Notes under the pieces: generated by a model
The model's database searches: none
Told to the model about the DNA's origin: nothing
What the model saw: only the letters and a program-made list of their open reading frames with translations
Translations under genes and position numbers: made by a program
Source of the DNA: Selenomonadaceae bacterium
GTDB lineage: Bacteria > Bacillota > Negativicutes > Selenomonadales > Selenomonadaceae
Assembly: GCA_017549815.1 (NCBI GenBank)
Contig: JAFYNH010000060.1
Location: 1-64,000 of the forward strand
Length of the DNA: 64,000 nucleotides
Direction: 5' to 3'
In this document: in pieces, positions 1 through 64,000 of the stretch
How the letters are laid out: each line of letters begins with the position of its first letter
Numbering within the stretch: the stretch's first letter is position 1

Positions 1-116
1 CGCATTCCTATCGTTCCGGCTGCTTTAAAGTTAGCACAAACTAGCTCAATGGCTTTTTATGAGCCTTCAGCTTTAAGCTGCACCTTTGTCTACCTGATTA
101 GACATTTTTACATATT
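1..116. other. unassigned sequence at the window edge
   Basis: This is the stretch downstream of recT. On the plus strand a frame is open from the first base to a TAA at about 117, reading roughly RIPIVPAALKLAQTSS then MAFYEPSALS and a few more residues. It could be the end of a gene that starts outside the window, but I recognise no family and the frame has no supporting context. No tRNA or convincing terminator is visible. Confidence 0.2.
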
Positions 117-938
117 TTAATCTACTGTTGACAGCTCCTTATCGTCTTCTTCGGACTCATCGGCGTCGTCGGCTTCGGGCAGGTCGATAACGTCCGTGAA
201 AGGCACAATTCTTTCCTCGCCGCGTTCGTTATCAATGTAGCGGAAACCTTCCTCCGTAATGACAGCTTGGTCAGCTTGCAACGCCGTCGCCAATGCAAGG
301 CTCTGTTGGTCAATGCTGATTATCCCGAAGGTGCTAAGCAATCTTTTCAGCACAGTCTTTTTAGACATTGCGTCAAAGTTCGTCGTCCAGACCGAAGATT
401 TTTTCCCCGAACGCAAATCATAGGCGTAGCTCATTGAATACTTTTCGGCGTGCGCCTGCAGTTCCTCGACCGTCATGTAAAGCGATTTTTTAAAGCCGTT
501 AAGCAACTCCATATAAGCGACGTAGCCGACAATATCGTCCGAAATTTTTTCGCCGCGAATTATCTCGCCAGTCTCGAAATCGATTTCCTTTATCTGTCCT
601 TCGCGAACCGCGCCCGAATTCAGCGTTTTATATTGCCCGCTACGCATTGCCAACTGAATAAAGCCGCGATAGCCCAGTTGAAACGTCGCTTGATTCTTGT
701 AGGGCACGATATACGCAAAGCCCAAGCTCGGATTTATCGGCAACTTCAACGCCGCCGCAATTCCCGCTGCACTCAAAACAGAATACGGGTCGCAGTCTTG
801 CAGTTTAGAATTACTCTTTACGATTGTCAATATCGACGAGATAAACGACGGCGCGGATTTATCAAGCAATTCCTCAAAGCGGCGTTTTATGCCCGGCGAA
901 CTTAAAAGTTGGCTGAGTGACGGGGCGTCTTTTTTCAT
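117..938 (-). CDS. recT: RecT-family single-strand annealing protein
   Basis: RecT/Bet-type proteins bind single-stranded DNA and promote annealing in phage-style recombination. The 273 residues match the family in length and layout: a central YKNQATFQLGYRGFIQLAMR stretch typical of RecT, the SAAGIAAALKLPINPSLGFAY segment before it, and a basic SKKTVLKRLL helix before an acidic tail rich in D and E. The ATG has a clear GGGAGG ribosome site. RecT normally sits beside a RecE-like or YqaJ exonuclease and a single-strand binding protein; none is visible inside the window, so the partner is either to the left of base 1 or missing. This suggests a prophage or mobile-element remnant, or a domesticated gene. 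The family call is firm; the biological role here is inferred. Confidence 0.9.
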   Translation of the reverse strand: MKKDAPSLSQLLSSPGIKRRFEELLDKSAPSFISSILTIVKSNSKLQDCDPYSVLSAAGIAAALKLPINPSLGFAYIVPYKNQATFQLGYRGFIQLAMRSGQYKTLNSGAVREGQIKEIDFETGEIIRGEKISDDIVGYVAYMELLNGFKKSLYMTVEELQAHAEKYSMSYAYDLRSGKKSSVWTTNFDAMSKKTVLKRLLSTFGIISIDQQSLALATALQADQAVITEEGFRYIDNERGEERIVPFTDVIDLPEADDADESEEDDKELSTVD

Positions 939-964
939 AACTATTCCTCCCTAAAATCAAAACT

Positions 965-3900
965 TTATCTAAAAAATTCCTCAAATTTTTTCTCCAAAGC
1001 GCGGCAATACTTCATGGGATTAAGTGCGTCCGAGTTCAGGAACATTTGCCGCAAATTTTTATGGAGAATGTCAAGGGTATCAAAATCATTGGCAAGCGCG
1101 ACCGCCGTTTGGATATAAGCCTCAACCGAATTGACAGAAAGCTCACTCAAGCCGACGGCGTTCAAAATACTCTTGCTAAAGCGCGTACTGTGCCGCTCGC
1201 CATAAAAATTGACGACGGGAACGCCCATATAAAGCGCGTCAAGAGTCGTGACACCGCCCACATAGGGGAAAGCGTCCAGCATAATATCAATCTTGCTTAT
1301 CGCTTGGAAATAATCGTTGTCGGCAACGGCGGCGCGGAAAACTACCCTGTCCACGTCGAAGCCGATATTTTTCATGCGGTTATAAAGTTCGTCGACAGTT
1401 TTATTACTGATGAATTCCTGCGCCCGCATAATCAACTTAGCGTCGGGCACGCGGTCAAGAATTTCTTTCCAAACGGCAAGCATATCATTGCTGATTTTGG
1501 AGTAGCGGCAAATCGTCCCGAAAGTTACATAGCCATTTTCGACGCAAGCGGCTCCTTCCGACGGGGCAATTTTTTCAGGACGCAGATAACAGAATTGCGA
1601 CGGCAGATAAAGGAATTTCTCGCTAAAATATTTCTCACGATTTTGATTGGGCGGGTCAAGAATTTCGTCGGTTATGAAATAATCAATCGCCTTTAGTCCA
1701 GTCGTCGACATATAACCTACGCCGCAAATTTGGACAGGCGCGGGCTTATAAGCCAACGCTGGCAAGCCGTTAAGCCCCGTATGCCCCGCTAAGTCAAAGG
1801 CAATGTCAATTTCGTCGTCGTGAATTTTTTGGGCGATTTGTTCATCAGTCAAGCCCTTGACGCTGACAAAGTGCTCGACGGCTTTCTTGAAAATTTCCGT
1901 ATAAAAATCGTCGACCTTGTTGCGGCTGTAGCAGGTTACCTCGAACTTGCTTTTGTCGTGGCAGGAAATGAATCCGAAAATAACCGAAAACGCCGCGTGC
2001 TGTCTGAAGTCGCCCGAAATGTAGCCAACCCTTATTCGCTCGTGCGGCTTGTGATAAGTCGTAAAAGTTTCAATGCCCTCGAAGAATTGCTGATAATCGA
2101 AGTGCGGCGCGGCAAGGTCTTCGCTCGGAATGTCTAAAAAGTGCAACGTCAAAAGTATCGCGTCATAATATTCAAGCTTGCGCTGGGGAGTTTCGCAAAT
2201 GTCAAACGCCCGCTCATAATTTTCAATCGCCTCAAGGTGATGTCCGTTGTCTTGGCAATACTTAGCCATTTTGCAGAAATATTCCGCGAGAACGTCATTG
2301 GGCAAATTCTTAGCCTCGTCGTAAGGCGGATAAAGCCGCTCAATCGCCTTGTGCATAATTTCATACGCGCCTAAATTATCGTCCGTCAAATATCTCCTGT
2401 CGGCTATCGTAAGGAGAAGTCCCGCGTCAACCTTCGACGGACACTGCGCGGCAAGCTCGGCAAAGTAAAGCGTGCGCTTGAAATCAAAGCGGCTTTTATA
2501 CTTACTGCCTCTGTCCGCGTCTTCAAGCGGAAGATATTCCAAAGCCCGTTTGTAATATTTATCGGCAAGTTCTTCGGTAATTGGTTCAGGCTCCTGCGGG
2601 AAGTCGGGCAAAGGCTTTTTATTAAGCCACGCGCTGAAAATTTTTTCGTAAGCTTGCTCAATTTCGCCCATATAAATTATATCGTTCATGACGGGCGACT
2701 CTTCCATTCTTCGGCGAAGTGTCAAGTGATATTCGCGCAGACGCTCCTTGTCGTTAGCAAGCTCGATTGCCTTCTGTATATATTCCGTCATGTTGAAGGC
2801 GCAAAGTTCCTCAAGCCCCATGTTCATAAGCAACGAATAACCAAAGCGCGAATTATGCCGCTCGCCGACCAAAGTTATAACGGGGATACCCATATAAAGC
2901 GCGTCGCAAGTAGTGCCGCCGCCGGGATAAGGATATGTATCAAGTGCAATGTCAGCTCGTTCATAACATTGAAGGTAGTTATCTTCAATATCCTCAAAGT
3001 CGACGCGCTCAACATTGATTCCGATTTTTGTCATACGTTCTTTGGCTAGCTCTAGTCCGCAATTTTCTTTGAAAACAGCACTCTTAAGATAAAGGCGTGA
3101 ATTAGGCACGGCGTTTAAAATTTCCGACCAAGCTCTCAATATTTCATCCGTCACCTTGACAAAATTGTTAAAACTCACAAAAGTAACGTAACCTTTTTTT
3201 ATGCAAGGCGCGGGCGTCGTCATATGCGGGAAGTCATGCCACACGTAGCAAAAATGACTGTGTTGTAGCCTCAAGATTTTTTCCGTAAAAAATTTTTCGT
3301 TTAAACCTTCGGGGTCAGTGAACTTGTCCGCCAAAAAATAATCAATCGTATCCAGCCCTGTTGAATCAAACCAGCCTATACCCGAAATCTGAATCGGCGC
3401 GGGCTTGTACGCCATAACTTTAAGACAATTACCCGCAGTATGTCCCGCTAAATCAACAAGAATGTCAATTTCATCTTTAAAAATCTGCTCGGCAACTTCT
3501 TCTGCAGGTTTATCAAAAATATCGCGGAAGAAATCAACTTCATTGCAAAGTTCTTTTGTTATGCCGTCATAAAGATTGTTGGCGTAAATGGAAACTTCAA
3601 AGCGCGTCCTGTCATAGCTTTTGAATAAATGCATAATGAAAAAGGCGACGACGTGATACCTTATGTCGGGCGAAATGTAGCCGATACGAATTTTCTTATG
3701 CTTGGCGTGTTTTTTAATATTGTGCTTATAACGGGGAATGTCTTTGTAAAATTTATTGAAGTCTCGAATCCAACCGAAAAGTTCTTCACGACTTATGTTG
3801 AGATTATGCAGATTAAAAAGAAGATTACTGTGTTCATCGATTTGAATGTTTCTTGCATGATGGAAAATTTTTTCGAGTTCGGGAGAATTTTTCAGCTCAC

Positions 3901-6900
3901 TCAGATCGAGAGTGGCATTGGCTCTGTAATGATAGCAAGCTTTTTTGGCATTGCCGATAAGACGATAAGCCTGTCCCAAAAGATTAAAGAGGAACATTTT
4001 ATTGAGGAAAAGGTCTTTTTCTAAAGTAAGTGCCCGCTCGGCAGTTTTTATGGCTTCGAGTCCGTTCTTTTTTATGAAATAAAATTGCGCGCGCAACAAT
4101 GTCCGATGACGGGTGGGCGGAAATTTTTCTTCAAGATAATCAAGAACCTTTTCTGCCTCGTCAGTCATTTTGTAATTAATGTAAACGTTTGCGACTTTTT
4201 CTACAGGCATTGCCTCATCGGGTTTGAGTGCAAAAATTTTTTCGGCTATCTGCAGAATTCTTTTACTATCGTTAAACAGCTCTTTATATTGAAGAAGTTC
4301 ATTAGTCAATCTCTCTATTTCGCGCTTTTTTTCTTCGGGCGTGAAATTCTTCATCTGCTCGCAAATTTTTCCTTGCCACTTTTCCAAGAGTTTCTGGGAG
4401 TAATTAAAAGCCTCGACGCCGAAAGTTGACGCCTCAGAATTTTCGTCACGATTTTTGACCTTATCAAACGCCCGATTCATTTCGTCGACGGCGGCTTGAT
4501 ATTCGCCTTTATCGGCAAGAGCTTCGGCGAGCTTAGCAGAAAATTCGGGAACTTTGGGATAACGTTCAATGGTCAGTTTAAGATACTTCAAATAATCGTC
4601 AATCTTCGCGGGATTTTCAGATAAAATTTCCAAAAGAATTCGCGTTGAGGCGGTGGAAAGAGTTTCGCCCGTATCGAAGTCGAGCCGCGCATATTTCTCG
4701 GCGTTATCATTATCTTCGAGAGCTTGATAAGTTTCGGCAAGGTAGCCGTAAATTCTTTTGGGATTATCGGTAGTGGCAAGTTCGTCAAGCAAGGCTTTAA
4801 GATTGCGTTCCATTTTTTCCTTATGAATTGACGCGGAATAGCCCGTATGCCAAATTAGCAACAAGTCGGAAGGAACAGCTATTAAGCTCGTTAAAAGTTC
4901 GTCGCCAATAAAAAGTTGCTCGTGAATTTTACCAACATAGTGAATTCCAGAAACATTTTCATAAAGGCGAAGTACGCGGCTTCCGCCGAGATTTTTATTT
5001 TCGTTATCGGTGTCGACGTTTATCAAGCTGACGAGAATGCCCTTGATATTCTTTTCCTGCGCGAGTTCGATTGCCCTACGAAGATTTTGGGCGGTGCCTT
5101 TTACAAAGTATTCGTCGGCGTCGAGGAAAAGAATCCAACTGCCTTTAGCCGCATTAAGAGCGACGTTGCGCGGCGTTGCGAAATCATTTTGCCAAGTTTC
5201 ATGGAAAATTTTCGCGCCGAATTCCTTAGCAACTCCAATTGTGTTATCTGTCGAGCCGGTATCAACAACAATAATTTCGTCGACGTATTGCGCCACGCTG
5301 TTCAGAGAATTTTTTAAATCTTTTGCGCCGTTCTTGACGATATAGCAGGCGGAAATTGTTTGACTCCACGTTTCGATTAATTTCCGCGCAGATTTTTCTT
5401 TCTGTTCGTCGAAATCCGAATCAGTAAAAGTTCCGTCGCGCTTGCTGAATTTTTCAAGAGCCGTTTCCATTTCTTTAACGGCGGGTCGCCAGTCTCCTTG
5501 TTGAGCGTAGAATTTGGCGAGTTGCGCGGAGAATTCGGGATTCTTAGGATAATTTTTAATCGCGAGCTTTAAAGTTTCTAAATAATCGTCTGTCCGCGCA
5601 GGTTCCTTTGAAAGAATATCCAACAAAATTTTAAGCGGGCGCGTACTAAGGCTTTTAATCTTTTCTACGTGGAGCCGCGCATATTTTTCAGCATTCGCCC
5701 AATCGCCTAAACCGTAATAGCAATCGACAAGGTAGGAATAAACTCGTTCGGGCGCGTCGGAGGTGTTAAGCTCCTCAAGCAAGAGTTTCAAATTGCGCTC
5801 GAATTTTTCTTTGACAATCGAAGTTGAATAGCCCGTATGATAAAGCATTAATAAATCGTCGGTCGTCATAGTAATGTTGCTTAAAATTTTATCGCCAATA
5901 AAAGGCGTCTCGTGAATTTTGCCGACGTAGTGAAGCCCGGGAGCGTTCTCGAAAATTCGGAGGGCGTGGCTCGCGTCAATGATTTTGTTGTCGTTATCGG
6001 CGTCGACATTAATCCAACTGATTGATAGCCCTTGAAATTTATTTTTCTTAGCAAGCTTAATCGCCTTGCGGATATTTTGGGCGGTATCGTTTACAAAGTA
6101 TTCGTCGGCGTCAAGGAAAACAATCCAACTGCCCTTAGCCTCGCGAATAGCGACGTTGCGCGGAGTGGAGAAATCGTCTTGCCATTTCTCGTAAAAAATT
6201 TTCGCGCCGAACTTTTTAGCGACTTCGACAGTGTCATCGGTTGAGCCAGTGTCGACAACGATTATTTCGTCAACGAATTGCGCCACGCTGTCCAGAGAAA
6301 TCTTTAAATCTTTCTCGGCGTTTTTAACCATGTAGCACAGAGAAATCGTCGTGCTCCAAGTTTCAATCAGCTCCTGCGCGATTTTAATTTTAGTTGCGTC
6401 GAAGTTGGAAGACTCGAATTCATCTTTATAATTTTTAGCTTTGTCAATGGCGCGTTTCATTTCTTCGACGGCTTTGCGATAATCGCCGCGCTTAGCGAAA
6501 CAATCTGCCAACTTCGCGGAGAATTCGGGGACTTTGGGATAACGTTCGACGGCGAGTTTAGAAATTTCAAAGCACTCTTCAAAACGCGCAGGGTCTTTTT
6601 CCAAAATCTCAATCAGAATTCGGACGGGACGATTAGAAGGATTTTTACGGGCGTCAAGCTCAAGGCGGGCGTATTTTTCGGCGTTCGCCCAATCGCTTAA
6701 GCCGTAATAACAATCGACAAGATAAGCGTAAAGTTTTTCGGGCGTGTCGGAGGTGGCAAGCTCTTCAAGTAATGCTTTCAAATTACGTTCGAGCTTAGCC
6801 TTGATAATCGACGAAGAATAACCCGTATGATAAATCGTCAGCAGATTAGCGGGCGCGGTTATGCGATTTAAAATCTTATCGCCGTTATAAACTTCTTCAT

Positions 6901-7372
6901 GAATTTTGCCGACGTAGCGGACGTTCGGAGCCTTTTCAAAAATTCTCAAGACGTGACTGCCGTTAATAATTTTATTGCCGTTATCGGCGTCGACGTTCAA
7001 AAGGTTTACGCTAACGCCTTGCGCCTTTGCCTTTTGAGCAAGCTTTATGACTTCGCGCAGATTTTTAGCGGTGTTATTTACAAAATATTCGTCAGCGTCG
7101 AGAAAGACAATCCAATCTCCCGCCGCCTCGCGAATGGCAACGTTGCGCGGAGTAGAAAAATCGTCTTGCCACGTCTCATGAAAAATTTTCGCGCCGAACT
7201 TTTTAGCGACTTCGACAGTTGAATCGGTCGAGCCGGTATCCACAACGATTATCTCGTCGACGTATTTTTTTAAGCTTTCAAGCGAACGCGCTAAATCTTT
7301 CTCGGCGTTCTTGACCATATAGCACGCGGAAATTTTTATCGCGGCAGATTTTTTTGCTTTATATTTTGCCAA
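965..7372 (-). CDS. giant glycosyltransferase: three GT2 units plus two GT41 (OGT/SPINDLY-like) units
   Basis: This 2135-residue protein probably glycosylates a protein substrate such as flagellin or a surface protein. Residues about 13-340, 343-670 and 672-1000 are three near-repeats. Each starts with a family 2 glycosyltransferase core (CYMVKNAEKDL, VDEIIVVDTGSTD, the metal-binding FLDADEYF) and ends in a helical TPR-like half (DWANAEKYARL). A further TPR-like region (about 1030-1160) leads to two O-GlcNAc-transferase-type catalytic domains, about 1225-1560 and 1790-2135. Each of these has a GYIS.D....H motif, a DLAGHT motif and a YPYPGGGTTCDALYMG-like nucleotide-sugar site. The start is a TTG with AAAGGCGGG upstream. 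It is encoded alone, with no flagellar neighbours. GT2 and GT41 membership is clear by motif; substrates are unknown. The three GT2 units differ slightly, so they may act in sequence or some may be inactive. Confidence 0.85.
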   Translation of the reverse strand: MAKYKAKKSAAIKISACYMVKNAEKDLARSLESLKKYVDEIIVVDTGSTDSTVEVAKKFGAKIFHETWQDDFSTPRNVAIREAAGDWIVFLDADEYFVNNTAKNLREVIKLAQKAKAQGVSVNLLNVDADNGNKIINGSHVLRIFEKAPNVRYVGKIHEEVYNGDKILNRITAPANLLTIYHTGYSSSIIKAKLERNLKALLEELATSDTPEKLYAYLVDCYYGLSDWANAEKYARLELDARKNPSNRPVRILIEILEKDPARFEECFEISKLAVERYPKVPEFSAKLADCFAKRGDYRKAVEEMKRAIDKAKNYKDEFESSNFDATKIKIAQELIETWSTTISLCYMVKNAEKDLKISLDSVAQFVDEIIVVDTGSTDDTVEVAKKFGAKIFYEKWQDDFSTPRNVAIREAKGSWIVFLDADEYFVNDTAQNIRKAIKLAKKNKFQGLSISWINVDADNDNKIIDASHALRIFENAPGLHYVGKIHETPFIGDKILSNITMTTDDLLMLYHTGYSTSIVKEKFERNLKLLLEELNTSDAPERVYSYLVDCYYGLGDWANAEKYARLHVEKIKSLSTRPLKILLDILSKEPARTDDYLETLKLAIKNYPKNPEFSAQLAKFYAQQGDWRPAVKEMETALEKFSKRDGTFTDSDFDEQKEKSARKLIETWSQTISACYIVKNGAKDLKNSLNSVAQYVDEIIVVDTGSTDNTIGVAKEFGAKIFHETWQNDFATPRNVALNAAKGSWILFLDADEYFVKGTAQNLRRAIELAQEKNIKGILVSLINVDTDNENKNLGGSRVLRLYENVSGIHYVGKIHEQLFIGDELLTSLIAVPSDLLLIWHTGYSASIHKEKMERNLKALLDELATTDNPKRIYGYLAETYQALEDNDNAEKYARLDFDTGETLSTASTRILLEILSENPAKIDDYLKYLKLTIERYPKVPEFSAKLAEALADKGEYQAAVDEMNRAFDKVKNRDENSEASTFGVEAFNYSQKLLEKWQGKICEQMKNFTPEEKKREIERLTNELLQYKELFNDSKRILQIAEKIFALKPDEAMPVEKVANVYINYKMTDEAEKVLDYLEEKFPPTRHRTLLRAQFYFIKKNGLEAIKTAERALTLEKDLFLNKMFLFNLLGQAYRLIGNAKKACYHYRANATLDLSELKNSPELEKIFHHARNIQIDEHSNLLFNLHNLNISREELFGWIRDFNKFYKDIPRYKHNIKKHAKHKKIRIGYISPDIRYHVVAFFIMHLFKSYDRTRFEVSIYANNLYDGITKELCNEVDFFRDIFDKPAEEVAEQIFKDEIDILVDLAGHTAGNCLKVMAYKPAPIQISGIGWFDSTGLDTIDYFLADKFTDPEGLNEKFFTEKILRLQHSHFCYVWHDFPHMTTPAPCIKKGYVTFVSFNNFVKVTDEILRAWSEILNAVPNSRLYLKSAVFKENCGLELAKERMTKIGINVERVDFEDIEDNYLQCYERADIALDTYPYPGGGTTCDALYMGIPVITLVGERHNSRFGYSLLMNMGLEELCAFNMTEYIQKAIELANDKERLREYHLTLRRRMEESPVMNDIIYMGEIEQAYEKIFSAWLNKKPLPDFPQEPEPITEELADKYYKRALEYLPLEDADRGSKYKSRFDFKRTLYFAELAAQCPSKVDAGLLLTIADRRYLTDDNLGAYEIMHKAIERLYPPYDEAKNLPNDVLAEYFCKMAKYCQDNGHHLEAIENYERAFDICETPQRKLEYYDAILLTLHFLDIPSEDLAAPHFDYQQFFEGIETFTTYHKPHERIRVGYISGDFRQHAAFSVIFGFISCHDKSKFEVTCYSRNKVDDFYTEIFKKAVEHFVSVKGLTDEQIAQKIHDDEIDIAFDLAGHTGLNGLPALAYKPAPVQICGVGYMSTTGLKAIDYFITDEILDPPNQNREKYFSEKFLYLPSQFCYLRPEKIAPSEGAACVENGYVTFGTICRYSKISNDMLAVWKEILDRVPDAKLIMRAQEFISNKTVDELYNRMKNIGFDVDRVVFRAAVADNDYFQAISKIDIMLDAFPYVGGVTTLDALYMGVPVVNFYGERHSTRFSKSILNAVGLSELSVNSVEAYIQTAVALANDFDTLDILHKNLRQMFLNSDALNPMKYCRALEKKFEEFFR

Positions 7373-7393
7373 TGCGTTCCCGCCTTTCTTTAC

Positions 7394-7460
7394 ATTAGGA
7401 ATTAGGAGTTAGGATTTAGGGACTAGCAGTTTCTAGTTCCCAGTTCCTAGTTCCTAATCC
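7394..7460. repeat. heptamer TAGGAAT/ATTCCTA hairpin repeat
   Basis: Four or so degenerate copies of TAGGAAT/TAGGATT run left to right, followed after a short loop by several copies of the complement (CTAGTTC, CCTAATC). The two arms are imperfectly complementary and would form a long hairpin in DNA or RNA. It lies just upstream of the start of the giant glycosyltransferase. The same element type recurs at 34149, 48786 and elsewhere in this window. Confidence 0.75.
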
Positions 7461-7476
7461 ACATTGTACAACGGGC

Positions 7477-7512
7477 AAAAAAAAATTTCCACAGCCGCGC
7501 AGACTGCGGAAA
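7477..7512 (-). terminator. rho-independent terminator of the symporter gene
   Basis: Read on the minus strand, the 9-base stem TTTCCGCAG pairs with CTGTGGAAA (one G-T pair) around the loop TCTGCGCGG and is followed by a run of nine T. It begins 14 bases after the symporter stop. The loop contains one copy of the dispersed motif CTGCGCG. Confidence 0.85.
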
Positions 7513-7525
7513 ATTTTTAATAAGC

Positions 7526-8908
7526 TCACTTGCCTTTAGCTATGAAATTCTTTTGATAGTCAAAGCACTCGTTGGCAATGTCCTTGCTAAGAACTATCAA
7601 GCAAATCAAATTTGGAATCGCCATTAAGCCGTTCATGGTGTCCGAGAAATTCCAAACAACGTCAAGGGTCTGCGTCGCGCCGATAAAAGTTATAAGGCTG
7701 AAAAGAATTCTATAGCCGTAAATGACAGCGCGGTTGCTAACGAGATATTCAAGCGACTTTTCGCCGTAATACTCCCAGCCGAGAATTGTGGAATAAGCAA
7801 ACAGCGCAAGGGCAATCGAGACGATATACTTCGCGCCCTCGCCGTAAACCGTGCCGAATGCCAAAATCGTTAGCGGTGCGCCCGAAATTAATTTACCCGT
7901 TTCAGGGTCGACGGAGCCAAGCACGCCCGAACTCGCGATAACTAAGCCCGTCAATAAACAGATAATCATCGTGTCGAAAAAAGTACCCGTCATGTTGACG
8001 TAACCTTGACGCGACGCATGGTCAGTACGAGCCGCCGCCGCCGCAATCGGAGCCGAACCTAAGCCCGCCTCGTTGGAGAAAACGCCACGAGCTACGCCCC
8101 AACGCATCGCAGTCAACATACTCGCGATAATCGAACCGCCGACGCCACCCGCAACAGCTTCTGTCGAAAACGCCATTTGGAACATAATCACAAGTCCGCT
8201 GGGAACGTTTTCAAAGTTGACGATAACAATTATCACGGTGAACAGAATATAGAAAAACGCCATACTTGGAACGATAAAGCTAGAAACTTTACCGATTGAG
8301 TGAACGCCGCGAACTAAAACCGCCAGCGAACAAACGACCAAAATTATTCCCGTGACTTCGCTCGACAAGCCGAAACTTGATTGAAAAGCGGAGCTGATAG
8401 AATTCGCCTGCGTCATGTTGCCGATACCGAACGACGCGCAGACCGCGAATAGTGCGAACAGCGTCGCCATAATTTTTCCGAAGGAGCCGCCGATACCGTT
8501 TTTCATAGCGTACATCGGACCGCCCGCCATTTCGCCGACGGAGTTCGTCTCGCGATATTTAACGGCAAGAACCGATTCGCCGTATTTAGTCGAAAGCCCG
8601 AACGCCGCGCTTATCCACATCCAAATAATCGCGCCGGGTCCACCGAGTACCATAGCCGTTGCCACGCCGACGATATTACCTGTGCCGACCGTCGCAGATA
8701 ATGCCGTCATGAGCGATTGAAACGGGGACAAGTCGCCTTTATTGTCCGTCTTATGGAGCATAATCATTTTGATTGCGTACCAGAGATTTATCCACGGCAA
8801 AAATTTCAATCGAATCGTTAAGAAAATGCCCGTGCCGACTAAGAACGCCAACATTATCGGACCCCATACAAAATCATTTACGTCGTTTAGCAGTTGCGAC
8901 AAATCCAT
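7526..8908 (-). CDS. AGCS-family amino acid (alanine/glycine):sodium symporter
   Basis: This inner-membrane carrier of the alanine or glycine:cation symporter family imports a small neutral amino acid with sodium. It has 460 residues and about ten hydrophobic segments. Family signatures include LSATVGTGNIVGVATAM near the N terminus, KYGESVLAVKYRE, GGPMYAMKNGIGG, and the SNEAGLGSAPIAAAAA stretch. I place the start at the ATG at 8908 because GGGAGGG lies a normal distance upstream; a longer reading from 8956 would add 16 residues with no ribosome site. It is a single-gene unit with its own promoter (8959-8987) and terminator (7477-7512). The exact substrate cannot be read from sequence. Confidence 0.93.
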   Translation of the reverse strand: MDLSQLLNDVNDFVWGPIMLAFLVGTGIFLTIRLKFLPWINLWYAIKMIMLHKTDNKGDLSPFQSLMTALSATVGTGNIVGVATAMVLGGPGAIIWMWISAAFGLSTKYGESVLAVKYRETNSVGEMAGGPMYAMKNGIGGSFGKIMATLFALFAVCASFGIGNMTQANSISSAFQSSFGLSSEVTGIILVVCSLAVLVRGVHSIGKVSSFIVPSMAFFYILFTVIIVIVNFENVPSGLVIMFQMAFSTEAVAGGVGGSIIASMLTAMRWGVARGVFSNEAGLGSAPIAAAAARTDHASRQGYVNMTGTFFDTMIICLLTGLVIASSGVLGSVDPETGKLISGAPLTILAFGTVYGEGAKYIVSIALALFAYSTILGWEYYGEKSLEYLVSNRAVIYGYRILFSLITFIGATQTLDVVWNFSDTMNGLMAIPNLICLIVLSKDIANECFDYQKNFIAKGK

Positions 8909-8958
8909 TAAAAAATTTCCCTCCCGTAATTTAAATAAAAAAAACCTTTGACGCATAA

Positions 8959-8987
8959 ATTATATTTAGCCTGTAATAAACTGTCAA
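8959..8987 (-). promoter_or_regulatory. consensus sigma-70-type promoter for the AGCS symporter
   Basis: On the minus strand a perfect TTGACA (8982-8987) is separated by 17 bases from a perfect TATAAT (8959-8964). Transcription would start near 8951, leaving a leader of about 40 bases before the ATG at 8908. Confidence 0.85.
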
Positions 8988-9055
8988 ATTTTTAATCCTA
9001 TGAATACATAATGCACCAAAAACACTATGCATCTATTTTTGATTTTTATCTCGAA

Positions 9056-10564
9056 CTATTTTTTGTCAAAAGTTTTGGCGGGCAAGCCGCAGTTCTTCAG
9101 CCAATTATTTACCATTGACGAATTTTTTCCGAAGTCCAACGGGAGCTTAACGAAAATCTCCGAAATGTTATATTGTTTAACAAAGCTAGTCAGCTCATCA
9201 GTTTTCTTGAGACTGAATTTAAGCAACGAAAAATTCTCTATGAAAATCATCGGAAACTTTTTGCCGGGTCGGAGCAGGTACACGCCGCAATTTTTAAAAT
9301 TCCGCTCTAAGAAATTAACAAAAATCTGTTGCTCGTTGTCGTTCGTTGGTGTGAATATGACTAAAATATTTTTCTCGAAGTTTTGGCGAATCTGCGCGGT
9401 GACGTTTGTAAAACTTTCCTTGAAGGCGGCGGCGTTCTTGGCGTCTGTTTCTTTGTTATTCGTCTCGTCATCTTGATTATAATATTTTTGCATAACTGCA
9501 AACCAATCATTATTCTCGGCAAGGTCGTCAAAAAATTCTTTGCGACGCGAATCCGCAATCGCAGGCGATATGTAAAATGTATTCCTTTTCACGACGTCAG
9601 CAAAACTGACTTGTTGTTTCTTCAAGCCCGCTTGCTCAAAAAATTTCTCGCCTTTAGCCGTGTGAATAAAAACCACTGATACTCCGCGACTATCAAACAT
9701 TTCTGGCGCGAAGTCTTTAATACCCCATGCGTCGCCTATCGTCAAGTCGCTCTGTCCATTCGGAAATCTAAATTTGCAAGCCGAACACGACGGACGCAAA
9801 GATAAATTCCGCAAGAAAAGTCGTCCATAAAGATTGTTGAGAATTCGCTCCGCCTTGTGCTCTTGGTCAGAAAAATTTATGTCCATGCGTTTTCCCCAGC
9901 CTCTGCGTTTAGTGCGAAAGTTGACATGCGTAATTTCATGCGCATAGCCGAGCGTATCGATATAACATTCCCACAACGCGGGCGAAGGCACCCCACGACA
10001 AATTACATCAACCGTCAAAAGATTGTCGTAATCTTTGCCGAGAAAATTTTTCAAGCCGACGCATTGACAAGGAACGCCCGTAAATAAAACGGGTTGCGAC
10101 TGGAGCGCGTCTTGAACTTGCCGATAAACGTCGCCAATAGGACTTTGAACGTATTTACTGCCGCGCAGATTTTTCAACTCGTCAAGATTTTTAGCCGACA
10201 TGTGGCGGACGTGCCAATTTTTATCAAAGCCTGCGCCGAAGACAATCCCGCCGTTCGTCAAAATAATTTCGCTTAACGCCGTAAAAATTGCGCCCGACGA
10301 ACTTTGACGGAGAATTTTTTCATTGGGATAAGTCGCTACAAAAGTCGGCGGCAAGGCGTCAATCGTTTTCGCCTCGTAATTCAAAGCGGGACAAGTCATA
10401 TCGCAACGCCCGCATTTTATGCAAAGTTCAGGATCAATTATCGGATAAGCAAAGCCTTCAGCGTCACGAGTCATTTTAATCGCGTTCTTCGGGCAAATAT
10501 TCGCGCAAGCCCCGCAACCGCTACAATCTGCGCGATTGGCGGCAATCATTTCCTCAATCTTCAT
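9056..10564 (-). CDS. ferredoxin-domain / coenzyme F420 hydrogenase beta-subunit-like protein
   Basis: This 502-residue iron-sulfur protein begins with two 4Fe-4S clusters (CSGCGACANICPKNAI and CIKCGRCDMTCP within the first 55 residues). The FrhB/coenzyme F420 hydrogenase beta-subunit N- and C-terminal domains follow (SSGAIFTALSEIIL, VLFTGVPCQCVGLKNFLG, RTKRRGWGK, SCSACKFRFPNGQSDLTIGDAWG). In Firmicutes and Bacteroidetes this family is commonly paired with polysaccharide pyruvyl transferases, and here it lies 20 bases downstream of one (10585-11643) on the same strand. It is therefore probably part of a surface-glycan modification unit rather than an F420 enzyme. The ATG has a GGAGGTG site. 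The electron-transfer role is inferred from the family. Confidence 0.85.
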   Translation of the reverse strand: MKIEEMIAANRADCSGCGACANICPKNAIKMTRDAEGFAYPIIDPELCIKCGRCDMTCPALNYEAKTIDALPPTFVATYPNEKILRQSSSGAIFTALSEIILTNGGIVFGAGFDKNWHVRHMSAKNLDELKNLRGSKYVQSPIGDVYRQVQDALQSQPVLFTGVPCQCVGLKNFLGKDYDNLLTVDVICRGVPSPALWECYIDTLGYAHEITHVNFRTKRRGWGKRMDINFSDQEHKAERILNNLYGRLFLRNLSLRPSCSACKFRFPNGQSDLTIGDAWGIKDFAPEMFDSRGVSVVFIHTAKGEKFFEQAGLKKQQVSFADVVKRNTFYISPAIADSRRKEFFDDLAENNDWFAVMQKYYNQDDETNNKETDAKNAAAFKESFTNVTAQIRQNFEKNILVIFTPTNDNEQQIFVNFLERNFKNCGVYLLRPGKKFPMIFIENFSLLKFSLKKTDELTSFVKQYNISEIFVKLPLDFGKNSSMVNNWLKNCGLPAKTFDKK

Positions 10565-10584
10565 AATTTGTCACCTCCGAAATT

Positions 10585-11643
10585 TTATTGCCACAATGCG
10601 TTTGCCAAAAATTTTAAAGACCGCTTTTGTTCGGCGGGCAAGACTTCATCGCAACGCGAAAAATCTATTGTCAACGGGTCGGCGACTTTTATATTCAAAT
10701 TGGAGTCCGTCACTCTGTCGCGCAGATTAACCATGTCGAGCAAGGACGATACCCGCGTAAAGCGCGAAATTAATACACTGTCAATAAAGTAAACAATGAA
10801 CGGACGCTTGAATATAAGTGAAAACGCCGCGCCGTGAAATGAATGCGTGCAGAACAACGTTGCGTGGTCGACAAGGTACAAAAATTCTTCAACGCCGGTG
10901 ATGTAATGATTAAAGTTGTCTATGTCCTTGAGATTTATGACGGGCAAGTCGAGTTTTGCCGCAAGCGCGTTGACTTGTTCGGGCGGCTTCCCATTGAAAA
11001 AATAAGTCAGCAAATAGCCGCGTTCATATTTCTTTTGATTGAGCCAAGTCGGACGCTTTGCAATTTCGCGCCATTCCTCAACCGACAGAAGAAAGACAGG
11101 GTCGAGAACTTGAACAGGACGCTTGCCCGTGATCTTTTCAATCAAATTGCAACCTTCGCGCTCACGAACGGATACATGCGCCATTTCCAAAATTTTTTGC
11201 CGATAATTTTCTATAACTCTCTCTGGCAACTTTGAAACGGCAATGCTCGCGGCGTAGGCGATTCGCTTTTCGGTTGGCGCGAAATCCAAAAATCTTCCTG
11301 GTACAACAAAATTCGGATTCCAAACTTGGTCGGAGCCGATAACAAAATAATCGTAGTCGTCGGCAATATCGCTTAGGTGCGGAATATCAAAGCGCGTTTT
11401 CATATTTGCATCATTGAATTCCTTAAATTTATTTTGGGAAACGCTTTTAAAGGCAACGTCGCGCAGATTCCCGACTTCCTGTCGATTCAATTCGAGCACA
11501 TAGGGCGTAAAGGGATTTATGCTGTCCAGCCAAAGAATTTCTACAGTGTCCGCAAATTTTTTCAACGTGCGATACAGTGCGTACTTTTGGAGCATATTGC
11601 CGTAGCTGTCGTAATCGTTCAAAGTAAGCTGACCGACTTTCAT
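10585..11643 (-). CDS. polysaccharide pyruvyl transferase family protein
   Basis: Members of this WcaK/CsaB-like family transfer a ketal pyruvate, or act as related transferases, on cell-surface polysaccharides. The protein (352 residues from the chosen ATG) shows the N-terminal YDSYGNMLQKYALYRTL motif, FVIGSDQVWNPNF, YAASIAVSKLPE, VREREGC, and the late CTHSFHGAAFSLIFKRPF segment, all typical of the family. The start is ATG 11643, preceded by GGGAGGAAACAG; a TTG five codons earlier lies within the ribosome site itself and was not chosen. It is the first gene of a two-gene unit with the ferredoxin/FrhB protein. Confidence 0.88.
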   Translation of the reverse strand: MKVGQLTLNDYDSYGNMLQKYALYRTLKKFADTVEILWLDSINPFTPYVLELNRQEVGNLRDVAFKSVSQNKFKEFNDANMKTRFDIPHLSDIADDYDYFVIGSDQVWNPNFVVPGRFLDFAPTEKRIAYAASIAVSKLPERVIENYRQKILEMAHVSVREREGCNLIEKITGKRPVQVLDPVFLLSVEEWREIAKRPTWLNQKKYERGYLLTYFFNGKPPEQVNALAAKLDLPVINLKDIDNFNHYITGVEEFLYLVDHATLFCTHSFHGAAFSLIFKRPFIVYFIDSVLISRFTRVSSLLDMVNLRDRVTDSNLNIKVADPLTIDFSRCDEVLPAEQKRSLKFLANALWQ

Positions 11644-11714
11644 TCTGTTTCCTCCCAAAAAATAACTTCCCTCAAAAAATTCTTTGAAGGAAGTATATCA
11701 CAAAGGGATTTTTT

Positions 11715-12353
11715 TTAATAGCCCAAAGTCTTAAGCCACTCATTAATATCTTTTTGAGCGGCGGCTGAATCATTCTGCGCGGTCTTGCCGATTATCGCCA
11801 ATCCGTCAAGAACTTTTGAATTCGGGCAAATCTCCTTTAACTCGCGCTCGGTACCAGCTAAACCGCTTCCGGCATGTGTGCAGAACGGAATAATCGTCTT
11901 GCCGTTGAAGTCGTTGCTCTCAATGAAAGTCAGAATAATTCGCGGAAATTCGGCATGCCAAATCGGATACCCAATAAAAATTGTGTCATACTGCGCGAAG
12001 TTATCGACGTTGCCGACTATAGCGGGGCGGGCGTTTGATTCAAGTTCTTTCTTTACAAACTCCAAGCAAGCATCGTAATTATCGGGGTAAGGAGTCGCAG
12101 GTTTAATCTCGAAAATATCCGCTCCAACTTTCTGCGCGATAATATCTGCGACAATCGCCGTATTGCCTTTGGTAATGTTGCCAAGTCCGTATTCTTCGCC
12201 CGTGCGCGAGAAATAGACTACGAGAATTTTTTTATCGGCGGTTGAAGGCGCGGCAAGAGCCTTTTCGGTTTCGACGGGAGATTTTTCCTGCGCCGAATTG
12301 CCGCAACCGCTCATCATAAACATTGCCAACAGGAGTAAAAGAATTTTTTTCAT
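11715..12353 (-). CDS. flavodoxin-like lipoprotein
   Basis: The N terminus is a lipoprotein signal (LLLLLAMFMMSGC, cysteine at about residue 17), so the protein is predicted to be membrane-anchored outside the cytoplasm. The rest is a flavodoxin fold: the phosphate-binding loop YFSRTGEEYGLGN, the FIGYPIWHAEFPRII segment, and FCTHAGSGLAGTE, as in the short flavodoxin_4 family. It is the last gene of a minus-strand operon following the SDR (9-base gap) and the DUF362 protein. An exported flavodoxin beside a DUF362 protein with a Tat-like signal suggests a periplasmic redox function; this is inferred. Confidence 0.85.
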   Translation of the reverse strand: MKKILLLLLAMFMMSGCGNSAQEKSPVETEKALAAPSTADKKILVVYFSRTGEEYGLGNITKGNTAIVADIIAQKVGADIFEIKPATPYPDNYDACLEFVKKELESNARPAIVGNVDNFAQYDTIFIGYPIWHAEFPRIILTFIESNDFNGKTIIPFCTHAGSGLAGTERELKEICPNSKVLDGLAIIGKTAQNDSAAAQKDINEWLKTLGY

Positions 12354-12362
12354 GTCGCCACC

Positions 12363-13196
12363 TCAATGCGTCTTTCTAAGATATTGCAAATCGCCAAACC
12401 AATAAGAAGCGGTCGTGCCGCCGTCAATCAAGAAATCTGCGCCGCTGATAAAGCGTCCGCGACTGCTCATAAGAAATTCTGCCAAATCGCCGACTTCATC
12501 GGGAGTGCCAGCCCTTCCTGCGGGCGACGCCTTCAACATTTTGCGATAACCTTCGCCGCGAGAACCTTTAAGTTCATCAGCTGCAAGCGGCGTAATTATT
12601 ATGCCGGGACTTATCGAGTTAATGGTCGCGCCGCGTTTGCCCCAAATAGTCGCCTCATACATTACGCGCAGGACGTTGCAACGCTTGGAATATTGATAAG
12701 CCTTCAACGTATCCGTTATCGCCTTAACGAACGGCAGATCTAAAAGTTCTTCGGTCGGCGAAGTGGCGAGTTGAAAATTTTGTTCTTCCGTCAATGCGCC
12801 GAGTCGGTGTCCGCTTTGCGAAGAAATGATTATCCCGCTCCCGCCGTCCGCAATTACTTTCCCGAATTCTTCAAGTAAGACTGCCGTCCCGTACATGTCG
12901 ACTTTCAAAATCGCGTCAACAGGAGCTTGCGAAGGACTTACGCCCGCCGCGCAGATTACATTTTTTATCGCGCCGAATTTTTGGGCATGTTCGACTAAAT
13001 TCAAAATCGATTCGCGGCTCGAAATATCAACGGCTATTGTCGAAGTTTCAAATCCTGCGCCCTCAAAAATTTCAGACGCCTTTTGAGCCGCCTCAAGTTT
13101 CAAGTCGCCTAAGACAACGTGCTTGCCCGCTCCGACGCGCCGCGCTATCGCCTGTCCGATTGAGCCTGTTCCTACTAATACAACTACTTCCTTCAA
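12363..13196 (-). CDS. short-chain dehydrogenase/reductase (SDR) family oxidoreductase
   Basis: This 277-residue NAD(P)-dependent oxidoreductase has a nucleotide-binding VLVGTGSIGQAIARRVG at the N terminus, the NVICAAGVSP segment equivalent to NAG, GIIISSQSGH with the catalytic Ser, and a YQYSK-type active site. NSISPGIIITPLA and GRAGTPDEVGDLAEFLMS, ending in FISGADFLIDGG, are standard for SDRs. The start is TTG 13196, with AGGAGG seven bases upstream. It lies between the DUF362 and flavodoxin genes in one operon with gaps of 9-12 bases. The substrate is not deducible. Confidence 0.88.
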   Translation of the reverse strand: MKEVVVLVGTGSIGQAIARRVGAGKHVVLGDLKLEAAQKASEIFEGAGFETSTIAVDISSRESILNLVEHAQKFGAIKNVICAAGVSPSQAPVDAILKVDMYGTAVLLEEFGKVIADGGSGIIISSQSGHRLGALTEEQNFQLATSPTEELLDLPFVKAITDTLKAYQYSKRCNVLRVMYEATIWGKRGATINSISPGIIITPLAADELKGSRGEGYRKMLKASPAGRAGTPDEVGDLAEFLMSSRGRFISGADFLIDGGTTASYWFGDLQYLRKTH

Positions 13197-13208
13197 AGTA
13201 AAACCTCC

Positions 13209-14276
13209 TTAATCGACGCTGATTAATTCGTATTGCGGATTACCCATTTTGAGTTCAGCCATTGCCGAAAGTTGCCGTAAGCCGTGACGCGATTCAATGC
13301 GCTCTCTTAAATCTGCGCTGTCGCTTGCAGACCAAACTAAATCGCAACAAGCTTGGTCAATAGCTAAAATATCAGTCGACGCCAAAATCCCAACGTCCGC
13401 CATTGTCGGTTCGGCGGCATGAATTCCCGCGCAGTCGCAATCAACACTCAATCGACGCATGACATTTATAAACACAATCCGCTTGCCGAAATAATCACAA
13501 GTCGCCTTGCCGCTGTCTGCCATGCGCTCCATAAGTTCTTCCTTTAGCGGAAAAGTTACTCCGTCGAACCAATCAACATAAGGCGGCATACCAAATTTTT
13601 CGCCGTCGTAGCCATGAACCTGCAACTTGCCGACGTGCCCGCTTGCCATGCCGATTGCGATGTTTTTAAGACTGCCGCCGAATCCGCCCATTGCATGTCC
13701 TTTGTAGTGCGTTAAGACGATAACCGAATCATAATTAACGAGGTGCCCGCCCATAGCAACTTCTTTAAGGTGAAAGCCGCCGTGTACAGGGAAATTAACA
13801 TAGCCTTCGTCAGCGTCCATGATGTCGACTTCGCAAAAATCCCAGCCGTTAGTCTTAAGCGTCTCGCGGTGGTCTTCGGTTGTGTAGCGTTTGCCCACGT
13901 AAAGCGTATTCGTCTCAATGATATTGCTGTTGGGGACTTGCGCTTGAAACGCTTTAACCATGTCACGCGGCAAAATATTCGGACCTTTCGGCTCGCCCGT
14001 GTGCAGTTTGATAGCGACTTTGCCAAAAATATTTTCGTTAATCATGCCGTAAAGTTTAATGAGATGCGGCGCGTCGATTTTATCAGTGAAATAAACTTTA
14101 GCCGCCGTGCCATTGTAAGTTGTGCCCGTAACGTTCTTACTGCCGACGACGGGAGCCGCATTAAGCTTGAGAATTTTTTTAGCCTTAGCCGCTTCGCCGA
14201 CGTTGAAATTGCTGATAGCCGCGCCGACTGCCGCCACGCCCGCCATTTTGAAAAGCTCTCTCCTGCTGATGTCCAT
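13209..14276 (-). CDS. DUF362 domain protein with Tat-like export signal
   Basis: The protein (355 residues from ATG 14276) begins with a twin-arginine type signal, SRRELFKMAG followed by a short Ala/Gly hydrophobic core, so export in a folded state is likely. The body is a DUF362 domain: KVAIKLHTGEPKG, YDSVIVLTHYKGHAMGGFGG, LKNIAIGMAS, and a late Cys-containing region (DCDCAGIHAAEP, IDQACCDLVW) that may hold metal. ATG 14276 has GAGGAGG at proper spacing; the longer reading from 14333 lacks one. It is the first gene of the DUF362-SDR-flavodoxin operon. DUF362 has no established reaction, so redox chemistry is only suggested by its neighbours. Confidence 0.85.
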   Translation of the reverse strand: MDISRRELFKMAGVAAVGAAISNFNVGEAAKAKKILKLNAAPVVGSKNVTGTTYNGTAAKVYFTDKIDAPHLIKLYGMINENIFGKVAIKLHTGEPKGPNILPRDMVKAFQAQVPNSNIIETNTLYVGKRYTTEDHRETLKTNGWDFCEVDIMDADEGYVNFPVHGGFHLKEVAMGGHLVNYDSVIVLTHYKGHAMGGFGGSLKNIAIGMASGHVGKLQVHGYDGEKFGMPPYVDWFDGVTFPLKEELMERMADSGKATCDYFGKRIVFINVMRRLSVDCDCAGIHAAEPTMADVGILASTDILAIDQACCDLVWSASDSADLRERIESRHGLRQLSAMAELKMGNPQYELISVD

Positions 14277-14410
14277 AATCAAATCCTCCTCAAAAATTTC
14301 TGATTCAATTATAAATTTTAGAGTTGACTCCATGCAAATAATTTTTTTGCGGCAAGGAAATTTTTAATCCGCGCAGAATATTTTCTGAAAAGTTTTAAGG
14401 GGGAATTCTG

Positions 14411-14872
14411 ATGAAAATTGCAATGGCTAACGACCACGCTGGCACCGCGCTTAAGAATCAGATTAAGGCTTATCTGGAAGAGCAAGGGCACGAGGTTAAA
14501 GATTTCGGCACCTACGACGAGGGAGCTTGCGACCTTTCGGATTTCGTTTATCCTGCAGCATTGTCCGTTGCTAAGGGCGAATGCGAACGCGGCATTTTCG
14601 TTGACGGCGTCGGCTACGGCTCCGCGCTTATCGCCAATAAAATTTACGGCATTTATGCGGCTGTTTGCCAAGATCCGTTCTGCGCTCAACTTTCCCGCGA
14701 ACATACCGATTCAAACGTCCTCTGCATTGGCGGAAAAATTATCGGCTCCGCAATCGCTATGGAAATCGTCAAGACGTGGCTGAAGACCGAGCCTTTGACT
14801 GCCGAAAAATATCGTCGTCGCGTCCAGAAAGTCGCTGAAATCAACAACAAACATTGCGTTCCTGTCAAATAA
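14411..14872 (+). CDS. RpiB/LacAB-family sugar-phosphate isomerase
   Basis: This family interconverts aldose and ketose phosphates, classically ribose-5-phosphate and ribulose-5-phosphate. The 153-residue protein has the N-terminal MANDHAGTALK motif, a GTYDEGACDLSDFVYP segment, a loop like the catalytic-Cys loop (GIFVDGVGYGSALIANK), CQDPFCAQLSREHTDSNVLC, and the GGKIIG turn. In most RpiB proteins the catalytic loop reads C-GTG-G; here FVDGVGYG replaces it, so the usual Cys is missing at that point and the substrate may differ. It is a single gene with AAGGGGG upstream and a bidirectional terminator after it. Confidence 0.85.
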   Translation: MKIAMANDHAGTALKNQIKAYLEEQGHEVKDFGTYDEGACDLSDFVYPAALSVAKGECERGIFVDGVGYGSALIANKIYGIYAAVCQDPFCAQLSREHTDSNVLCIGGKIIGSAIAMEIVKTWLKTEPLTAEKYRRRVQKVAEINNKHCVPVK

Positions 14873-14896
14873 AATTTCTACATAAAAAAAATTTAA

Positions 14897-14928
14897 CCCG
14901 CTCCAAAAATTCGGGGCGGGATTTTTTT
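14897..14928. terminator. bidirectional rho-independent terminator
   Basis: CCCGCTCC pairs with GGGGCGGG (one G-T pair) around a short A/T loop, followed by seven T on the plus strand and preceded by a run of A that becomes T on the minus strand. It serves both the RpiB-like gene and the convergent GT9 gene, whose stop is at 14931. Confidence 0.88.
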
Positions 14929-14930
14929 AT

Positions 14931-16187
14931 TCAAAGCGTCTCCAAAATTTCAAAGCCGTCAATAATTTCTTGAGGCTCAATCTGCGTAATGCAATGCGGC
15001 TCCTCACTGTGACACCAACCATAAATTCTTCCAAGCCTCGCGCACTCTTCAAGCTGATGAGCTGGACGCAAGATAACCGAATTCGTTTGGTGAGGAGGAT
15101 AACGCCCAAGTTCGCTGAAAGCTCCGGGCAAATAATCTTCCTTATCCTGCGGTTCGTGATAAAGAGCCAACACAGGAATTTTACATGCCGCCGCCATGTG
15201 CATTATTCCCGTAACGTTGCCGAGATAAAAATCCGTTTGGCTTATAATCGCTTCCGTCTCGCGCAAGGTCGTCTTGCCGACGAGATTTAAAACTTTTCCT
15301 TGCGGCATATTTTTTTCGATAAACTCTGCGTCTTTAAGTTCAGACTTTCCACCTACGATCACGAAGACTAAATTTTTCTTAGCAAGTTCTTTCAAAGCGA
15401 TTAAATATTTCTCGACAGGATATTTTCTGCTATCGCCGCCTGCGCCCAAGCCGAGTATAACTTTCTTGCAGGTAGGCGGAATATTTTTCAAAAGTTCTCG
15501 AGCACGATAAAAATCCTCCGCACCGTAAAAAAGTTCAACATGATTTGAGTTGACTGTAAAGCCCGCCGCTTCCAAAATGTAAAAATTTTTTCTAAGGTCG
15601 GAAACTATACTGCGCGGAGGCGTGATATTTTTCGTAAGTAAGAAATTATCAATCGCGCTCTCTTCAGCCGAAACTTCAAAGCCGTAACTTCTATAAGGAT
15701 TTGTGCCGTAGCCGATTCTTTCTCTTGCGCCGCTAAGCCAACAAAGTAATAACATAGGCAAATTCCAACTTCCCCATTGCGGCGAAAAGGCATAAGAAAA
15801 TCTTTTACGCCAAAGATTTTCTTGGCAAAAGGGAACAATTTTTTCTAAAGCATTCGGGAATGCTCCGCCGATTTTTGTTATGTCAAAAGTTAAAATTTCA
15901 TTGACGTAGGGACAAAGTTCGACAAGCGGAAAAGTCAACGACGAACAGATTAAAGTTATTCGAGCCTTCGGGAAATTTGCTTTGACTTCGCGAATAAAGC
16001 CCGAAGTTAAAATCATGTCGCCGATTACGTCGAGTCGCACGATTAAAATATTTTCTACAGTCGCAGGAACTTTTTCGCGATAGCCCGCCCGTTTAAATGC
16101 CGCCTCCGTCTCGAACATAAGCTCCGAAACACGCGAAGGATTTGCCTTCAAACGTGGAATCAACTCAGCAAAAAATTTTTCCAACAC
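14931..16187 (-). CDS. glycosyltransferase family 9 (heptosyltransferase-like)
   Basis: GT9 enzymes such as WaaC/WaaF add heptose from an ADP-sugar to the LPS core on the cytoplasmic face of the inner membrane. The 418-residue protein shows LIVRLDVIGDMILTSGFIRE (the family start motif), ARITLICSS, VILGLGAGGDSRKYPVEKY, LVGKTTLRETEAII and the donor-site segment YLGNVTGIMHMAAACKIPVL. The C-terminal 60 residues include Cys and His (WCHSEEPHC) that are not part of the core fold. GTG 16187 follows GGGGG by six bases. It is the last gene of the cbiL-binding protein-GT9 unit; the co-location with cobalt/iron genes is not functionally obvious. Confidence 0.88.
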   Translation of the reverse strand: MLEKFFAELIPRLKANPSRVSELMFETEAAFKRAGYREKVPATVENILIVRLDVIGDMILTSGFIREVKANFPKARITLICSSLTFPLVELCPYVNEILTFDITKIGGAFPNALEKIVPFCQENLWRKRFSYAFSPQWGSWNLPMLLLCWLSGARERIGYGTNPYRSYGFEVSAEESAIDNFLLTKNITPPRSIVSDLRKNFYILEAAGFTVNSNHVELFYGAEDFYRARELLKNIPPTCKKVILGLGAGGDSRKYPVEKYLIALKELAKKNLVFVIVGGKSELKDAEFIEKNMPQGKVLNLVGKTTLRETEAIISQTDFYLGNVTGIMHMAAACKIPVLALYHEPQDKEDYLPGAFSELGRYPPHQTNSVILRPAHQLEECARLGRIYGWCHSEEPHCITQIEPQEIIDGFEILETL

Positions 16188-16198
16188 GAAATGCCCCC

Positions 16199-17146
16199 TT
16201 AAAATTTTTCTGGATAAATCAGTTCTGCCATTGTCTTAATGGCGTCGGGGTAGCGCAAGCCCGGACTCAGCAGAAACAAATCTTGCGGCAAATAATACAG
16301 CCGATTATTTTTTATCGCGCCGATTGCTTGCCACGCCGCATTTGATTCAATCGCCTTTGTCATGTTCGATTTAATTTCATCAAGGTCACCCATGCTCGTT
16401 ACGAAAATTATTTCAGGATTTTGCTCTGCTAAAGTTTCCATGCTGTAAGGCGCGGCATCAGGATTTTTTTCAAGCGGCGTCATGCCCGACGCGACATTTT
16501 CCCAACCGAACATTTCAGCGATTGAACCAGCAATACTCCCGTCAAGTTGAACGCTTAAGCCCTGCGCGGTCGAGTGCAGAATTGCTACGCGCAGATTTTT
16601 CTTTGGAACTTTGTCGACAACAGCTTTAATCTCGGCGTCCATATCGGCAATAATTTTTTCGCCCGCCGCAACGTCGCCGCTTATCATTGCAAAATTCCTA
16701 AGCCCGCGTTTAACGTCGTCATAAGTTTTAAGCTCGACGACCAGCGCAGGGATTTTATTTTCTTCAAGCGCGGGCAAAAGTTTTTCGTTCATACCCTTGT
16801 TGACAATAACCAAATCGGGTGCGCAACTCAACAGCCGCTCCATGTCAATTTGATAAACCGCACCGACGCTCGGCAAATTCTTAGCCCAATCGGGCATTTT
16901 ATTTTTGGAATCGGGACGCCCAACTATCACTCCGCCGACCGCGTTCAATGGCTCCAAAAAACTTGCCGACGTTACGACAATCCGCGCAGGTTTGCTCTGC
17001 AAAATAATTTTCCTGTCCGCGTCGTCCGTTATCTCCGCGAAAACTTTTTGTTGCGAAACTTCGACAGGCTCCGAAATCTTTTCTCCACCACAACCACTTA
17101 TCAACAAGCTTGTCGCGCAGATTATTGTTAAAAATTTTTTAGTCAT
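16199..17146 (-). CDS. ABC transporter substrate-binding lipoprotein (BtuF/FepB type)
   Basis: A lipoprotein signal (LISGCGG, Cys at about residue 19) anchors this 315-residue solute-binding protein. It is a helical-backbone metal-chelate receptor: DRKIILQSKPARIVVTSAS, VGRPDSKNKMPDW, SVGAVYQIDMERLLSCAPDLVI, a central long helix (DDVKRGLRNFAMIS), ENVASGMTPLEKN and IIFVTSMGDLDE. The family binds cobalamin, heme or ferric siderophores. The gene overlaps the end of cbiL by 8 bases, which favours cobalamin or a precursor as ligand, but permease and ATPase genes are not adjacent. The class is firm; the ligand is inferred from context. Confidence 0.87.
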   Translation of the reverse strand: MTKKFLTIICATSLLISGCGGEKISEPVEVSQQKVFAEITDDADRKIILQSKPARIVVTSASFLEPLNAVGGVIVGRPDSKNKMPDWAKNLPSVGAVYQIDMERLLSCAPDLVIVNKGMNEKLLPALEENKIPALVVELKTYDDVKRGLRNFAMISGDVAAGEKIIADMDAEIKAVVDKVPKKNLRVAILHSTAQGLSVQLDGSIAGSIAEMFGWENVASGMTPLEKNPDAAPYSMETLAEQNPEIIFVTSMGDLDEIKSNMTKAIESNAAWQAIGAIKNNRLYYLPQDLFLLSPGLRYPDAIKTMAELIYPEKF

Positions 17147-17858
17147 GATTGCGCCTCGTCAGAATAGTCGACAGATAATTTAGAGTTTCATTTTTATGCG
17201 CCGCAATGTCCGTGATAATTTTCTCGTCGTCAAGACCGCAACGACTAACCAAAACAGCGTCTTCAATCATGTTGTTGGCTTTGAGTTCGTCGACAACTTC
17301 GGGGAAATTTTTATAAACCTTCATGAGAACGGTTGAATCTGCGCGGTCGAGAGCATTTTTAATCGCGTCGAGGTCGGCAGTCGCAGGAATTATCGTCAAA
17401 ATATCGTTACCGAAGGCGAGCGGTCGTCCAATTTGCGCGGCTATTGCTAAAAACGCCGGTACGCCCGCTATCGTCACGATTTTTACTCCGCAACTTTTTA
17501 GCAGTCGAAAAATATAAATGTAAGTGCTGTAAAACATAGGGTCGCCCAAAGTCGCGAAGCCTACATTTTTTCCGCCGCGCAGTTCGTTTAAAATTTCTTC
17601 CTTGTTCGCCTCGAAAATGTCCGTCTCTTCCGCGAAGTCCTTTATCATAGGGAACGTCTGATAAATTATTTCGACGTTCGGTTTAAGATAAGGTTGCGCG
17701 ATTGACAAAGCCACGCTGTCCGATTTTTTCTCGGTCTTGGGTGCAATCAGAACGTCGATTTTTTTCAGCGCGTTTATCGCCTTGACCGTTAAAAGTTCGG
17801 GGTCGCCCGGTCCTACGCCTATTCCGTAAAAAGTTCCTGCGTTTTCGTTCAATGTCAT
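17139..17858 (-). CDS. cbiL: cobalt-factor II / precorrin-2 C20-methyltransferase
   Basis: The enzyme transfers a methyl group from S-adenosylmethionine to C20 of the corrin ring precursor in cobalamin synthesis. The protein has about 239 residues with YGIGVGPGDPELLTVKA (SAM-binding start), IAPKTEKKSDSVAL, NVGFATLGDPMFYSTYIY (the LGDP.FYSTY signature that separates CbiL/CobI from other ring methylases), TIAGVPAFLAIAAQIGRPL and VLMKVYKN. Two ATG codons six bases apart compete; the second (17858) has better spacing from AAGGAG. It is first in the operon with the binding protein and GT9 genes. Another ring methylase, cbiE, lies 16 kb away; the rest of the pathway is outside the window. I saw no cobalamin riboswitch in the short leader. 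Confidence 0.9.
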   Translation of the reverse strand: MTLNENAGTFYGIGVGPGDPELLTVKAINALKKIDVLIAPKTEKKSDSVALSIAQPYLKPNVEIIYQTFPMIKDFAEETDIFEANKEEILNELRGGKNVGFATLGDPMFYSTYIYIFRLLKSCGVKIVTIAGVPAFLAIAAQIGRPLAFGNDILTIIPATADLDAIKNALDRADSTVLMKVYKNFPEVVDELKANNMIEDAVLVSRCGLDDEKIITDIAAHKNETLNYLSTILTRRNHD

Positions 17859-17918
17859 TTTCATTGCTCCTTGCCTGTGATAAAATATTTTCGGAAAAAT
17901 TTACGGCATTGCTCACCG

Positions 17919-17946
17919 CTCCCGTAATTTTTTCGGGAGTCTTTTC
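17919..17946 (+). terminator. terminator-like hairpin upstream of the 129-residue membrane protein
   Basis: CTCCCG (17919-17924) pairs with CGGGAG (17934-17939) around TAATTTTTT, followed by TCTTTTC. It lies between divergent genes, about 50 bases before the plus-strand start at 17996. It could stop antisense transcription out of the cbiL region, or attenuate the downstream gene. The role is undecided. Confidence 0.5.
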
Positions 17947-17995
17947 GCCGATAATATCACAAGCCAAAAAATTTTTAAACAACGGGGAATCAATC

Positions 17996-18385
17996 ATGAA
18001 TATTTTTTTAGACATTCTGTTTGTCGCGCTGGTAGTTTACTTTGTATTTGCGATTCGTCGCTCAATGCGCATGTCAAAAGCGTCCGTCGCACTCATTGAG
18101 AAATACGAGAACGATAAAAATAATCCGCAACTTATCGAAGATATTTTCGACGCAATCAATTCGGATACTCTGCTACGAAGAATTTTTAAGCAGAACAATG
18201 CGACCAAAAAAGATATTTCGCGGCTCCATGCAAAGCTTATGAAGTGGGGCGACTTCAGGAAATATAATCGCTACGTTCCGATTACGTCTTTTTTCAATGT
18301 CCACACGCTGAATTATCTACTCGAACATAAAAACGACGACGCTAAATCTTTAACGGAAAAGATGATGAATCACTTTCATTTCTAA
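17996..18385 (+). CDS. small membrane-anchored protein of unknown function
   Basis: This 129-residue protein starts with one hydrophobic segment (NIFLDILFVALVVYFVFAI) followed by a basic stop-transfer (RRSMRM). The remainder is a hydrophilic helical cytoplasmic domain (KYENDKNNPQLIEDIFDAIN, KDISRLHAKLMKWGDF). I chose ATG 17996 because GGGG lies eight bases upstream and the hydrophobic segment then forms a normal N-terminal anchor; an open frame runs back to 17852 across the preceding hairpin. No family is recognised. It stands alone, divergent from cbiL, followed by a decayed accessory patch. Confidence 0.65.
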   Translation: MNIFLDILFVALVVYFVFAIRRSMRMSKASVALIEKYENDKNNPQLIEDIFDAINSDTLLRRIFKQNNATKKDISRLHAKLMKWGDFRKYNRYVPITSFFNVHTLNYLLEHKNDDAKSLTEKMMNHFHF

Positions 18386-18404
18386 TTGGAGTTTGTTGGT
18401 AATT

Positions 18405-18720
18405 GAACTTCCCACCGCGTGGCGGGGGATTCTTGAGAAGATTGATTTATGCAACCCGTATTCTCAAAGGTTAGTTCAAATAGCCCATACACGGTCGCCC
18501 GTAGGTCTCCGCTTACTTTTTACTTATCCGCACTACTTTTCAGAGACAAAGCTTCAGGAGGGATAGTGCGCCCTCAAAAACGATTCTGTTTCAAATCGTT
18601 GGTAATAAGTACACTTTTTTAACGTGGTAGTCATCCACAGCTAGAAGATACATTTAGCAAAGCCAAACGTCAAGCGGCGACTCATATTATTCTCGCTGGT
18701 TTAGGATAAAGGCAGAGGCA
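18405..18720 (-). mobile_element. possible IS200/IS605-type 3' end remnant with omega-RNA-like fold
   Basis: This is the main gene-free stretch (18386-18863) of the window. Read on the minus strand, an open frame fragment ends GRTIPPEALSLKSSADK and stop, resembling the tail of TnpB proteins. About 60 bases on come GGCGACCGTGTATGGGC and a terminal hairpin (CCCGCC-ACGC-GGTGGG, 18411-18426) just before AAGTTCAA, the arrangement I associate with the right end and guide-RNA region of IS605-family elements. The tnpB body is gone. The call rests on general resemblance only. Confidence 0.4.
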
Positions 18721-18737
18721 AGTAAAACAAAAAACAG

Positions 18738-18766
18738 GCGACAAAATCTTGACAAAGTGATATAAT
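18738..18766 (+). promoter_or_regulatory. extended -10 promoter of the broken surface-protein gene
   Basis: TATAAT (18761-18766) is preceded by TG one base upstream, an extended -10 element. GCGACA lies 17 bases further up (18738-18743) as a weak -35. A leader of about 90 bases then reaches a strong AAGGGGGGG ribosome site and the ATG at 18864. Confidence 0.65.
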
Positions 18767-18863
18767 GCTTAATAATTGTATGAAAGATTAAGAAACATTT
18801 TTCACAGAAAAAAATTTTTAGGAAACAAGATGTAGGTAAATAGCGTAAGGGGGGGTTTTTATC

Positions 18864-21343
18864 ATGAGGAATAAAGTTTTCATTATACCTTCGGGTTCAG
18901 CAATACCCCTCCCAATACCAATTAAAAGATTTTCAATTCGACCTGCAAAGGTTTGCATTCAGCGGAGGAGATGGCTCGCAAACTAATCTTTATTAAATTG
19001 CAAGCGTCAAAGACTTGCAAAAGCTCGCAAACGACGTGAACGTCGGCAACACCCACTACGGCAAATTCTTCATTGTCACGGCGAACATTGACTTGAGCGG
19101 CATAGCTAACTGGACGCCGATTGGCAAAGGCAACAGCAGTTCTTTCACGGGCACATTCGGCGGCGACAACCACATCATCAGCAACTTAACCATAACGGGC
19201 GAAAGCAATAACGTTGGCTTGTTTGGTTATGTCAGCGGCGGCATGATTAAAAATATCACGCTTACTGATGCCAATATCAGCAACAATACTAGTGTCGGCG
19301 GCATTGTCGGCAACAGCAACAGCGGCACGATTGAGAACTGCGCGGTCAGCGGCAATATCGAAAAGGTCGGGGGCTTCGTCGGCGACAACAAGGGCACGCT
19401 CAACATTACTGACAGCCTCGTTGCTTCTAACGTTATATCAGCCAGCCAGAGCGCGGTTACTTTCGCGAACGGTGATGGCGTCTGCAATATTGAAAATAGT
19501 TACTATGCCCGCACAATAGACACGGTACAAGGCAACGAACTTTGCGTAGTTTCAAATCTTCCCGAAGGCATTACGGCTGAAGTTTTAAGCGGCGAAGAAA
19601 TTGTTTACAACGGTACGACTTACTACAAGCCCAGCACGACCATAAAACTTACCATTACCAATGACTTCAAATACGCTCCCGACACGTTAACATTCAGCGC
19701 GGGCGATAACGAATTTGTCAAGAATGACGACGGCACCTATACGCTCACTTTGAAGGAAAGCGCAGATATTTCCTTCGACGCCCAATTTAAAATCGGCAAT
19801 CTCGAATATGACGCGGAAAACGGCTACTTCAAGATTAAGACTGTCGCCGACTTGCAAGAACTCGCCGCTTATGTAAATGACGGGCACAAGTGCATGAATT
19901 TAACGTTCAAACTCATGAACGACATCGATGTTAGTAGCGCAACTGATTGGGTACGATAGCGCAAAAAAATACACAAGGAAATAGCGGACTGGATCCGGAG
20001 TTTGCAGGCACATTTGACGGACAAGATTACACTATCAAAAATGTTCCGCTGACAAATGCTTTAACTGTAAACAACAGTGACAGCCGCAGTGTCGCCAATG
20101 ACTACAAAGGCGTTCTCAGCGTCGGCTTATTCGTCGGACGCAACTACGGCACGATTGATAACTGCACAGTCAACGGCAAGCGCGGCGGCTTCGTCAATTT
20201 CGATTCGGGCACCATTAGCAACTGCGTTTCGATAATAACCGGCTCCGCTGATTAAAATATCGGCGGTTTCGCGGCGTCAACGAGTGGCAACTTCAGCAAT
20301 AACAGTTACATGAAGGTACATTGCCCGAAGGCGTGGAAGTCACGAGCGGAATTTATGCGACAGATGGCGGCAAGATTTATGTAGCGGGCAACATTACACT
20401 CAGTTCCGCGACCGACATTAAAGGCTTGGAACGTGGCGACGGCGGCAACTACATAGTCAACATTGATTCTAACATTGAGTATGAGCTTGCAAGCGCAGTT
20501 TTGACGAGCCGTACATTTACAGACAGTGACGCAAGCGCAATGACATTGGCGGCTGATATAGTCACGATAGACGGCTCACAGACAGCGAACGCAACACTAA
20601 TTGGAAATGCCAAATCGAATCGATTCTACGGCGGCAACGGTAGCACATTTGTCTATAACACAGGTTCCAATATAATTTACAATTACGCGAGCGACAACAA
20701 AATTAGCCTCAGTTCGGAAAGTGCCTTGAAAGATTTCTATACGAAGAACAGCGACGTAATTTTCCGCGTTGACAGTGGCTATATCACCGTTAAGGGCGCG
20801 GCTGATAAATCAATCACGCTTGAGCAAGGCGATAAGACTTTCTTTTACAGAAACGGTGAGCTGACTGACGGCGAAACGGTAATTCTGCCTGCAACATTCA
20901 ACAGCGAATATATACTTAACGGCAAAGCGAACGTCGATGCCTCCAGACGCACTGCGGCAATTAAAATCACGGGCACAAATGCGGCGAACTCAATCATAGG
21001 CGGCGCGAAAAACGATACACTCTACGGGGGCGCAGGAGCTGATACACTTTGGGGTAACAAAGGAAATGATACGCTCTACGGCGGCGACGGTAATGATACG
21101 TTTATCTTCAAAGCGGGCGACGGCAAGGACACCATACTTGACTTCGCAAGTGGAGACATCTTGAAAATACTCGACGCAGACGGAAATGCGAGCAAGTTCA
21201 GTAAGGCGTCTTATAGTAGCGGTAAGTTGACGCTGACGGTTGCGGACAGTGGAGGCACCATTTATCTTAAGAACCTAACTACTAAGACAAACATCAATAT
21301 TAACGGCACGATTTATCACGTAAGTGGCAAAACTATCAAATAA
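18864..21343 (+). pseudogene. broken GLUG-repeat / RTX calcium-binding surface protein
   Basis: The remains encode a secreted or surface protein. Conceptual reading gives a family-type N terminus (FDLQRFAFSGGDGSQTN from 18937), GLUG-like repeats (NWTPIGKGNSSSFTGTFGG, NNVGLFGYVSGGMIKNITL, TSVGGIVGNSNSGTIENC), and RTX repeats near the C terminus (KNDTLYGGAGADTLWGNKGN, DTLYGGDGNDTF) with DGKDTILDF after them. It is interrupted repeatedly. The ATG at 18864 is out of frame with 18937. TAA at 18994 sits where a Tyr-Leu-Ile would be expected. A frameshift near 19950 ends the second block with TAG at 19957. TAA at 20253 and another shift before 20321 follow. The remaining open blocks are about 19015-19959, 19947-20255 and 20321-21343. 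Promoter, ribosome site and terminator look intact, so decay may be recent; sequencing error cannot explain so many lesions easily. Confidence 0.8.
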
Positions 21344-21363
21344 CTTTAAGCAGTAAAACTTAA

Positions 21364-21398
21364 AGAGGTTTCCTAAAATTAAGGAGACCTCTTTTTTT
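21364..21398 (+). terminator. rho-independent terminator after the broken RTX gene
   Basis: AGAGGTTTCC pairs with GGAGACCTCT (one T-G pair) around TAAAATTAA and is followed by seven T. It lies about 20 bases after the stop at 21343. Confidence 0.9.
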
Positions 21399-21463
21399 CA
21401 TGACTTGCGAATAATTTTCTTGCGAAGTAATTTATCAGATATGGCATACATAAGCTCCCGAAT

Positions 21464-22843
21464 TCATTTTGAAAATTTAGCGTTAAAAATTTGCGCAACA
21501 GCCTCAACATGCGACGTAAAAGGGAACATGTCGACAGGCTGAATTTTTTTTGTCCGATAACCGAGTTCGTCAAGGATTTTCAAGTCGCGGGCTAAAGTTG
21601 CGGGGTTGCAGGAGACGTAGATAATTTTTTCGGGTTTCATATCAGCGAAAGTCTCAAGAACCTTTTTATCGCAACCTGCGCGGGGCGGGTCGACAATCAC
21701 AACTTCGGCAAAAATCCCGTCGTTAAAAAGTTTTGGAAGGACTTTTACGGCGTCCCCTACTATAAATTCTGCGTTGCGGATATTATTTTCGCGGGCATTT
21801 TTAATAGCGTCGGCGATTGCAGAGCTTACAACTTCAACGCCGATAACTTTCCGAACTTTTTTAGCCATAAACAGCGAAATCGTTCCCGTGCCGCAATAAG
21901 CGTCGATAATCGTTTCATTTCCGCGCAATTCGGCGAAGTTTCGGGCAGTTTTATAAAGAATTTCAGCCTGCGCGGTGTTGACTTGGAAAAATGAACGCGC
22001 CGAGATATTAAACGTCAACTTGCCGATTTTGTCATGGATAGTCGGCTTGCCGTATAAAATTTTGGTGTCGCGACCGAGAATAACGTTGTTGTGGAAAGTT
22101 TGGACGTTCTGTTGAATGCTCGTGACTTCGGGGAGTTCTTTAATCAAAGCGCGGACAAAATTCTTTTCGTTAGGGAAATTTTTCGTGGCGGTGACAATGA
22201 CAATCATAAATTCGCCGTCAATGCCGACTCTGCCCATAACGTGGCGCAAAAATCCTTTATGCGTGTCCTCATTATAGGGCTGAATGTTAAATTTTTTGGC
22301 GACGTTGCGGACGGCGGCAAGAATTTTATCGTTGCCTTCGTTTTGAATCAGACAAGATTGCGTGTCAATGATTTTGTGACTGCCGCGAGCATAGCAACCG
22401 ATTTTTAAATCCTTGCCAACGGGGAATTGCATTTTATTACGATAGCGCAGGGGATTATCCATGCCGAGAGTATCAAAAATTTCGACGCCGTTAAGCTTGC
22501 CGATTCGTTCAATGGCGTCGACGACCTGTTGACGTTTCCATTTCAACTGCGCGGGATAACTCAAATGTTGAAGTTGACAGCCGCCGCAATCTTTATAAAG
22601 CGGGCAGAACGGCTCGACGCGCTCCGGAGAACTTTTAATGACTTCGACGAGCCGAGCAATCGCATAATTTTTCTTGACAGTCTCAATCTCCGCCAAAATT
22701 TCTTCATCGGGCAATGCGCCTTCGACAAAAATCGTCAACCCGTCAATCTCTTCATTCCTCATTCCTAATTCCAAATTCCTAATTGCCTTTCCGACTCCCT
22801 CGCCTGATGAACCTAATCCATGAATTTTAATTTGCTGTGGCAT
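21464..22843 (-). CDS. rlmD: 23S rRNA (uracil-C5)-methyltransferase, RlmD/RumA family
   Basis: This enzyme methylates a uracil of 23S rRNA (U1939 type) with S-adenosylmethionine. The 459 residues contain an N-terminal TRAM domain, a four-Cys iron-sulfur site (CPLYKDCGGCQLQHL and a Cys at CLIQNEG), FFQVNTAQAEILY, the SAM motif IDAYCGTGTISLFMA, VIVDPPRAGCDKKVLE and the catalytic SCNPATLARDL. An oddity is that within the TRAM loop, around residues 21-33, an extra IRNLELGMRNEEI is encoded by in-frame copies of the window's heptamer repeat (22750-22792). The start overlaps the end of ribF by 17 bases, so the two are translationally coupled. Members with Firmicutes roots are also named RlmCD, so the exact uridine target is uncertain. 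Confidence 0.92.
   Translation of the reverse strand: MPQQIKIHGLGSSGEGVGKAIRNLELGMRNEEIDGLTIFVEGALPDEEILAEIETVKKNYAIARLVEVIKSSPERVEPFCPLYKDCGGCQLQHLSYPAQLKWKRQQVVDAIERIGKLNGVEIFDTLGMDNPLRYRNKMQFPVGKDLKIGCYARGSHKIIDTQSCLIQNEGNDKILAAVRNVAKKFNIQPYNEDTHKGFLRHVMGRVGIDGEFMIVIVTATKNFPNEKNFVRALIKELPEVTSIQQNVQTFHNNVILGRDTKILYGKPTIHDKIGKLTFNISARSFFQVNTAQAEILYKTARNFAELRGNETIIDAYCGTGTISLFMAKKVRKVIGVEVVSSAIADAIKNARENNIRNAEFIVGDAVKVLPKLFNDGIFAEVVIVDPPRAGCDKKVLETFADMKPEKIIYVSCNPATLARDLKILDELGYRTKKIQPVDMFPFTSHVEAVAQIFNAKFSK
22750..22792. repeat. heptamer repeat inserted in frame within rlmD
   Basis: Plus-strand copies ATTCCTC, ATTCCTA, ATTCCAA, ATTCCTA stand in tandem, the same heptamer found in the intergenic hairpins. 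Here it is translated on the minus strand as RNLELGMRNEE. Only one arm is present, so no hairpin forms. Confidence 0.75.
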
Positions 22844-23750
22844 TTTGCATAATCCTCAAATCCTCGTTAAGTTGAGCCTTAAGCTCCTCGACCGACGCAA
22901 AAATTTTTTCATCGCGCAGTTTGCTGACGAAACCGACAAAAATTTCTTCGCCGTAAATATTTTCGCTGAACTTATCGATAAAAACTTCCAGACGCCTCCG
23001 CGCAACCTTAAAAGTCGGATTGTCGCCGATATTGGCAATGCCGTTATAAAATTTGTCGCGAACTTTGACGCGAACGATATACGCGCCGTTCGGTAGCATA
23101 GCTCTATGGTCGGCGATTTCAATGTTAGCAGTCGGAAAGCCGATTTTGCGCCCGCGCTTATCGCCATTAACGACTTCGCCCGCATAAGTGAAATTTCTGC
23201 CGAGTAATTGATTAGCTGAATTTAAATCGCCCGCCGCAATCAACGCCCGAATCCGCGTACTGCTGACGGTTTTTCTGTCTATAGTAAAAGTTTGACAGAC
23301 TTCCGCCTTAAAGCCGTAATTTTCACCCTCGCGCAGAAGCATACGTCCATTACCGCGACCAAAACGCCCGAAAGTGTAATTTTGTCCCGTGACGACGTAA
23401 GCGGGCGCGATTTTATCTTGAAGGAGTTCCAAAAATTCTTCAGGCGATTTTTTACTTAGCTCTTTGGTAAAAGGAATCTCAATCAGCACGTCGACGCCCA
23501 TATCATTAAAAATTTCGCGGCGAAGATTTTTACTGCCAATCATGAGCGGCGCATCTTCGGGAGCAATGACGCTTAGCGGGTGATTCGAGAACGTAAAAAT
23601 AATCGAAGTGCCGCCGATTTTTTTAGCGGTATCGATAGCATGACGGATAACGGTTGCGTGACCGAGATGAACGCCGTCGAACATGCCGAGCGCGACGACC
23701 GGTTGAGGATATTTTTTAGTTAAGGCGGTAATTTTTTTTATAATCTCCAA
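22827..23750 (-). CDS. ribF: bifunctional riboflavin kinase / FAD synthetase
   Basis: It phosphorylates riboflavin to FMN and adenylylates FMN to FAD. The FAD synthetase half carries ALGMFDGVHLGHATVIRHA and ends with STRIRALIAAGDLNSANQLL. The riboflavin kinase half has GRKIGFPTANIEI and NGAYIVRVKV, NGIANIGDNPTF. I choose TTG 23750 as start because AGGAGG lies nine bases upstream and the resulting length of 307 residues matches the family; the open frame continues upstream through repeat sequence (SDPLPLSLTPFPLSLRR), which is not RibF-like. The 3' end overlaps rlmD by 17 bases. Confidence 0.92.
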   Translation of the reverse strand: MEIIKKITALTKKYPQPVVALGMFDGVHLGHATVIRHAIDTAKKIGGTSIIFTFSNHPLSVIAPEDAPLMIGSKNLRREIFNDMGVDVLIEIPFTKELSKKSPEEFLELLQDKIAPAYVVTGQNYTFGRFGRGNGRMLLREGENYGFKAEVCQTFTIDRKTVSSTRIRALIAAGDLNSANQLLGRNFTYAGEVVNGDKRGRKIGFPTANIEIADHRAMLPNGAYIVRVKVRDKFYNGIANIGDNPTFKVARRRLEVFIDKFSENIYGEEIFVGFVSKLRDEKIFASVEELKAQLNEDLRIMQNATAN

Positions 23751-23763
23751 GCCAAAGAACCTC

Positions 23764-23852
23764 CTAAGGGATAAGGGAAAAGGGGTCAGAGATAAGGGTA
23801 AGGGGTCAGAAAAAACTTTTCCCCTAACCACTGAACCCTAGCCCCTATTCTC
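23764..23852. repeat. intergenic hairpin repeat, AAGGGATAAGGG variant
   Basis: Left arm units such as AAGGGATAAGGGAAAAGGGG are followed by a complementary right arm (CTTTTCCCCTAACC, ACCCTAGCCCCTATTCTC). It differs from the TAGGAAT arrays but has the same plan: short G-rich tandem units, loop, C-rich complement. It separates the YgbA-like gene from ribF. Confidence 0.6.
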
Positions 23853-24356
23853 TTATTTCTTCTTGCGTTTCTTAGATTTTTTAGGCGAGCGAGTGGCATT
23901 GGCGAGTTTATTCTTCATTTTCTCTTCCTGTTCTTTTTGCTTATCGGTAGATTTTTTATCGCGTTGCATTTTGGCATATTCCGCGCCAAGCCCCGCGATT
24001 TTATGTTTAACCGTCATAATCGGGTGGGAGAGGAGCATTTTCTTTTGCCCGCCCTTCATAATCGCCAAAAAGTCATTGGTAAAGCGTTCGCCGAAACAAG
24101 GCGTCTCGCACTGTTCGCAAATCGGCTTGCCGATACCGTAGGGGCAACGGCTGATTTTAATCATGACAGTCGAGAGGACAGCGGTACACTTCGCGCAGAG
24201 TTTGCCGTCGGTCGTGCCGTGATTGTCGTTACAATATTTGCCAAAAGTCTTGCGGATATTTTCTTTTTCCTTAGGAACGTTATTTTTCAATTCAGGCTCC
24301 TTGCGCTTAGGCAGGATACTTTTCACTTTATCTTTAAGCTTGTCGAGAATTCCCAT
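23853..24356 (-). CDS. YgbA-like (nitrous oxide-stimulated promoter family) protein
   Basis: This 167-residue protein has the Cys pattern of the YgbA_NO family: YCNDNHGTTDGKLCAKC, CPYGIGKPICEQCETPCF, which could bind a metal or iron-sulfur cluster. ENIRKTFGKYC and LLSHPIMTVKHKIAG also fit. Both ends are strongly basic (KDKVKSILPKRK at the start; KKSKKRKKK at the end), unusual extensions relative to short E. coli YgbA. The ATG has AAAGGAG upstream. The family's function is not established beyond its link with nitrosative stress in enterobacteria. It is followed by ribF and rlmD on the same strand. Confidence 0.8.
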   Translation of the reverse strand: MGILDKLKDKVKSILPKRKEPELKNNVPKEKENIRKTFGKYCNDNHGTTDGKLCAKCTAVLSTVMIKISRCPYGIGKPICEQCETPCFGERFTNDFLAIMKGGQKKMLLSHPIMTVKHKIAGLGAEYAKMQRDKKSTDKQKEQEEKMKNKLANATRSPKKSKKRKKK

Positions 24357-24376
24357 AGTTAAACTCCTTTCGCGGT

Positions 24377-24421
24377 AGAAACTAGTCCCTAGTCCCTAAA
24401 TCCTAGTCCCTAATTCTAATT
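24377..24421. repeat. one-armed heptamer repeat (CTAGTCC units)
   Basis: Tandem CTAGTCC/CTAAATC/CTAATTC units, equivalent to the right arm of the hairpin repeats found elsewhere, stand alone in the gap before the GrpE-Hsp70-HerA operon. Confidence 0.6.
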
Positions 24422-24423
24422 GC

Positions 24424-24450
24424 CGCGCAGGATAAAAGCAAGCCGCGCAG
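24424..24450. repeat. two direct copies of the dispersed CCGCGCAG motif
   Basis: CCGCGCAGGAT and CCGCGCAGAAT start 20 bases apart in a non-coding gap. This shows that the abundant 7-mer CGCGCAG is not simply a product of codon choice. Confidence 0.7.
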
Positions 24451-24502
24451 AATTTTTTAAGCCGCTAATTTTTAATCCCGAAAAGGATTTTAAGCATCGG
24501 CG

Positions 24503-24520
24503 TTGAAAAAATGTTTTCAA
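24503..24520. promoter_or_regulatory. palindrome TTGAAAA-AATG-TTTTCAA upstream of the six-gene operon
   Basis: A perfect 7-base inverted repeat with a 4-base centre lies about 60 bases before the first ATG of the operon. It is a candidate operator or part of the promoter region; I could not place a convincing -35/-10 pair around it. Confidence 0.35.
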
Positions 24521-24578
24521 AATCAGACAGCGATTAAAAAAGTCGCAGGTTCATTTTCTTTTCTGTGAGGTACACTTT

Positions 24579-25493
24579 ATGAATAAATACGAATTTCTGA
24601 GGTGGCTCGACGACCCCGACATCAAAGAAAAAATTCTAAAAATCGTCGCGGAGCCAAAAAAATTTCCAGAGCCCGAAGAAAAATTTTTAACCAATGACAA
24701 CGAGCTTGATAATCTGCGCGGAGAAAATTCTCGACTCGAAAACGACTTGTCGGAGACTCAACAGCGCGTCAATGATTTAGAACGACAAATTAAATCGGCG
24801 CAGTATAAAAATTCGCGCTTGGAAAATGATTTGGCAAGTTCCCAACAGCGCGTTAAAGATTTAGAACAACAAATTCAAAACGCGCAGTACAGAAATTCGC
24901 GGCTGGAAAATTCCTTGTCGCAATCGGAGCAAAGTTCGCGTGCTCTTAAAAATAAATTGGAAGAGTGGCAAAGAACTTTCAATCGCGAACAACAACACGC
25001 CAATAATTTACAACGCGAACTCGACGCCGCCAACGATAAAATTTCCGAGCTTAATTCGCTACTGCAAGCGCGATTTGCTCACGGCTGGGAATTGTTCCAA
25101 AAATATCAGAGCGTCGGCTCACATGCTCGGCAACTATTGCAGGGCGTCTTCCCGCACGAAAATTTTACGTCGTTCATCTGCGGCGGAGCGCAAGTTAATT
25201 CGCTTGAAACGCTTTGGGAAGTGTTGCGCGAATGCGTCATGAATCGTCGGCAACAGGACGCCGAGATTTTAGGAGAAATTTTCGAGTATTGTTTGGAACT
25301 AGTTAATGCGTCGAAAGCGCAGGCGAGTTATTCTATTTTGCCCGTCAATGTCGGCGACCGTTTTGATTCGGACGTTCATATTGAGGCTCCGGGTAGTCGC
25401 GCTCAAGGGACAGTCGCCGCCGTCTATTTGCCCGGTTATCGCAACGACTACAGCGGAAAAATTATCAGAAAATCTATCGTTCAAGTAAGTTAA
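24579..25493 (+). CDS. coiled-coil protein with GrpE-like C-terminal domain
   Basis: This 304-residue protein has three parts. Residues 1-45 are a short helical head (EFLRWLDDPDIKEKILKIV). Residues about 45-165 are a long coiled coil containing three near-identical units (RLENDLSETQQRVNDLERQI, RLENDLASSQQRVKDLEQQI, then RLENSLSQSEQ). The C terminus resembles the beta-domain of GrpE, the nucleotide-exchange factor of DnaK: VGDRFDSDVHIEAPG, GTVAAVYLPGYR and IIRKSIVQV, matching the GD-FD---H-A...G-V--V---GY-----IIR---V-V pattern. The next gene, 12 bases downstream, is an Hsp70-like ATPase, which supports an exchange-factor or adaptor role. It is the first gene of the operon, with GTGAGG before the ATG. 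The GrpE similarity is by eye and needs a profile search. Confidence 0.7.
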   Translation: MNKYEFLRWLDDPDIKEKILKIVAEPKKFPEPEEKFLTNDNELDNLRGENSRLENDLSETQQRVNDLERQIKSAQYKNSRLENDLASSQQRVKDLEQQIQNAQYRNSRLENSLSQSEQSSRALKNKLEEWQRTFNREQQHANNLQRELDAANDKISELNSLLQARFAHGWELFQKYQSVGSHARQLLQGVFPHENFTSFICGGAQVNSLETLWEVLRECVMNRRQQDAEILGEIFEYCLELVNASKAQASYSILPVNVGDRFDSDVHIEAPGSRAQGTVAAVYLPGYRNDYSGKIIRKSIVQVS

Positions 25494-25505
25494 GGAGTTG
25501 TTCTT

Positions 25506-28454
25506 ATGGAAAATGCACTGCCCAAAAATCGTCCGACGCGCAGAGATTTTGTCAATGTCAATCGCTCACAGTTCGACCATATTTTTTCAGAAGCCGCCGT
25601 TGCAAAAGGCGATGAGATTGCCCGCAACCTCGCCAAACTTAAAGACGACATTGCCTCCGCTTGCGATAAAACTTTTGTCATGATGAAAAATAAACAAGTC
25701 TGGTTTGACAGGAACAATGCCGCCCTCTTCCCTAAATTTCATAAATTTTCTTTGCCAAGATATAAAACAAGATATGCGCCTTCACTTGGTTACAGTACAA
25801 ATTTTGAAGGATTTAACTTCGTAGCTATGACAATTAATGAATGTCAAAAAAGTTTTACAAATAACAAAGGGAATCCTTATTTGAAATCTGACGGCAACTT
25901 TAATCATTTTCCCATACGACCAGATCGTATTTTAACCGATGATGGTCATCGATTTGTTGATACAAATGGCGGCGTAGTCAGCTGGGATGATAGCTATGAA
26001 ATTACGCTTGTTCCGATTCACAGACTGCGCGGGAAAAATGCGGCGGCAATGAATTATCCTGAAGCGTTGCTTGCTTGGATTGCTAACGGCTTAATTCCCG
26101 AAGGCTTGAGTACCAAGCAGGAAACATTTTATAAAACTTTTCTTAATGATTATCCGAAAATCGAAGACTACATTTCAGCCGACAGCACAAACATAAAATT
26201 CGACGGCGAACGCTTTAAAGCCGACGTTTTGAGCGGGAAGTTTACGGCTAAAGTTTTCGATTACGACTTCGATATTCGCGGGACGCTCGACGGCGTTATC
26301 AGCGGACAGAGGCAATACAGCGGCTCGGTTGATTCGCTTAAGAAAGAATTGCTCGCCTGTGATAACAAACGCGCCAACATTCAGCCCTACGAAGAGCGGC
26401 TACTCACCGACGTTAATCGCGGGCATTGGGAACTGTTCGAGGACGCGGCGGCTGATACGGCTAAGGTAAATTTACCTGCGGACAGTTTCCTTGTGGCGCG
26501 CCCGCCTCAACTCGACGTGAGATATAACGGCATTTGCGCTATCGACTTCGGCACGAAAAGTACAATCGTAGTGTGTCGCGACGGCGATGCGCGTATGCTC
26601 CGAATCGGGCAGGGCGACTACTCCAAAGCTCCAACCATGCGCGATTTTGAAAATCCGACCGTCATTGAACTGCGCGATATTCAAAATTTCTTAACGGCTT
26701 ATCGTGTACGCGGCGGACGACCTTTCACGGAATGGAATCAAGTCACGGTATCGCATCAGGCGGCGGACGCGATTTTTAAAGAAGGCGTCGGCAGTACTGT
26801 TTACAATTCGGTTTTCAACGAGCTTAAGCAATGGGCTAAGGACGAGCAAAATTATCCTGTGCTGAAAGACCTGCGCGGCGCGACTTTGGACATTAAACCC
26901 TACCTTGAGACGAAAGAAATTGACGCGGGCGACTTCGACCCGATTGAGCTTTACGCCTATTATCTGGGGCTTTATATCAACAACATGCACAACCAAATTT
27001 ATCCGGATTATATCTTGTCGTTCCCCGTCAACTACAAGAAGGCTATTTGTGAGCGTATTCGTAAGAGTTTCGAGAGCGGGATTAAGAAATCATTGCCGCC
27101 CGCACTCCTTCGCGATGAAGAGTTTATGAAACGCTTCAGAGTATATTTGGGCGCGAGTGAGCCAGCCGCTTATGCGATAAGTGCGCTTGAATGTTTCGGG
27201 CTTGAGCCTAAAGAAGTCGGCGAAAAAGTTGCTTACGGCGTTTTCGACTTCGGCGGCGGCACGACCGATTTTGATTTCGGCATTGAATACATTCCCGAAA
27301 ATCGGCGCAAGTGCAATTTCATCATTGAGCAATTCGGATTCAACGGCGATGTTTTACTCGGCGGCGAAAATATGTTGGAACTCCTTGCCTATGAAGTCTA
27401 CAAAGATAATCTTGACAAAATGCGCGAGAAAAAAATCCCGTTCGCATTGCCCGCCGGTTGTAAAAAATTCGCGGGCGCGGAGGCTTTAGTCAAGGAGAAT
27501 AATAAAGACGCTTCGGCGCATATGAACAATCGCATTTTGGCAGAAAAACTTCGTCCGATTTGGGAGAATACCGCCGAGCGCGAGAAATTAACGGAAGACG
27601 CGCAGAGTTGGATTTTATTTTCTAGTGAAAAACAGTCCGACGAAAGCTATAAAGTCAACGTGGATTTAAAGATTGAGGCGGCGAAGTTGGAGCAAATTAT
27701 CGAGGCAAGGATTAGGGAAGGCGTCGTTAATTTTTTCCAATCGCTTTGGAGCGCGTTTGACGGGCGATTTGTTTGTCCGATTCATATTTTCTTAGCGGGC
27801 AATTCGTGCCGTTCGCCGATTGTCAAGAAACTTTTCGAGGAATTCATTAAGCGGGAAGAAGATAAACTTGCCGAAAGCGTCAAGAAAAATACAGGGCAGG
27901 ATAAAGACGCGACCGGAACTTTTATTTTGCACATGCCGCTTGGTATGGAAGAAGGCGACGAATCTGCCAACGTTATGGAGCTTGATAAACAGCGCACGGG
28001 CAAAACGGGCGTGGCATTCGGCTTGCTTAGGTGTCGGCGCGGCGGCAAGGACGTTAAGATTAACAATGAAAATGAAACCAAAATTGATATAAATTTCCCT
28101 TACTTTCTCGGCGACGCGGGCAATGACGGCAATACTTTTACGGTTAGAATCGGGCAAAAAGTCAGTTACGGCGAATGGGTTTATTTCACGGTTGCCGACG
28201 AACCCGAATTTGAATTGTATTACACAAAGGCTCCGCGTTCTCTGCAAAATAATATGCCTGTCTCCGATTCGCAAATACAAATGATTCATTGTCTGCTTGA
28301 CGAGGACGACACAATCGACGATGACAATTACGGCGTTTATATCAAAAAAGTTTCGCCGAATATGATTGAATATGCGGTTGGACGTGCAGAAGATTTTGCG
28401 GGCGAGTTGAAGGTTAAGAGAGTTTATCAGCAGATTTTAAAGGACGTAAGATGA
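25506..28454 (+). CDS. Hsp70/actin-fold ATPase with novel N-terminal domain
   Basis: The protein has 982 residues. About 340 N-terminal residues have no recognised fold and contain WDDSYEITLVPIHRLRGKN and NYPEALLAWIANGLIPEGL. Then comes an Hsp70-like ATPase: the phosphate-1 loop ICAIDFGTKSTIVV (about 343-356), the phosphate-2 loop YGVFDFGGGTTDFDFG (about 577-592) and the adenosine motif IHIFLAGNSCRSPIVKKLF (about 759-777). There is no classical peptide-binding beta-sandwich or EEVD-like tail; instead about 180 residues follow. It is much longer than DnaK (about 610). The preceding gene encodes a GrpE-like protein and the following HerA ATPase gene overlaps its stop (ATGA). SrfB is another large Hsp70-like protein, but the neighbours do not match the Srf operon. 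A role as the chaperone or regulatory ATPase of a multi-protein machine is inferred. Confidence 0.75.
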   Translation: MENALPKNRPTRRDFVNVNRSQFDHIFSEAAVAKGDEIARNLAKLKDDIASACDKTFVMMKNKQVWFDRNNAALFPKFHKFSLPRYKTRYAPSLGYSTNFEGFNFVAMTINECQKSFTNNKGNPYLKSDGNFNHFPIRPDRILTDDGHRFVDTNGGVVSWDDSYEITLVPIHRLRGKNAAAMNYPEALLAWIANGLIPEGLSTKQETFYKTFLNDYPKIEDYISADSTNIKFDGERFKADVLSGKFTAKVFDYDFDIRGTLDGVISGQRQYSGSVDSLKKELLACDNKRANIQPYEERLLTDVNRGHWELFEDAAADTAKVNLPADSFLVARPPQLDVRYNGICAIDFGTKSTIVVCRDGDARMLRIGQGDYSKAPTMRDFENPTVIELRDIQNFLTAYRVRGGRPFTEWNQVTVSHQAADAIFKEGVGSTVYNSVFNELKQWAKDEQNYPVLKDLRGATLDIKPYLETKEIDAGDFDPIELYAYYLGLYINNMHNQIYPDYILSFPVNYKKAICERIRKSFESGIKKSLPPALLRDEEFMKRFRVYLGASEPAAYAISALECFGLEPKEVGEKVAYGVFDFGGGTTDFDFGIEYIPENRRKCNFIIEQFGFNGDVLLGGENMLELLAYEVYKDNLDKMREKKIPFALPAGCKKFAGAEALVKENNKDASAHMNNRILAEKLRPIWENTAEREKLTEDAQSWILFSSEKQSDESYKVNVDLKIEAAKLEQIIEARIREGVVNFFQSLWSAFDGRFVCPIHIFLAGNSCRSPIVKKLFEEFIKREEDKLAESVKKNTGQDKDATGTFILHMPLGMEEGDESANVMELDKQRTGKTGVAFGLLRCRRGGKDVKINNENETKIDINFPYFLGDAGNDGNTFTVRIGQKVSYGEWVYFTVADEPEFELYYTKAPRSLQNNMPVSDSQIQMIHCLLDEDDTIDDDNYGVYIKKVSPNMIEYAVGRAEDFAGELKVKRVYQQILKDVR

Positions 28455-31400
28455 ACGAGAAACTAAATCAAGACTTCGATAAAAAGTTGCGGCGCGGGCG
28501 GGCGGTGTTGAATTATCTCAATGCCCGCTCTAATCGCTGTCTGCTTGATAAGGGTTGCGAATGGGTCGGCAAAAAAGTTTCGCTTGAGCTGAACGAAATT
28601 TTTTTATTCCAAATTTTGGAAGTCACGTTTGAGGAAAAGGCTCCGCGCAAAGAGGCGATTGAAAATATTTTGGGCACTCTGCGCGGCATGGAAGGCATAA
28701 GTTTTATTTATCTGATTTTGGGCGACGCATCGGGCGTTAAATTCTATTTCGGGGCGGCTCGCGATAAATCGTATCCGAATCACAAAATGCCGTTCAGCGT
28801 CCACGACTTGGAGCAAGATATTTTAACGCCGAGCATGAAGGGGAATTTTCGCGGCTCTAAAGTTTCTGAAGTCAATCGCGACGAGAAAAAAATTATTCTG
28901 GAAAGGATAAAAAATGCGGCGAGCTTTGGGATATTGGAGGGCGTGCCGAGCGTCGACGAAAAGAACGAAAATTTTCAAGGAACCGACCGTTTGATTGACG
29001 TTATGCAGGGCGACGAATTCGGGTTTGCGGTTATTGCCACGCCCTACACCGACGCCGAGACCGACGAACTTGAACAGCAACTTTTTGCGTTGAGTGATTC
29101 GCTTATGCCCTTAGCGCGTCATACCATACAGCGTTCGACTTCGAGCGGCAAAAATCGCAATGACGGCAGAAATTTTTCCTACGCTAAGCAAGCGGGCGAC
29201 TCAATTCAACACAACGAATCCGAAAGTTATACGCAGAATGACGCGACTAATCACGACGAACGGCGCGACGAATCTAATCAAATACAAAATTCTTCGGGCG
29301 AATCGACCAATGAGCAAACTTCGACGAGTAAGAATTTCAACAAGAGCAAGGGCGACAAAGACACCGAATCCGCCGGCAACGGTAGCAGTACGAATCATGG
29401 CGTGCAAAGTCAGCGCAATAATTCTTCGACGGTGAGTTCTTCGCGGAGTTCGGCGACTTCAAATTCATTTAGCGAAAGCAAATCTTATCGCAACGACGCG
29501 AGCGACAATCATTCCAAAAGCGTTTCCAAAAATTTAACGCGGTCGAGTGGCGTGACGGCTAGCGAAAATATTTCAATCAGCGAACAGACGGAGAGCGAAT
29601 CCAAATCGGCGGTTGATTGGCTGAATTATATCGACAAAGTTTTAATGCCGCGCTTGGATCATGGACGCGGCAAGGGTATTTTCTTATGTTGCGGCTATCT
29701 TTTTGCGGAGCGGCGGACGACACTTTACAGGTTGGCGAATACGGCGATTTCGCTTTACAGCGGCTCGGCGGGGAATAAGTCGGCGTTATTCTTCAATGAC
29801 TTAACCGATAAAAAGGACGATTTAGATTGCATACACGCGCTGAAAAATTTGCAAATCCCCGTTGCGTTGCGAACCGCGAACACCGAATATTTTCCTGCGG
29901 CGGGCTTATCGCGTCACGAACGGAATAAATTTTCTTACTGCGGCAGTTGGTTATCGGCGAATGAGTTAGGACTTTTGGCGGGACTTCCTCAGAAAGAAGT
30001 TATCGGATTGCGTCTGCGCGAGGAAGTTGAATTTGGTTTGAACGTCGAGAAAGTTCCTGCCGAATATGCGTTGGAGCTTGGGCATTTGGTGCAGAGCGGC
30101 GAGGTTAAGGAAAATATTCCCGTGAGTTTGGACAAGCGCGACTTCGACAAGCACGCATTTATATCGGGCGTGACGGGTAGCGGCAAAACTACGACTTGCC
30201 AAAATATTTTATTGGGCTGGGGCGGCGCGTTCTTAGTCATTGAGCCAGCGAAGACAGAATACCGTTCGTTGAAGGAATATTGTCCAGACCTGTTATTTTT
30301 TACGCCCGGACTTCCCGACGCCGCGCCGTTTTTCTTGAATCCTTTTGAACTTTTCCCGAACGAAAAAATTTCAGCCCGCGCAGATATGTTAAAGGCAACG
30401 TTTGAGGCGTCGTTTGCAATGGAGGCGGCAATCCCGCAGATTTTGGAGGCGGCGATTTATCGGGCTTACGAGAATAAAGGTTGGCACATCGGCACGAACA
30501 CTTGGCGCGGCGGAAATCCTTTTGCCGACGGCGTTTATGCCTTCCCTACGTTATCAGATTTTGTCAAGGCGACTAAGGAAATCACCGAGAAACAGGGCTT
30601 TGACGAACGCTTGAAGAATGATTATCTGGGTTCGATAAATGCGCGGCTTGAAGGCTTAATGGTCGGCGCGAAGGGGCAAATGTTTAATACGGCGCGTTCG
30701 ATAAATTTTTTGGAGCTGATTAAAAGGCGCGTCGTGATTGAGCTTGAAGAAATTCGCAGTAGTTCGGAGAAGTCCTTGTTAATGGGCTTTATCCTTACGA
30801 ATCTTTTGCAAGCCGTCAAGCATTGTCATTCACTCGACAAAAATTTTCGCCATATAACTTTGATTGAAGAGGCGCACAGACTTTTAAGCCGCTACTTGCC
30901 CGGCGACAATCTGAATAAGAAACAGGGCGTCGAAGTTTTTACGGACATGTTAGCGGAGGTTCGCAAATACGGCGAGAGCTTGATAATCGTTGACCAAATT
31001 CCCGATAAGATGACGCCCGAAGTATTGAAGAACACGAACACGAAAATTATTCATAAGCTGTTCGCGCAGGACGACAAGGACGCCGTCGGGAATACTATGG
31101 CATTGAGCGACGAACAAAAAGCTTTTCTGTCGAATTTGCCGCCCGGTCGCGCCGTCATGTTTTCGCAAGGCTGGACTAAGGCTATACAGTTGCAGATTGA
31201 AGAAAAAATTCCTTCCGAGCGCAAGGAAATTGACGTTTCGGAAATTCGGCGGGCGGCGATGAATTATTATCTTGAGCCGGAAAATTTACGTCGTGGGATT
31301 CTGCGCGGGCTTGAAAAATTGAGCGACGTTGACGAAAAAATTTTGACGAATTACTTGGAGCTTTTGCAGAGCGGCGATTTGATTTTGAAAACTTATCTTC

Positions 31401-31657
31401 AATATTTGAGCGACGGCACGGCGGGCGAGCGTTCGCGTTCTGACGACGTAAAAAAATTTGCCGACTTCGCTGACGGAATCAGACGGGCGGCTAAAAAATT
31501 CGGCGTGAAATTACTTGAAACTTATCTTTGCGCCAATGCCTATTCGGAGCCTGACGACGACCGCGATAAAAATCTGCGCGAAGTTCTTAAAGAAATTATC
31601 GACGACGAAAAAGTTACTATGAGCGTCATAACCAACAACATAACGCGGCTTTCGTAA
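28451..31657 (+). CDS. HerA/FtsK-type ATPase (DUF87-like) with Ser/Asn-rich linker
   Basis: This 1068-residue protein probably forms a hexameric motor acting on DNA or polypeptide. Residues 1-220 are a folded N-terminal domain (FLFQILEVTFEEKAPRKEAI, FIYLILGDASGVKFYFGAA). Residues about 223-390 are low complexity, rich in Ser, Asn, Asp, Glu and Lys. After about 390 the core begins: Walker A FISGVTGSGKTTTCQNILL (about 571-589), FLVIEPAKTEYRSL, Walker B ITLIEEAHRLL (about 801-811), EVRKYGESLIIVDQIPDKM (sensor-like) and KIIHKLFAQDDKDAVG. This order matches the HerA/VirB4/FtsK superfamily with a DUF87-type ATPase. About 150 helical residues complete the C terminus. The ATG overlaps the stop of the Hsp70-like gene. 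HerA relatives occur in DNA repair, phage defence and conjugation; none of the usual partners (NurA, SIR2, DUF4297) is here. Confidence 0.82.
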   Translation: MNEKLNQDFDKKLRRGRAVLNYLNARSNRCLLDKGCEWVGKKVSLELNEIFLFQILEVTFEEKAPRKEAIENILGTLRGMEGISFIYLILGDASGVKFYFGAARDKSYPNHKMPFSVHDLEQDILTPSMKGNFRGSKVSEVNRDEKKIILERIKNAASFGILEGVPSVDEKNENFQGTDRLIDVMQGDEFGFAVIATPYTDAETDELEQQLFALSDSLMPLARHTIQRSTSSGKNRNDGRNFSYAKQAGDSIQHNESESYTQNDATNHDERRDESNQIQNSSGESTNEQTSTSKNFNKSKGDKDTESAGNGSSTNHGVQSQRNNSSTVSSSRSSATSNSFSESKSYRNDASDNHSKSVSKNLTRSSGVTASENISISEQTESESKSAVDWLNYIDKVLMPRLDHGRGKGIFLCCGYLFAERRTTLYRLANTAISLYSGSAGNKSALFFNDLTDKKDDLDCIHALKNLQIPVALRTANTEYFPAAGLSRHERNKFSYCGSWLSANELGLLAGLPQKEVIGLRLREEVEFGLNVEKVPAEYALELGHLVQSGEVKENIPVSLDKRDFDKHAFISGVTGSGKTTTCQNILLGWGGAFLVIEPAKTEYRSLKEYCPDLLFFTPGLPDAAPFFLNPFELFPNEKISARADMLKATFEASFAMEAAIPQILEAAIYRAYENKGWHIGTNTWRGGNPFADGVYAFPTLSDFVKATKEITEKQGFDERLKNDYLGSINARLEGLMVGAKGQMFNTARSINFLELIKRRVVIELEEIRSSSEKSLLMGFILTNLLQAVKHCHSLDKNFRHITLIEEAHRLLSRYLPGDNLNKKQGVEVFTDMLAEVRKYGESLIIVDQIPDKMTPEVLKNTNTKIIHKLFAQDDKDAVGNTMALSDEQKAFLSNLPPGRAVMFSQGWTKAIQLQIEEKIPSERKEIDVSEIRRAAMNYYLEPENLRRGILRGLEKLSDVDEKILTNYLELLQSGDLILKTYLQYLSDGTAGERSRSDDVKKFADFADGIRRAAKKFGVKLLETYLCANAYSEPDDDRDKNLREVLKEIIDDEKVTMSVITNNITRLS

Positions 31658-31669
31658 GGAGGAAATTTT

Positions 31670-32539
31670 ATGGGCTGGTTCAGTTCTGCTTGCAGTTTTG
31701 TCGGTAGCGCGATAAGTTCAGCTTGCAGTGCAGTAAGTAGCGGTTTTAGAAGTGTTGGCAGGGCTTTATCGAGCTTTGCAAGCGCGACGGTTGGTCTTGT
31801 CGGCAGTTTAGCGGCTAAGGCGGCGAATTTTGTCGGACTTATTACGACCTTGCCGCTGGGTTCTTTAGGAATGGTACTCGGTCCGATTATTCAGCAAGTT
31901 ATGATTCATTTCGTGGTAAAGGCGATTGAATATCTTGCCAAAAAGCTCGGCATAATCAAAGACAGCGACAAAGTTGAGGAAATCGGTTATCGCGTTGAGG
32001 AGGCGCAGGAGCATGATGATTGGAAAAAGCAAGAGGAATTTAAAACTTTCGAGGAATACTACGCTTATTTGAAGGCGCAAATTCCCGACGATAAAATTGA
32101 CAGGGTTAAGCTCGCCGCCAACCGTGAACGATATATGATTCTCGGCATGGTGGAGCTGACTAACGGGCTTGAAAATAAAATGGGAATTAAAATGCCCGAA
32201 GATTTTCTGTTTGAAATCGGGCGCAGTCGTATGGAGCCTAATGAAATCCTTGCCATAATCGACGCCTTCAAGTTTTTGGGCAGTGATACTGTGTATGTCA
32301 GCGATTATTTCAAGGGCAAGCTGTCCCGCGACGAAAATATTAAGATTGAAGATGCGTTGCTGGTTGCGCTTAGGAAATATTATCCGCAGAAGGACGACGA
32401 TTATTTTTATGAACGGCTGGGAGTTATGCGCAAGGCAAGTCGCGATGATTTAAAGTTGGCGGACGTTTACGCGGACAAGTTGACGGAAGAAAATTTCAAA
32501 CGCATTGAGCGCGAAGGGAAAATTCCCGACGATTTATGA
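31670..32539 (+). CDS. protein with Gly/Ser/Ala-rich membrane-active-looking N terminus
   Basis: The first about 95 of 289 residues are dominated by Ser, Ala, Gly and Val with regularly spaced small residues (SSACSFVGSAISSACSAVSS, FASATVGLVGSLAAKAANFV, LPLGSLGMVLGPIIQQVMIH). Such a segment could insert into or lie along a membrane as glycine-zipper helices. After it comes a charged helical domain (KVEEIGYRVEEAQEHDDWKK, FKTFEEYYAYLKAQIPDD, MEPNEILAIIDAFKFLG) with EF-like acidic stretches but no clear calcium loop. There is no classic signal peptide. It lies 12 bases after the HerA-like gene with AAGGAGG. I recognise no family. It could be the membrane channel, anchor or effector of the operon; this is inference. 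Confidence 0.6.
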   Translation: MGWFSSACSFVGSAISSACSAVSSGFRSVGRALSSFASATVGLVGSLAAKAANFVGLITTLPLGSLGMVLGPIIQQVMIHFVVKAIEYLAKKLGIIKDSDKVEEIGYRVEEAQEHDDWKKQEEFKTFEEYYAYLKAQIPDDKIDRVKLAANRERYMILGMVELTNGLENKMGIKMPEDFLFEIGRSRMEPNEILAIIDAFKFLGSDTVYVSDYFKGKLSRDENIKIEDALLVALRKYYPQKDDDYFYERLGVMRKASRDDLKLADVYADKLTEENFKRIEREGKIPDDL

Positions 32540-32551
32540 GCGGAGGAATTT

Positions 32552-32839
32552 ATGGACAAAAATTTTAGCATAAAAGAAATGTTGGATTCGATTAATGCGG
32601 ACACAAGTCTTTACGAATCAAAGATTAGCCGCGTAAAGGCTGAAGTTGCGTTGGAAAATTTTTCTTCGGAGACGGAATTTATGCTGGGCGTTTCGATTAA
32701 GCAAGTGGAGCGTGAAAAACTTTTAGCGGATAAGTCGCGGGAAACGGAAGAACTTCGCCAAAAAGTTAAGCATAGGAAATCGACGACGGAGCGGACGATT
32801 AAAAATTTTTATGACGAATGCAGGGGGTATCGGCTTTGA
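32552..32839 (+). CDS. small helical protein of the Hsp70-HerA operon
   Basis: This 95-residue protein is predicted to be mostly helical and highly charged (INADTSLYESKISRVKAEVA, DKSRETEELRQKVKHRKSTT). No family is recognised. The ATG has GCGGAGG upstream, 12 bases after the previous stop, and its own stop overlaps the likely start of the next gene. Its conserved tight spacing in the operon supports a real gene and perhaps a structural or adaptor subunit. Confidence 0.6.
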   Translation: MDKNFSIKEMLDSINADTSLYESKISRVKAEVALENFSSETEFMLGVSIKQVEREKLLADKSRETEELRQKVKHRKSTTERTIKNFYDECRGYRL

Positions 32840-33474
32840 AGAGGTACATAATTGAGATTGACGCGGAGAAAATTTTTTCGTATGAGGCGGAGGGTTGCGG
32901 GCAAAATTTTCATTGTCGGCTTATGAAACCGCACGGCGATAAATTTTATACGGCGGGGGAATTTTTAGATTATTGGGCTTGGTTTGCGGAGGAGACAGCC
33001 GACGGCAAGCCCGATATTTGTTTTATTTACGTTGAAGACGAGCGACAAACTCTTGAGCGATTGAAGAAGGACGCGCCAAAGTTAAATAATTCGACTTGGG
33101 AGATGTTGGAGCTTAAAAAATTTTTTACAGAGTATCGTGACGCGACGTTGAAGGAAAATTTTCGTTGGGAGGACGGCAAAATAATTTTCGACGACGGCAG
33201 AATTTTTAATCTTGACGGCGTGGCGAATTTTATTTTATCGGATGAAACGGAACCTGCGCGGGAGCAACCAAAGCCCAAATTCAGAGTAAAAGTCTACACG
33301 CCGCCTGTTATTCAAGAGGAGCCGCCCGAAGAAATTTCCAATCTCGAAAAAGATATTCCGCCGTTGATTGATTTGCCCGACGAGTTTAAAGAGAAAATTT
33401 CTGTTGAGGATTTTCAAAACTATATCGAAGAGCAAACTGGCGGGCAATGTGATAAAGTTTCTTTCAAAAGGTAA
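32836..33474 (+). CDS. unknown protein, last gene of the Hsp70-HerA operon
   Basis: I place the start at TTG 32836, which overlaps the previous stop (TTGA) and follows GGGGG by eight bases, giving 212 residues; an upstream ATG at 32818 would add six. The N-terminal half is alpha/beta (KRYIIEIDAEKIFSYEAEG, ICFIYVEDERQTLERLKKD). After about residue 140 comes a Pro/Glu-rich linker (VKVYTPPVIQEEPPEE) and a short acidic helical tail. No family is recognised. A convergent cbiE gene ends two bases beyond its stop, so the operon ends here. Confidence 0.6.
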   Translation: MKRYIIEIDAEKIFSYEAEGCGQNFHCRLMKPHGDKFYTAGEFLDYWAWFAEETADGKPDICFIYVEDERQTLERLKKDAPKLNNSTWEMLELKKFFTEYRDATLKENFRWEDGKIIFDDGRIFNLDGVANFILSDETEPAREQPKPKFRVKVYTPPVIQEEPPEEISNLEKDIPPLIDLPDEFKEKISVEDFQNYIEEQTGGQCDKVSFKR

Positions 33475-33475
33475 T

Positions 33476-34099
33476 TTACTTGACGATTAAAATACAATGT
33501 TTAACAGGCTCGGACTGCGCGGCGGCGGCTAAAGTCGTCGTTAAAATTTTTTCGTCTGGATAAGAGAGTCTCGCGCAGATAGTAACGGAAGAATTTTTAT
33601 CCCAGCCGCAGTTCATCAAAAGTTCGGAGATAGTAGCGGAATTAAATTCGGCATCGGTTAAAAGTCCTAAGATTTTACCTGTAGAAAATTGCAGAGCCTC
33701 CCGCGCAGGTTGTCTTCCGTGAAAGCTTAAAAGTGTTGCGTCGTGCCAAGACAGAGCGATTTTGGCGAAAGCGAGTTGCATTGCGCTGATTGACGGAATG
33801 ACTTCGATTGAATCGGGCGGGAAATTTTTTCTTAGCAGGTCGAGCATTGAATAATAACCGGGGTCGCCGCTCACCATAACGACGACTTCATCGAGTAAAA
33901 TTTTTTCGCGAATGAAATTTATCGGAGCGTCGAGGTCGGCAGTTATCGCGCAAGTTATCTGATTCGGATTAGAAAATTCACCGAGCGCACGGCGTCCACC
34001 GACTAAAAATTTTGCCGCACGAATTTTTTTTAGCGCGGCGGGCGTAATGTAATCTTCGCCGCCGGGACCTATGCCAGCGACGATTATTTTATTGTTCAA
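33476..34099 (-). CDS. cbiE: cobalt-precorrin-7 C5-methyltransferase (CbiE)
   Basis: This enzyme methylates the corrin precursor at C5 (with CbiT acting at C15) using S-adenosylmethionine. The 207-residue protein has IIVAGIGPGGEDYITPAAL (SAM-binding start), AKFLVGGRRALGEF, VVVMVSGDPGYYSMLDLL, IEVIPSISAMQLAFAKI and LLSFHGRQP, all CbiE features. Its length fits CbiE alone, without a fused CbiT. TTG 34099 follows GGTGGAG by five bases; the ATG at 34117 has no ribosome site. It stands alone, 16 kb from cbiL. Confidence 0.9.
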   Translation of the reverse strand: MNNKIIVAGIGPGGEDYITPAALKKIRAAKFLVGGRRALGEFSNPNQITCAITADLDAPINFIREKILLDEVVVMVSGDPGYYSMLDLLRKNFPPDSIEVIPSISAMQLAFAKIALSWHDATLLSFHGRQPAREALQFSTGKILGLLTDAEFNSATISELLMNCGWDKNSSVTICARLSYPDEKILTTTLAAAAQSEPVKHCILIVK

Positions 34100-34148
34100 T
34101 TTGACTCCACCTTTCATCTGGCAGGAAATTATTTATACAACGTCAAAA

Positions 34149-34215
34149 TATCAATTAGGAATTAGGAACTAGGACTTAGGAATTAGGAACTAGTTCTTAG
34201 TTCCTCAATCCTAGT
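34149..34215. repeat. heptamer TAGGAAT hairpin repeat before def
   Basis: Tandem TAGGAAT, TAGGAAC, TAGGACT units are followed by the complementary arm (CTAGTTC, TTAGTTC, CTCAATC, CTAGTTC). The array ends directly against the AAAGGAGG ribosome site of def. This is one of the clearest two-armed examples in the window. Confidence 0.8.
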
Positions 34216-34234
34216 TCCTAAAGGAGGTTTTAAA

Positions 34235-34711
34235 GTGGCTTTGCTTGAGATAAAAAAGGCGGGCGACCCTATTTTAAAAGAAATTTGTAAGCCCGTAGAA
34301 AAAATTGACAAACGCTTTAGAAATTTTCTGGACGATATGGCTGAGACAATGTACGCGAGCGACGGCGTAGGAATTGCCGCGCCGCAAGTCGGGGTTGCGA
34401 TTCGGGCTTGCGTCATCAACGTTGATAAAAAAACTCGCTACGACTTGATTAATCCCGTTATAACTAAGCGCGAAGGTACAGTTATCGGGAATGAAGGTTG
34501 CCTTTCCTGTCCCAACCTTTTCGGCGACGTTGAGAGGGCTGAAAAAATTCGCATCGAATATACTAGCCGTTTTGGTAAGAAAAAAATTCTGGAGGCGGAC
34601 GGACTTTTAGGGCGTTGTATTCAGCATGAACTTGACCATCTCGACGGTAAACTTTTCATTGATATTGCGAAGAACATTACCAAAGAACGCAATAAGGAAG
34701 GGGAGCAATAA
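34235..34711 (+). CDS. def: peptide deformylase
   Basis: It removes the N-formyl group from nascent proteins, using a metal ion. All three family motifs are present in the 158 residues: GVGIAAPQVGV (motif 1, about 45-55), EGCLSCPNLF (motif 2, metal-ligand Cys) and CIQHELDHLDGKL (motif 3, HExxH). The start is GTG 34235 with AAGGAGG upstream. It is separated from the next gene by another hairpin repeat. Identification is secure. Confidence 0.96.
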   Translation: MALLEIKKAGDPILKEICKPVEKIDKRFRNFLDDMAETMYASDGVGIAAPQVGVAIRACVINVDKKTRYDLINPVITKREGTVIGNEGCLSCPNLFGDVERAEKIRIEYTSRFGKKKILEADGLLGRCIQHELDHLDGKLFIDIAKNITKERNKEGEQ

Positions 34712-34793
34712 GATTAGGTGATAGGTAATAGGTTAAAGGTAATAGCAAAATCCCTGAATTCTACAACCTATAACCTATAATCTAAATCGTAGG
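34712..34793. repeat. hairpin repeat, GATAGGTAATAGG variant
   Basis: Left arm units (TTAGGTGATAGGTAATAGG) and a right arm of the complement (ACAACCTATAACCTATAATC) flank a short centre. The unit is a seven-base TAGGTGA/TAATAGG form, related in plan to the TAGGAAT arrays. It lies between def and the TtcA-like gene. Confidence 0.7.
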
Positions 34794-34797
34794 AGCA

Positions 34798-35580
34798 ATG
34801 AACATTTTTAATCTGCCGCAAGTCATTTTCAGTAAAATTTTCCGCGCAGTTGTCGAATTCGAGCTGATTGACGAGGGCGATAAAATTTTAATCGGCGTGT
34901 CGGGCGGCAAAGACAGTTTGCTTTTGGCTTACGCGCTTGAAACTTTGCGTCGACGTACTAAAAAAAATTTCTCGCTAGCCGCGCTGACTATTGATACCAA
35001 ATTCGGCGACGACTTCAAAGAAAATATTCCCCGCGTCAAAAATTTTTGTAATGAACTCGGCATTGAACATGAAGTTCGCGAACTTGACATTGCCGGATTG
35101 ATTCGCGAACAAAATAATAAAAGCCCGTGCTACACTTGCGCCTATTTTCGCCGAGCCGTCATGAATCGTCGCGCTAACGAAATCGGAGCTAATAAAGTTG
35201 CCTACGCCCATCATCTTGACGACGCAGTTGAGACTTTCTTTATGAGTTTGCTGTCAACGGGGCAACTGAATACTTTTCAGCCTAAAACTTTCCTCGACCG
35301 CACCAATATTACGGTGATTCGTCCGTTGGTTTATGTTCGCGAACGCGAGATTGAAAAATTCACACAAAAGAACGGCTTTGACGTTTTGAAATCGCCTTGT
35401 CCATTCGACGGCGCGACTAATCGTCAGCGAATTAAAAATCTTATCCGCGACCTTGAAAAAGATTTCCCCGACCTGTTTAGTCATTTGGCGTCGGCAATGC
35501 GTAAAGATTCAATCGGCGAACTTTGGGACGCGCCTAAAACTCGCGGGCAAATGCGCGATACATATTTTTCTTTCAAATAA
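34798..35580 (+). CDS. TtcA-like tRNA 2-thiolation PP-loop ATPase
   Basis: TtcA proteins activate a tRNA cytidine with ATP and insert sulfur using an iron-sulfur cluster. The 260-residue protein has the PP-loop ILIGVSGGKDSLLLAYAL (about 39-56), a central CYTCAYFRR with the CxxC cluster ligands, AYAHHLDDAVETFFM and a late SPCPFDGATNRQ with the third Cys. This matches TtcA rather than TilS or MnmA. The ATG sits directly after GTAGGAGCA. The modified position is inferred from the family. Confidence 0.9.
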   Translation: MNIFNLPQVIFSKIFRAVVEFELIDEGDKILIGVSGGKDSLLLAYALETLRRRTKKNFSLAALTIDTKFGDDFKENIPRVKNFCNELGIEHEVRELDIAGLIREQNNKSPCYTCAYFRRAVMNRRANEIGANKVAYAHHLDDAVETFFMSLLSTGQLNTFQPKTFLDRTNITVIRPLVYVREREIEKFTQKNGFDVLKSPCPFDGATNRQRIKNLIRDLEKDFPDLFSHLASAMRKDSIGELWDAPKTRGQMRDTYFSFK

Positions 35581-35621
35581 TGTGCTAAAATGGGCGTGAA
35601 AAATTTTTCGAGGTGATTTGT

Positions 35622-36302
35622 TTGAAGTATGAAATTTTATATCCCGAAGCGTTCCCCGTCGTCGATTGCTATTTGGAACGCGGCGAGAGTATCAAAGCCG
35701 AATCCGACGCGATGATTGCCATGTCGCCGACGATTGACGTTGAAGGCAAAATGGACGGCGGCATATTGGGCGGCTTGGCGCGGAAATTCCTTTCGGGCGA
35801 AAGCATGTTTTTCCAAGAACTGACTGCGCGGCGCGGTCCGGGTAAAGTTTTATTTGGGCACGCCTTACCGGGCGGCATTCTTGACGTTGAACTTGACGGC
35901 TCCTACGGCTTGACTATTCAGAAGGACGGTTTCCTTGCCGCCGAACAGAGCATTGACATTTCGACGAAGACGCAAAATCTTTCACGCGGACTTTTGAGCG
36001 GCGAAGGTTTTTTCGTACTTAATGCCAAAGGACGCGGCACACTTTTTGTTTCGAGCTACGGCGTCATTCACCCGATAAATCTTGAAAAGGGCGAGGAGAT
36101 TATCATTGACAACGGGCACCTTGTCGCTTGGCCCGACTATATGGACTATAAAATCGAAAAAGCGTCTGGCGGCTGGATTTCAAGTTTTACTTCGGGCGAA
36201 GGTCTTGTTTGCCGATTCAGAGGTCCCGGCGTTATTCTTATTCAAACGCGCAACCCTGATAGTTTCGAGGGATGGATTCGTTCAATAGTTCCTGCGCGAT
36301 AA
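35622..36302 (+). CDS. AIM24 / TIGR00266 family protein
   Basis: This 226-residue beta-rich protein belongs to the AIM24 family: MIAMSPTIDVEGKMDGGILGG, MFFQELTARRGPGKVLFG, SRGLLSGEGFFVLNAKGRG, AWPDYMDYKIEKASGG and the C-terminal GPGVILIQTRN. The fold is a double-stranded beta helix of unknown biochemical function. TTG 35622 follows GAGG by eight bases; a GTG at 35613 lies within the ribosome site. It is a single gene convergent with 36303-36962. Confidence 0.9.
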   Translation: MKYEILYPEAFPVVDCYLERGESIKAESDAMIAMSPTIDVEGKMDGGILGGLARKFLSGESMFFQELTARRGPGKVLFGHALPGGILDVELDGSYGLTIQKDGFLAAEQSIDISTKTQNLSRGLLSGEGFFVLNAKGRGTLFVSSYGVIHPINLEKGEEIIIDNGHLVAWPDYMDYKIEKASGGWISSFTSGEGLVCRFRGPGVILIQTRNPDSFEGWIRSIVPAR

Positions 36303-36962
36303 TTAAACGCGAACTTCAAAGTGCTTGCCCTTTTTATCGTCTTCCTTTTTATTGGCGAGCCGCGCAGGTTTATCTGCAGGCTTAGGCGGCGTCGGTTTAT
36401 TCGGCGTCGCTTTTACTTTGTCGTCTTCAAAGAGTTGCGACTTCGTGAGCGCGGGCTTATCCGTAAACAAAAAATTTTTTGCTATAAAGAACGTCGCGAC
36501 CGCCACAAAAATTATTGTGAATATCCAAAAGAAGCCGCCGTTACCTTCGTCGTGATTTATTCTCGGAGTTCGCGGCTGTTCAATCGAAGTCTGCGCGGGC
36601 GGTTCATAGTTAGAGCTTGATTCGCGAGCGTCCATTTCCCTAAATTCTCTTAAAACGTCTTGTCCCTTGTCGTAATCGGATTGAGTATCTTCGATTAAGG
36701 GCGCGTCGGGCGGAATAACGGTGACGGTCTGATTGGGCGGCGGATTTTGTTTATCGCCTCTGTCAACGGTTCGTTTAGTCAAAGCTCCCGACCCGTGTGC
36801 GACGGCATCTCTTGCCATATTTTCATAAACGTCCCCTGAATCCTTATCCCTAACTCCCGAATCCTTAATAAAAGGTTCCCTGTCAATACGTGGCGGAGTC
36901 GGTGGCGTCGGACGCATTGCAGGCGCGGGAGCCGTCGGCGGTTGCGGTGGTTCGAGATTCAT
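36303..36962 (-). CDS. proline-rich single-pass membrane protein, unknown function
   Basis: The protein (219 residues from ATG 36962) begins with a proline-rich stretch (LEPPQPPTAPAPAMRPTPPT), followed by a polar region. One transmembrane helix lies at about residues 143-162 (FFWIFTIIFVAVATFFIAKN), and a Pro/Lys-rich tail follows (KPTPPKPADKPARLANKKED). This resembles anchored adaptor or envelope-spanning proteins, but I recognise no family. An upstream frame from 37046 would add 28 hydrophobic/basic residues without a good ribosome site. It is convergent with the AIM24 gene and downstream of ddh on the same strand. Confidence 0.65.
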   Translation of the reverse strand: MNLEPPQPPTAPAPAMRPTPPTPPRIDREPFIKDSGVRDKDSGDVYENMARDAVAHGSGALTKRTVDRGDKQNPPPNQTVTVIPPDAPLIEDTQSDYDKGQDVLREFREMDARESSSNYEPPAQTSIEQPRTPRINHDEGNGGFFWIFTIIFVAVATFFIAKNFLFTDKPALTKSQLFEDDKVKATPNKPTPPKPADKPARLANKKEDDKKGKHFEVRV

Positions 36963-37021
36963 TAAATTAGCCCTTTCCTTGAAATAAATTATCGCGCAGA
37001 TTATAAAAAATTTTTTAGCGA

Positions 37022-37067
37022 AAAGCAAACGCCGCCTCGTCCCCATGAACGGAGGATTTGGCGGCGT
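37022..37067 (-). terminator. hairpin downstream of ddh
   Basis: ACGCCGCC (37029-37036) pairs perfectly with GGCGGCGT (37060-37067) around a 23-base loop. On the minus strand it follows the ddh stop and is succeeded by TTGCTTTTCGC, so the T tract is weak. It probably ends or processes the ddh transcript. Confidence 0.55.
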
Positions 37068-37094
37068 ATATTTTATTCGAGATTAAATTTTTGC

Positions 37095-38075
37095 TTAGAG
37101 AAGGTGAGCGCGAAGTTCTGCGCCGTCTTGAGCCGCAAGATAAGCGGGCGCAATGTCGAAGACTGTCTTGCAACCGTTATTGCCTTCCTGATTGAGACGA
37201 TAAGCGGCGCGAGCATAGGCAACGAGTACGCTGGTCGTGAATTCGGGGTTGGAATCGAGCTTAAGATTGAATTCGATAATGTGATTGTTTTCTTTCTGCA
37301 TACCGGTTTTGCCCGAACGAATTACAAAGCCGCCGTGAGCAAGTCCCGCGTGTTTGGTCAAAAGTTCTTCTTCGCTGATGAAGTTGACGATTGTATCATA
37401 ATCGGCAAAATAGTTCGGCATAGTCTTAATCGCGTTCTCGACTTCTGCGGCGTCTGCGCCTTCCTCAAGGACAACGTAGCATTCGCGCAAATGTTTTTGG
37501 CGAGTGGTGAGTTCGGGATTTTGTCCGCTACGAACAGCCTCAAGCGCGGAGTCAATCGGAACGGTGTATTGCTTAGCATTTTTAACGCCTTTAACACGGC
37601 GAATTGCGTCGGAGTGCCCTTGACTGACGCCTTTGCCCCAGAAAGTATAATCTTTGCCGTCGGGGAGAATAGCGTTGGCATAAGCGCGAATCAGCGAGAA
37701 CATACCGGGATCCCAGCCGACCGAAATAACTGCGACGTGTCCGGATTCTTTAGCCGCCTTGTCGACGTTAGCAAAGTGCTGGGGAATTTTAGCGTGAGTA
37801 TCAAAGCTGTCGACAACATTGAACATTTTGGCATATTCGGGCGTCTGAGTGGGAAGGTCAGTTGCACTGCCGCCGCAAAGAATCATAACGTCGATTTTGC
37901 CAACCCAATCTTTAGCGTCCGCGACGTTGAGAACGGGCACATTCGGGAGTTGAATTTTAACTTTCGACGGGTCGCGACGAGTGAAAACCGCCACGAGTTC
38001 CGTATCGGGATTGTCTTTAATGGCGCATTCGACGCCGCGTCCGAGGTTGCCGTAACCTACGATACCTATTTTCAT
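37095..38075 (-). CDS. ddh: meso-diaminopimelate D-dehydrogenase
   Basis: It catalyses reductive amination of tetrahydrodipicolinate to meso-diaminopimelate with NADPH and ammonia, a one-step branch of lysine and peptidoglycan precursor synthesis. The 326 residues include IGIVGYGNLGRGVE (NADPH-binding), VFTRRDPSKV, MILCGGSATDLPTQTPEYA, VVDSFDTHAKIPQHF, SVGWDPGMFSLIRAYANAIL, FWGKGVSQGHSDAIRRVKGV and HGGFVIRSG, which are diagnostic for Ddh. The ATG has AGGAGG. It is transcribed from the extended -10 promoter at 38120-38147, divergent from the HTH-like gene. Confidence 0.96.
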   Translation of the reverse strand: MKIGIVGYGNLGRGVECAIKDNPDTELVAVFTRRDPSKVKIQLPNVPVLNVADAKDWVGKIDVMILCGGSATDLPTQTPEYAKMFNVVDSFDTHAKIPQHFANVDKAAKESGHVAVISVGWDPGMFSLIRAYANAILPDGKDYTFWGKGVSQGHSDAIRRVKGVKNAKQYTVPIDSALEAVRSGQNPELTTRQKHLRECYVVLEEGADAAEVENAIKTMPNYFADYDTIVNFISEEELLTKHAGLAHGGFVIRSGKTGMQKENNHIIEFNLKLDSNPEFTTSVLVAYARAAYRLNQEGNNGCKTVFDIAPAYLAAQDGAELRAHLL

Positions 38076-38119
38076 GAGTTATTTCCTCCTGTGAATAACT
38101 GTTTTCAGTGACGTTGCGC

Positions 38120-38147
38120 ATTATAACATAAAAGTTAGTGATTGCAA
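38120..38147 (-). promoter_or_regulatory. ddh promoter, extended -10
   Basis: On the minus strand TATAAT (38120-38125) is preceded by TGT, forming an extended -10. TTGCAA (38142-38147) lies 16 bases upstream as -35. Because TTGCAA is self-complementary, the same six bases can serve the divergent promoter. Confidence 0.65.
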
Positions 38148-38170
38148 TATTTTCCTTTCATGAATACAAT
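38142..38170 (+). promoter_or_regulatory. divergent promoter sharing its -35 with ddh
   Basis: On the plus strand TTGCAA (38142-38147), 17 bases, then TACAAT (38165-38170) gives a plausible promoter for the gene at 38210. Both polymerases would contact the same -35 bases, so use of the two promoters should be mutually exclusive. Confidence 0.55.
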
Positions 38171-38209
38171 ATTATTCACGAGCAAATATTTTCTGTAGGG
38201 GGAATCATT

Positions 38210-38719
38210 TTGGAGTATGAAGAAATTATTCGGCGGGCTTACCTGCAAATTAAGCAGAAAATTCTTGAGCAAGTCAATTTATACGTTAAGAAAAGTTTTA
38301 TAGATTTAAGCGACGCGAAATTTTCAATAAGCGGTTTGTCGCCCAAAGAAAAAGCCGAACTCGAAGAGAGGTTGCGAAAAATTCAACAAACTTTTCCGCA
38401 ATATCTTTTGTCTTGCATTACCAAGCGCGGGTTAAGTGAGACTGAAATTTACAAAAAAGCACATCTTGACCGCAGAATTTTTTCCAAGCTCCGCAATGAG
38501 GAAAATTACATGCCGAGCGAGCGGACTCTTTGGGCAATTCTCCTTGCTATGGAATTGAATATCGACGAAGCCAAAGAAATTTTGAACGAAGGCGGCTTTG
38601 CTTTGTCTTACACAAACAAGGAAGACGTTATCATCAGATATTTTTTCGAGAAACGGATTTACGATATATTTTTAGTTAATGAAGTGCTAGATAATTACGG
38701 ATTCAAGCCACTGAATTAA
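38210..38719 (+). CDS. small protein with HTH-like C-terminal half
   Basis: From the TTG at 38210 (GGGGG upstream) this encodes 169 residues. The N-terminal half is helical (YEEIIRRAYLQIKQKILEQV). The second half (ITKRGLSETEIYKKAHLDRR, IFSKLRNEENYMPSERTLWA, ILLAMELNIDEAKEILNEGG) looks like a phage-repressor-type helix-turn-helix with the order: helix, turn at SETEIYKKA, recognition-like RRIFSKLR. Similar modules occur at the end of multi-domain Firmicutes proteins of unknown function. Because it is divergent from ddh with interlocked promoters it might regulate that gene; this is speculative. Confidence 0.65.
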   Translation: MEYEEIIRRAYLQIKQKILEQVNLYVKKSFIDLSDAKFSISGLSPKEKAELEERLRKIQQTFPQYLLSCITKRGLSETEIYKKAHLDRRIFSKLRNEENYMPSERTLWAILLAMELNIDEAKEILNEGGFALSYTNKEDVIIRYFFEKRIYDIFLVNEVLDNYGFKPLN

Positions 38720-38806
38720 AATGTCGCTTTAAAAGAGACCAATTCCCCTACGGGTTGTGATAGGTTAAACTAAAAAATTTTATCGACCCGAAAGGAGATT
38801 GTTCTC

Positions 38807-39361
38807 ATGAAAAAAGTTTTCGTCGCCGTCTTCTGCGCGATTATTTTATCGTCCTCGTTTTGTTATGCCGCCGAAAAGACAGGTATTCTAATCGTCGCAC
38901 CTACGCAATTCAAGACTCAAGATTTTTTAAAAATCGCGAATGAAACTTTCGGCAAGGATTATATCGTCTCTCAAAAAACTCAAGATGCTTGGGCTACTTA
39001 TTGTTGGGATAAAAATTTTGTAGACACCGACCCAACTATAAGCAAAGAAATTCTCGCGGATTTTGCGAAAACAACTTATTTCGATAAAATTATTTTCGTT
39101 ATGTTTAAAGACGTTGAATCAACTGTAGAGAATATGGGAGTGACTGTTATTTATGGCTTAATCCGAAAAAATGTTCGCCGTCGTACTTCTCTTCAAGCTC
39201 GCGTCGTTATAATGAATCAAGCAGGTGAAACTTTGCAAGTTTTTGAAGAATCTTATACGGATGCATCTATGGCGAGTGAACTTCGAGCAAATCGCGGTGC
39301 GTTCAAAGGTTTGTGCAAAAGCATAGCTGAAAGATTTAACACAAACAAATTAGAGAAATAA
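38807..39361 (+). CDS. secreted protein of unknown function
   Basis: The 184 residues open with a standard signal peptide (KKVFVAVFCAIILSSSFCYA, cleavage probably after CYA). The mature part is alpha/beta (GILIVAPTQFKTQDFLKIAN, TTYFDKIIFVMFKDV, RRTSLQARVVIMNQ, GETLQVFEESYTDASM), reminiscent of small periplasmic proteins of Negativicutes, but no named family is recognised. The ATG has AAAGGAG upstream. It is a single gene followed by a terminator. Confidence 0.75.
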   Translation: MKKVFVAVFCAIILSSSFCYAAEKTGILIVAPTQFKTQDFLKIANETFGKDYIVSQKTQDAWATYCWDKNFVDTDPTISKEILADFAKTTYFDKIIFVMFKDVESTVENMGVTVIYGLIRKNVRRRTSLQARVVIMNQAGETLQVFEESYTDASMASELRANRGAFKGLCKSIAERFNTNKLEK

Positions 39362-39376
39362 AATAAAAATTTTTTT

Positions 39377-39415
39377 AGGAGCTTGCCAAATAGGTTTAGC
39401 TCCTTTATTATTTTT
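39377..39415 (+). terminator. rho-independent terminator
   Basis: AGGAGC (39377-39382) pairs with GCTCCT (39399-39404) and is followed by TTATTATTTTT. A run of seven T precedes the stem. It ends the secreted-protein gene. Confidence 0.75.
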
Positions 39416-39455
39416 AAGCGCGGCTGCACGATAAATTTTTGAGAGGAGAATTTTC

Positions 39456-40664
39456 ATGGAAGAGATTAGGGGCAAGTACAACACGGCAATTTCTTTTGCT
39501 AAAGTTATCGAAGACGCGGCTCGCGAACAAATTCGGCGCATGTGCAACTACGAATTCACTAAGGACAGCAAAATCCGCATTATGCCAGACGTGCACGCGG
39601 GTAAAGGTTGCACAATCGGCACGACTATGACAGTTACCGATAAGGCGGTGCCTAATATCGTCGGCGTCGACATCGGCTGTGGCATGTACACCGTTAAGCT
39701 TGAAACCGATTCGCTTGACTTCGAGAAAATCGACGAGGCGGCGCATTATATTCCGTCTCGCAGAAATGTTTGGAACTCGCGGCAAGAACGATTTGACTTG
39801 ACGGAGCTAAATTGTTACCGTTCGTTAAAAGAGACGCGGCACATTGAAAAAAGTTTAGGCACTCTCGGCGGCGGCAATCACTTCATAGAAATCGACAAGG
39901 CGGCTGACGGAACTTTTTATCTGGTAATTCATACGGGCAGTAGGAATTTGGGTAAACAGGTTGCCGAAATTTATCAGCGGCTCGCAATCGACTTGGCAAA
40001 GGGTAAAGATAAATTTTTCGCGCAGAAAGAAGAGATTATCGCCGTTTATAAGTCGCTCGGTCGCAAGAAAGATATTCAGCCGAAACTTAAGGAATTGGAG
40101 AAAGAATATCGCGGTAAAAAGGCGTCAATGCCCGATGATTTATGCTATGTTTACGGCAAATATTTTCATCAGTATTTGCACGATATGGAGCTTTGTCAGA
40201 ATTTTGCGCGGCTCAATCGTGAACTTATCGCGAAAATTTTACTCGGCAAGGCGGGCATAATGGGCGGCGAGGCTTTCCATACCGTCCACAATTACATTGA
40301 CATTGGCGAATTGATTATTCGTAAGGGCGCGATTGCCGCTCACAAAGACGAAAAAGTTCTTATCCCGATAAACATGCGTGACGGCTCTGTTTTAGCGGTC
40401 GGCAAAGGAAATGATGATTGGAATTATTCAGCTCCACACGGCGCGGGGCGGCTTATGTCTCGTTCCGACGCTAAGGAAAAACTCAGCATGGACGATTATA
40501 AAAATTCTATGGCGGGCATTTACACGACTTCAATCAGCGAAGGCACGCTTGACGAAAGCCCGCAAGCTTACAAGTCGCTTGACGACATCATTGACGTTAT
40601 CGGCGACACGGTTGAGATTATCGAAGTTATGAAGCCCGTATACAACTTCAAGGCGGAGGGTTGA
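39456..40664 (+). CDS. rtcB: RtcB-family RNA ligase
   Basis: RtcB joins RNA 3'-phosphate or 2',3'-cyclic phosphate ends to 5'-OH ends using GTP and manganese. The 402 residues show KIRIMPDVHAGKGCTIGTTM, NIVGVDIGCGMYTVKL (metal Cys), LGGGNHFIEID, HTGSRNLGKQVAEIYQ, AHKDEKVLIPINMRDGSVLA and SAPHGAGRLMSRSDAKE (the guanylylated His region). It is shorter than E. coli RtcB and close to the shorter Firmicutes form. ATG with GAGAGGAG. No archease or RtcA gene is adjacent. It is followed three bases later by a gene of unknown function. Confidence 0.93.
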   Translation: MEEIRGKYNTAISFAKVIEDAAREQIRRMCNYEFTKDSKIRIMPDVHAGKGCTIGTTMTVTDKAVPNIVGVDIGCGMYTVKLETDSLDFEKIDEAAHYIPSRRNVWNSRQERFDLTELNCYRSLKETRHIEKSLGTLGGGNHFIEIDKAADGTFYLVIHTGSRNLGKQVAEIYQRLAIDLAKGKDKFFAQKEEIIAVYKSLGRKKDIQPKLKELEKEYRGKKASMPDDLCYVYGKYFHQYLHDMELCQNFARLNRELIAKILLGKAGIMGGEAFHTVHNYIDIGELIIRKGAIAAHKDEKVLIPINMRDGSVLAVGKGNDDWNYSAPHGAGRLMSRSDAKEKLSMDDYKNSMAGIYTTSISEGTLDESPQAYKSLDDIIDVIGDTVEIIEVMKPVYNFKAEG

Positions 40665-40667
40665 GCT

Positions 40668-41261
40668 GTGTTTGGCGGATTAAAGATTGAATATGGCGGC
40701 GTTGAATGCGGCTTTGTCATTTTGCGGATTAAGGAAGGGTTCAGCATTCACGAATTTATTTTTGATGAGATTATGAGCGACCCTTTTCCCGAACTTGTAA
40801 ATCTATATGTTCACGTTCAGCGGGGCGAAAATTATTCGGAAAATTTTTTTGATACTTACGACGAGAATATAACCGTTTTAAAAATATCTGCGCGGGTTCA
40901 AAAGGAAAGAGTTCTTGTAACTGTGGAGCTTGTAAAGAAGAAAATTATTCTCAAGGAAGTTTTTCAGCGCAAAGAATTTTTGGCTATGGTGAAGAAAATT
41001 TTTACTGGACTTTTGAGCGACAAATATTTTCCGTATTCGTACCCTTGCTTTTTGTACATAACCGAGACGCACGGAACGGAATTTTCGGAGGCGATAATGG
41101 ACAGCATAGCGAATTCGCGCAGTGATTGGACGACGGGTGACGTATTGAATTATGCGTTTGAGAGCGGGCGATTGAAACTTGAGCCGCGCTACGTAAAATA
41201 TCTTGAGCAATATAAGCGCATGTTGACGGATTTTGTTATTCCAGAAGATTGGTTTGAATGA
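40668..41261 (+). CDS. unknown protein downstream of rtcB
   Basis: The start is a GTG three bases after the rtcB stop, so the two are probably co-translated. The 197 residues are alpha/beta, with YGGVECGFVILRIKEGFSIH, ENITVLKISARVQKERVLVT and a C-terminal helical part (EPRYVKYLEQYKRMLTDFVI). No family is recognised. The maf gene begins 16 bases downstream. Confidence 0.7.
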   Translation: MFGGLKIEYGGVECGFVILRIKEGFSIHEFIFDEIMSDPFPELVNLYVHVQRGENYSENFFDTYDENITVLKISARVQKERVLVTVELVKKKIILKEVFQRKEFLAMVKKIFTGLLSDKYFPYSYPCFLYITETHGTEFSEAIMDSIANSRSDWTTGDVLNYAFESGRLKLEPRYVKYLEQYKRMLTDFVIPEDWFE

Positions 41262-41277
41262 AATTGGAGGCGGCATA

Positions 41278-41850
41278 ATGGTAATATTGGCATCTGGCTC
41301 ACCGCGCAGGCAAGAGCTACTTCGCAAGCTGTGTAAAAATTTTATCGTGGAAGTCAGCGACGCGCAGGAAGTTCAGCAAGCCGACAGTCCGAAAATTTTA
41401 GCAGTGGAAAATGCAAAGCTTAAAGCGAGTTCAATAGCCGCGAAGAATCCCGACGCGATTGTTATCGGCGCGGATACAATCGTCGTTTTGGACGGAGAAA
41501 TTTTCGGCAAGCCCGACGGTGTAGCTGGCGCGGAGAAAATGTTGGCGCGACTTTCGGGCAAAAAGCATGAAGTTATAACGGGTGTGGCAATCTGCGCGGG
41601 CGGCAAAATTTTTACCGATTATGAAGTCACGGAAGTATATTTTGGCGAGATGACGGCTGAAGAAATAAAAGAATACGTGGCGACGGGCGAGCCGCTTGAT
41701 AAATCGGGTTCATATGCACTGCAGGGCGGCGCGACAAAATTTATCGAAAAAATTTATGGCGATTGGTCAAATGTCGTCGGACTGCCCGTTTATCGTCTTA
41801 AGAAATTAGCGCAAGTAGCAGGCATAAATTTTGAGGAGGCAACTCAATGA
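41278..41850 (+). CDS. maf: Maf-family nucleoside triphosphate pyrophosphatase
   Basis: It hydrolyses non-canonical nucleoside triphosphates to monophosphates, acting as a house-cleaning enzyme. The 190-residue protein has LASGSPRRQELLRKL, the KAxS segment NAKLKASSIAA, VIGADTIVVLDGEIFGKP, SGKKHEVITGVAI and SGSYALQGGATKFIEKIYGD followed by NVVGLPVYRL. ATG 41278 has GGAGG seven bases upstream; an earlier frame start at 41233 lies within the previous gene. Its stop overlaps the upp start (ATGA). Confidence 0.94.
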   Translation: MVILASGSPRRQELLRKLCKNFIVEVSDAQEVQQADSPKILAVENAKLKASSIAAKNPDAIVIGADTIVVLDGEIFGKPDGVAGAEKMLARLSGKKHEVITGVAICAGGKIFTDYEVTEVYFGEMTAEEIKEYVATGEPLDKSGSYALQGGATKFIEKIYGDWSNVVGLPVYRLKKLAQVAGINFEEATQ

Positions 41851-42473
41851 TTCACGAAGTTAAAAATCCGATAATCAATCACAAACTCGCGCAGTTGCGG
41901 AATAAAAATACTGCGTCTAAAGATTTTCGCGAACTCGTCGAAGATATTTCTATGCTTTTGACTTATGAAGTCGCCAAAAATTTTGAAACGCAGACGATTG
42001 AAATTGAGACGCCAATAAAAAGTTGCAACGTCGAAGTTTTGAACGAAAATAATTTCGTCGTAGTGCCGATTCTCCGCGCAGGTTTGGCTATGGCGGGCGG
42101 CGTATTGAAAATGTTGCCCAATGCGTCAATCGGACACGTCGGACTTTATCGCGACGAAAAAACTTTCGAGCCTGTCGAATATTTCTTCAAAATGCCGCCT
42201 GACTTCGCCGAAAAAATTTTAATCGTCGTCGACCCGATGTTGGCTACGGGAGGAAGTGCCTCAGCCGCTTTGCAACTCCTTAAAAATCACGGCGCGAAGA
42301 AAATTTATTTTCTGTGTATCGTCTCTGCGCCGCGAGGCATTGAAAAACTTTCAGCCGACCACCCCGATATTCCGATTTATACGGCGTCGATTGACGAGGG
42401 CTTGAACAAAAATTGCTACATAGTGCCCGGACTCGGCGACGCGGGCGACAGGATTTTTGCGACTTTAAAGTAA
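41847..42473 (+). CDS. upp: uracil phosphoribosyltransferase
   Basis: It converts uracil and PRPP to UMP for pyrimidine salvage. Signatures in the 208 residues are VEVLNENNFVVVPILRAGLA, MLPNASIGHVGLYRDEKT, the PRPP loop ILIVVDPMLATGGSASAALQ and the C-terminal uracil site YIVPGLGDAGDRIFAT. The ATG overlaps the maf stop by four bases. A terminator follows directly. Confidence 0.96.
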   Translation: MIHEVKNPIINHKLAQLRNKNTASKDFRELVEDISMLLTYEVAKNFETQTIEIETPIKSCNVEVLNENNFVVVPILRAGLAMAGGVLKMLPNASIGHVGLYRDEKTFEPVEYFFKMPPDFAEKILIVVDPMLATGGSASAALQLLKNHGAKKIYFLCIVSAPRGIEKLSADHPDIPIYTASIDEGLNKNCYIVPGLGDAGDRIFATLK

Positions 42474-42479
42474 AAAATG

Positions 42480-42512
42480 AGCGGCGAGCTGTTAAAAGCC
42501 CGTCGCTTTTTT
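42480..42512 (+). terminator. rho-independent terminator after upp
   Basis: AGCGGCG pairs with CGTCGCT (one G-T pair) around a 14-base loop and is followed by six T. Confidence 0.8.
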
Positions 42513-42543
42513 ACTTCCGCTCAGGAAAATTTTTTCTAAACTA

Positions 42544-42572
42544 TTGACAGCCGTTTTTTTTTTTTTTATAGT
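42544..42572 (+). promoter_or_regulatory. promoter with T14 homopolymer spacer
   Basis: A perfect TTGACA (42544-42549) and TATAGT (42567-42572) are separated by exactly 17 bases, of which the last 13 are T; with the first base of the -10 the run is 14 T. Slippage of such a run changes the spacer length and therefore promoter strength, a known phase-variation arrangement in other bacteria. It drives the 57-residue gene at 42633. Confidence 0.75.
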
Positions 42573-42632
42573 GCTTGCGACGTTTTAAGAATTAATCATT
42601 AACAGTTTAGTTGTTTTTAGGAGGTTTTTCAT

Positions 42633-42806
42633 ATGAGTTCATATTATGTGACATGGAAAGTCAGAAGTAAGGATTCGTCAAGAGATGCTCAACATAGCTC
42701 GCACGTTACGGCGAATAGTGAGAGCGAAGCGATTGCAAAAGTAAAACAAAGTAATCCTTCAAATCGCGACAGAATGTATGATTTCAACGTCAGAAGAACT
42801 AGTTGA
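42633..42806 (+). CDS. 57-residue protein of unknown function
   Basis: A small open frame has a textbook TTTTAGGAGG ribosome site eight bases before ATG, its own strong promoter and a following hairpin, so I regard it as a real gene. The product begins SSYYVTWKVRSKDSSRDAQ and ends YDFNVRRTS. It is short, polar and has no signal or membrane segment; SESEAIAKVKQSNPSNRDR is probably a helix. The beta-alpha-beta look resembles small single-domain proteins of unknown function. Expression may be phase variable through the T14 promoter spacer. Confidence 0.7.
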   Translation: MSSYYVTWKVRSKDSSRDAQHSSHVTANSESEAIAKVKQSNPSNRDRMYDFNVRRTS

Positions 42807-42833
42807 TAACTAAAAAATCTTCTCGAAACTTAA

Positions 42834-42864
42834 AAAACCCTTCGACGGCGTGTCAGAGGGTTTT
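42834..42864 (+). terminator. hairpin after the 57-residue gene
   Basis: AAACCCT and AGGGTTT form the base of a stem with an inner GAC/GTC pair set and a small mismatch, followed by TTTTC. It lies about 30 bases after the stop. Confidence 0.6.
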
Positions 42865-42943
42865 CATAAACCAAAACAACGATTAACGACAAATTTTAAA
42901 ATAAAAAAAGCGGCGGATTCAATTGAATTCGTCGCTAATTTTT

Positions 42944-44482
42944 TTATTTCTCGCTGTTGAGTGCGGTTGACAGCGGCACGACAACTTTTTCTTCGTAGCA
43001 CTTGAAAGCTTCATCAACCAACTTTTTATCGGGTGCAGGAGTAATCGCGCTGATAATCGGGACAATCACTAAGCCCGCCAACATTGCAAACGCACCCGCA
43101 TTAATCGGCGACTGCAAAATCGCTGGGAACATAGGACGAATTATCATGTTCGCCGACATCAAGATACTGCAGAATAAGAAACATACCCAGCAAGACGCCG
43201 TGGAAACTTTTTTGGAGTAAAGCGAATACATGAACGGCGCGAGGAATGCTCCCGCCATTGCGCCCCAAGAAACGCCCATTAACTGAGCAATAAATGTTAC
43301 CGAACTTTTATACTGCACGAGCGCAAGTACCGCCGAAATTGCTATGAATACCACGACTAGACCGCGAATCATTAAAACTTGCCGCGATTCGCTCATGTCT
43401 TTTGCGAAGGTATCCCTTATCAAGTCAAGTGTTAAAGTCGACGCCGAGACGATAACCAATGATGATAACGTTGACATGGACGCCGATAAAACTAAAATCA
43501 CGACCAGCGCAATCATGCCCTCCGATAAGCCGCTTAACATTGTCGGGATTATCGAGTCGTAGCCGTTCGCCGCAATGTCTACTTGGTCAGAAAATAATCT
43601 ACCAAAGCCGCCTAAGAAATAACAGCCGCCCGCTACTACGAACGCAAATAACGTAGAAATAACAGTTCCCTTTTGAATTGCCTGTTCATTTTTAATGGCG
43701 TAGAATTTTTGAACCATTTGCGGCAAGCCCCAAGTTCCCAGCGAAGTCAGAATAACAACAAACAATAAATTCAGCGGATCTGTTCCGAAGAATGACGCAA
43801 ATATCCCGGGCGTCGAAGAAACTTTATCGTCCGTGATTCTTGCAAGTCCATCGAGAGCCTCAACAAATCCGCCCTTAGTTTCGAGTACCGCATAAATAAC
43901 CGCCGATATTCCAACCAGCATGACGACGCCTTGAATAAAATCGTTAATCGCCGTCGCCATGTAGCCGCCCGCAATAACGTAAACCGCCGTCAAAACCGCC
44001 ATAAGCAGGATACAAACGGAGTAATCGATATTGAACGCCATACCGAATAATCGCGAAAGCCCGTTGTAAAGCGAGGCGGTATAAGGTATCATAAAAATAA
44101 AAATTATAATCGCCGCGCCGATTTTCAGAGACGGCGAGCCAAATCTTTTCTCAAAAAATTGCGGCATGGTCGCAGTATCTAAATGACGTGTCATAACGCG
44201 AGTTCGACGCCCCAAAATAAACCAAGCCATAAGCGAGCCGATTAAAGCATTGCCGATACCTGCCCAAGTCGCGGCGATACCGTATTTCCAACCGAATTGC
44301 CCCGCATAGCCGACGAATACAACCGCAGAGAAATAACTCGTGCCGTAAGCAAAAGCCGTGAGCCAAGCACCAACATTGCGCCCGCCCAAAACAAAGCCGT
44401 CAACGTCGGTGGCGTGCTTGCGGCAGTAAAGACCTATGCCGATTAAAATAGCAAAATAAAAGACTAGTAAAGCAACCTTCAT
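42944..44482 (-). CDS. sodium:solute symporter (SSS family)
   Basis: This 512-residue inner-membrane symporter has about 13 hydrophobic segments. Family features are FVLGGRNVGAWLTAFAYGTSY near the N terminus, TATMPQFFEKRFGSPSLK, VYVIAGGYMATAINDFIQG (close to the SSS signature), GTWGLPQMVQKFYAIKNE and SASMSTLSSLVIVSAST with the sodium-site Ser/Thr. Proline, pantothenate and sialic acid carriers all belong here; the sequence resembles the PutP branch, but the substrate cannot be assigned. The ATG has AGGAGG. It follows the small secreted protein gene on the same strand by 18 bases. Confidence 0.9.
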   Translation of the reverse strand: MKVALLVFYFAILIGIGLYCRKHATDVDGFVLGGRNVGAWLTAFAYGTSYFSAVVFVGYAGQFGWKYGIAATWAGIGNALIGSLMAWFILGRRTRVMTRHLDTATMPQFFEKRFGSPSLKIGAAIIIFIFMIPYTASLYNGLSRLFGMAFNIDYSVCILLMAVLTAVYVIAGGYMATAINDFIQGVVMLVGISAVIYAVLETKGGFVEALDGLARITDDKVSSTPGIFASFFGTDPLNLLFVVILTSLGTWGLPQMVQKFYAIKNEQAIQKGTVISTLFAFVVAGGCYFLGGFGRLFSDQVDIAANGYDSIIPTMLSGLSEGMIALVVILVLSASMSTLSSLVIVSASTLTLDLIRDTFAKDMSESRQVLMIRGLVVVFIAISAVLALVQYKSSVTFIAQLMGVSWGAMAGAFLAPFMYSLYSKKVSTASCWVCFLFCSILMSANMIIRPMFPAILQSPINAGAFAMLAGLVIVPIISAITPAPDKKLVDEAFKCYEEKVVVPLSTALNSEK

Positions 44483-44500
44483 TAAAAAATTTCCTCCTGC

Positions 44501-45064
44501 TTACTCTAACATGTTACGTACAATGCTATCAAAACATTCTGTTTCCTTAAAACTTATCATGGTATTGTCGCCTATAACACTTAGCTGAAGAATTTTTCCG
44601 CTATCCTTGTTGAAGACGATAAAAAATCCGAAATCGGGTGGCGTAGACCTTCCCATGTTGGGTTTGTGGAAATAACAATAAACAGTTTTAATCGAACTGG
44701 ACTTTTTGAAAGCGGGTTCACCGTACATATCAAGTGCGTCAGAAATATTCATACCAACAGTAAGCCCCGCAGGTGTCGACCAGCCGTTGTTCGCCTTAAC
44801 ATTGATGCCTTGTATTTTATTGTCAAAGTTATTGTAATTTATCACTACGCTATTGCCATAAATACAACAAGCGTTATGCTCAATGCCCAGATCTTGACTT
44901 GTGGGAGCACCATACATTTTTGTCATCTCCGAATAAGACGAGCCAACAGTAAATCCGCCCAAATACATTTCGCTGTAAGGCATTGCCGCGCTACAAAGGC
45001 TAAATCGATTTCCGACGAGAGCAAACACACTTAAAATTACCACGATAAAAAATTTCTTTAACAT
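44501..45064 (-). CDS. secreted protein with two SmpA/BLIP-like repeats
   Basis: From ATG 45064 (AGGAGG eight bases upstream) the protein has 187 residues and a signal peptide (KKFFIVVILSVFALVGN, cleavage near CSA). The mature part holds two similar units, GGFTVGSSYSEMTKMYGAP and AGLTVGMNISDALDMYGEP, each followed by beta strands. That pattern recalls the small two-layer repeats of SmpA/OmlA and beta-lactamase-inhibitor folds. Two Cys (ACCIYG) could form a disulfide. Upstream of the symporter on the same strand; function unknown. Confidence 0.75.
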   Translation of the reverse strand: MLKKFFIVVILSVFALVGNRFSLCSAAMPYSEMYLGGFTVGSSYSEMTKMYGAPTSQDLGIEHNACCIYGNSVVINYNNFDNKIQGINVKANNGWSTPAGLTVGMNISDALDMYGEPAFKKSSSIKTVYCYFHKPNMGRSTPPDFGFFIVFNKDSGKILQLSVIGDNTMISFKETECFDSIVRNMLE

Positions 45065-45111
45065 AAACAAAACCTCCTAAAAATTTTTGAACTCGAAAGG
45101 AGCCTGAAACA

Positions 45112-45960
45112 ATGATAATCGACATGCACACGCACATTTTCCCCGATAAAATTTCTAAAGACGTTGTGGAAAAATTAAGTCGGACGAGTCGGACGCCCGC
45201 CTTTACGGATGGCACACTCGGCGGCTTAAAAAATTCTATGGACACCGCGCAGATTAATTTCTCGGTGATTCTGCCTGTGGCGACGAATACAAAGCAAGTT
45301 GAGAAAATAAATTCCTCTGCCGCCGCGCTAAATGAAAAATTTTTTGGCGACGGAATAATTTCTTTCGGCTGTATTCACCCCGACTTTACGAATTATCGGG
45401 AGGAGCTGAGCCGCATAAAAAATTACGGGCTAAAGGGTATCAAAATTCACCCCGTTTATCAAGATACAAACTTGGACGACGCGAAATTTTTGCGGATAAT
45501 GTATCGCGCCGCCGAACTTGATTTAATCGTCGTAACGCACGCAGGACTTGACATAGGCTTTCCGGGCGTCGTTCGTTGCAGTCCGCAGATGGCTAAAAAA
45601 GTGATTGACGAAGTCGGCGAGTTTAAATTTATTTTAGCGCATATGGGCGGCTGGAAGAGTTGGAGCGATGTCTTGAAAGTTTTAGCGGGCACGAAGATTT
45701 ATATCGATACTTCGTTTTCGACGGGCAAAATTATTCCGCGCAGAGATTTTCATTGGGCAGAGGAAGATTTAAAACTTTTGGACGCCGCGCAGTTCATGGA
45801 GTTTATAAAAATTTTCGGCGCGGCGCGGATTTTATTCGGGACGGATAGCCCGTGGACAGCGGCAGGAAATTCAATACAGTTTATAGAAAATTTACCGATA
45901 AGCAGTGTAGATAAAAATAAAATTCTCGGCTTGAACGCTAAAAAGTTATTGGAAATCTGA
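45112..45960 (+). CDS. amidohydrolase-family metal-dependent hydrolase
   Basis: The 282 residues form a TIM-barrel amidohydrolase of the ACMSD-like/amidohydro_2 type. The metal-binding HTH motif is at MIIDMHTHIFPDK, the barrel strands carry LKGIKIHPVYQ, LIVVTHAGLDIG and FILAHMGGWKSW, and the catalytic Asp lies in ILFGTDSPW. The substrate is unknown; family members act on decarboxylated or cyclic small molecules. ATG with AAAGGAG. The first FtsZ-like gene follows 15 bases later, suggesting co-transcription. Confidence 0.88.
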   Translation: MIIDMHTHIFPDKISKDVVEKLSRTSRTPAFTDGTLGGLKNSMDTAQINFSVILPVATNTKQVEKINSSAAALNEKFFGDGIISFGCIHPDFTNYREELSRIKNYGLKGIKIHPVYQDTNLDDAKFLRIMYRAAELDLIVVTHAGLDIGFPGVVRCSPQMAKKVIDEVGEFKFILAHMGGWKSWSDVLKVLAGTKIYIDTSFSTGKIIPRRDFHWAEEDLKLLDAAQFMEFIKIFGAARILFGTDSPWTAAGNSIQFIENLPISSVDKNKILGLNAKKLLEI

Positions 45961-45975
45961 TTGGAGGAATTGTAA

Positions 45976-46653
45976 ATGGAAAATATAAAAATAATCGGAG
46001 TCGGCGGTAGCGGAATAAAAATGATGAATCAGATTGTCATAGGAAGTTTGCAAGGCGAAGATGTCGCGGCGTTGGATGCAAGAATGATAATTCAGAAGGT
46101 CACGGAGAACTTAAAAGGCGCGGAAGTCATGGTGGCGGACACGAAAAAGGATTCGTTGCTTTCGGCGTATGTCTTTAAAAAAATTCTGCTGAAAAAAATT
46201 GCTTTCGACGTTCGCGAGAACAAAAGTTTTGATGAATTAATGGCGGAAAATCGTAAAGTAATTTCGGCGGCTCTGCAAGGCGCGACGGTCGTTTTTATAG
46301 CTTGCGGCTTGGGCGGCAAAACGGGAACGAATATGGCTTCGGTGATTGCGGATTGTGCAAAGGAACTTGGCGCGATTACGATAGCACTTGTCAGCATTCC
46401 TTTTAACCTTGAAAGTCCGCAACGTCAAAAGCGAGCCGCTGAAGGTTATAAAAATCTCAAACCAAAAGTCAACACGATTATCAAAATCAACTGCGATAAA
46501 TTTTTGATGATTGCTCCGCCCGGCAGTTCTTTGGACGATATTTTTTATTACGTAAATGAATGTGTTCGCGGCACGGTTAAAAATTTGATTGACATGGACA
46601 AATTTCAAGAAGTATTCAAAACTGCGGGCGAGATTATTTTTGCGAATGATTAG
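45976..46653 (+). CDS. truncated FtsZ paralog (N-terminal GTPase domain only)
   Basis: This 225-residue protein matches the nucleotide-binding half of FtsZ: start IKIIGVGGSGIKMMNQ (compare [15 protein letters not shown] in the true FtsZ at 46779), VVFIACGLGGKTGTNMASVI where FtsZ has [33 protein letters not shown] (Fts[18 protein letters not shown]), and INCDKFLMIAPPGSSLDD. The tubulin signature has become GLGGKTGTN (about 111-119). Everything after the N-terminal domain, including the T7 catalytic loop and the C-terminal peptide, is missing. It may bind GTP and modulate FtsZ, or have a separate role. ATG with TTGGAGGAA upstream. Confidence 0.82.
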   Translation: MENIKIIGVGGSGIKMMNQIVIGSLQGEDVAALDARMIIQKVTENLKGAEVMVADTKKDSLLSAYVFKKILLKKIAFDVRENKSFDELMAENRKVISAALQGATVVFIACGLGGKTGTNMASVIADCAKELGAITIALVSIPFNLESPQRQKRAAEGYKNLKPKVNTIIKINCDKFLMIAPPGSSLDDIFYYVNECVRGTVKNLIDMDKFQEVFKTAGEIIFAND

Positions 46654-46778
46654 GATTACGCCTAAACGACGCGCCGCGATAACGACCGCTGAAAAGTTTT
46701 TTATTACAATTTTTTTTCATTAAGCTATGCTAAACTTGCACAGCTTATGTAGAAAATTTTTTCGCGGAGGGAAGGTAT

Positions 46779-47948
46779 ATGTTTGAAATTGAAGACAATA
46801 CGTTAGATCAACTTGCAAAAATAAAAGTAATAGGCATAGGCGGCGGCGGCTCGAATGCAGTCAACAGAATGATAGAATCGGGATTGGAGGGCGTGGAATT
46901 TATAGCGGTCAATACCGATTCGCAAGCATTGTTGATGAGTAAATCGCCAAAGAGAATGCAAATCGGCGAGAAATTGACACGCGGACTTGGAGCCGGAGCA
47001 CGTCCCGAAATTGGCGAACGCGCCGCGCAGGAAAGTCGCAACGATATTCTTGAGGCTCTGCGCGGTTCGGATATGGTTTTCATAACGGCGGGCATGGGCG
47101 GCGGCACTGGTACTGGTGCGGCTCCTGTTGTCGCTGAATGTGCTCGCGAAGTCAATGCGCTGACAGTCGCCGTTGTCACGCGCCCTTTTACTTTTGAAGG
47201 CCCGAAGCGTAAAAAAAATGCCGATTTAGGAATAGAAAAATTAAAACAACATGTCGACGCGATTATCACGATTCCGAACGATAGACTTTTACAGGTCGTC
47301 GATAAAAAAACGCCAATGACTAAGGCTTTCGTAATAGCCGATGATATTTTGCGTCAAGGCGTCAAGGGCATTTCGGACTTAATCGCGGTGCCGGGCGTTA
47401 TAAATTTGGATTTCGCGGACGTGCAGTCAATCATGAGCGACGCAGGCTCGGCATTAATGGGCGTTGGCGAGGCGTCGGGCGATAACGCGGCTGTCGAGGC
47501 TGTTAAAAAGGCAATCGCGTCACCGTTACTTGAAACCAGCGTAGACAGTGCTCGCGGAATTCTTTTGAACTTTATGGGCGCGACTGATTCGTTGTCGATG
47601 CTTGAGATTAACGAGGCGTCAACGACCGTTCAAGAGGCGGCTCACCCCGACGCGAATATTATTTGGGGCGTCAGCATAGATGAAACTTTAGGCGATAAAA
47701 TTATCGTCACGATTATAGCGACGCGCTTTGGCGAAGAAGAAGTGTCCGCTGAACCCGAAATCCCTGCGACTACATTTTTGCCGCCGAATCTAACTATGCC
47801 TAAATCCCGCCAACCTTATCAGCCGACTCAGGATCCGCAACCTTACAGCAGAACAGTTCAGACTAAGCAGGAAGAACAGCCTAAATCTAACAATCCTTTC
47901 AAAAGTATAATTCCGGACTTCATGAGCAATCGCCGAAACAGAAAATAA
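46779..47948 (+). CDS. ftsZ: cell division protein FtsZ
   Basis: FtsZ is the tubulin-like GTPase that forms the division ring. The 389 residues include [32 protein letters not shown], the tubulin signature [14 protein letters not shown] (GGGTGTG at about 107-113), [47 protein letters not shown] (T7 loop) and a C-terminal conserved peptide near [20 protein letters not shown] with GCGGAGGG upstream. Unusually it is flanked on both sides by degenerate FtsZ paralogs rather than lying in the ftsA-ftsZ division cluster. Confidence 0.97.
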
Positions 47949-47964
47949 TTTTTGCGGAGGGTTG

Positions 47965-48786
47965 ATGGACGTGTTTGAAAATAATGTAGACAATCTGCTT
48001 GTAAAAGTTAAAGTTATCGGCGTCAACACCGCGAGCAATGAAAAAATTTCGGGCGGCTTGGCGGCTCTGAATTACATGTTGGAACAGAATTTGCAGGGCG
48101 TGAATTACATTGCGATTGACAGGCAGGACGTTAAAAATCTTGGCGGTTGCAAGGCGATTCACAAATTCAGATTACTGGACATGGCGGACGAAAGGAATTT
48201 GGTTAGAAATCTGCGCGGCGCGGATTTGATTTTCATAGTCGCCGATGGAGTTTGGGAAAATATTAAGGCGGTCGCGCTGACTGCACATTGTGCTAAGAAA
48301 ATCGGCGTGCCCGTAATTTTTATGGCGGGCGGGAATTTTGAGGACGCGGAGGACGAAATTATTTTTGACGCGCTGATAAAGTTGCCGAGTAAAAATTTTG
48401 AGTTCGACACTTGCAAAATCGTAAAGAACTTTATAGAGTTGTCAACCTTGCCGGGTCAGCCAAAAATTGACATTAAAGCCTTTGCCGAGCTATTGAAAGA
48501 TTCTGTAGCGGTTTTAGGCTACGGCGAGCGCGACGGTAAAAATGCTGTCGTTAAAGCCGCCAAAGCCGCGCTTGAGCAAGTCGAAAATAATGAGGAAAAT
48601 TTTAAAGCCGTCACCAAAATTTTATTCAACGTCACTGCCTCTAAAGGAAATTTATCATTGGAAGAGGCGCAAAAGCTTGCAAAGCTCTTGAAGAAACACG
48701 CGCCCAAAGCTGAAATTTCATTCGGGCTTTCGATAGATGATTGGCTGGTCGACAAAGTTAAATTCTTACTTGTCGCCGCGCAGTAA
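47965..48786 (+). CDS. degenerate FtsZ paralog without the GTPase signature
   Basis: This protein of about 273 residues aligns with FtsZ from its first residues (FENNVDNLLVKVKVIGVNTA against [21 protein letters not shown]) and again at its end (AEISFGLSIDDWLVDKVKFL against [20 protein letters not shown]). The Gly-rich nucleotide loop and the GGGTGTG signature are absent (GADLIFIVADGVWENIKAVA occupies the latter position), so GTP binding is unlikely. It retains the C-terminal beta-domain residues that the first paralog lacks. The ATG at 47965 is only four bases from GGAGG; GTG 47971 matches the FtsZ start better and could be the true start. Confidence 0.78.
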   Translation: MDVFENNVDNLLVKVKVIGVNTASNEKISGGLAALNYMLEQNLQGVNYIAIDRQDVKNLGGCKAIHKFRLLDMADERNLVRNLRGADLIFIVADGVWENIKAVALTAHCAKKIGVPVIFMAGGNFEDAEDEIIFDALIKLPSKNFEFDTCKIVKNFIELSTLPGQPKIDIKAFAELLKDSVAVLGYGERDGKNAVVKAAKAALEQVENNEENFKAVTKILFNVTASKGNLSLEEAQKLAKLLKKHAPKAEISFGLSIDDWLVDKVKFLLVAAQ

Positions 48787-48861
48787 AGTAGGAATTAGGA
48801 ATTAGGAACTGGGAACTAATCCCTACTAGTCCCTAACTCCTAGTTCCTAGTCCCTAGTCAA
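48786..48861. repeat. heptamer TAGGAAT hairpin repeat
   Basis: Three or four TAGGAAT/TAGGAAC units lead into the complementary arm (AATCCCTACTAGTCCC, AACTCCTAGTTCCTAGTCCC). The array starts at the stop codon of the third FtsZ-like gene and ends directly beside the TTGACA of the next promoter. Confidence 0.8.
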
Positions 48862-48890
48862 TTGACAGCGGCAACGTCTTTATATAAAAT
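48862..48890 (+). promoter_or_regulatory. promoter of the 106-residue gene
   Basis: TTGACA (48862-48867) and TAAAAT (48885-48890) are 17 bases apart. A leader of about 25 bases follows to AAGGAG and the ATG at 48921. Confidence 0.75.
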
Positions 48891-48920
48891 ATTTCAAAAA
48901 TTTTAAGGAGAGCGAATTCC

Positions 48921-49241
48921 ATGGACGCCAATTTAAAAATCGTTTTGGATCAATACTTCGAGGGAGCCTCAAGACTCAAGCCAAATGTTTTTGTTCCCGT
49001 GCGCGACAACCGCGTTATTGAGCCGCTTATCGACGCCTTCTTCAGCGAAACCGAACAAAGTACGCTTATCATAGCTGATTATCAAGACATTTTGGAAGGC
49101 GACATTTTGGTTTACCCGAAGACACGCCAATTCTGCTACATTGACGACATCCGCCACATCGTCGGTAAGGGAATTTATATCGTCCATTACCACACGAAAT
49201 ATCAACGCAAGGCTCAAACGCCTTTCGACGCAAACGAATAA
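48921..49241 (+). CDS. conserved small protein of unknown function
   Basis: This 106-residue soluble protein shows a repeating beta/alpha pattern (VFVPVRDNRVIEPLIDAFFS, TLIIADYQDILEGDILVYPK, FCYIDDIRHIVGKGIYIVHY). No family is recognised. It has its own promoter, a strong AAGGAG site and a strong terminator, so it is surely expressed as a single-gene unit. The ACG/CGC-rich codon use matches that of well-expressed neighbours. Confidence 0.75.
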   Translation: MDANLKIVLDQYFEGASRLKPNVFVPVRDNRVIEPLIDAFFSETEQSTLIIADYQDILEGDILVYPKTRQFCYIDDIRHIVGKGIYIVHYHTKYQRKAQTPFDANE

Positions 49242-49264
49242 AAATCACCTCTATAGAATTTAAA

Positions 49265-49300
49265 ACTCCCGCAAGGATTTTTCTTACGGGAGTCTTTTTT
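49265..49300 (+). terminator. rho-independent terminator
   Basis: ACTCCCG (49265-49271) pairs perfectly with CGGGAGT (49287-49293), followed by C and six T. It overlaps the stop region of the convergent CapA-MurF-VanY gene. Confidence 0.9.
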
Positions 49301-52300
49301 ATTTACACAGCGCGGAAAGTTTTTCTAAGGTGTCTTTCAGGTTTGAAGTTAGGAGTATCGGGCGATTGAACTTTAGGAGCGGTTCAGGATTGACGCAGAT
49401 AAAGCCCGCCATTTGACGGAATATCTTGGCAAGTTCTTTTTCACTTATCCCTATTCCCTGCCCTTGTTCGACTGCAACCAAATGATTAACTCTGAACGGT
49501 CGCGAATAAAAAATACCGTTGCAAGCCCAACCTTCTGGCGGCGGCGCGAGCCATTTACAACCGCTCAACTTTTCAATTTGCTCGGCGGAATAAGTCAGTT
49601 CGGGCGGCAGGCTTTCAATCGCAAGCACTCGCGCAGGTATTCCTTCCCGACTCTTTATGTATGTGAAATGCCAAGGTTCAAAATCATACTCCTTGAAGAA
49701 ACCGAACGACGCGGCGTTTTTATCCAGCCAAGCTTTAACAGCCTTGTTGCCAATGTTCGCAATGTCAACCGCCAAGCCGTAGCCATGCGAACTTGTACCC
49801 GGAATGGCGGCATATGCTTCATCGGGTTTCAGTTGCCAAATTTTATCCTCAAACTCAACGCGAATCGCATTGTCGGGAAAATCATCTTGATTATCGATGG
49901 AAACAAAACGATTTTGGAAGGCTTTAATTTGTTTTTCTATTCCCCTATAAGCATTGAAGGGAGTATTCAAACTCAAAAAAATATTATCCTGCGCGGCGGC
50001 GCGAATCATTGCCAGCCAACTGCGAGCCGCGTCAATATAAAGATGTCCGCCGCAATGAATTCTTTTCAACTTATCAGCAGGAACTTTTCCGTTCTGCGCA
50101 GGAGTAATTCCTTCGGGCAAAAAATTTTTAACGTCAAACAACGGTCGCGGAATATTTAATGCGGGAACAGTTACGACAGGCGCAACGGCGGTACTCAATA
50201 AATCAACGACTTTTGACAAGCCCGTCGCATGTGACGACTTAATAAGAATTGTATCGCCGTCCCTTAAATGCGCGTCAACATTTTTAAGCAAATCGGCAAG
50301 CGTCGCGAAATAGGTCGCATCAAGTTTATCCTTAATAAGCTCGTAGGGATAACGCATAAGCTCGCCGCAAAGTAAAATCCTGTCAGGCTCGGTGGCAAGT
50401 ATGGCATCGGCAATTCCTTTGTGATAATTAATTGAGTCTTCGCCAAGCTCCGCCATGTCGCCCAAAATCGCTACGCGAGATTTTTGATTAGGCTCAAAAG
50501 TTTTCAAATGCTCCAATGCGTATTTCATGGAAAGCGGATTGGCGTTATAGGTACTGTCAATAACCGTTAAATTCTTCCCGCTACGATTGACTTTTAAGAC
50601 GTTGCCGCGCCCCTTGACTACTTCAAAAGTTTTTAAATATTCAAGAGTTTTTTCGACGGGAAAACCAATGGCAACCGAGACGCCAATAACAGCAAGTGCG
50701 TCGCGAAGTTGGTCGGCGGGCACAGAGCAATTAAGTTTATAAGTCTTGCCCATAACGGAAAATTCGCCGCCGTTTTCAATGACAGGCATTCTTATAGTAG
50801 CGTCGGGGTGCGTGCCGAACGTGATTATATTCAGCTTGAAAGACTTCGCCTTTTCCTCAAAGACTTCGTAAAGAGGCATGTCGCGATTTATTACGGCGTA
50901 ATTGCCAGCCGACATTCCGCAAAAAATTCTGCTCTTATAATAAGCGACATTTTCCAATGAGCCGAGTATTTTATTTCCGACATGAGACGGCGCAATCGAA
51001 GTTACTACAGCTACATTCGGCGTAATTTCATAGGTAAGCGAACCGCGTCTTTTCACAAGGGCGTTTATGGAAGTTTCGATAATCGCGTAGGCGTCGTTCT
51101 GTTTGACGCTCGCAAAAATCCAAGGGATTGTATGATAGATATTCGTTCCGCTCGGATTAAATTTAATCGTGTGATCTTTACCTAATACGCAATTAATCAT
51201 GTTGCAAGTAGTGGTTTTACCCAGCGAACCCGTTACGGCGATAACTTTACCTTGAAAACGTTTCCGCGCCGCAAAGCCTATTTCATACATTGCACGTTCG
51301 GAATTAGCGACTTTTAGCAGAGGAAAATCGGGCGGCAAGCCCTCAATGTCATGATCTATTATGGCACCGTCCACATTATCAACATTTCTCAAAAGTCTTT
51401 TATGCGAATCAAAGCCTTTTATTTTAGCCGCCAAAAACAATGTCGGTTGCGGGTATATCCTATTAACAAGAGGATCACTTCTGCTAAAAGAATTTGTATA
51501 CCAACCTTTAGGCGGAGGAACAATCCATTTTCCACCAGTAACTTTTGCGAGTTGCTCGGCAGTCCAACATTTACCCGGCTCCGATTGATAAATTATATCG
51601 TCGAATTCGTCGGCATAGTAGGGCAGCCCTTCAACTTTCATCTTGATTAAATTCGGGTCTTTGAATTCGCCGAGAATTTCTGTGTCGTCCAAAACTTTTA
51701 TGGTTACTTGCAAATCGACGTTGGCTATTTTTTCGCGGTCGTCTTTCATAGGTACAAGGAGAGCAATTTTTTCATGATAGATAACGCCCGCCTTCCAACG
51801 ATTTGTCGGAAAAGCGTAATCTAAAAACTCGTGAATTTGTCCCGCACCGTAGGGAGGCATGTCGCATTCACGAACGGGAACGCCCTCTATCGACAGCAAA
51901 AGATTTTTATCCGTCGGCTCGTCAATCGTCCAGTAAGTTTCAACATAAAGCATTTTTGCTTCCGTCATAGTGCGACAATCGGGCGGGACGCGATAGCCGA
52001 CCAATTTCAAAGCTCCGAAACGTTTCGGCGGAATAATCGCATCATCGGGAACTTTATCAACAGTCCATTCAGGACGCGGCTCGACAAGCGGTTTGACTAA
52101 GTGTTTATCGCGCTTAATGTCAACAAAATAGCTGAGGGATTTCAATCTGCGCGGCGGCGTAAAAGAAATTTCGACCATTCCTCTATCAAGAGCAGTTGTC
52201 GTCGTGCCAAATTTTTCGCAACGTTCAAGGAACATTTTCTGAATTTTTGGAGCGGATTTTATAGCTCGTCGTGTTTGACCGGGTTGCTTAATCAGCGGAA

Positions 52301-53108
52301 TAAATGTAACTTTCTCGACGCCGTTTGAAGAAATATCCAAAGTAAAACAGCTTGCTACGTTTTTCTTCGAGTCGAAAAGTAAATCGCCCGCGTCATAGAT
52401 AATCGGACGTTCTTTATAATTTTCCACGCCGTGAAAATAATGGGAGTGCGTTCCTAAAACTGCGTCGGCTCCCAAATCAATTAAAAAGTGCCCGATTTTC
52501 TTTAGCTGTTCAGATGGTCTTTGAACGCTGTTTACGCCCCAATGCGGCGCGACAATTACAACGTCGGCTTTCTCGTGCGCCTCGCGAATTTTATCAGTAA
52601 AAATTTCCCGCCAAAGATTGAGATTATCTTCGGGCAAATAAGCAGTACCGGGATTATCGGCAGTAGCGGCGGAGGATTTGCGCGTTGAATCGACGGAGAA
52701 AATCGCAAGAATTATGTCGCCGACCTTTTTATAAACGGGCTTGAAAGCGTCTTCAAAATTTCTTCCCGAACCCGTATGCAAAATGCCCGCCGCGTCAAGA
52801 TATTCGCCGTGTTCAAGCAGAGCTTCCGAGCCGTAATCGCCAGTGTGATTGTTAGCCGTCAAGACAACGTCAATATCAGCGTTGACAAGGACGTTAGTTT
52901 GTTCGGGGCGGGCGCGAAGGAAAAACGTATTTATCTTGGCTTTCTGTTCGCCCTTAGTGGCAATGACGCATTCGAGATTCACGAGCCGAAGGTCAGCCTC
53001 CGCCATTTCATCAATCCCAATGAACGGCTTAACTGTTTGCGACAGATGATTTAAACCTCTGCCGATATTCACGTCACCGCCGTAAAAAAGCTTAATGCTC
53101 AATGACAT
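49299..53108 (-). CDS. CapA - MurF-like ligase - VanY-like carboxypeptidase fusion
   Basis: The protein has 1269 residues in three enzymatic parts. Residues 1-325 are a CapA/PgsA-type calcineurin-like phosphatase (LFYGGDVNIGRG, VNLECVI, LTANNHTGDYG, VIVAPHWGVNS, VLGTHSHYFHGVE). Residues about 600-970 are a Mur ligase resembling MurF: the ATP loop VIAVTGSLGKTTTCNMINCV, YAIIETSIN, IDSTYNANPLSMKYALEHL and RVAILGDMAELGEDS. Residues about 1030-1155 are an M15 D-Ala-D-Ala carboxypeptidase: SSHGYGLAVDIAN and EPWHFTYI with the zinc ligands. A segment of about 40 residues occurs twice, near 509-550 and 1168-1207 (AEQLAKVTGGKWIVPPPKGW and AEQIEKLSGCKWLAPPPEGW). No signal peptide is visible although CapA and VanY usually act outside. 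ATG with AGGGGG, eight bases after gyrB's 3' end in the opposite reading order. Confidence 0.85.
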   Translation of the reverse strand: MSLSIKLFYGGDVNIGRGLNHLSQTVKPFIGIDEMAEADLRLVNLECVIATKGEQKAKINTFFLRARPEQTNVLVNADIDVVLTANNHTGDYGSEALLEHGEYLDAAGILHTGSGRNFEDAFKPVYKKVGDIILAIFSVDSTRKSSAATADNPGTAYLPEDNLNLWREIFTDKIREAHEKADVVIVAPHWGVNSVQRPSEQLKKIGHFLIDLGADAVLGTHSHYFHGVENYKERPIIYDAGDLLFDSKKNVASCFTLDISSNGVEKVTFIPLIKQPGQTRRAIKSAPKIQKMFLERCEKFGTTTTALDRGMVEISFTPPRRLKSLSYFVDIKRDKHLVKPLVEPRPEWTVDKVPDDAIIPPKRFGALKLVGYRVPPDCRTMTEAKMLYVETYWTIDEPTDKNLLLSIEGVPVRECDMPPYGAGQIHEFLDYAFPTNRWKAGVIYHEKIALLVPMKDDREKIANVDLQVTIKVLDDTEILGEFKDPNLIKMKVEGLPYYADEFDDIIYQSEPGKCWTAEQLAKVTGGKWIVPPPKGWYTNSFSRSDPLVNRIYPQPTLFLAAKIKGFDSHKRLLRNVDNVDGAIIDHDIEGLPPDFPLLKVANSERAMYEIGFAARKRFQGKVIAVTGSLGKTTTCNMINCVLGKDHTIKFNPSGTNIYHTIPWIFASVKQNDAYAIIETSINALVKRRGSLTYEITPNVAVVTSIAPSHVGNKILGSLENVAYYKSRIFCGMSAGNYAVINRDMPLYEVFEEKAKSFKLNIITFGTHPDATIRMPVIENGGEFSVMGKTYKLNCSVPADQLRDALAVIGVSVAIGFPVEKTLEYLKTFEVVKGRGNVLKVNRSGKNLTVIDSTYNANPLSMKYALEHLKTFEPNQKSRVAILGDMAELGEDSINYHKGIADAILATEPDRILLCGELMRYPYELIKDKLDATYFATLADLLKNVDAHLRDGDTILIKSSHATGLSKVVDLLSTAVAPVVTVPALNIPRPLFDVKNFLPEGITPAQNGKVPADKLKRIHCGGHLYIDAARSWLAMIRAAAQDNIFLSLNTPFNAYRGIEKQIKAFQNRFVSIDNQDDFPDNAIRVEFEDKIWQLKPDEAYAAIPGTSSHGYGLAVDIANIGNKAVKAWLDKNAASFGFFKEYDFEPWHFTYIKSREGIPARVLAIESLPPELTYSAEQIEKLSGCKWLAPPPEGWACNGIFYSRPFRVNHLVAVEQGQGIGISEKELAKIFRQMAGFICVNPEPLLKFNRPILLTSNLKDTLEKLSALCK

Positions 53109-53115
53109 GCGCCCC

Positions 53116-55170
<2,055 letters not shown>

Positions 55171-55215
55171 CTACCTCCGTTCTTGACGCGAGTTTATCAT
55201 AGATTATTTTTGCCG

Positions 55216-55250
55216 TCAAAAAAACTCCCGCAACTCAAGGCTTGGGAGCT
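55216..55250 (-). terminator. terminator of the NYN operon
   Basis: On the minus strand CTCCC pairs with GGGAG around a 14-base loop that itself contains partly complementary bases, followed by seven T. It lies about 55 bases after the NYN gene stop, beyond a heptamer repeat. Confidence 0.7.
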
Positions 55251-55251
55251 T

Positions 55252-55303
55252 AAATAGTCCTAGTCTCCAGTCCTACTAGTTCCTAATAACTCGCTCCTAG
55301 TTC
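55252..55303. repeat. one-armed heptamer repeat (CTAGTCC/CTAGTTC)
   Basis: Degenerate tandem CTAGTCT, CCAGTCC, TACTAGTTCC, CTCCTAGTTCC units fill the gap between the NYN gene stop and the terminator. It corresponds to the right arm of the hairpin repeats. Confidence 0.65.
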
Positions 55304-56401
55304 CTACTTACAACGATAACAAACGGTTGCGCCTATTCCCTTGACTTCATAAATATTCGGGAACGCGGCAATAAATTTGCTCAACGTGCTATGCCCCAAA
55401 CCTTTTATCGTAAGATTATTTTCCTTTAGAGCATTGCCCGCACAATTCAACTTTACAAAGCCGTCATTATCGCCTTGAGCTTTCGCCGTCTCGCGCATAA
55501 TGTTATGAATCTGCTCAAATTTATCGACAGAATTTTTCGGCGCGAATTTTAGGAAACGATAAAAGAATTCTTTGTTGGAATTTCGGCAAACTGTCTCATA
55601 CAAATCGGGAAATTGAACGATTAAATCTCGTAACTTATCGTAGCTTAAAGCCTTTATCTCGTGGTCGATTTTTTTGTTGCCAATGATAAAATCACATGCC
55701 CACCACAGATTGACAAAGCCGTCGTTTTCCTCATAAAGAGCCGCAACTTCACTTAGGATTTTATGGAGTTGCTGAATTTTAGCAGTCTCGTGCAAGACAC
55801 TATGAGTTTGTTTGATTTTGCTGTCGTTTATCTGAATGACTTTGGAACTCGCGGGGACAGGCGCGAGCTTTTGCTGAATGTTTTTATCTTCGACGAACAA
55901 GTTAATTTGCATGGAAGATTTTTTCTGAGGCGCATGAAATTTTTTCTTAGGCTCGGCGGGAATTTCAACTTCGGCGGGCGCGTCAAGGTCGACAAATTCG
56001 TCGCAAGCCAAACGGAAAGAATTTGAGGCGTGAGCGTTGCCCATGCCGATAATTTTCATGCCGCCTTCGCGCAGACGAATTACCAAAGGCGTAAAATCGC
56101 TGTCATTGGAGACTAGCGCGAAAATTTCAGCCTTGCCGCCGTAAAGCACGTCCATTGCGTCAATCGCCAAAGACATATCGGTTGCATTTTTACCAGCGGC
56201 GTAATCGGGCTGTTGGACTGCGCGGAGGGAAAAATTTAAAATGCAATCGTTCCAACCGTGCAGAGAATTTTTTTCCCAGTTGCCATAAATTCGGCGTATA
56301 AAAATTTCGCCGCGCTTTTCCAAGTTCTCTATAACTTGCTTGCCGAATTTGGCGGAGATATTATCTGCGTCGATAAAGAGTGCGATTTTTTTTGTCGTCA
56401 T
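55304..56401 (-). CDS. NYN-domain (LabA-type) protein with two LOTUS/OST-HTH domains
   Basis: The protein (365 residues from ATG 56401) starts with a NYN/PIN-like nuclease domain: ALFIDADNISAKFG, ATDMSLAIDAMDVLYGG and FALVSNDSDFTPLVIRLREG with the conserved acidic residues. A linker is followed by two OST-HTH (LOTUS) RNA-binding domains: LHKILSEVAALYEENDGFVN and IHNIMRETAKAQGDNDGFVK, each ending in a SYDKLRDLIVQFPDLYE-like helix. In other bacteria NYN-LOTUS proteins are thought to process or bind structured RNA. ATG has TTGAGG. A 91-residue gene lies 8 bases upstream on the same strand. Confidence 0.88.
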   Translation of the reverse strand: MTTKKIALFIDADNISAKFGKQVIENLEKRGEIFIRRIYGNWEKNSLHGWNDCILNFSLRAVQQPDYAAGKNATDMSLAIDAMDVLYGGKAEIFALVSNDSDFTPLVIRLREGGMKIIGMGNAHASNSFRLACDEFVDLDAPAEVEIPAEPKKKFHAPQKKSSMQINLFVEDKNIQQKLAPVPASSKVIQINDSKIKQTHSVLHETAKIQQLHKILSEVAALYEENDGFVNLWWACDFIIGNKKIDHEIKALSYDKLRDLIVQFPDLYETVCRNSNKEFFYRFLKFAPKNSVDKFEQIHNIMRETAKAQGDNDGFVKLNCAGNALKENNLTIKGLGHSTLSKFIAAFPNIYEVKGIGATVCYRCK

Positions 56402-56408
56402 AAAAACC

Positions 56409-56684
56409 TCAATAACATTCGACAGCACGAATTGCGCCGAACTTAATATAATCGCTAGCCGAGACGGGATCGCCTTCGGTTATCGCGAGTTCGACGGCTT
56501 TAAGTTCGTCTGCCGCAATTTGAATTCGTTCTGCGCCGTATTCTTCTTTGATTCGTTTCCAGAGATTTTTCCGCGAAGTTTTGGTATCCTTATAAACTGC
56601 GCGATTATAAAAAATATTCATGGACGATTCGTTTTTATCGGCGTCACAGTTGAAAAAAATAAATGCTTTGCCAGCTTTTGGCAT
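56409..56684 (-). CDS. small protein encoded upstream of the NYN-LOTUS gene
   Basis: The 91-residue product contains a beta-rich start (GKAFIFFNCDADKNESSMNI) and a helical middle (KTSRKNLWKRIKEEYGAERI, AADELKAVELAITEGDPVSA), ending in two Cys-containing residues (AVECY). I recognise no family. The gene has its own AAAGGAAG site and lies 8 bases before the NYN start, so they form one operon; it may be a partner protein. Confidence 0.7.
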   Translation of the reverse strand: MPKAGKAFIFFNCDADKNESSMNIFYNRAVYKDTKTSRKNLWKRIKEEYGAERIQIAADELKAVELAITEGDPVSASDYIKFGAIRAVECY

Positions 56685-56769
56685 AAATAAAACTTCCTTT
56701 CAAGATTTTTGAAACACGCGGGGATTATAACCAATTTGCTTAATCTATGCAACGAAATTTCATTTAGAT

Positions 56770-56797
56770 TTGACAAAAATTTTTGCTCGGCTAAAAT
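56770..56797 (+). promoter_or_regulatory. promoter of the membrane-protein/KDO gene block
   Basis: TTGACA (56770-56775) and TAAAAT (56792-56797) are 16 bases apart, ahead of AGAGAGGAG and the TTG start at 56830. Confidence 0.7.
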
Positions 56798-56829
56798 GAT
56801 TTTAAACTTAGCAGAGAGGAGCACTTGTT

Positions 56830-57459
56830 TTGACATCACATTTAAAGACTGCGGCGATGATTACACTTTGCATATTTATTCCGCCGCTCGGTTGGCTATT
56901 CATGTACAAACATTCGACCTTCGACAGGAAGACGAATTTTATACTTGCCGTCGCGTGCTTGGCGTTTTTCGTCTATGCGAATATGTCGGCGGGCAATATG
57001 GAAAATATTTTAGGCAGTAGCAAGGGCTTTGAACGGAGCTTGACGCCAGAAGAGTTCAGAGAAAAATTTAATAACGCCGCGCAGAAACTTGCACCCAATT
57101 TGGGATTGAGTATTGCCGAGCCGCTGACTGTCGACGATAAAAATTTTACTTATGAATTCACGTCGAAGTTAAAAATTGTCGGGACGCTTGACGGCGAAAA
57201 AATTTCCGAGCTGAAGATTTTCACGGAACCGACAAATCAAGACGAATCTTTTCAAACGATAAATGTTTTGGGGCTTTTAATTGCGACGCTAAATCCCGAA
57301 CTCGACGCAGAGGATAGAGGGGAAGTTATGCGCGATTTGCGAATGCTTAAGGAAGTTTCAACGGAAGGCACCTACGACTGGACGACGAATCGCGGTTGGG
57401 TTAAATATTCCGTTCACGCCGACAAAGGTAAAGTTATTTTCACCGCCGAGCTTAAATAA
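56830..57459 (+). CDS. membrane-anchored protein of unknown function
   Basis: The start is TTG 56830 after GAGAGGAG. The 209-residue protein has two hydrophobic segments near the N terminus (AAMITLCIFIPPLGWLFMY and FILAVACLAFFVYANMSA), followed by a mostly extracytoplasmic or cytoplasmic domain of beta strands and helices (AEPLTVDDKNFTYEFTSKLK, VKYSVHADKGKVIFTAELK). No family is recognised. The kdsB gene follows after 36 bases on the same strand and no terminator separates them. Confidence 0.7.
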   Translation: MTSHLKTAAMITLCIFIPPLGWLFMYKHSTFDRKTNFILAVACLAFFVYANMSAGNMENILGSSKGFERSLTPEEFREKFNNAAQKLAPNLGLSIAEPLTVDDKNFTYEFTSKLKIVGTLDGEKISELKIFTEPTNQDESFQTINVLGLLIATLNPELDAEDRGEVMRDLRMLKEVSTEGTYDWTTNRGWVKYSVHADKGKVIFTAELK

Positions 57460-57495
57460 TTTTTTATAAAAATTACAATCGAGAGGGGACTTGAA

Positions 57496-58230
57496 ATGAA
57501 ATCAATTTGCGTGATACCTGCGCGGTATTCTTCGACGCGATTGCCCGGCAAGCCGCTTAAAAACATTTGCGGAAAACCGATGATTTGTCGAGTTTTAGAA
57601 CGGGCGAGCCTTGCAAAATCTGTGGCTGAAGTTATCGTAGCGACCGACGACGAAAGAATTTTACAAGCTGTCGAAAAAAATTCAGGTCGGGCGATTATGA
57701 CGCGAGCCGACCATAAGACAGGAACCGACCGCTTGGCAGAAGTTGCCGAGAAATTTCCCGACGTTGAAGTTATTGTAAACGTTCAAGGCGACGAACCGTT
57801 GATTGAGCCGAGCTTGATTGATGAACTTATCGCCGAGTTTGTTAAGGATAAAAATTTACAAATGGCGACTGTCGCAACGGAATTAACCGACGCCGACGAA
57901 ATGAACAATCCAAATAATGTCAAAGTCGTCATTGATAAAAATAATGACGCGCTGTATTTTTCGCGTTCGCTGATTCCTTATCCGAGAAACGCGGGCAAGT
58001 CGAAAGTTTTTAAGCACATAGGCATTTACGCTTATCGCAGAAATTTTTTATTAGACTATGCCAAAATGGAGCCGACGCCGCTTGAGCAATCCGAATCACT
58101 TGAGCAACTTCGCGCTTTAGAAAATGGCTTTAAAATCCGCGTGATAAAAAGTTCGTGCCGTTTTGTAGGTGTCGACACGGAAGAAGATTTAAAGCTCGTC
58201 AACGAAATTTATAGACGGGAGGAAATTTAA
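57496..58230 (+). CDS. kdsB: 3-deoxy-manno-octulosonate (CMP-KDO) cytidylyltransferase
   Basis: It activates KDO with CTP to CMP-KDO for transfer to lipid A. The 244 residues have [67 protein letters not shown] and [15 protein letters not shown] with [12 protein letters not shown], all KdsB hallmarks. Its TAA overlaps the kdsA ATG (TAATG). It marks the start of the LPS core synthesis block. Confidence 0.97.
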
Positions 58231-59042
58231 TGAATATTGTTAAGGTTGGAAATATCGAGTTTGGCGGCGGCAAATTGGTTTTGCTCGCAGGACCTTGCGT
58301 ATTGGAAGGTTTAGAACGCAGTTTGAAAATCGGTCGTCGCGCCAAAGAAATTGCCGACAAATTGGGAATGCCTTATATTTTCAAGGCGTCGTTCGACAAG
58401 GCTAATCGTTCGTCGATAAAAAGTTACAGAGGACCGGGACTTGACGAGGGCTTAAAAATTCTGGCGGAGATTAAACGCGAGCTTAACGTCCCGATTGTCA
58501 CGGATATTCACGAAAGCTATCAAGCCGCGCAGGTTGCCGAAGTCGCCGATATTTTGCAAATACCCGCGTTCCTCTGCAGACAAACGGATTTACTTGTCGC
58601 CGCCGCTAAGACGGGCAAAGTTGTCAACGTCAAGAAAGCGCAATTTTTATCTGCGCGGGATATGATTAACGTTGTTGATAAATTGCGGGCGAGCGGCACC
58701 GAAAAAATTTTGCTGACAGAGCGTGGGACTTCGTTCGGATATAATAATTTGGTCGTCGATATGCGCGGCTTGCCGATAATGCGCGGTTTTAATTGTCCCG
58801 TGATTTTCGACGGCACTCACAGCGTACAACTGCCGGGCGGCGCGGGTTCAAGTTCGGGCGGACAAAGAGAATTCGTCGAATATCTTGTAAGAGCCGCCTG
58901 CGCGGTCGGAGTGGACGGATTATTTTTAGAAGTGCACGATAAGCCCGAAGAAGGACTTTCGGACGGCGCGAATATGATTGCCCTTGATAATTTGGAAAAA
59001 ATTTTGTCGGACGCATTAAAAATTCATGAGGTTTTAAAATGA
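58230..59042 (+). CDS. kdsA: 3-deoxy-D-manno-octulosonate 8-phosphate synthase
   Basis: It condenses arabinose 5-phosphate with phosphoenolpyruvate. The 270-residue protein has [99 protein letters not shown] and [13 protein letters not shown] conserved Cys in the IPAFLCRQT stretch is common to both metal and non-metal forms. Its stop overlaps the kdsD start (ATGA). Confidence 0.97.
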
Positions 59043-60007
59043 TTAAAGAAAAAGCGATTGAGACTTTGAAGATTGAGGCGGCGGCGATTGAACATTTAAT
59101 CCCGCGCATTGACGACGAATTTATTGCGGCAGTGGAAAAAATTATGATTTGTCGCGGGCGCGTCGTCGTAACTGGCATGGGCAAATCTGGGCATATCGGT
59201 AGAAAAATCGCGGCAACTTTAGCCTCGACTGGTACGCCGTCATTTTTCATGCACCCCGCCGAAGCTTATCACGGCGATTTAGGAATGCTTACTGAAAAGG
59301 ACGTGCTGATTGCCATTTCAAACAGCGGCGAGTCGTCGGAGATTGTAAATATCCTGCCCGTCGTGCGCAGAATCGGCGCGGTGATTATCGCCATGTGCGG
59401 CAAGAAAACTTCGACACTCGGTAAAAACTGCGACTATTTTATCGACATTGGCGTTGAGCGTGAGGCTTGTCCGTTAGGCTTGGCTCCGACTGCCTCGACA
59501 ACTGCAACTTTAGCAATGGGCGACGCTTTGGCTATGGCTCTTATGGACGAGAAAAAATTTACGTCGAATGATTTTGCTTTATTCCACCCCGGCGGCGCAT
59601 TGGGCAGAAAACTTTTGCTTACTGTCGGCGACGTTATGCACAGCGGCGCGGATAATCCTATCGTTAAAATTGGTGCTACGGCGAAGGACGCGCTTTTTGA
59701 GATGACGGCTAAGGGCTTGGGCGCGGTTTCGGTTATCGACGAACAGAATCAATTTGTCGGGCTTGTCACTGACGGGATTATTCGTCGGGCATTGGAAAAA
59801 AAGCGCAGTTTCATTGATGAGCCTGTCGAACACATTATGTTTGAAAAGCCGTTGATAATCAGTGCGGATAAATTGGCGGCGGCGGCGTTGTCGGTTATGG
59901 AAAAACATAAACCGCGCCCCGTAACTGTCTTGCCGGTTATCGACGATAAAAATTTCCCCGTCGGCATGATTCACTTAACAGATTTACTTCGTCAAGGAGT
60001 AGTCTGA
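59039..60007 (+). CDS. kdsD: D-arabinose 5-phosphate isomerase, KdsD/KpsF family
   Basis: It isomerises ribulose 5-phosphate to arabinose 5-phosphate, feeding kdsA. The 322 residues comprise a SIS domain ([72 protein letters not shown]-like region, [20 protein letters not shown]) followed by two CBS domains (about 200-322; [29 protein letters not shown]). The gene overlaps kdsA by four bases. The hairpin repeat at 60008 begins right at its stop. Confidence 0.95.
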
Positions 60008-60094
60008 AAGCAATTAGGAATTAGGAATGCGCAATGAAAAATCCTATCACCTATTACCTAAAACCTATAACCTAAATTAGGAATGAGGAATTTT
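60008..60094. repeat. heptamer hairpin repeat supplying the kdsC ribosome site
   Basis: TTAGGAA TTAGGAA TGCGCAA form the left arm, then a variant right arm (ATCACCTATTACCTAAAACC, TATAACCTAAAT) and again TTAGGAATGAGGAATT. The final GAGG of that run lies eight bases before the kdsC ATG and is the only ribosome site there. Confidence 0.75.
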
Positions 60095-60096
60095 AA

Positions 60097-60669
60097 ATGA
60101 AAATTTCGGGCGATGCACTTGACAGAGCGCGGCGAATTAAGTTAATAATATTTGACGTGGACGGTGTCCTAACTGACGGCGGGATTTATCACGGCACGAG
60201 CGGCGAGCTTTTTAAATCGTTCCATTGCCGCGACGGTTTCGGAATTACTTTGGCGCACTCTTGCGGGATAAAGACGGCAATAATCACGGGACGGACTTCA
60301 GAAATAACAAATTATCGCGCCGCCGAGTTGAAAATTTCAGCCGTCATGCAAGGGCAAATGAACAAGCGCGACGCCTATAAAAAAATCAAGGCGCACTTCG
60401 ATTTAAAGGACGACGAAATTTGTTATGTTGCCGATGACTTGATTGATTTGCCAGTCTTTGTGCAAGTCGGATTTAGAGCGGCAGTCGGAGATGCGGCGGC
60501 TGAAGTTATTGAGCGAGCGCATTTTGTGGCGAATAATTTCGGCGGACGCGGAGCCGTTCGCGAGATTATAGAATTTATTTTGAAGGCGCAAGGATTATGG
60601 CAAGCTATTATCGAACGCTATACTACGCCAGAATTCGACGACAAAGGATTGACTGCGCTGAATCAATAG
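60097..60669 (+). CDS. kdsC: KDO-8-phosphate phosphatase
   Basis: This HAD-family phosphatase (190 residues) removes the phosphate from KDO-8-P. It shows LIIFDVDGVLTDGGIYHGTS (motif I DxDG), FHCRDGFGITLAHSCGIKTA, IITGRTSEITNYRAAEL (motif II), and VADDLIDLPVFVQVGFRAAV (motif III/IV with D-D). It is a cap-less type, typical of KdsC. The ATG depends on a GAGG within a repeat element. The next gene starts 9 bases after the stop. Confidence 0.95.
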   Translation: MKISGDALDRARRIKLIIFDVDGVLTDGGIYHGTSGELFKSFHCRDGFGITLAHSCGIKTAIITGRTSEITNYRAAELKISAVMQGQMNKRDAYKKIKAHFDLKDDEICYVADDLIDLPVFVQVGFRAAVGDAAAEVIERAHFVANNFGGRGAVREIIEFILKAQGLWQAIIERYTTPEFDDKGLTALNQ

Positions 60670-60678
60670 GAGGCTTTC

Positions 60679-61857
60679 ATGATAGAAATTTCCAATCTGC
60701 GCAAATATGTAAATGGTGAAACGGTTCGTCTTGAAGCTGATATAAAATTTCTCAATATGACTTCGATTTGTCCTGCCAAGACGATTTATTTTGAGATCGC
60801 CAAAGAACAGAGCTTTTTATTCTCTGCGAACACTTATGACGCCTTTGTTCTCGTTGGGCTTTATCTGGCAATGTGTAACCATACAGATTTGCGCATTCGC
60901 GGCAACATTTCCAAGAAACTTTATAAAAATTTAACATGGTATGTTCAAAAAATTTTGTGCGACTTTTCGGGTGTTCTTACTCCCGCGAAAATTTTTGTCG
61001 AAAGTTTCACAACGCCGACACCTGTAGGCAATGTTATCGGCACGGGAATTTCTTGCGGTGTTGATTCGCTTTCTACTCTTTACGAACGTTTCATAAAAGA
61101 AGACGACCCAGATTATAAAATCAATGCGCTTTTTATTTTTAATTGCGGCTCTCACGGCGATTTTGATTGGGAACATACGCAAACGCTTTTTAAAAGCCGC
61201 GTCAAACGCGCCTTTGCACTCGCTGACGAATTGGATTTGCCTGTTGTTGCCGTAGATACCAACCTTCATCAATTCCGTAATGAAGAAAATAAAGATGTGA
61301 TTCTTCACCTTGCGTTTTATTCTTGTGTGCTGGGAATGCAAAATGGGATTCGGCGTTATTATGTGCCGAGCACTTGCAGTTACGAAGAAATTAAACGTTA
61401 CGGCAAGGAATATAAAGATTTGGCGGGCTTTGCCGATTCATATCTTATTCCACTGATTCAGACCGAGCAAACGGAGTTGATAATAGACGGTTGCCAATAT
61501 CGGCGTGTCGACAAGATTAAAAAAATTGCTGATTGGGACATTGCGCAAAAATATTTGAACGTGTGCTTAAGTCAAAAGAGCGCGGACTCTGCTAACTGCG
61601 GACATTGTTCAAAGTGTCTGCGAACTTTGCTGACGATTGAGATATTAGGCAAGCTTGAAAATTTTGCAAAGGTTTTCGACATTGAGGCTTATAAAGATGA
61701 AGCTTTAAATTACAAAGTCGAATGTCTATTGAACGCCGATAAAAAAATTTTTCATCAAGAGAATATTGCTTTGGCTAAGGAAATGAATTTCCCAATGCCG
61801 CTTAAGAGAACTTGTTACGTTCTTGACAATCACTTTATGATTGTTGAGGGTAAATAA
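60679..61857 (+). CDS. PP-loop ATPase-like protein in the KDO/LPS block
   Basis: The 392 residues contain a PP-loop of the form GTGISCGVDSLSTLY (about 118-132; canonical SGGxDS appears as SCGVDS) and a late double CxxC cluster ANCGHCSKCLRTLL (about 303-316), with ALFIFNCGSHGDFDWEH and VVAVDTNLHQFRNEE between them. The combination resembles QueC-type and other N-type ATP pyrophosphatases with a zinc site. The N-terminal 110 residues are family-specific. It has an AGGAGG site and is co-directional with kdsC and the acyltransferase. A role in modifying an LPS or surface sugar (amidation or thiolation) is an inference from position; the function is not known to me. Confidence 0.65.
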   Translation: MIEISNLRKYVNGETVRLEADIKFLNMTSICPAKTIYFEIAKEQSFLFSANTYDAFVLVGLYLAMCNHTDLRIRGNISKKLYKNLTWYVQKILCDFSGVLTPAKIFVESFTTPTPVGNVIGTGISCGVDSLSTLYERFIKEDDPDYKINALFIFNCGSHGDFDWEHTQTLFKSRVKRAFALADELDLPVVAVDTNLHQFRNEENKDVILHLAFYSCVLGMQNGIRRYYVPSTCSYEEIKRYGKEYKDLAGFADSYLIPLIQTEQTELIIDGCQYRRVDKIKKIADWDIAQKYLNVCLSQKSADSANCGHCSKCLRTLLTIEILGKLENFAKVFDIEAYKDEALNYKVECLLNADKKIFHQENIALAKEMNFPMPLKRTCYVLDNHFMIVEGK

Positions 61858-61873
61858 AATTTCGGAGGAAAAA

Positions 61874-62800
61874 ATGCTTTACAGAACGCTGATGTTGCTG
61901 AGCAGAATAATACGGCTCTTGCCCTACGACTTACTTTTATTTCTCGGAATGATTTTCGGGAATTTGTATTATTTGCTTATCAAAAAGCAGCGAGAACGAG
62001 CGGTCGCGCAGATGATGCCCGCGTTGAACGTTTCAGAAGAAGAGGCGCGGAAACTCGTCAAAAAATCCTTTATAAATTTGGCGCGGAATATGCTCGACAT
62101 CCTTTACATGCCCAACCTTAACGAAAAAAATTTGTCGGAGTACATAGAAATCGAAAACCTTGAACGAATGCGGACGGCATTATTAGGCGGTCAAGGCGTC
62201 GTAGTTTTGACGGGGCATATTGGAACGTGGGAATGGCTAAGTGCGGCGTTTTCGCTTAATGGAATGCCCGTAACGGCAATAGCTAAACTTCAACCCAACG
62301 CCGAATATTCGCGGGTCTTAGACGATTTACGGGCGACAATTCATGTAGAAATTTTCAATCGCGGGACTAACGAACTACGAGCGGCAGGACGCGCCCTTAA
62401 GGACGGGAAAATTTTAGGATTCCTTGCTGACCAAGACGCTGGACCGGGCGGAGCGTTCATAAATTTTTTGGGCAAAACAGCTTCAACACCTCTAGGACCT
62501 GCAGTTTTTGCAAGGAGATTTAACGCTCCTGTATTGCCCGCGTTCATAATTCGCAAGGAAAATGGGCGGCACGTCGTCAAAATCGGGGAGATTATGCGCT
62601 TTGAAGATACTGGCGATACCGACGCCGACCTTTTGCGCTTTACGGAAAAGATGACAAAAATTTTGGAACAAGTTATCCGCGAAAATCCGACGCAATGGCT
62701 CTGGTTTCAAAAGCGTTGGAATACGCCGCCCGAAATGCAGAAAACTAATAAACATCATACGGTTAAGGTTCGGAGAAAACCTAAAGAGGAGCAAACATGA
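61874..62800 (+). CDS. lipid A acyltransferase (LpxL/HtrB family)
   Basis: Enzymes of this family transfer a second acyl chain to KDO-lipid A at the inner membrane. The 308-residue protein starts with a membrane anchor (LLSRIIRLLPYDLLLFLGMI), has the HX4D/E type catalytic motif in VVVLTGHIGTWEWLSAAFSL (H and E), LGFLADQDAGPGGAFINFLG, and RRFNAPVLPAFIIRKENGRH, and ends PTQWLWFQKRWNTPPE. ATG 61874 follows GGAGG by five bases; the frame also reads back to 61841 over the previous gene's end. Its stop overlaps the lptC start (ATGA). LpxL, LpxM and LpxP cannot be told apart here. Confidence 0.93.
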   Translation: MLYRTLMLLSRIIRLLPYDLLLFLGMIFGNLYYLLIKKQRERAVAQMMPALNVSEEEARKLVKKSFINLARNMLDILYMPNLNEKNLSEYIEIENLERMRTALLGGQGVVVLTGHIGTWEWLSAAFSLNGMPVTAIAKLQPNAEYSRVLDDLRATIHVEIFNRGTNELRAAGRALKDGKILGFLADQDAGPGGAFINFLGKTASTPLGPAVFARRFNAPVLPAFIIRKENGRHVVKIGEIMRFEDTGDTDADLLRFTEKMTKILEQVIRENPTQWLWFQKRWNTPPEMQKTNKHHTVKVRRKPKEEQT

Positions 62801-63531
62801 GCACACGCGAAAAACTTTTAGCGGCGACCGTATTAATTTTCTTTGTGTGCGTCGTGGTTTGGGCGGTAAAAACGACACCTTCCGAGCCGCCGCCAATAGA
62901 AAAAGTCGACCCGCCGACCGTCGTCGAATACGAGGGCAATACTATCGTCGAAGAAAAGGACGGGCAAATAATTTGGGAGCTGACTTGTTCAAAAATGATA
63001 ATCGACAGCACCACACAAAATATTGAGCTTAACGACTTGATATGGAAATTTCATCAGCCCGAATTGGAAAGAGTTTGGGAGCTTAAGGCGGCTAAGGGAA
63101 TTTTTTACAAGAAAGATGAGAATATGCACGTTGAAGGCGACGTTGTTTTGACGAACACCGACGGCGCAAAAATGGTAGGCGATAATCTTGATTGGTTTGG
63201 CTATCAAAAATTACTTACGGCTACGGGCAATATCGTCGTTACGAAAGCCGACGGCGCGGAACTTGTTGGCGATAAAGTCAGCTGGCTCATTGAAGAAGAA
63301 CAAGTTATGGCGGAAGGAAATATTGTCGTTACGAACACCGACGGCGCGAAACTTTGGAGCGATAAAATTAATTGGCTTGTTAAGGAAGAAAAGATTACGG
63401 CGGAGGGCAACGTCAGAATTCACAAAGACGACGTGCGGGCTTTCGGCGATTTTGCCTATGCCGACAACGATTTTAAGCATTTCGGGTTAATGGGCAATGC
63501 TAAAATTTTGAAGGGCGTTAAAGATAATTAG
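62797..63531 (+). CDS. lptC: LPS export protein LptC with internal repeats
   Basis: LptC passes lipopolysaccharide from the LptBFG extractor to LptA in the periplasm. This 244-residue copy has one N-terminal membrane anchor (LLAATVLIFFVCVVVWAV) and a beta-jellyroll body. The body includes three or four near-identical units of 29-31 residues: VEGDVVLTNTDGAKMVGDNL, ATGNIVVTKADGAELVGDKV, AEGNIVVTNTDGAKLWSDKI and a worn AEGNVRIHKDDVRAFGD. Repeats of this OstA-like strand pair extend the jellyroll and make the protein longer than the about 190 residues of E. coli LptC. ATG overlaps the acyltransferase stop; lptA follows. Confidence 0.9.
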   Translation: MSTREKLLAATVLIFFVCVVVWAVKTTPSEPPPIEKVDPPTVVEYEGNTIVEEKDGQIIWELTCSKMIIDSTTQNIELNDLIWKFHQPELERVWELKAAKGIFYKKDENMHVEGDVVLTNTDGAKMVGDNLDWFGYQKLLTATGNIVVTKADGAELVGDKVSWLIEEEQVMAEGNIVVTNTDGAKLWSDKINWLVKEEKITAEGNVRIHKDDVRAFGDFAYADNDFKHFGLMGNAKILKGVKDN

Positions 63532-63554
63532 AAATGTGGAATGAGGAATGAGCA
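63532..63554. repeat. GGAATGA repeat providing the lptA ribosome site
   Basis: AATGTGG AATGAGG AATGAGC heptamers stand between lptC and lptA. The GAGG of the second unit lies about nine bases before the lptA ATG and acts as its ribosome binding site. Confidence 0.6.
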
Positions 63555-64000
63555 ATGAAGAAAATCTGCGCGGCGTTGACGGCGGCAATGTTAATAAGTT
63601 CTGCGGCAATGGCGGCGCAAACGACTGAAGAGCCGTCCGAAGTCAATGCGGACACAATCGAATATGACATGAACACTGGGATTGTTACGGCGGAGGGCAA
63701 CGTCCTTTTAAAACACGGCATAACGCGAGCGACGGGACTTCACGCGTTGTTTAATGTCAACACTAAAGAGGCGCACCTTATCGGCAATGTGATTGTCGTC
63801 CGCGATGATATGCGCATAACTTGCTACAAGCTCACGAGCAATGGGCAAGGCTACATGTCGGCGGACGGAAATGTTATCGCAACTCAGACGGTCGCGCCCG
63901 ATGAAAAATATCCAGACGGCGACACGCGAACTTTCACGAGCGAACGCATTGATTATTTCCCTGACGACAGAAAACACGTCATCATACCGACGGGCGGCGT
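63555..64000 (+). CDS. lptA: LptA/OstA family periplasmic LPS transport protein (3' end beyond the window)
   Basis: The partial gene begins with a signal peptide (KKICAALTAAMLISSAAMAA) and continues as an OstA domain: NADTIEYDMNTGIVTAEGNV, LLKHGITRATGLHALFNVNT, EAHLIGNVIVVRDDMRITCY, GYMSADGNVIATQ. LptA forms the periplasmic bridge for lipopolysaccharide. It runs off the right end of the window after 148 codons, so its full length is not visible. It follows lptC by 23 bases made of repeat units. Confidence 0.9.
   Translation, partial: MKKICAALTAAMLISSAAMAAQTTEEPSEVNADTIEYDMNTGIVTAEGNVLLKHGITRATGLHALFNVNTKEAHLIGNVIVVRDDMRITCYKLTSNGQGYMSADGNVIATQTVAPDEKYPDGDTRTFTSERIDYFPDDRKHVIIPTGG

Follow-up and report, generated by a model that had tools for sequence, protein, structure and literature searches.

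What might a dedicated Hsp70, supplied with its own GrpE-like partner, be doing in one operon with a HerA-type ATPase? This combination is found in a 64,000 nt stretch of a Selenomonadaceae genome (hereafter the window). The six consecutive open reading frames of the preliminary description are all present on the forward strand, spaced by +12, -4, +12, +12 and -22 bases from gene 1 to gene 6; the spacing it reported (overlaps of 4 bases, or about 12 bases between genes) applies to four of the five junctions, but not to that of genes 5 and 6, which overlap by 22 bases as called. Chance reading frames can be ruled out, since the proteins are conserved and the same gene order is found in other genomes. 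Judging by sequence, a HerA/VirB4-type motor is joined in the cassette by a private Hsp70/GrpE chaperone switch and by a small protein that looks membrane-prone.

Predicted products of the operon

Gene 1 (24579..25493, + strand; 304 aa), assigned from the ORF call, Pfam and hhalign, has a coiled coil at about residues 41-165 and a GrpE-type C-terminal domain at about residues 245-304. GrpE is absent among the 25 of 85 Pfam families listed for the window protein, which are mostly coiled-coil models; in its family, Pfam GrpE is matched by 10 of 42 members when E values up to 0.5 are allowed, the best being 0.0016, although the coiled coil could inflate these matches. Comparison of the C-terminal part alone with housekeeping GrpE by hhalign gave 94.6%, 92.0% and 95.2% in three set-ups, the housekeeping side consisting of three sequences (three of 17 loci passed the motif filter) and the GrpE set being pooled from several genome sets, with some contigs present twice; the controls, gene 4 and the gene 6 family, gave 0.3% and 0.0%. 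Hence the GrpE-type C terminus first proposed for residues 245-304 is borne out by HMM-HMM comparison, and gene 1 is, by its profile, GrpE-like, carrying the C-terminal domain of GrpE, and a putative exchange factor.

Gene 2 (25506..28454, + strand; 982 aa), assigned from the ORF call, NCBIfam and hhalign, matches the NCBIfam DnaK model with an E value of 6.5e-4, below that model's cut-off, and no Pfam family at E up to 1. Its Hsp70 nucleotide-binding domain (residues 342-782; 26529..27851, + strand) aligns with DnaK (hhalign 90%, E 1.6e-6), and the catalytic residues K441, E552, D581 and T586, each identical in 54 of 54 aligned sequences, correspond to K70, E171, D194 and T199 of DnaK. The original assignment as an Hsp70-fold ATPase is thereby upheld. 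The N-terminal region (residues 1-338) has no significant match to PDB sequences (best E 0.3), and in the C-terminal region (residues 783-982) no DnaK-type substrate-binding domain was detected (hhalign 0.1%, from sequence profiles alone, with the C-terminal parts obtained by cutting alignment columns). The pair resembles DnaK-GrpE in the ATPase domain with its catalytic residues and in the domain of GrpE type, but differs in the extra 338 N-terminal residues and in the lack of a detected substrate-binding domain; Pfam matched no J-protein among the six products. Housekeeping GrpE and DnaK are encoded separately in the source genome, as neighbours on contig 29, so a housekeeping chaperone operon can be rejected. 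SrfABC was also discarded as a candidate, as gene 2 matched no Pfam family at E up to 1 and thus not the SrfB model that Pfam presumably includes.

Gene 3 (28451..31657, + strand; 1068 aa), assigned from Pfam, NCBIfam and predicted structure, matches Pfam DUF87 over the cut-off (E 3e-6). An N-terminal domain (residues 1-226; 28451..29128, + strand), mostly predicted with pLDDT >70, is followed by a Ser/Asn/Gln/Thr-rich linker (residues 227-379; 29129..29587, + strand; pLDDT <50) and, at about residues 530-925 (30038..31225, + strand), by a motor core delimited from the alignment and predicted structure. The Walker A motif GVTGSGKTTT (573-582) and EEAH (806-809) are invariant in a 66-row alignment. 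The best matches to the predicted motor structure are DndH, VirB4 and HerA proteins from complexes for repair or phage defence; full-length VirB4 TrwK aligns loosely to residues 41-938 with an rmsd of 14.9, and therefore only the motor half is well matched. The N-terminal region has a best E of 0.96 against PDB sequences, and is barely covered by the structure-search rows listed. In agreement with the initial HerA/FtsK-type assignment, gene 3 is a member of the HerA/FtsK superfamily, with a predicted RecA-like motor fold and Walker A and B motifs.

The product of gene 4 (31670..32539, + strand; 289 aa), termed P4, was delineated by composition, hydropathy and neighbourhood. The combined share of glycine, serine and alanine is 53% in its first 60 residues but 15% in the last 120, and its best 19-residue hydropathy is 1.66; the portion beyond this hydrophobic N terminus has no library match. 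A 19-residue stretch with hydropathy of at least 1.6 is present in 87 of 103 P4 members, compared with none of 83 Hsp70, 10 of 104 HerA and two of 68 GrpE proteins, in sets pooled from several genome sets with duplicates retained and some contigs present twice. These figures fit the membrane-active appearance initially ascribed to it, and a membrane role is plausible given the VirB4-like motor fold together with the hydrophobic N terminus of P4.

The two small proteins that complete the operon, previously treated alike as parts of a six-gene unit, fared differently. Gene 5 (32552..32839, + strand; 95 aa; ORF call and blastp cluster) belongs to a cluster of three sequences, the window copy and two others (loci L038 and L095) apparently from one relative's contig, and is lineage-specific, lying outside the five-gene core; other Selenomonadaceae have a 132-134 aa gene in this position, but its relationship to gene 5 was not supported (hhalign 1.0%). 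The product of gene 6 (32818..33474, + strand; 218 aa), P6, aligns by hhalign with two outside groups at 97.9% and 84.7%, these groups aligning with one another at 98.7% and unrelated controls at 0.6% or less. On these profiles P6 is the fifth core component, of the same family as a 150-200 aa gene found after P4 in other phyla.

Co-occurrence and modularity

The proposal of a joint system had been staked beforehand on the co-occurrence of HerA and Hsp70 homologs across genomes, which is what was found. In the loci of the best 80 of 240 confirmed HerA relatives in genome contigs, a sample that for this reason leans towards close relatives of HerA, P4 is present in 75, Hsp70 in 56, a P6-type gene in 46 and GrpE in 44, with all five core genes within eight genes in 33. 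Genes were called mechanically in these loci (longest ORFs, leftmost start) and proteins clustered by single-linkage blastp; many of the loci end at contig ends. Hence P4 is the steady partner of HerA, and GrpE and P6 track Hsp70: GrpE accompanies 43 of the 56 loci with Hsp70 but one of the 24 without it, and P6 42 and four, respectively. Neighbours in the expected order always share a strand, and the median gaps between them are 0-13 bases. The distance matrices of Hsp70 and HerA correlate across 46 loci (r 0.94), and Mantel tests gave r of 0.94, 0.83 and 0.91 with none of 5000 permutations as high, although host co-descent would raise r too.

A survey of 299 genomes of the phylum identified HerA in six, Hsp70 in five and both in three (source genome included), the two genes being adjacent in all three. 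The cassette recurs across distantly related bacteria of several phyla, and from these neighbourhoods it is made up of two exchangeable modules, GrpE-Hsp70-P6 and HerA-P4, which mostly travel together. Each module also occurs without the other, and the cassette is therefore not one indivisible assembly: a conserved unit does exist, as first described, but it comprises only the five core genes in two separable modules.

Such a distribution bears on whether the genes have been domesticated to serve in stress or at the cell envelope, outside any conflict. Five loci (L040, L041, L042, L071 and L072) of one genus in the family have a relative of the Hsp70, 886-910 aa long, that stands alone with partly shared neighbours, and the window operon itself lies among housekeeping-like genes, both of which speak for domestication. 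However, presence within the family is patchy (Hsp70 in 44 and HerA in 31 of 151 genomes), relatives are carried on plasmids, and the window's flanking genes, the left found in 37 and the right in all of 41 genomes (source genome included), never have their listed matches on one contig in the 36 relatives with both, though these are drafts and the separation is partly fragmentation. We consider domestication improbable.

Genomic company and known systems

WYL regulators are found near HerA-P4. In some loci HerA-P4 adjoins genes for Mokosh-like MkoA/MkoB, DUF2357 or dynamin proteins, whilst elsewhere Hsp70-GrpE adjoins CDC48-like AAA+ or VgrG/AHH genes. An Acinetobacter piscicola plasmid carries WYL, HerA, P4, GrpE, two Hsp70, HEPN and dynamin-like genes in a row. 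HEPN genes occur in four loci, in three of them on the opposite strand, which, like the want of a confirmed viral relative, is an observation against defence. Two scans of viral contigs, each with two short peptide patterns, yielded no confirmed relative of the cassette that would point to a phage origin; two unannotated phage records match HerA weakly. In a scan for defence islands at a PADLOC threshold of 1e-20, 118 flanking genes matched 113 models and 113 control genes matched 58, a comparison blurred by the many models that match per gene, by counting members per model rather than genes, by controls from one family only and by the listing of 25 models for each set. The flanking sample comprised 118 of 232 eligible genes, each 220-1300 aa and the sole representative of its cluster, drawn from 45 of the 56 Hsp70-bearing loci, and the controls 113 of 160 eligible genes from 18 of 19 control stretches.

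Other neighbours raise the possibility that the cassette is a secretion machine deploying toxins against other bacteria, in which the VirB4-like motor would export or inject P4 while Hsp70, GrpE and P6 keep the cargo competent, as export chaperones do. On a Helicobacter plasmid, a gene for a GrpE-like protein and an Hsp70 gene broken into two overlapping ORFs come first. After these lie a 213-aa gene whose resemblance to P6 is by eye only, a protein of WXG100 type whose E value of 4.6e-5 falls slightly short of the Pfam cut-off, a WHH nuclease, an SMI1 protein and an FtsK ATPase resembling EccC/YukB. Behind a remote HerA on an E. coli plasmid are genes for an HNH/ENDO VII nuclease and for SMI1, a WHH nuclease comes after the remote HerA of L090, and the Hsp70 pair of L052 is succeeded by genes for an AHH nuclease and a protein like VgrG. 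These associations with nuclease toxins and immunity genes, and the alignment of full-length TrwK to the HerA model, favour toxin deployment, as does PMC3482391, which notes that type VII secretion has mobile versions, in epsilon-proteobacteria among other groups, whose WXG proteins are solo. Yet Pfam recognises in the focal operon neither a nuclease nor an immunity protein nor WXG100 (for gene 1, among the 25 of 85 families listed), a secretion channel is likewise not recognised, and TrwK matches well only over the motor half. The motor fold is shared with VirB4 of type IV secretion, as judged from the predicted structure, but Pfam lists no other type IV secretion or mating-pair gene among the six proteins. 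We regard toxin deployment as possible but rather doubtful.

The motor's closest structural matches, together with the helicase-like and DUF2357 genes that adjoin HerA-P4 in some loci, would also suit a DNA-processing machine of the HerA type (compare HerA-NurA, SIR2-HerA and Dnd), with Hsp70 and GrpE dismantling protein-DNA complexes; we regard this as unlikely. In contrast to the HerA-nuclease complexes (SIR2-HerA/Nezha, DUF4297-HerA and HerA-NurA) and DndH, the focal HerA lacks a recognised nuclease or NADase partner, none being listed for the six proteins by Pfam, NCBIfam or PADLOC, and the operon has a long Ser-rich linker and a hydrophobic partner.

No named operon emerged from scans of the six proteins against Pfam, NCBIfam and PADLOC; in the last, gene 3 matches the HerA and mad8 models and gene 1 is matched via its coiled coil, the other four having no notable match, without a system being called. 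Nor was an Hsp70-GrpE-HerA operon found in the one open-licence library of papers searched. The preliminary claim that the operon matches no named system holds to this extent, but its HerA-P4 half has probably been described in part. According to PMC11090510, Type III-A CoCoNuTs have three alternative extensions, in one of which a small helical protein is paired with an ATPase of the HerA/VirB4 type, the others involving EccC-like FtsK and CDC48-like ATPases. Matched by description, that pair is probably the HerA-P4 of this operon, in which a HerA/VirB4-like ATPase is likewise found with a small partner; the 'EccE3-HerA' described there also shares the extra N-terminal domain and variable insertion, and one HerA-P4 pair of the focal family adjoins an annotated DUF2357 gene. 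The focal operon differs in having its own GrpE and an Hsp70 that, by sequence, is catalytically intact, whereas CoCoNuT Hsp70-like domains are said in the same paper, where the word GrpE does not occur, to hydrolyse ATP probably very poorly. Neither an McrB-type GTPase nor DUF2357 (McrC/CnuC) was matched in the six proteins (Pfam, E up to 1; for gene 1, among the 25 of 85 families listed). The idea that DUF2357-type proteins near HerA-P4 carry a related Hsp70 was not supported (hhalign 0.7% and 0.5%).

In PMC7159879, Hsp70 with its own GrpE is reported in about 14% of GAP1-N2 neighbourhoods of conflict type, and the sole 'HerA' found stands in a reference title. Those systems are built on GAP1-N2 GTPases, whereas the focal partner is HerA-P4. 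Pfam, which we assume to contain the GAP1-N2 model, lists no GTPase among the six proteins, nor a WXG100 match indicating type VII secretion.

A proposed chaperone-gated conflict system

The explanation we favour, tentatively and as something short of probable, is a mobile, chaperone-gated conflict system of two plug-together modules, most likely acting in cell-autonomous defence against phages or plasmids. In such a system the Hsp70 unit would use its added N-terminal region, together with P6, to hold or sense the motor or a signal protein, and GrpE-driven nucleotide exchange would reset or release it. The HerA motor, perhaps hexameric and tethered by the disordered linker, could once released deliver or insert P4 into the membrane, or act on invading nucleoprotein, such that growth is stopped or the invader blocked. 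Co-occurrence and gene order, patchiness, plasmid carriage, conflict-type neighbours, the intact motifs of both ATPases, the VirB4/HerA/DndH-like motor fold and the hydrophobic stretch of P4 are consistent with a conflict system; the absence of a PADLOC system and the presumed housekeeping-like character of the window flanks count against defence. From genomic context, the function may lie in anti-virus or in inter-bacterial conflict, as defence or toxin deployment.

It is conceivable, if somewhat speculative, that interchangeable protein-translocating motors are switched on and off by a complete Hsp70 nucleotide cycle (dedicated Hsp70, GrpE and P6) co-opted for this purpose. The motors so gated might, with similar reservation, be HerA/VirB4 with P4 here, EccC-like FtsK on one plasmid, together with WXG100 and a nuclease, and a CDC48-like AAA+ or VgrG-type spike elsewhere. 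As three of these ATPase kinds (HerA, EccC-like FtsK and CDC48-like) are also the alternative extensions of Type III-A CoCoNuTs in PMC11090510, a shared plug-in logic is suggested, and by analogy this suggests a chaperone-like adaptor that would license a motor to fire membrane-active or nuclease cargo.

If this is true, the Hsp70/GrpE pair of a cassette found in several phyla would serve not in folding but in timing the switching of bacterial immunity or antagonism, and would do so with a dedicated exchange factor. The gating of a HerA/VirB4 motor by a chaperone cycle could be studied in this tractable set, and for the pair of HerA and small helical protein in CoCoNuTs the cassette adds another, independent setting that may reveal its function.

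The operon and its component genes

The six ORFs (24579-33474, forward strand) form, as put forward in the preliminary description, a same-strand operon, which is both real and conserved, with junctions of +12, -4, +12, +12 and finally -22 bases; the genes flanking it on either side run in the opposite direction. Gene 3 matched DUF87/HerA above the Pfam cut-off and the HerA and mad8 models of PADLOC, and gene 1 matched coiled-coil models. Matches under the cut-off in NCBIfam linked gene 2 to DnaK and gene 3 to the 'serine-rich protein' model NF033849, and genes 4 to 6 had no usable match in Pfam, NCBIfam or PADLOC. Two very long ORFs, both on the reverse strand, were also called in the window (2135 aa, 965-7372; 1269 aa, 49299-53108).

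On sequence grounds, gene 2 is an Hsp70-type ATPase. A profile of 54 sequences retrieves Hsp70 chains from the PDB (best E 8e-5), residues 342-782 align with DnaK (hhalign 90%, E 1.6e-6), and the residues aligned to DnaK K70, E171, D194 and T199 are identical in all 54 sequences, bearing out the proposed fold. Neither residues 1-338 nor 783-982 matched DnaK (hhalign ≤0.1%), and the N-terminal region, already described as unknown, found nothing better than E 0.3 when its profile was searched against PDB sequences. The window genome contains 13 Pfam HSP70 match pieces, some being halves of one gene and some of the short ones perhaps MreB-like; besides DnaK (contig 29), there are three on contig 49 and further ones elsewhere, contigs 8, 57 and 91 included.

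Gene 1 is related to GrpE. GrpE was reached in Pfam at E ≤0.5 by ten of 42 family members (best 0.0016), but as a coiled coil alone could yield such matches, the C-terminal part was compared separately by hhalign. The last 65 residues matched the last 65 of housekeeping GrpE at 94.6% and the whole protein at 92.0%, and the last 135 matched the whole at 95.2%, the housekeeping side comprising three sequences because the script's motif filter passed only three of 17 loci. With gene 4 and the gene 6 family as controls scoring 0.3% and 0.0%, these values support the GrpE-type C terminus originally suggested. The window genome has a separate housekeeping GrpE.

The gene 4 product (P4), originally thought Gly/Ser/Ala-rich and membrane-active-looking, has an N terminus that is hydrophobic and rich in Gly, Ser and Ala: among 103 family members, duplicates included, median G+S+A content falls from 42% over the first 60 residues to 20% over the last 120, and 87 members reach a hydropathy of ≥1.6 across some stretch of 19 residues. 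The gene 6 product (P6) belongs to the same family as a 150-200 aa gene found 3' of P4 in other phyla, matching two outside groups at 97.9% and 84.7% (98.7% between these groups; unrelated controls ≤0.6%; hhalign). Gene 5 clusters with one relative's gene only.

Distribution and mobility

In genome contigs, 240 HerA relatives were confirmed, the best 80 of which were used for locus counts; their titles include Selenomonadales, Clostridia, Bacillaceae, Vibrio, Photobacterium, Pseudoalteromonas, Acinetobacter, Helicobacter, Sulfurovum, Fusobacterium, Treponema, Lentisphaerae and Bacteroidaceae, among others. The anticipated co-occurrence of HerA and Hsp70 homologues across genomes was found here: within eight genes of HerA lay P4 in 75 of the 80 loci, Hsp70 in 56, a P6-type gene in 46, GrpE in 44 and all five core genes in 33, these being lower bounds because many loci end at contig ends. 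Distance matrices correlate between Hsp70 and HerA (r 0.94, 46 loci), P4 and HerA (r 0.83, 72 loci) and GrpE and Hsp70 (r 0.91, 36 loci), with none of 5000 permutations as high in each case, an agreement that vertical descent would also produce.

Of 151 Selenomonadaceae genomes from 30 genera, 44 (8 genera) have an Hsp70 relative and 31 (11 genera) a HerA relative, many of these genomes having one without the other. A survey of 299 phylum genomes, scoring at most two candidates per genome, found HerA (E ≤1e-60) in six and Hsp70 (E ≤1e-40) in five; three, including the window genome, had both, always adjacent, leaving HerA alone in three and Hsp70 alone in two.

The genes flanking the operon lie on separate contigs in all 36 relatives having both. 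A HerA query matched 137 plasmid records, two with coverage ≥80%, and a Vibrio Hsp70 query matched two of 72,556. An Acinetobacter piscicola plasmid carries, in a row, a WYL regulator, HerA, a 78-aa ORF whose start resembles P4 by eye, P4, a 310-aa protein, GrpE, two Hsp70s, a HEPN protein (so annotated in the record; Pfam E 3e-5, under cut-off) and a dynamin-like protein, followed by an integrase. Vibrio/Photobacterium copies of the cassette share a WYL gene cluster (four loci, one tested) and a HEPN gene cluster (three loci) which lies on the opposite strand to the cassette and matches the plasmid HEPN protein by blastp. A NERD-nuclease/helicase cluster (one member tested) lies near four HerA loci, two of which, L159 (tested) and L162 (same cluster), also have a kinase with a treble-clef domain.

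Two modules that exchange partners

GrpE is found in 43 of the 56 loci with Hsp70 versus one of the 24 without, P6 in 42 versus four, and P4 tracks HerA. The cassette consists of two modules, GrpE-Hsp70-P6 and HerA-P4, which are exchanged. Eight HerA-P4 loci without Hsp70 have gene clusters in common; scanned cluster members from two of these loci, L149 and L138, match Mokosh MkoA (1.7e-58 and 9.3e-76) and part of the MkoB model (2.5e-11 and 1.2e-12), whilst the sole protein scanned from a third, L174, and one from L149 had no match. In a plasmid relative of this set, the gene row includes one annotated as DUF2357. At L149:14055-17052, radical SAM, PHP-domain and PRTase-like genes adjoin HerA-P4 in a row, and all three clusters recur in an Arcobacter locus (L105).

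A dynamin-like gene takes the place of the Mokosh-like genes in three other HerA loci without Hsp70, two with P4 and one (L142) in which P4 was not seen, and likewise accompanies the window genome's second HerA-P4 copy (contig 66, L004). Beside that copy (L004:12868-15348), two proteins beginning with Cys-rich repeats, in runs like CCVGNCCIGDCCVGNC, directly precede a 450-aa protein whose CxxxCxxC motif looks, by eye, like that of radical SAM enzymes; relatives of all three recur in L079-L084, and the set looks like a modified-peptide (RiPP-type) arrangement.

Conversely, Hsp70-GrpE without HerA accompanies a CDC48-like double AAA+ gene in four loci (one protein tested). In seven others its neighbour is a VgrG-like cluster, joined in six of them by an AHH-nuclease cluster (proteins scanned from L052 alone). 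On a Helicobacter plasmid, the pair, again without HerA, occurs with a WXG100-like protein, a WHH nuclease, an SMI1 protein and an EccC/YukB-like FtsK; a 213-aa gene adjoining Hsp70 looks P6-like by eye, with no blastp or Pfam match. Some Hsp70 relatives occur plain, without HerA, AAA+, VgrG or FtsK-type partners. In a remote HerA group, HNH/WHH nuclease genes come after HerA; examples are L090 and an E. coli plasmid locus, where SMI1 and two genes for dynamin are also present.

Five loci of one Selenomonadaceae genus have, amid partly shared neighbours, an 886-910 aa gene 2 relative without HerA, P4 or GrpE, and this relative may have been domesticated. A Clostridia contig (L160) has two HerA genes, one of the remote kind and the other in a row with GrpE, P4, a P6-type gene and an Hsp70 fragment.

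Possible function and relation to known conflict systems

Both ATPases have intact catalytic motifs, the Hsp70 having a GrpE-type partner and the motor a hydrophobic one. Since the Hsp70 is constant and the motor variable in some loci, and the reverse in others, Hsp70-GrpE-P6 is best read as the module that would sense or gate, and HerA-P4 as the end that would execute. Nuclease genes beside the remote HerA, and WXG100 and nuclease genes near the FtsK motor, stand where P4 stands by HerA; as P4 occupies this slot, by analogy it is probably the motor's cargo. The motor might fire inside its own cell, in defence, a suggestion we make tentatively; outward firing, deploying a toxin, is a slightly less likely alternative.

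According to PMC11090510, Type III-A CoCoNuTs can be extended by any one of three ATPases: an EssC-like one together with WXG100, a SpoVK/CDC48-like one, or an EccE3-plus-VirB4-like HerA accompanied by a small helical protein. This HerA and its partner, judging by that description and the DUF2357 neighbourhood, are probably the HerA-P4 pair. In the loci studied here, all three kinds of ATPase also accompany Hsp70-GrpE, though for the FtsK kind this was seen on a single plasmid. The Hsp70-like domains of CoCoNuTs are described in that paper as probably very poor ATPases, whereas gene 2 keeps its catalytic residues. In PMC7159879, HSP70 and GrpE are reported together in about 14% of the neighbourhoods of GAP1-N2 GTPases. 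The Hsp70-GrpE-HerA combination, of which no description was found in the literature searched, is real, conserved and apparently unnamed. As an earlier description of its HerA-P4 half probably exists, and HSP70-GrpE pairs are reported in other conflict loci, we rate the cassette not as categorically new, but as belonging among NTPase-driven conflict cassettes.
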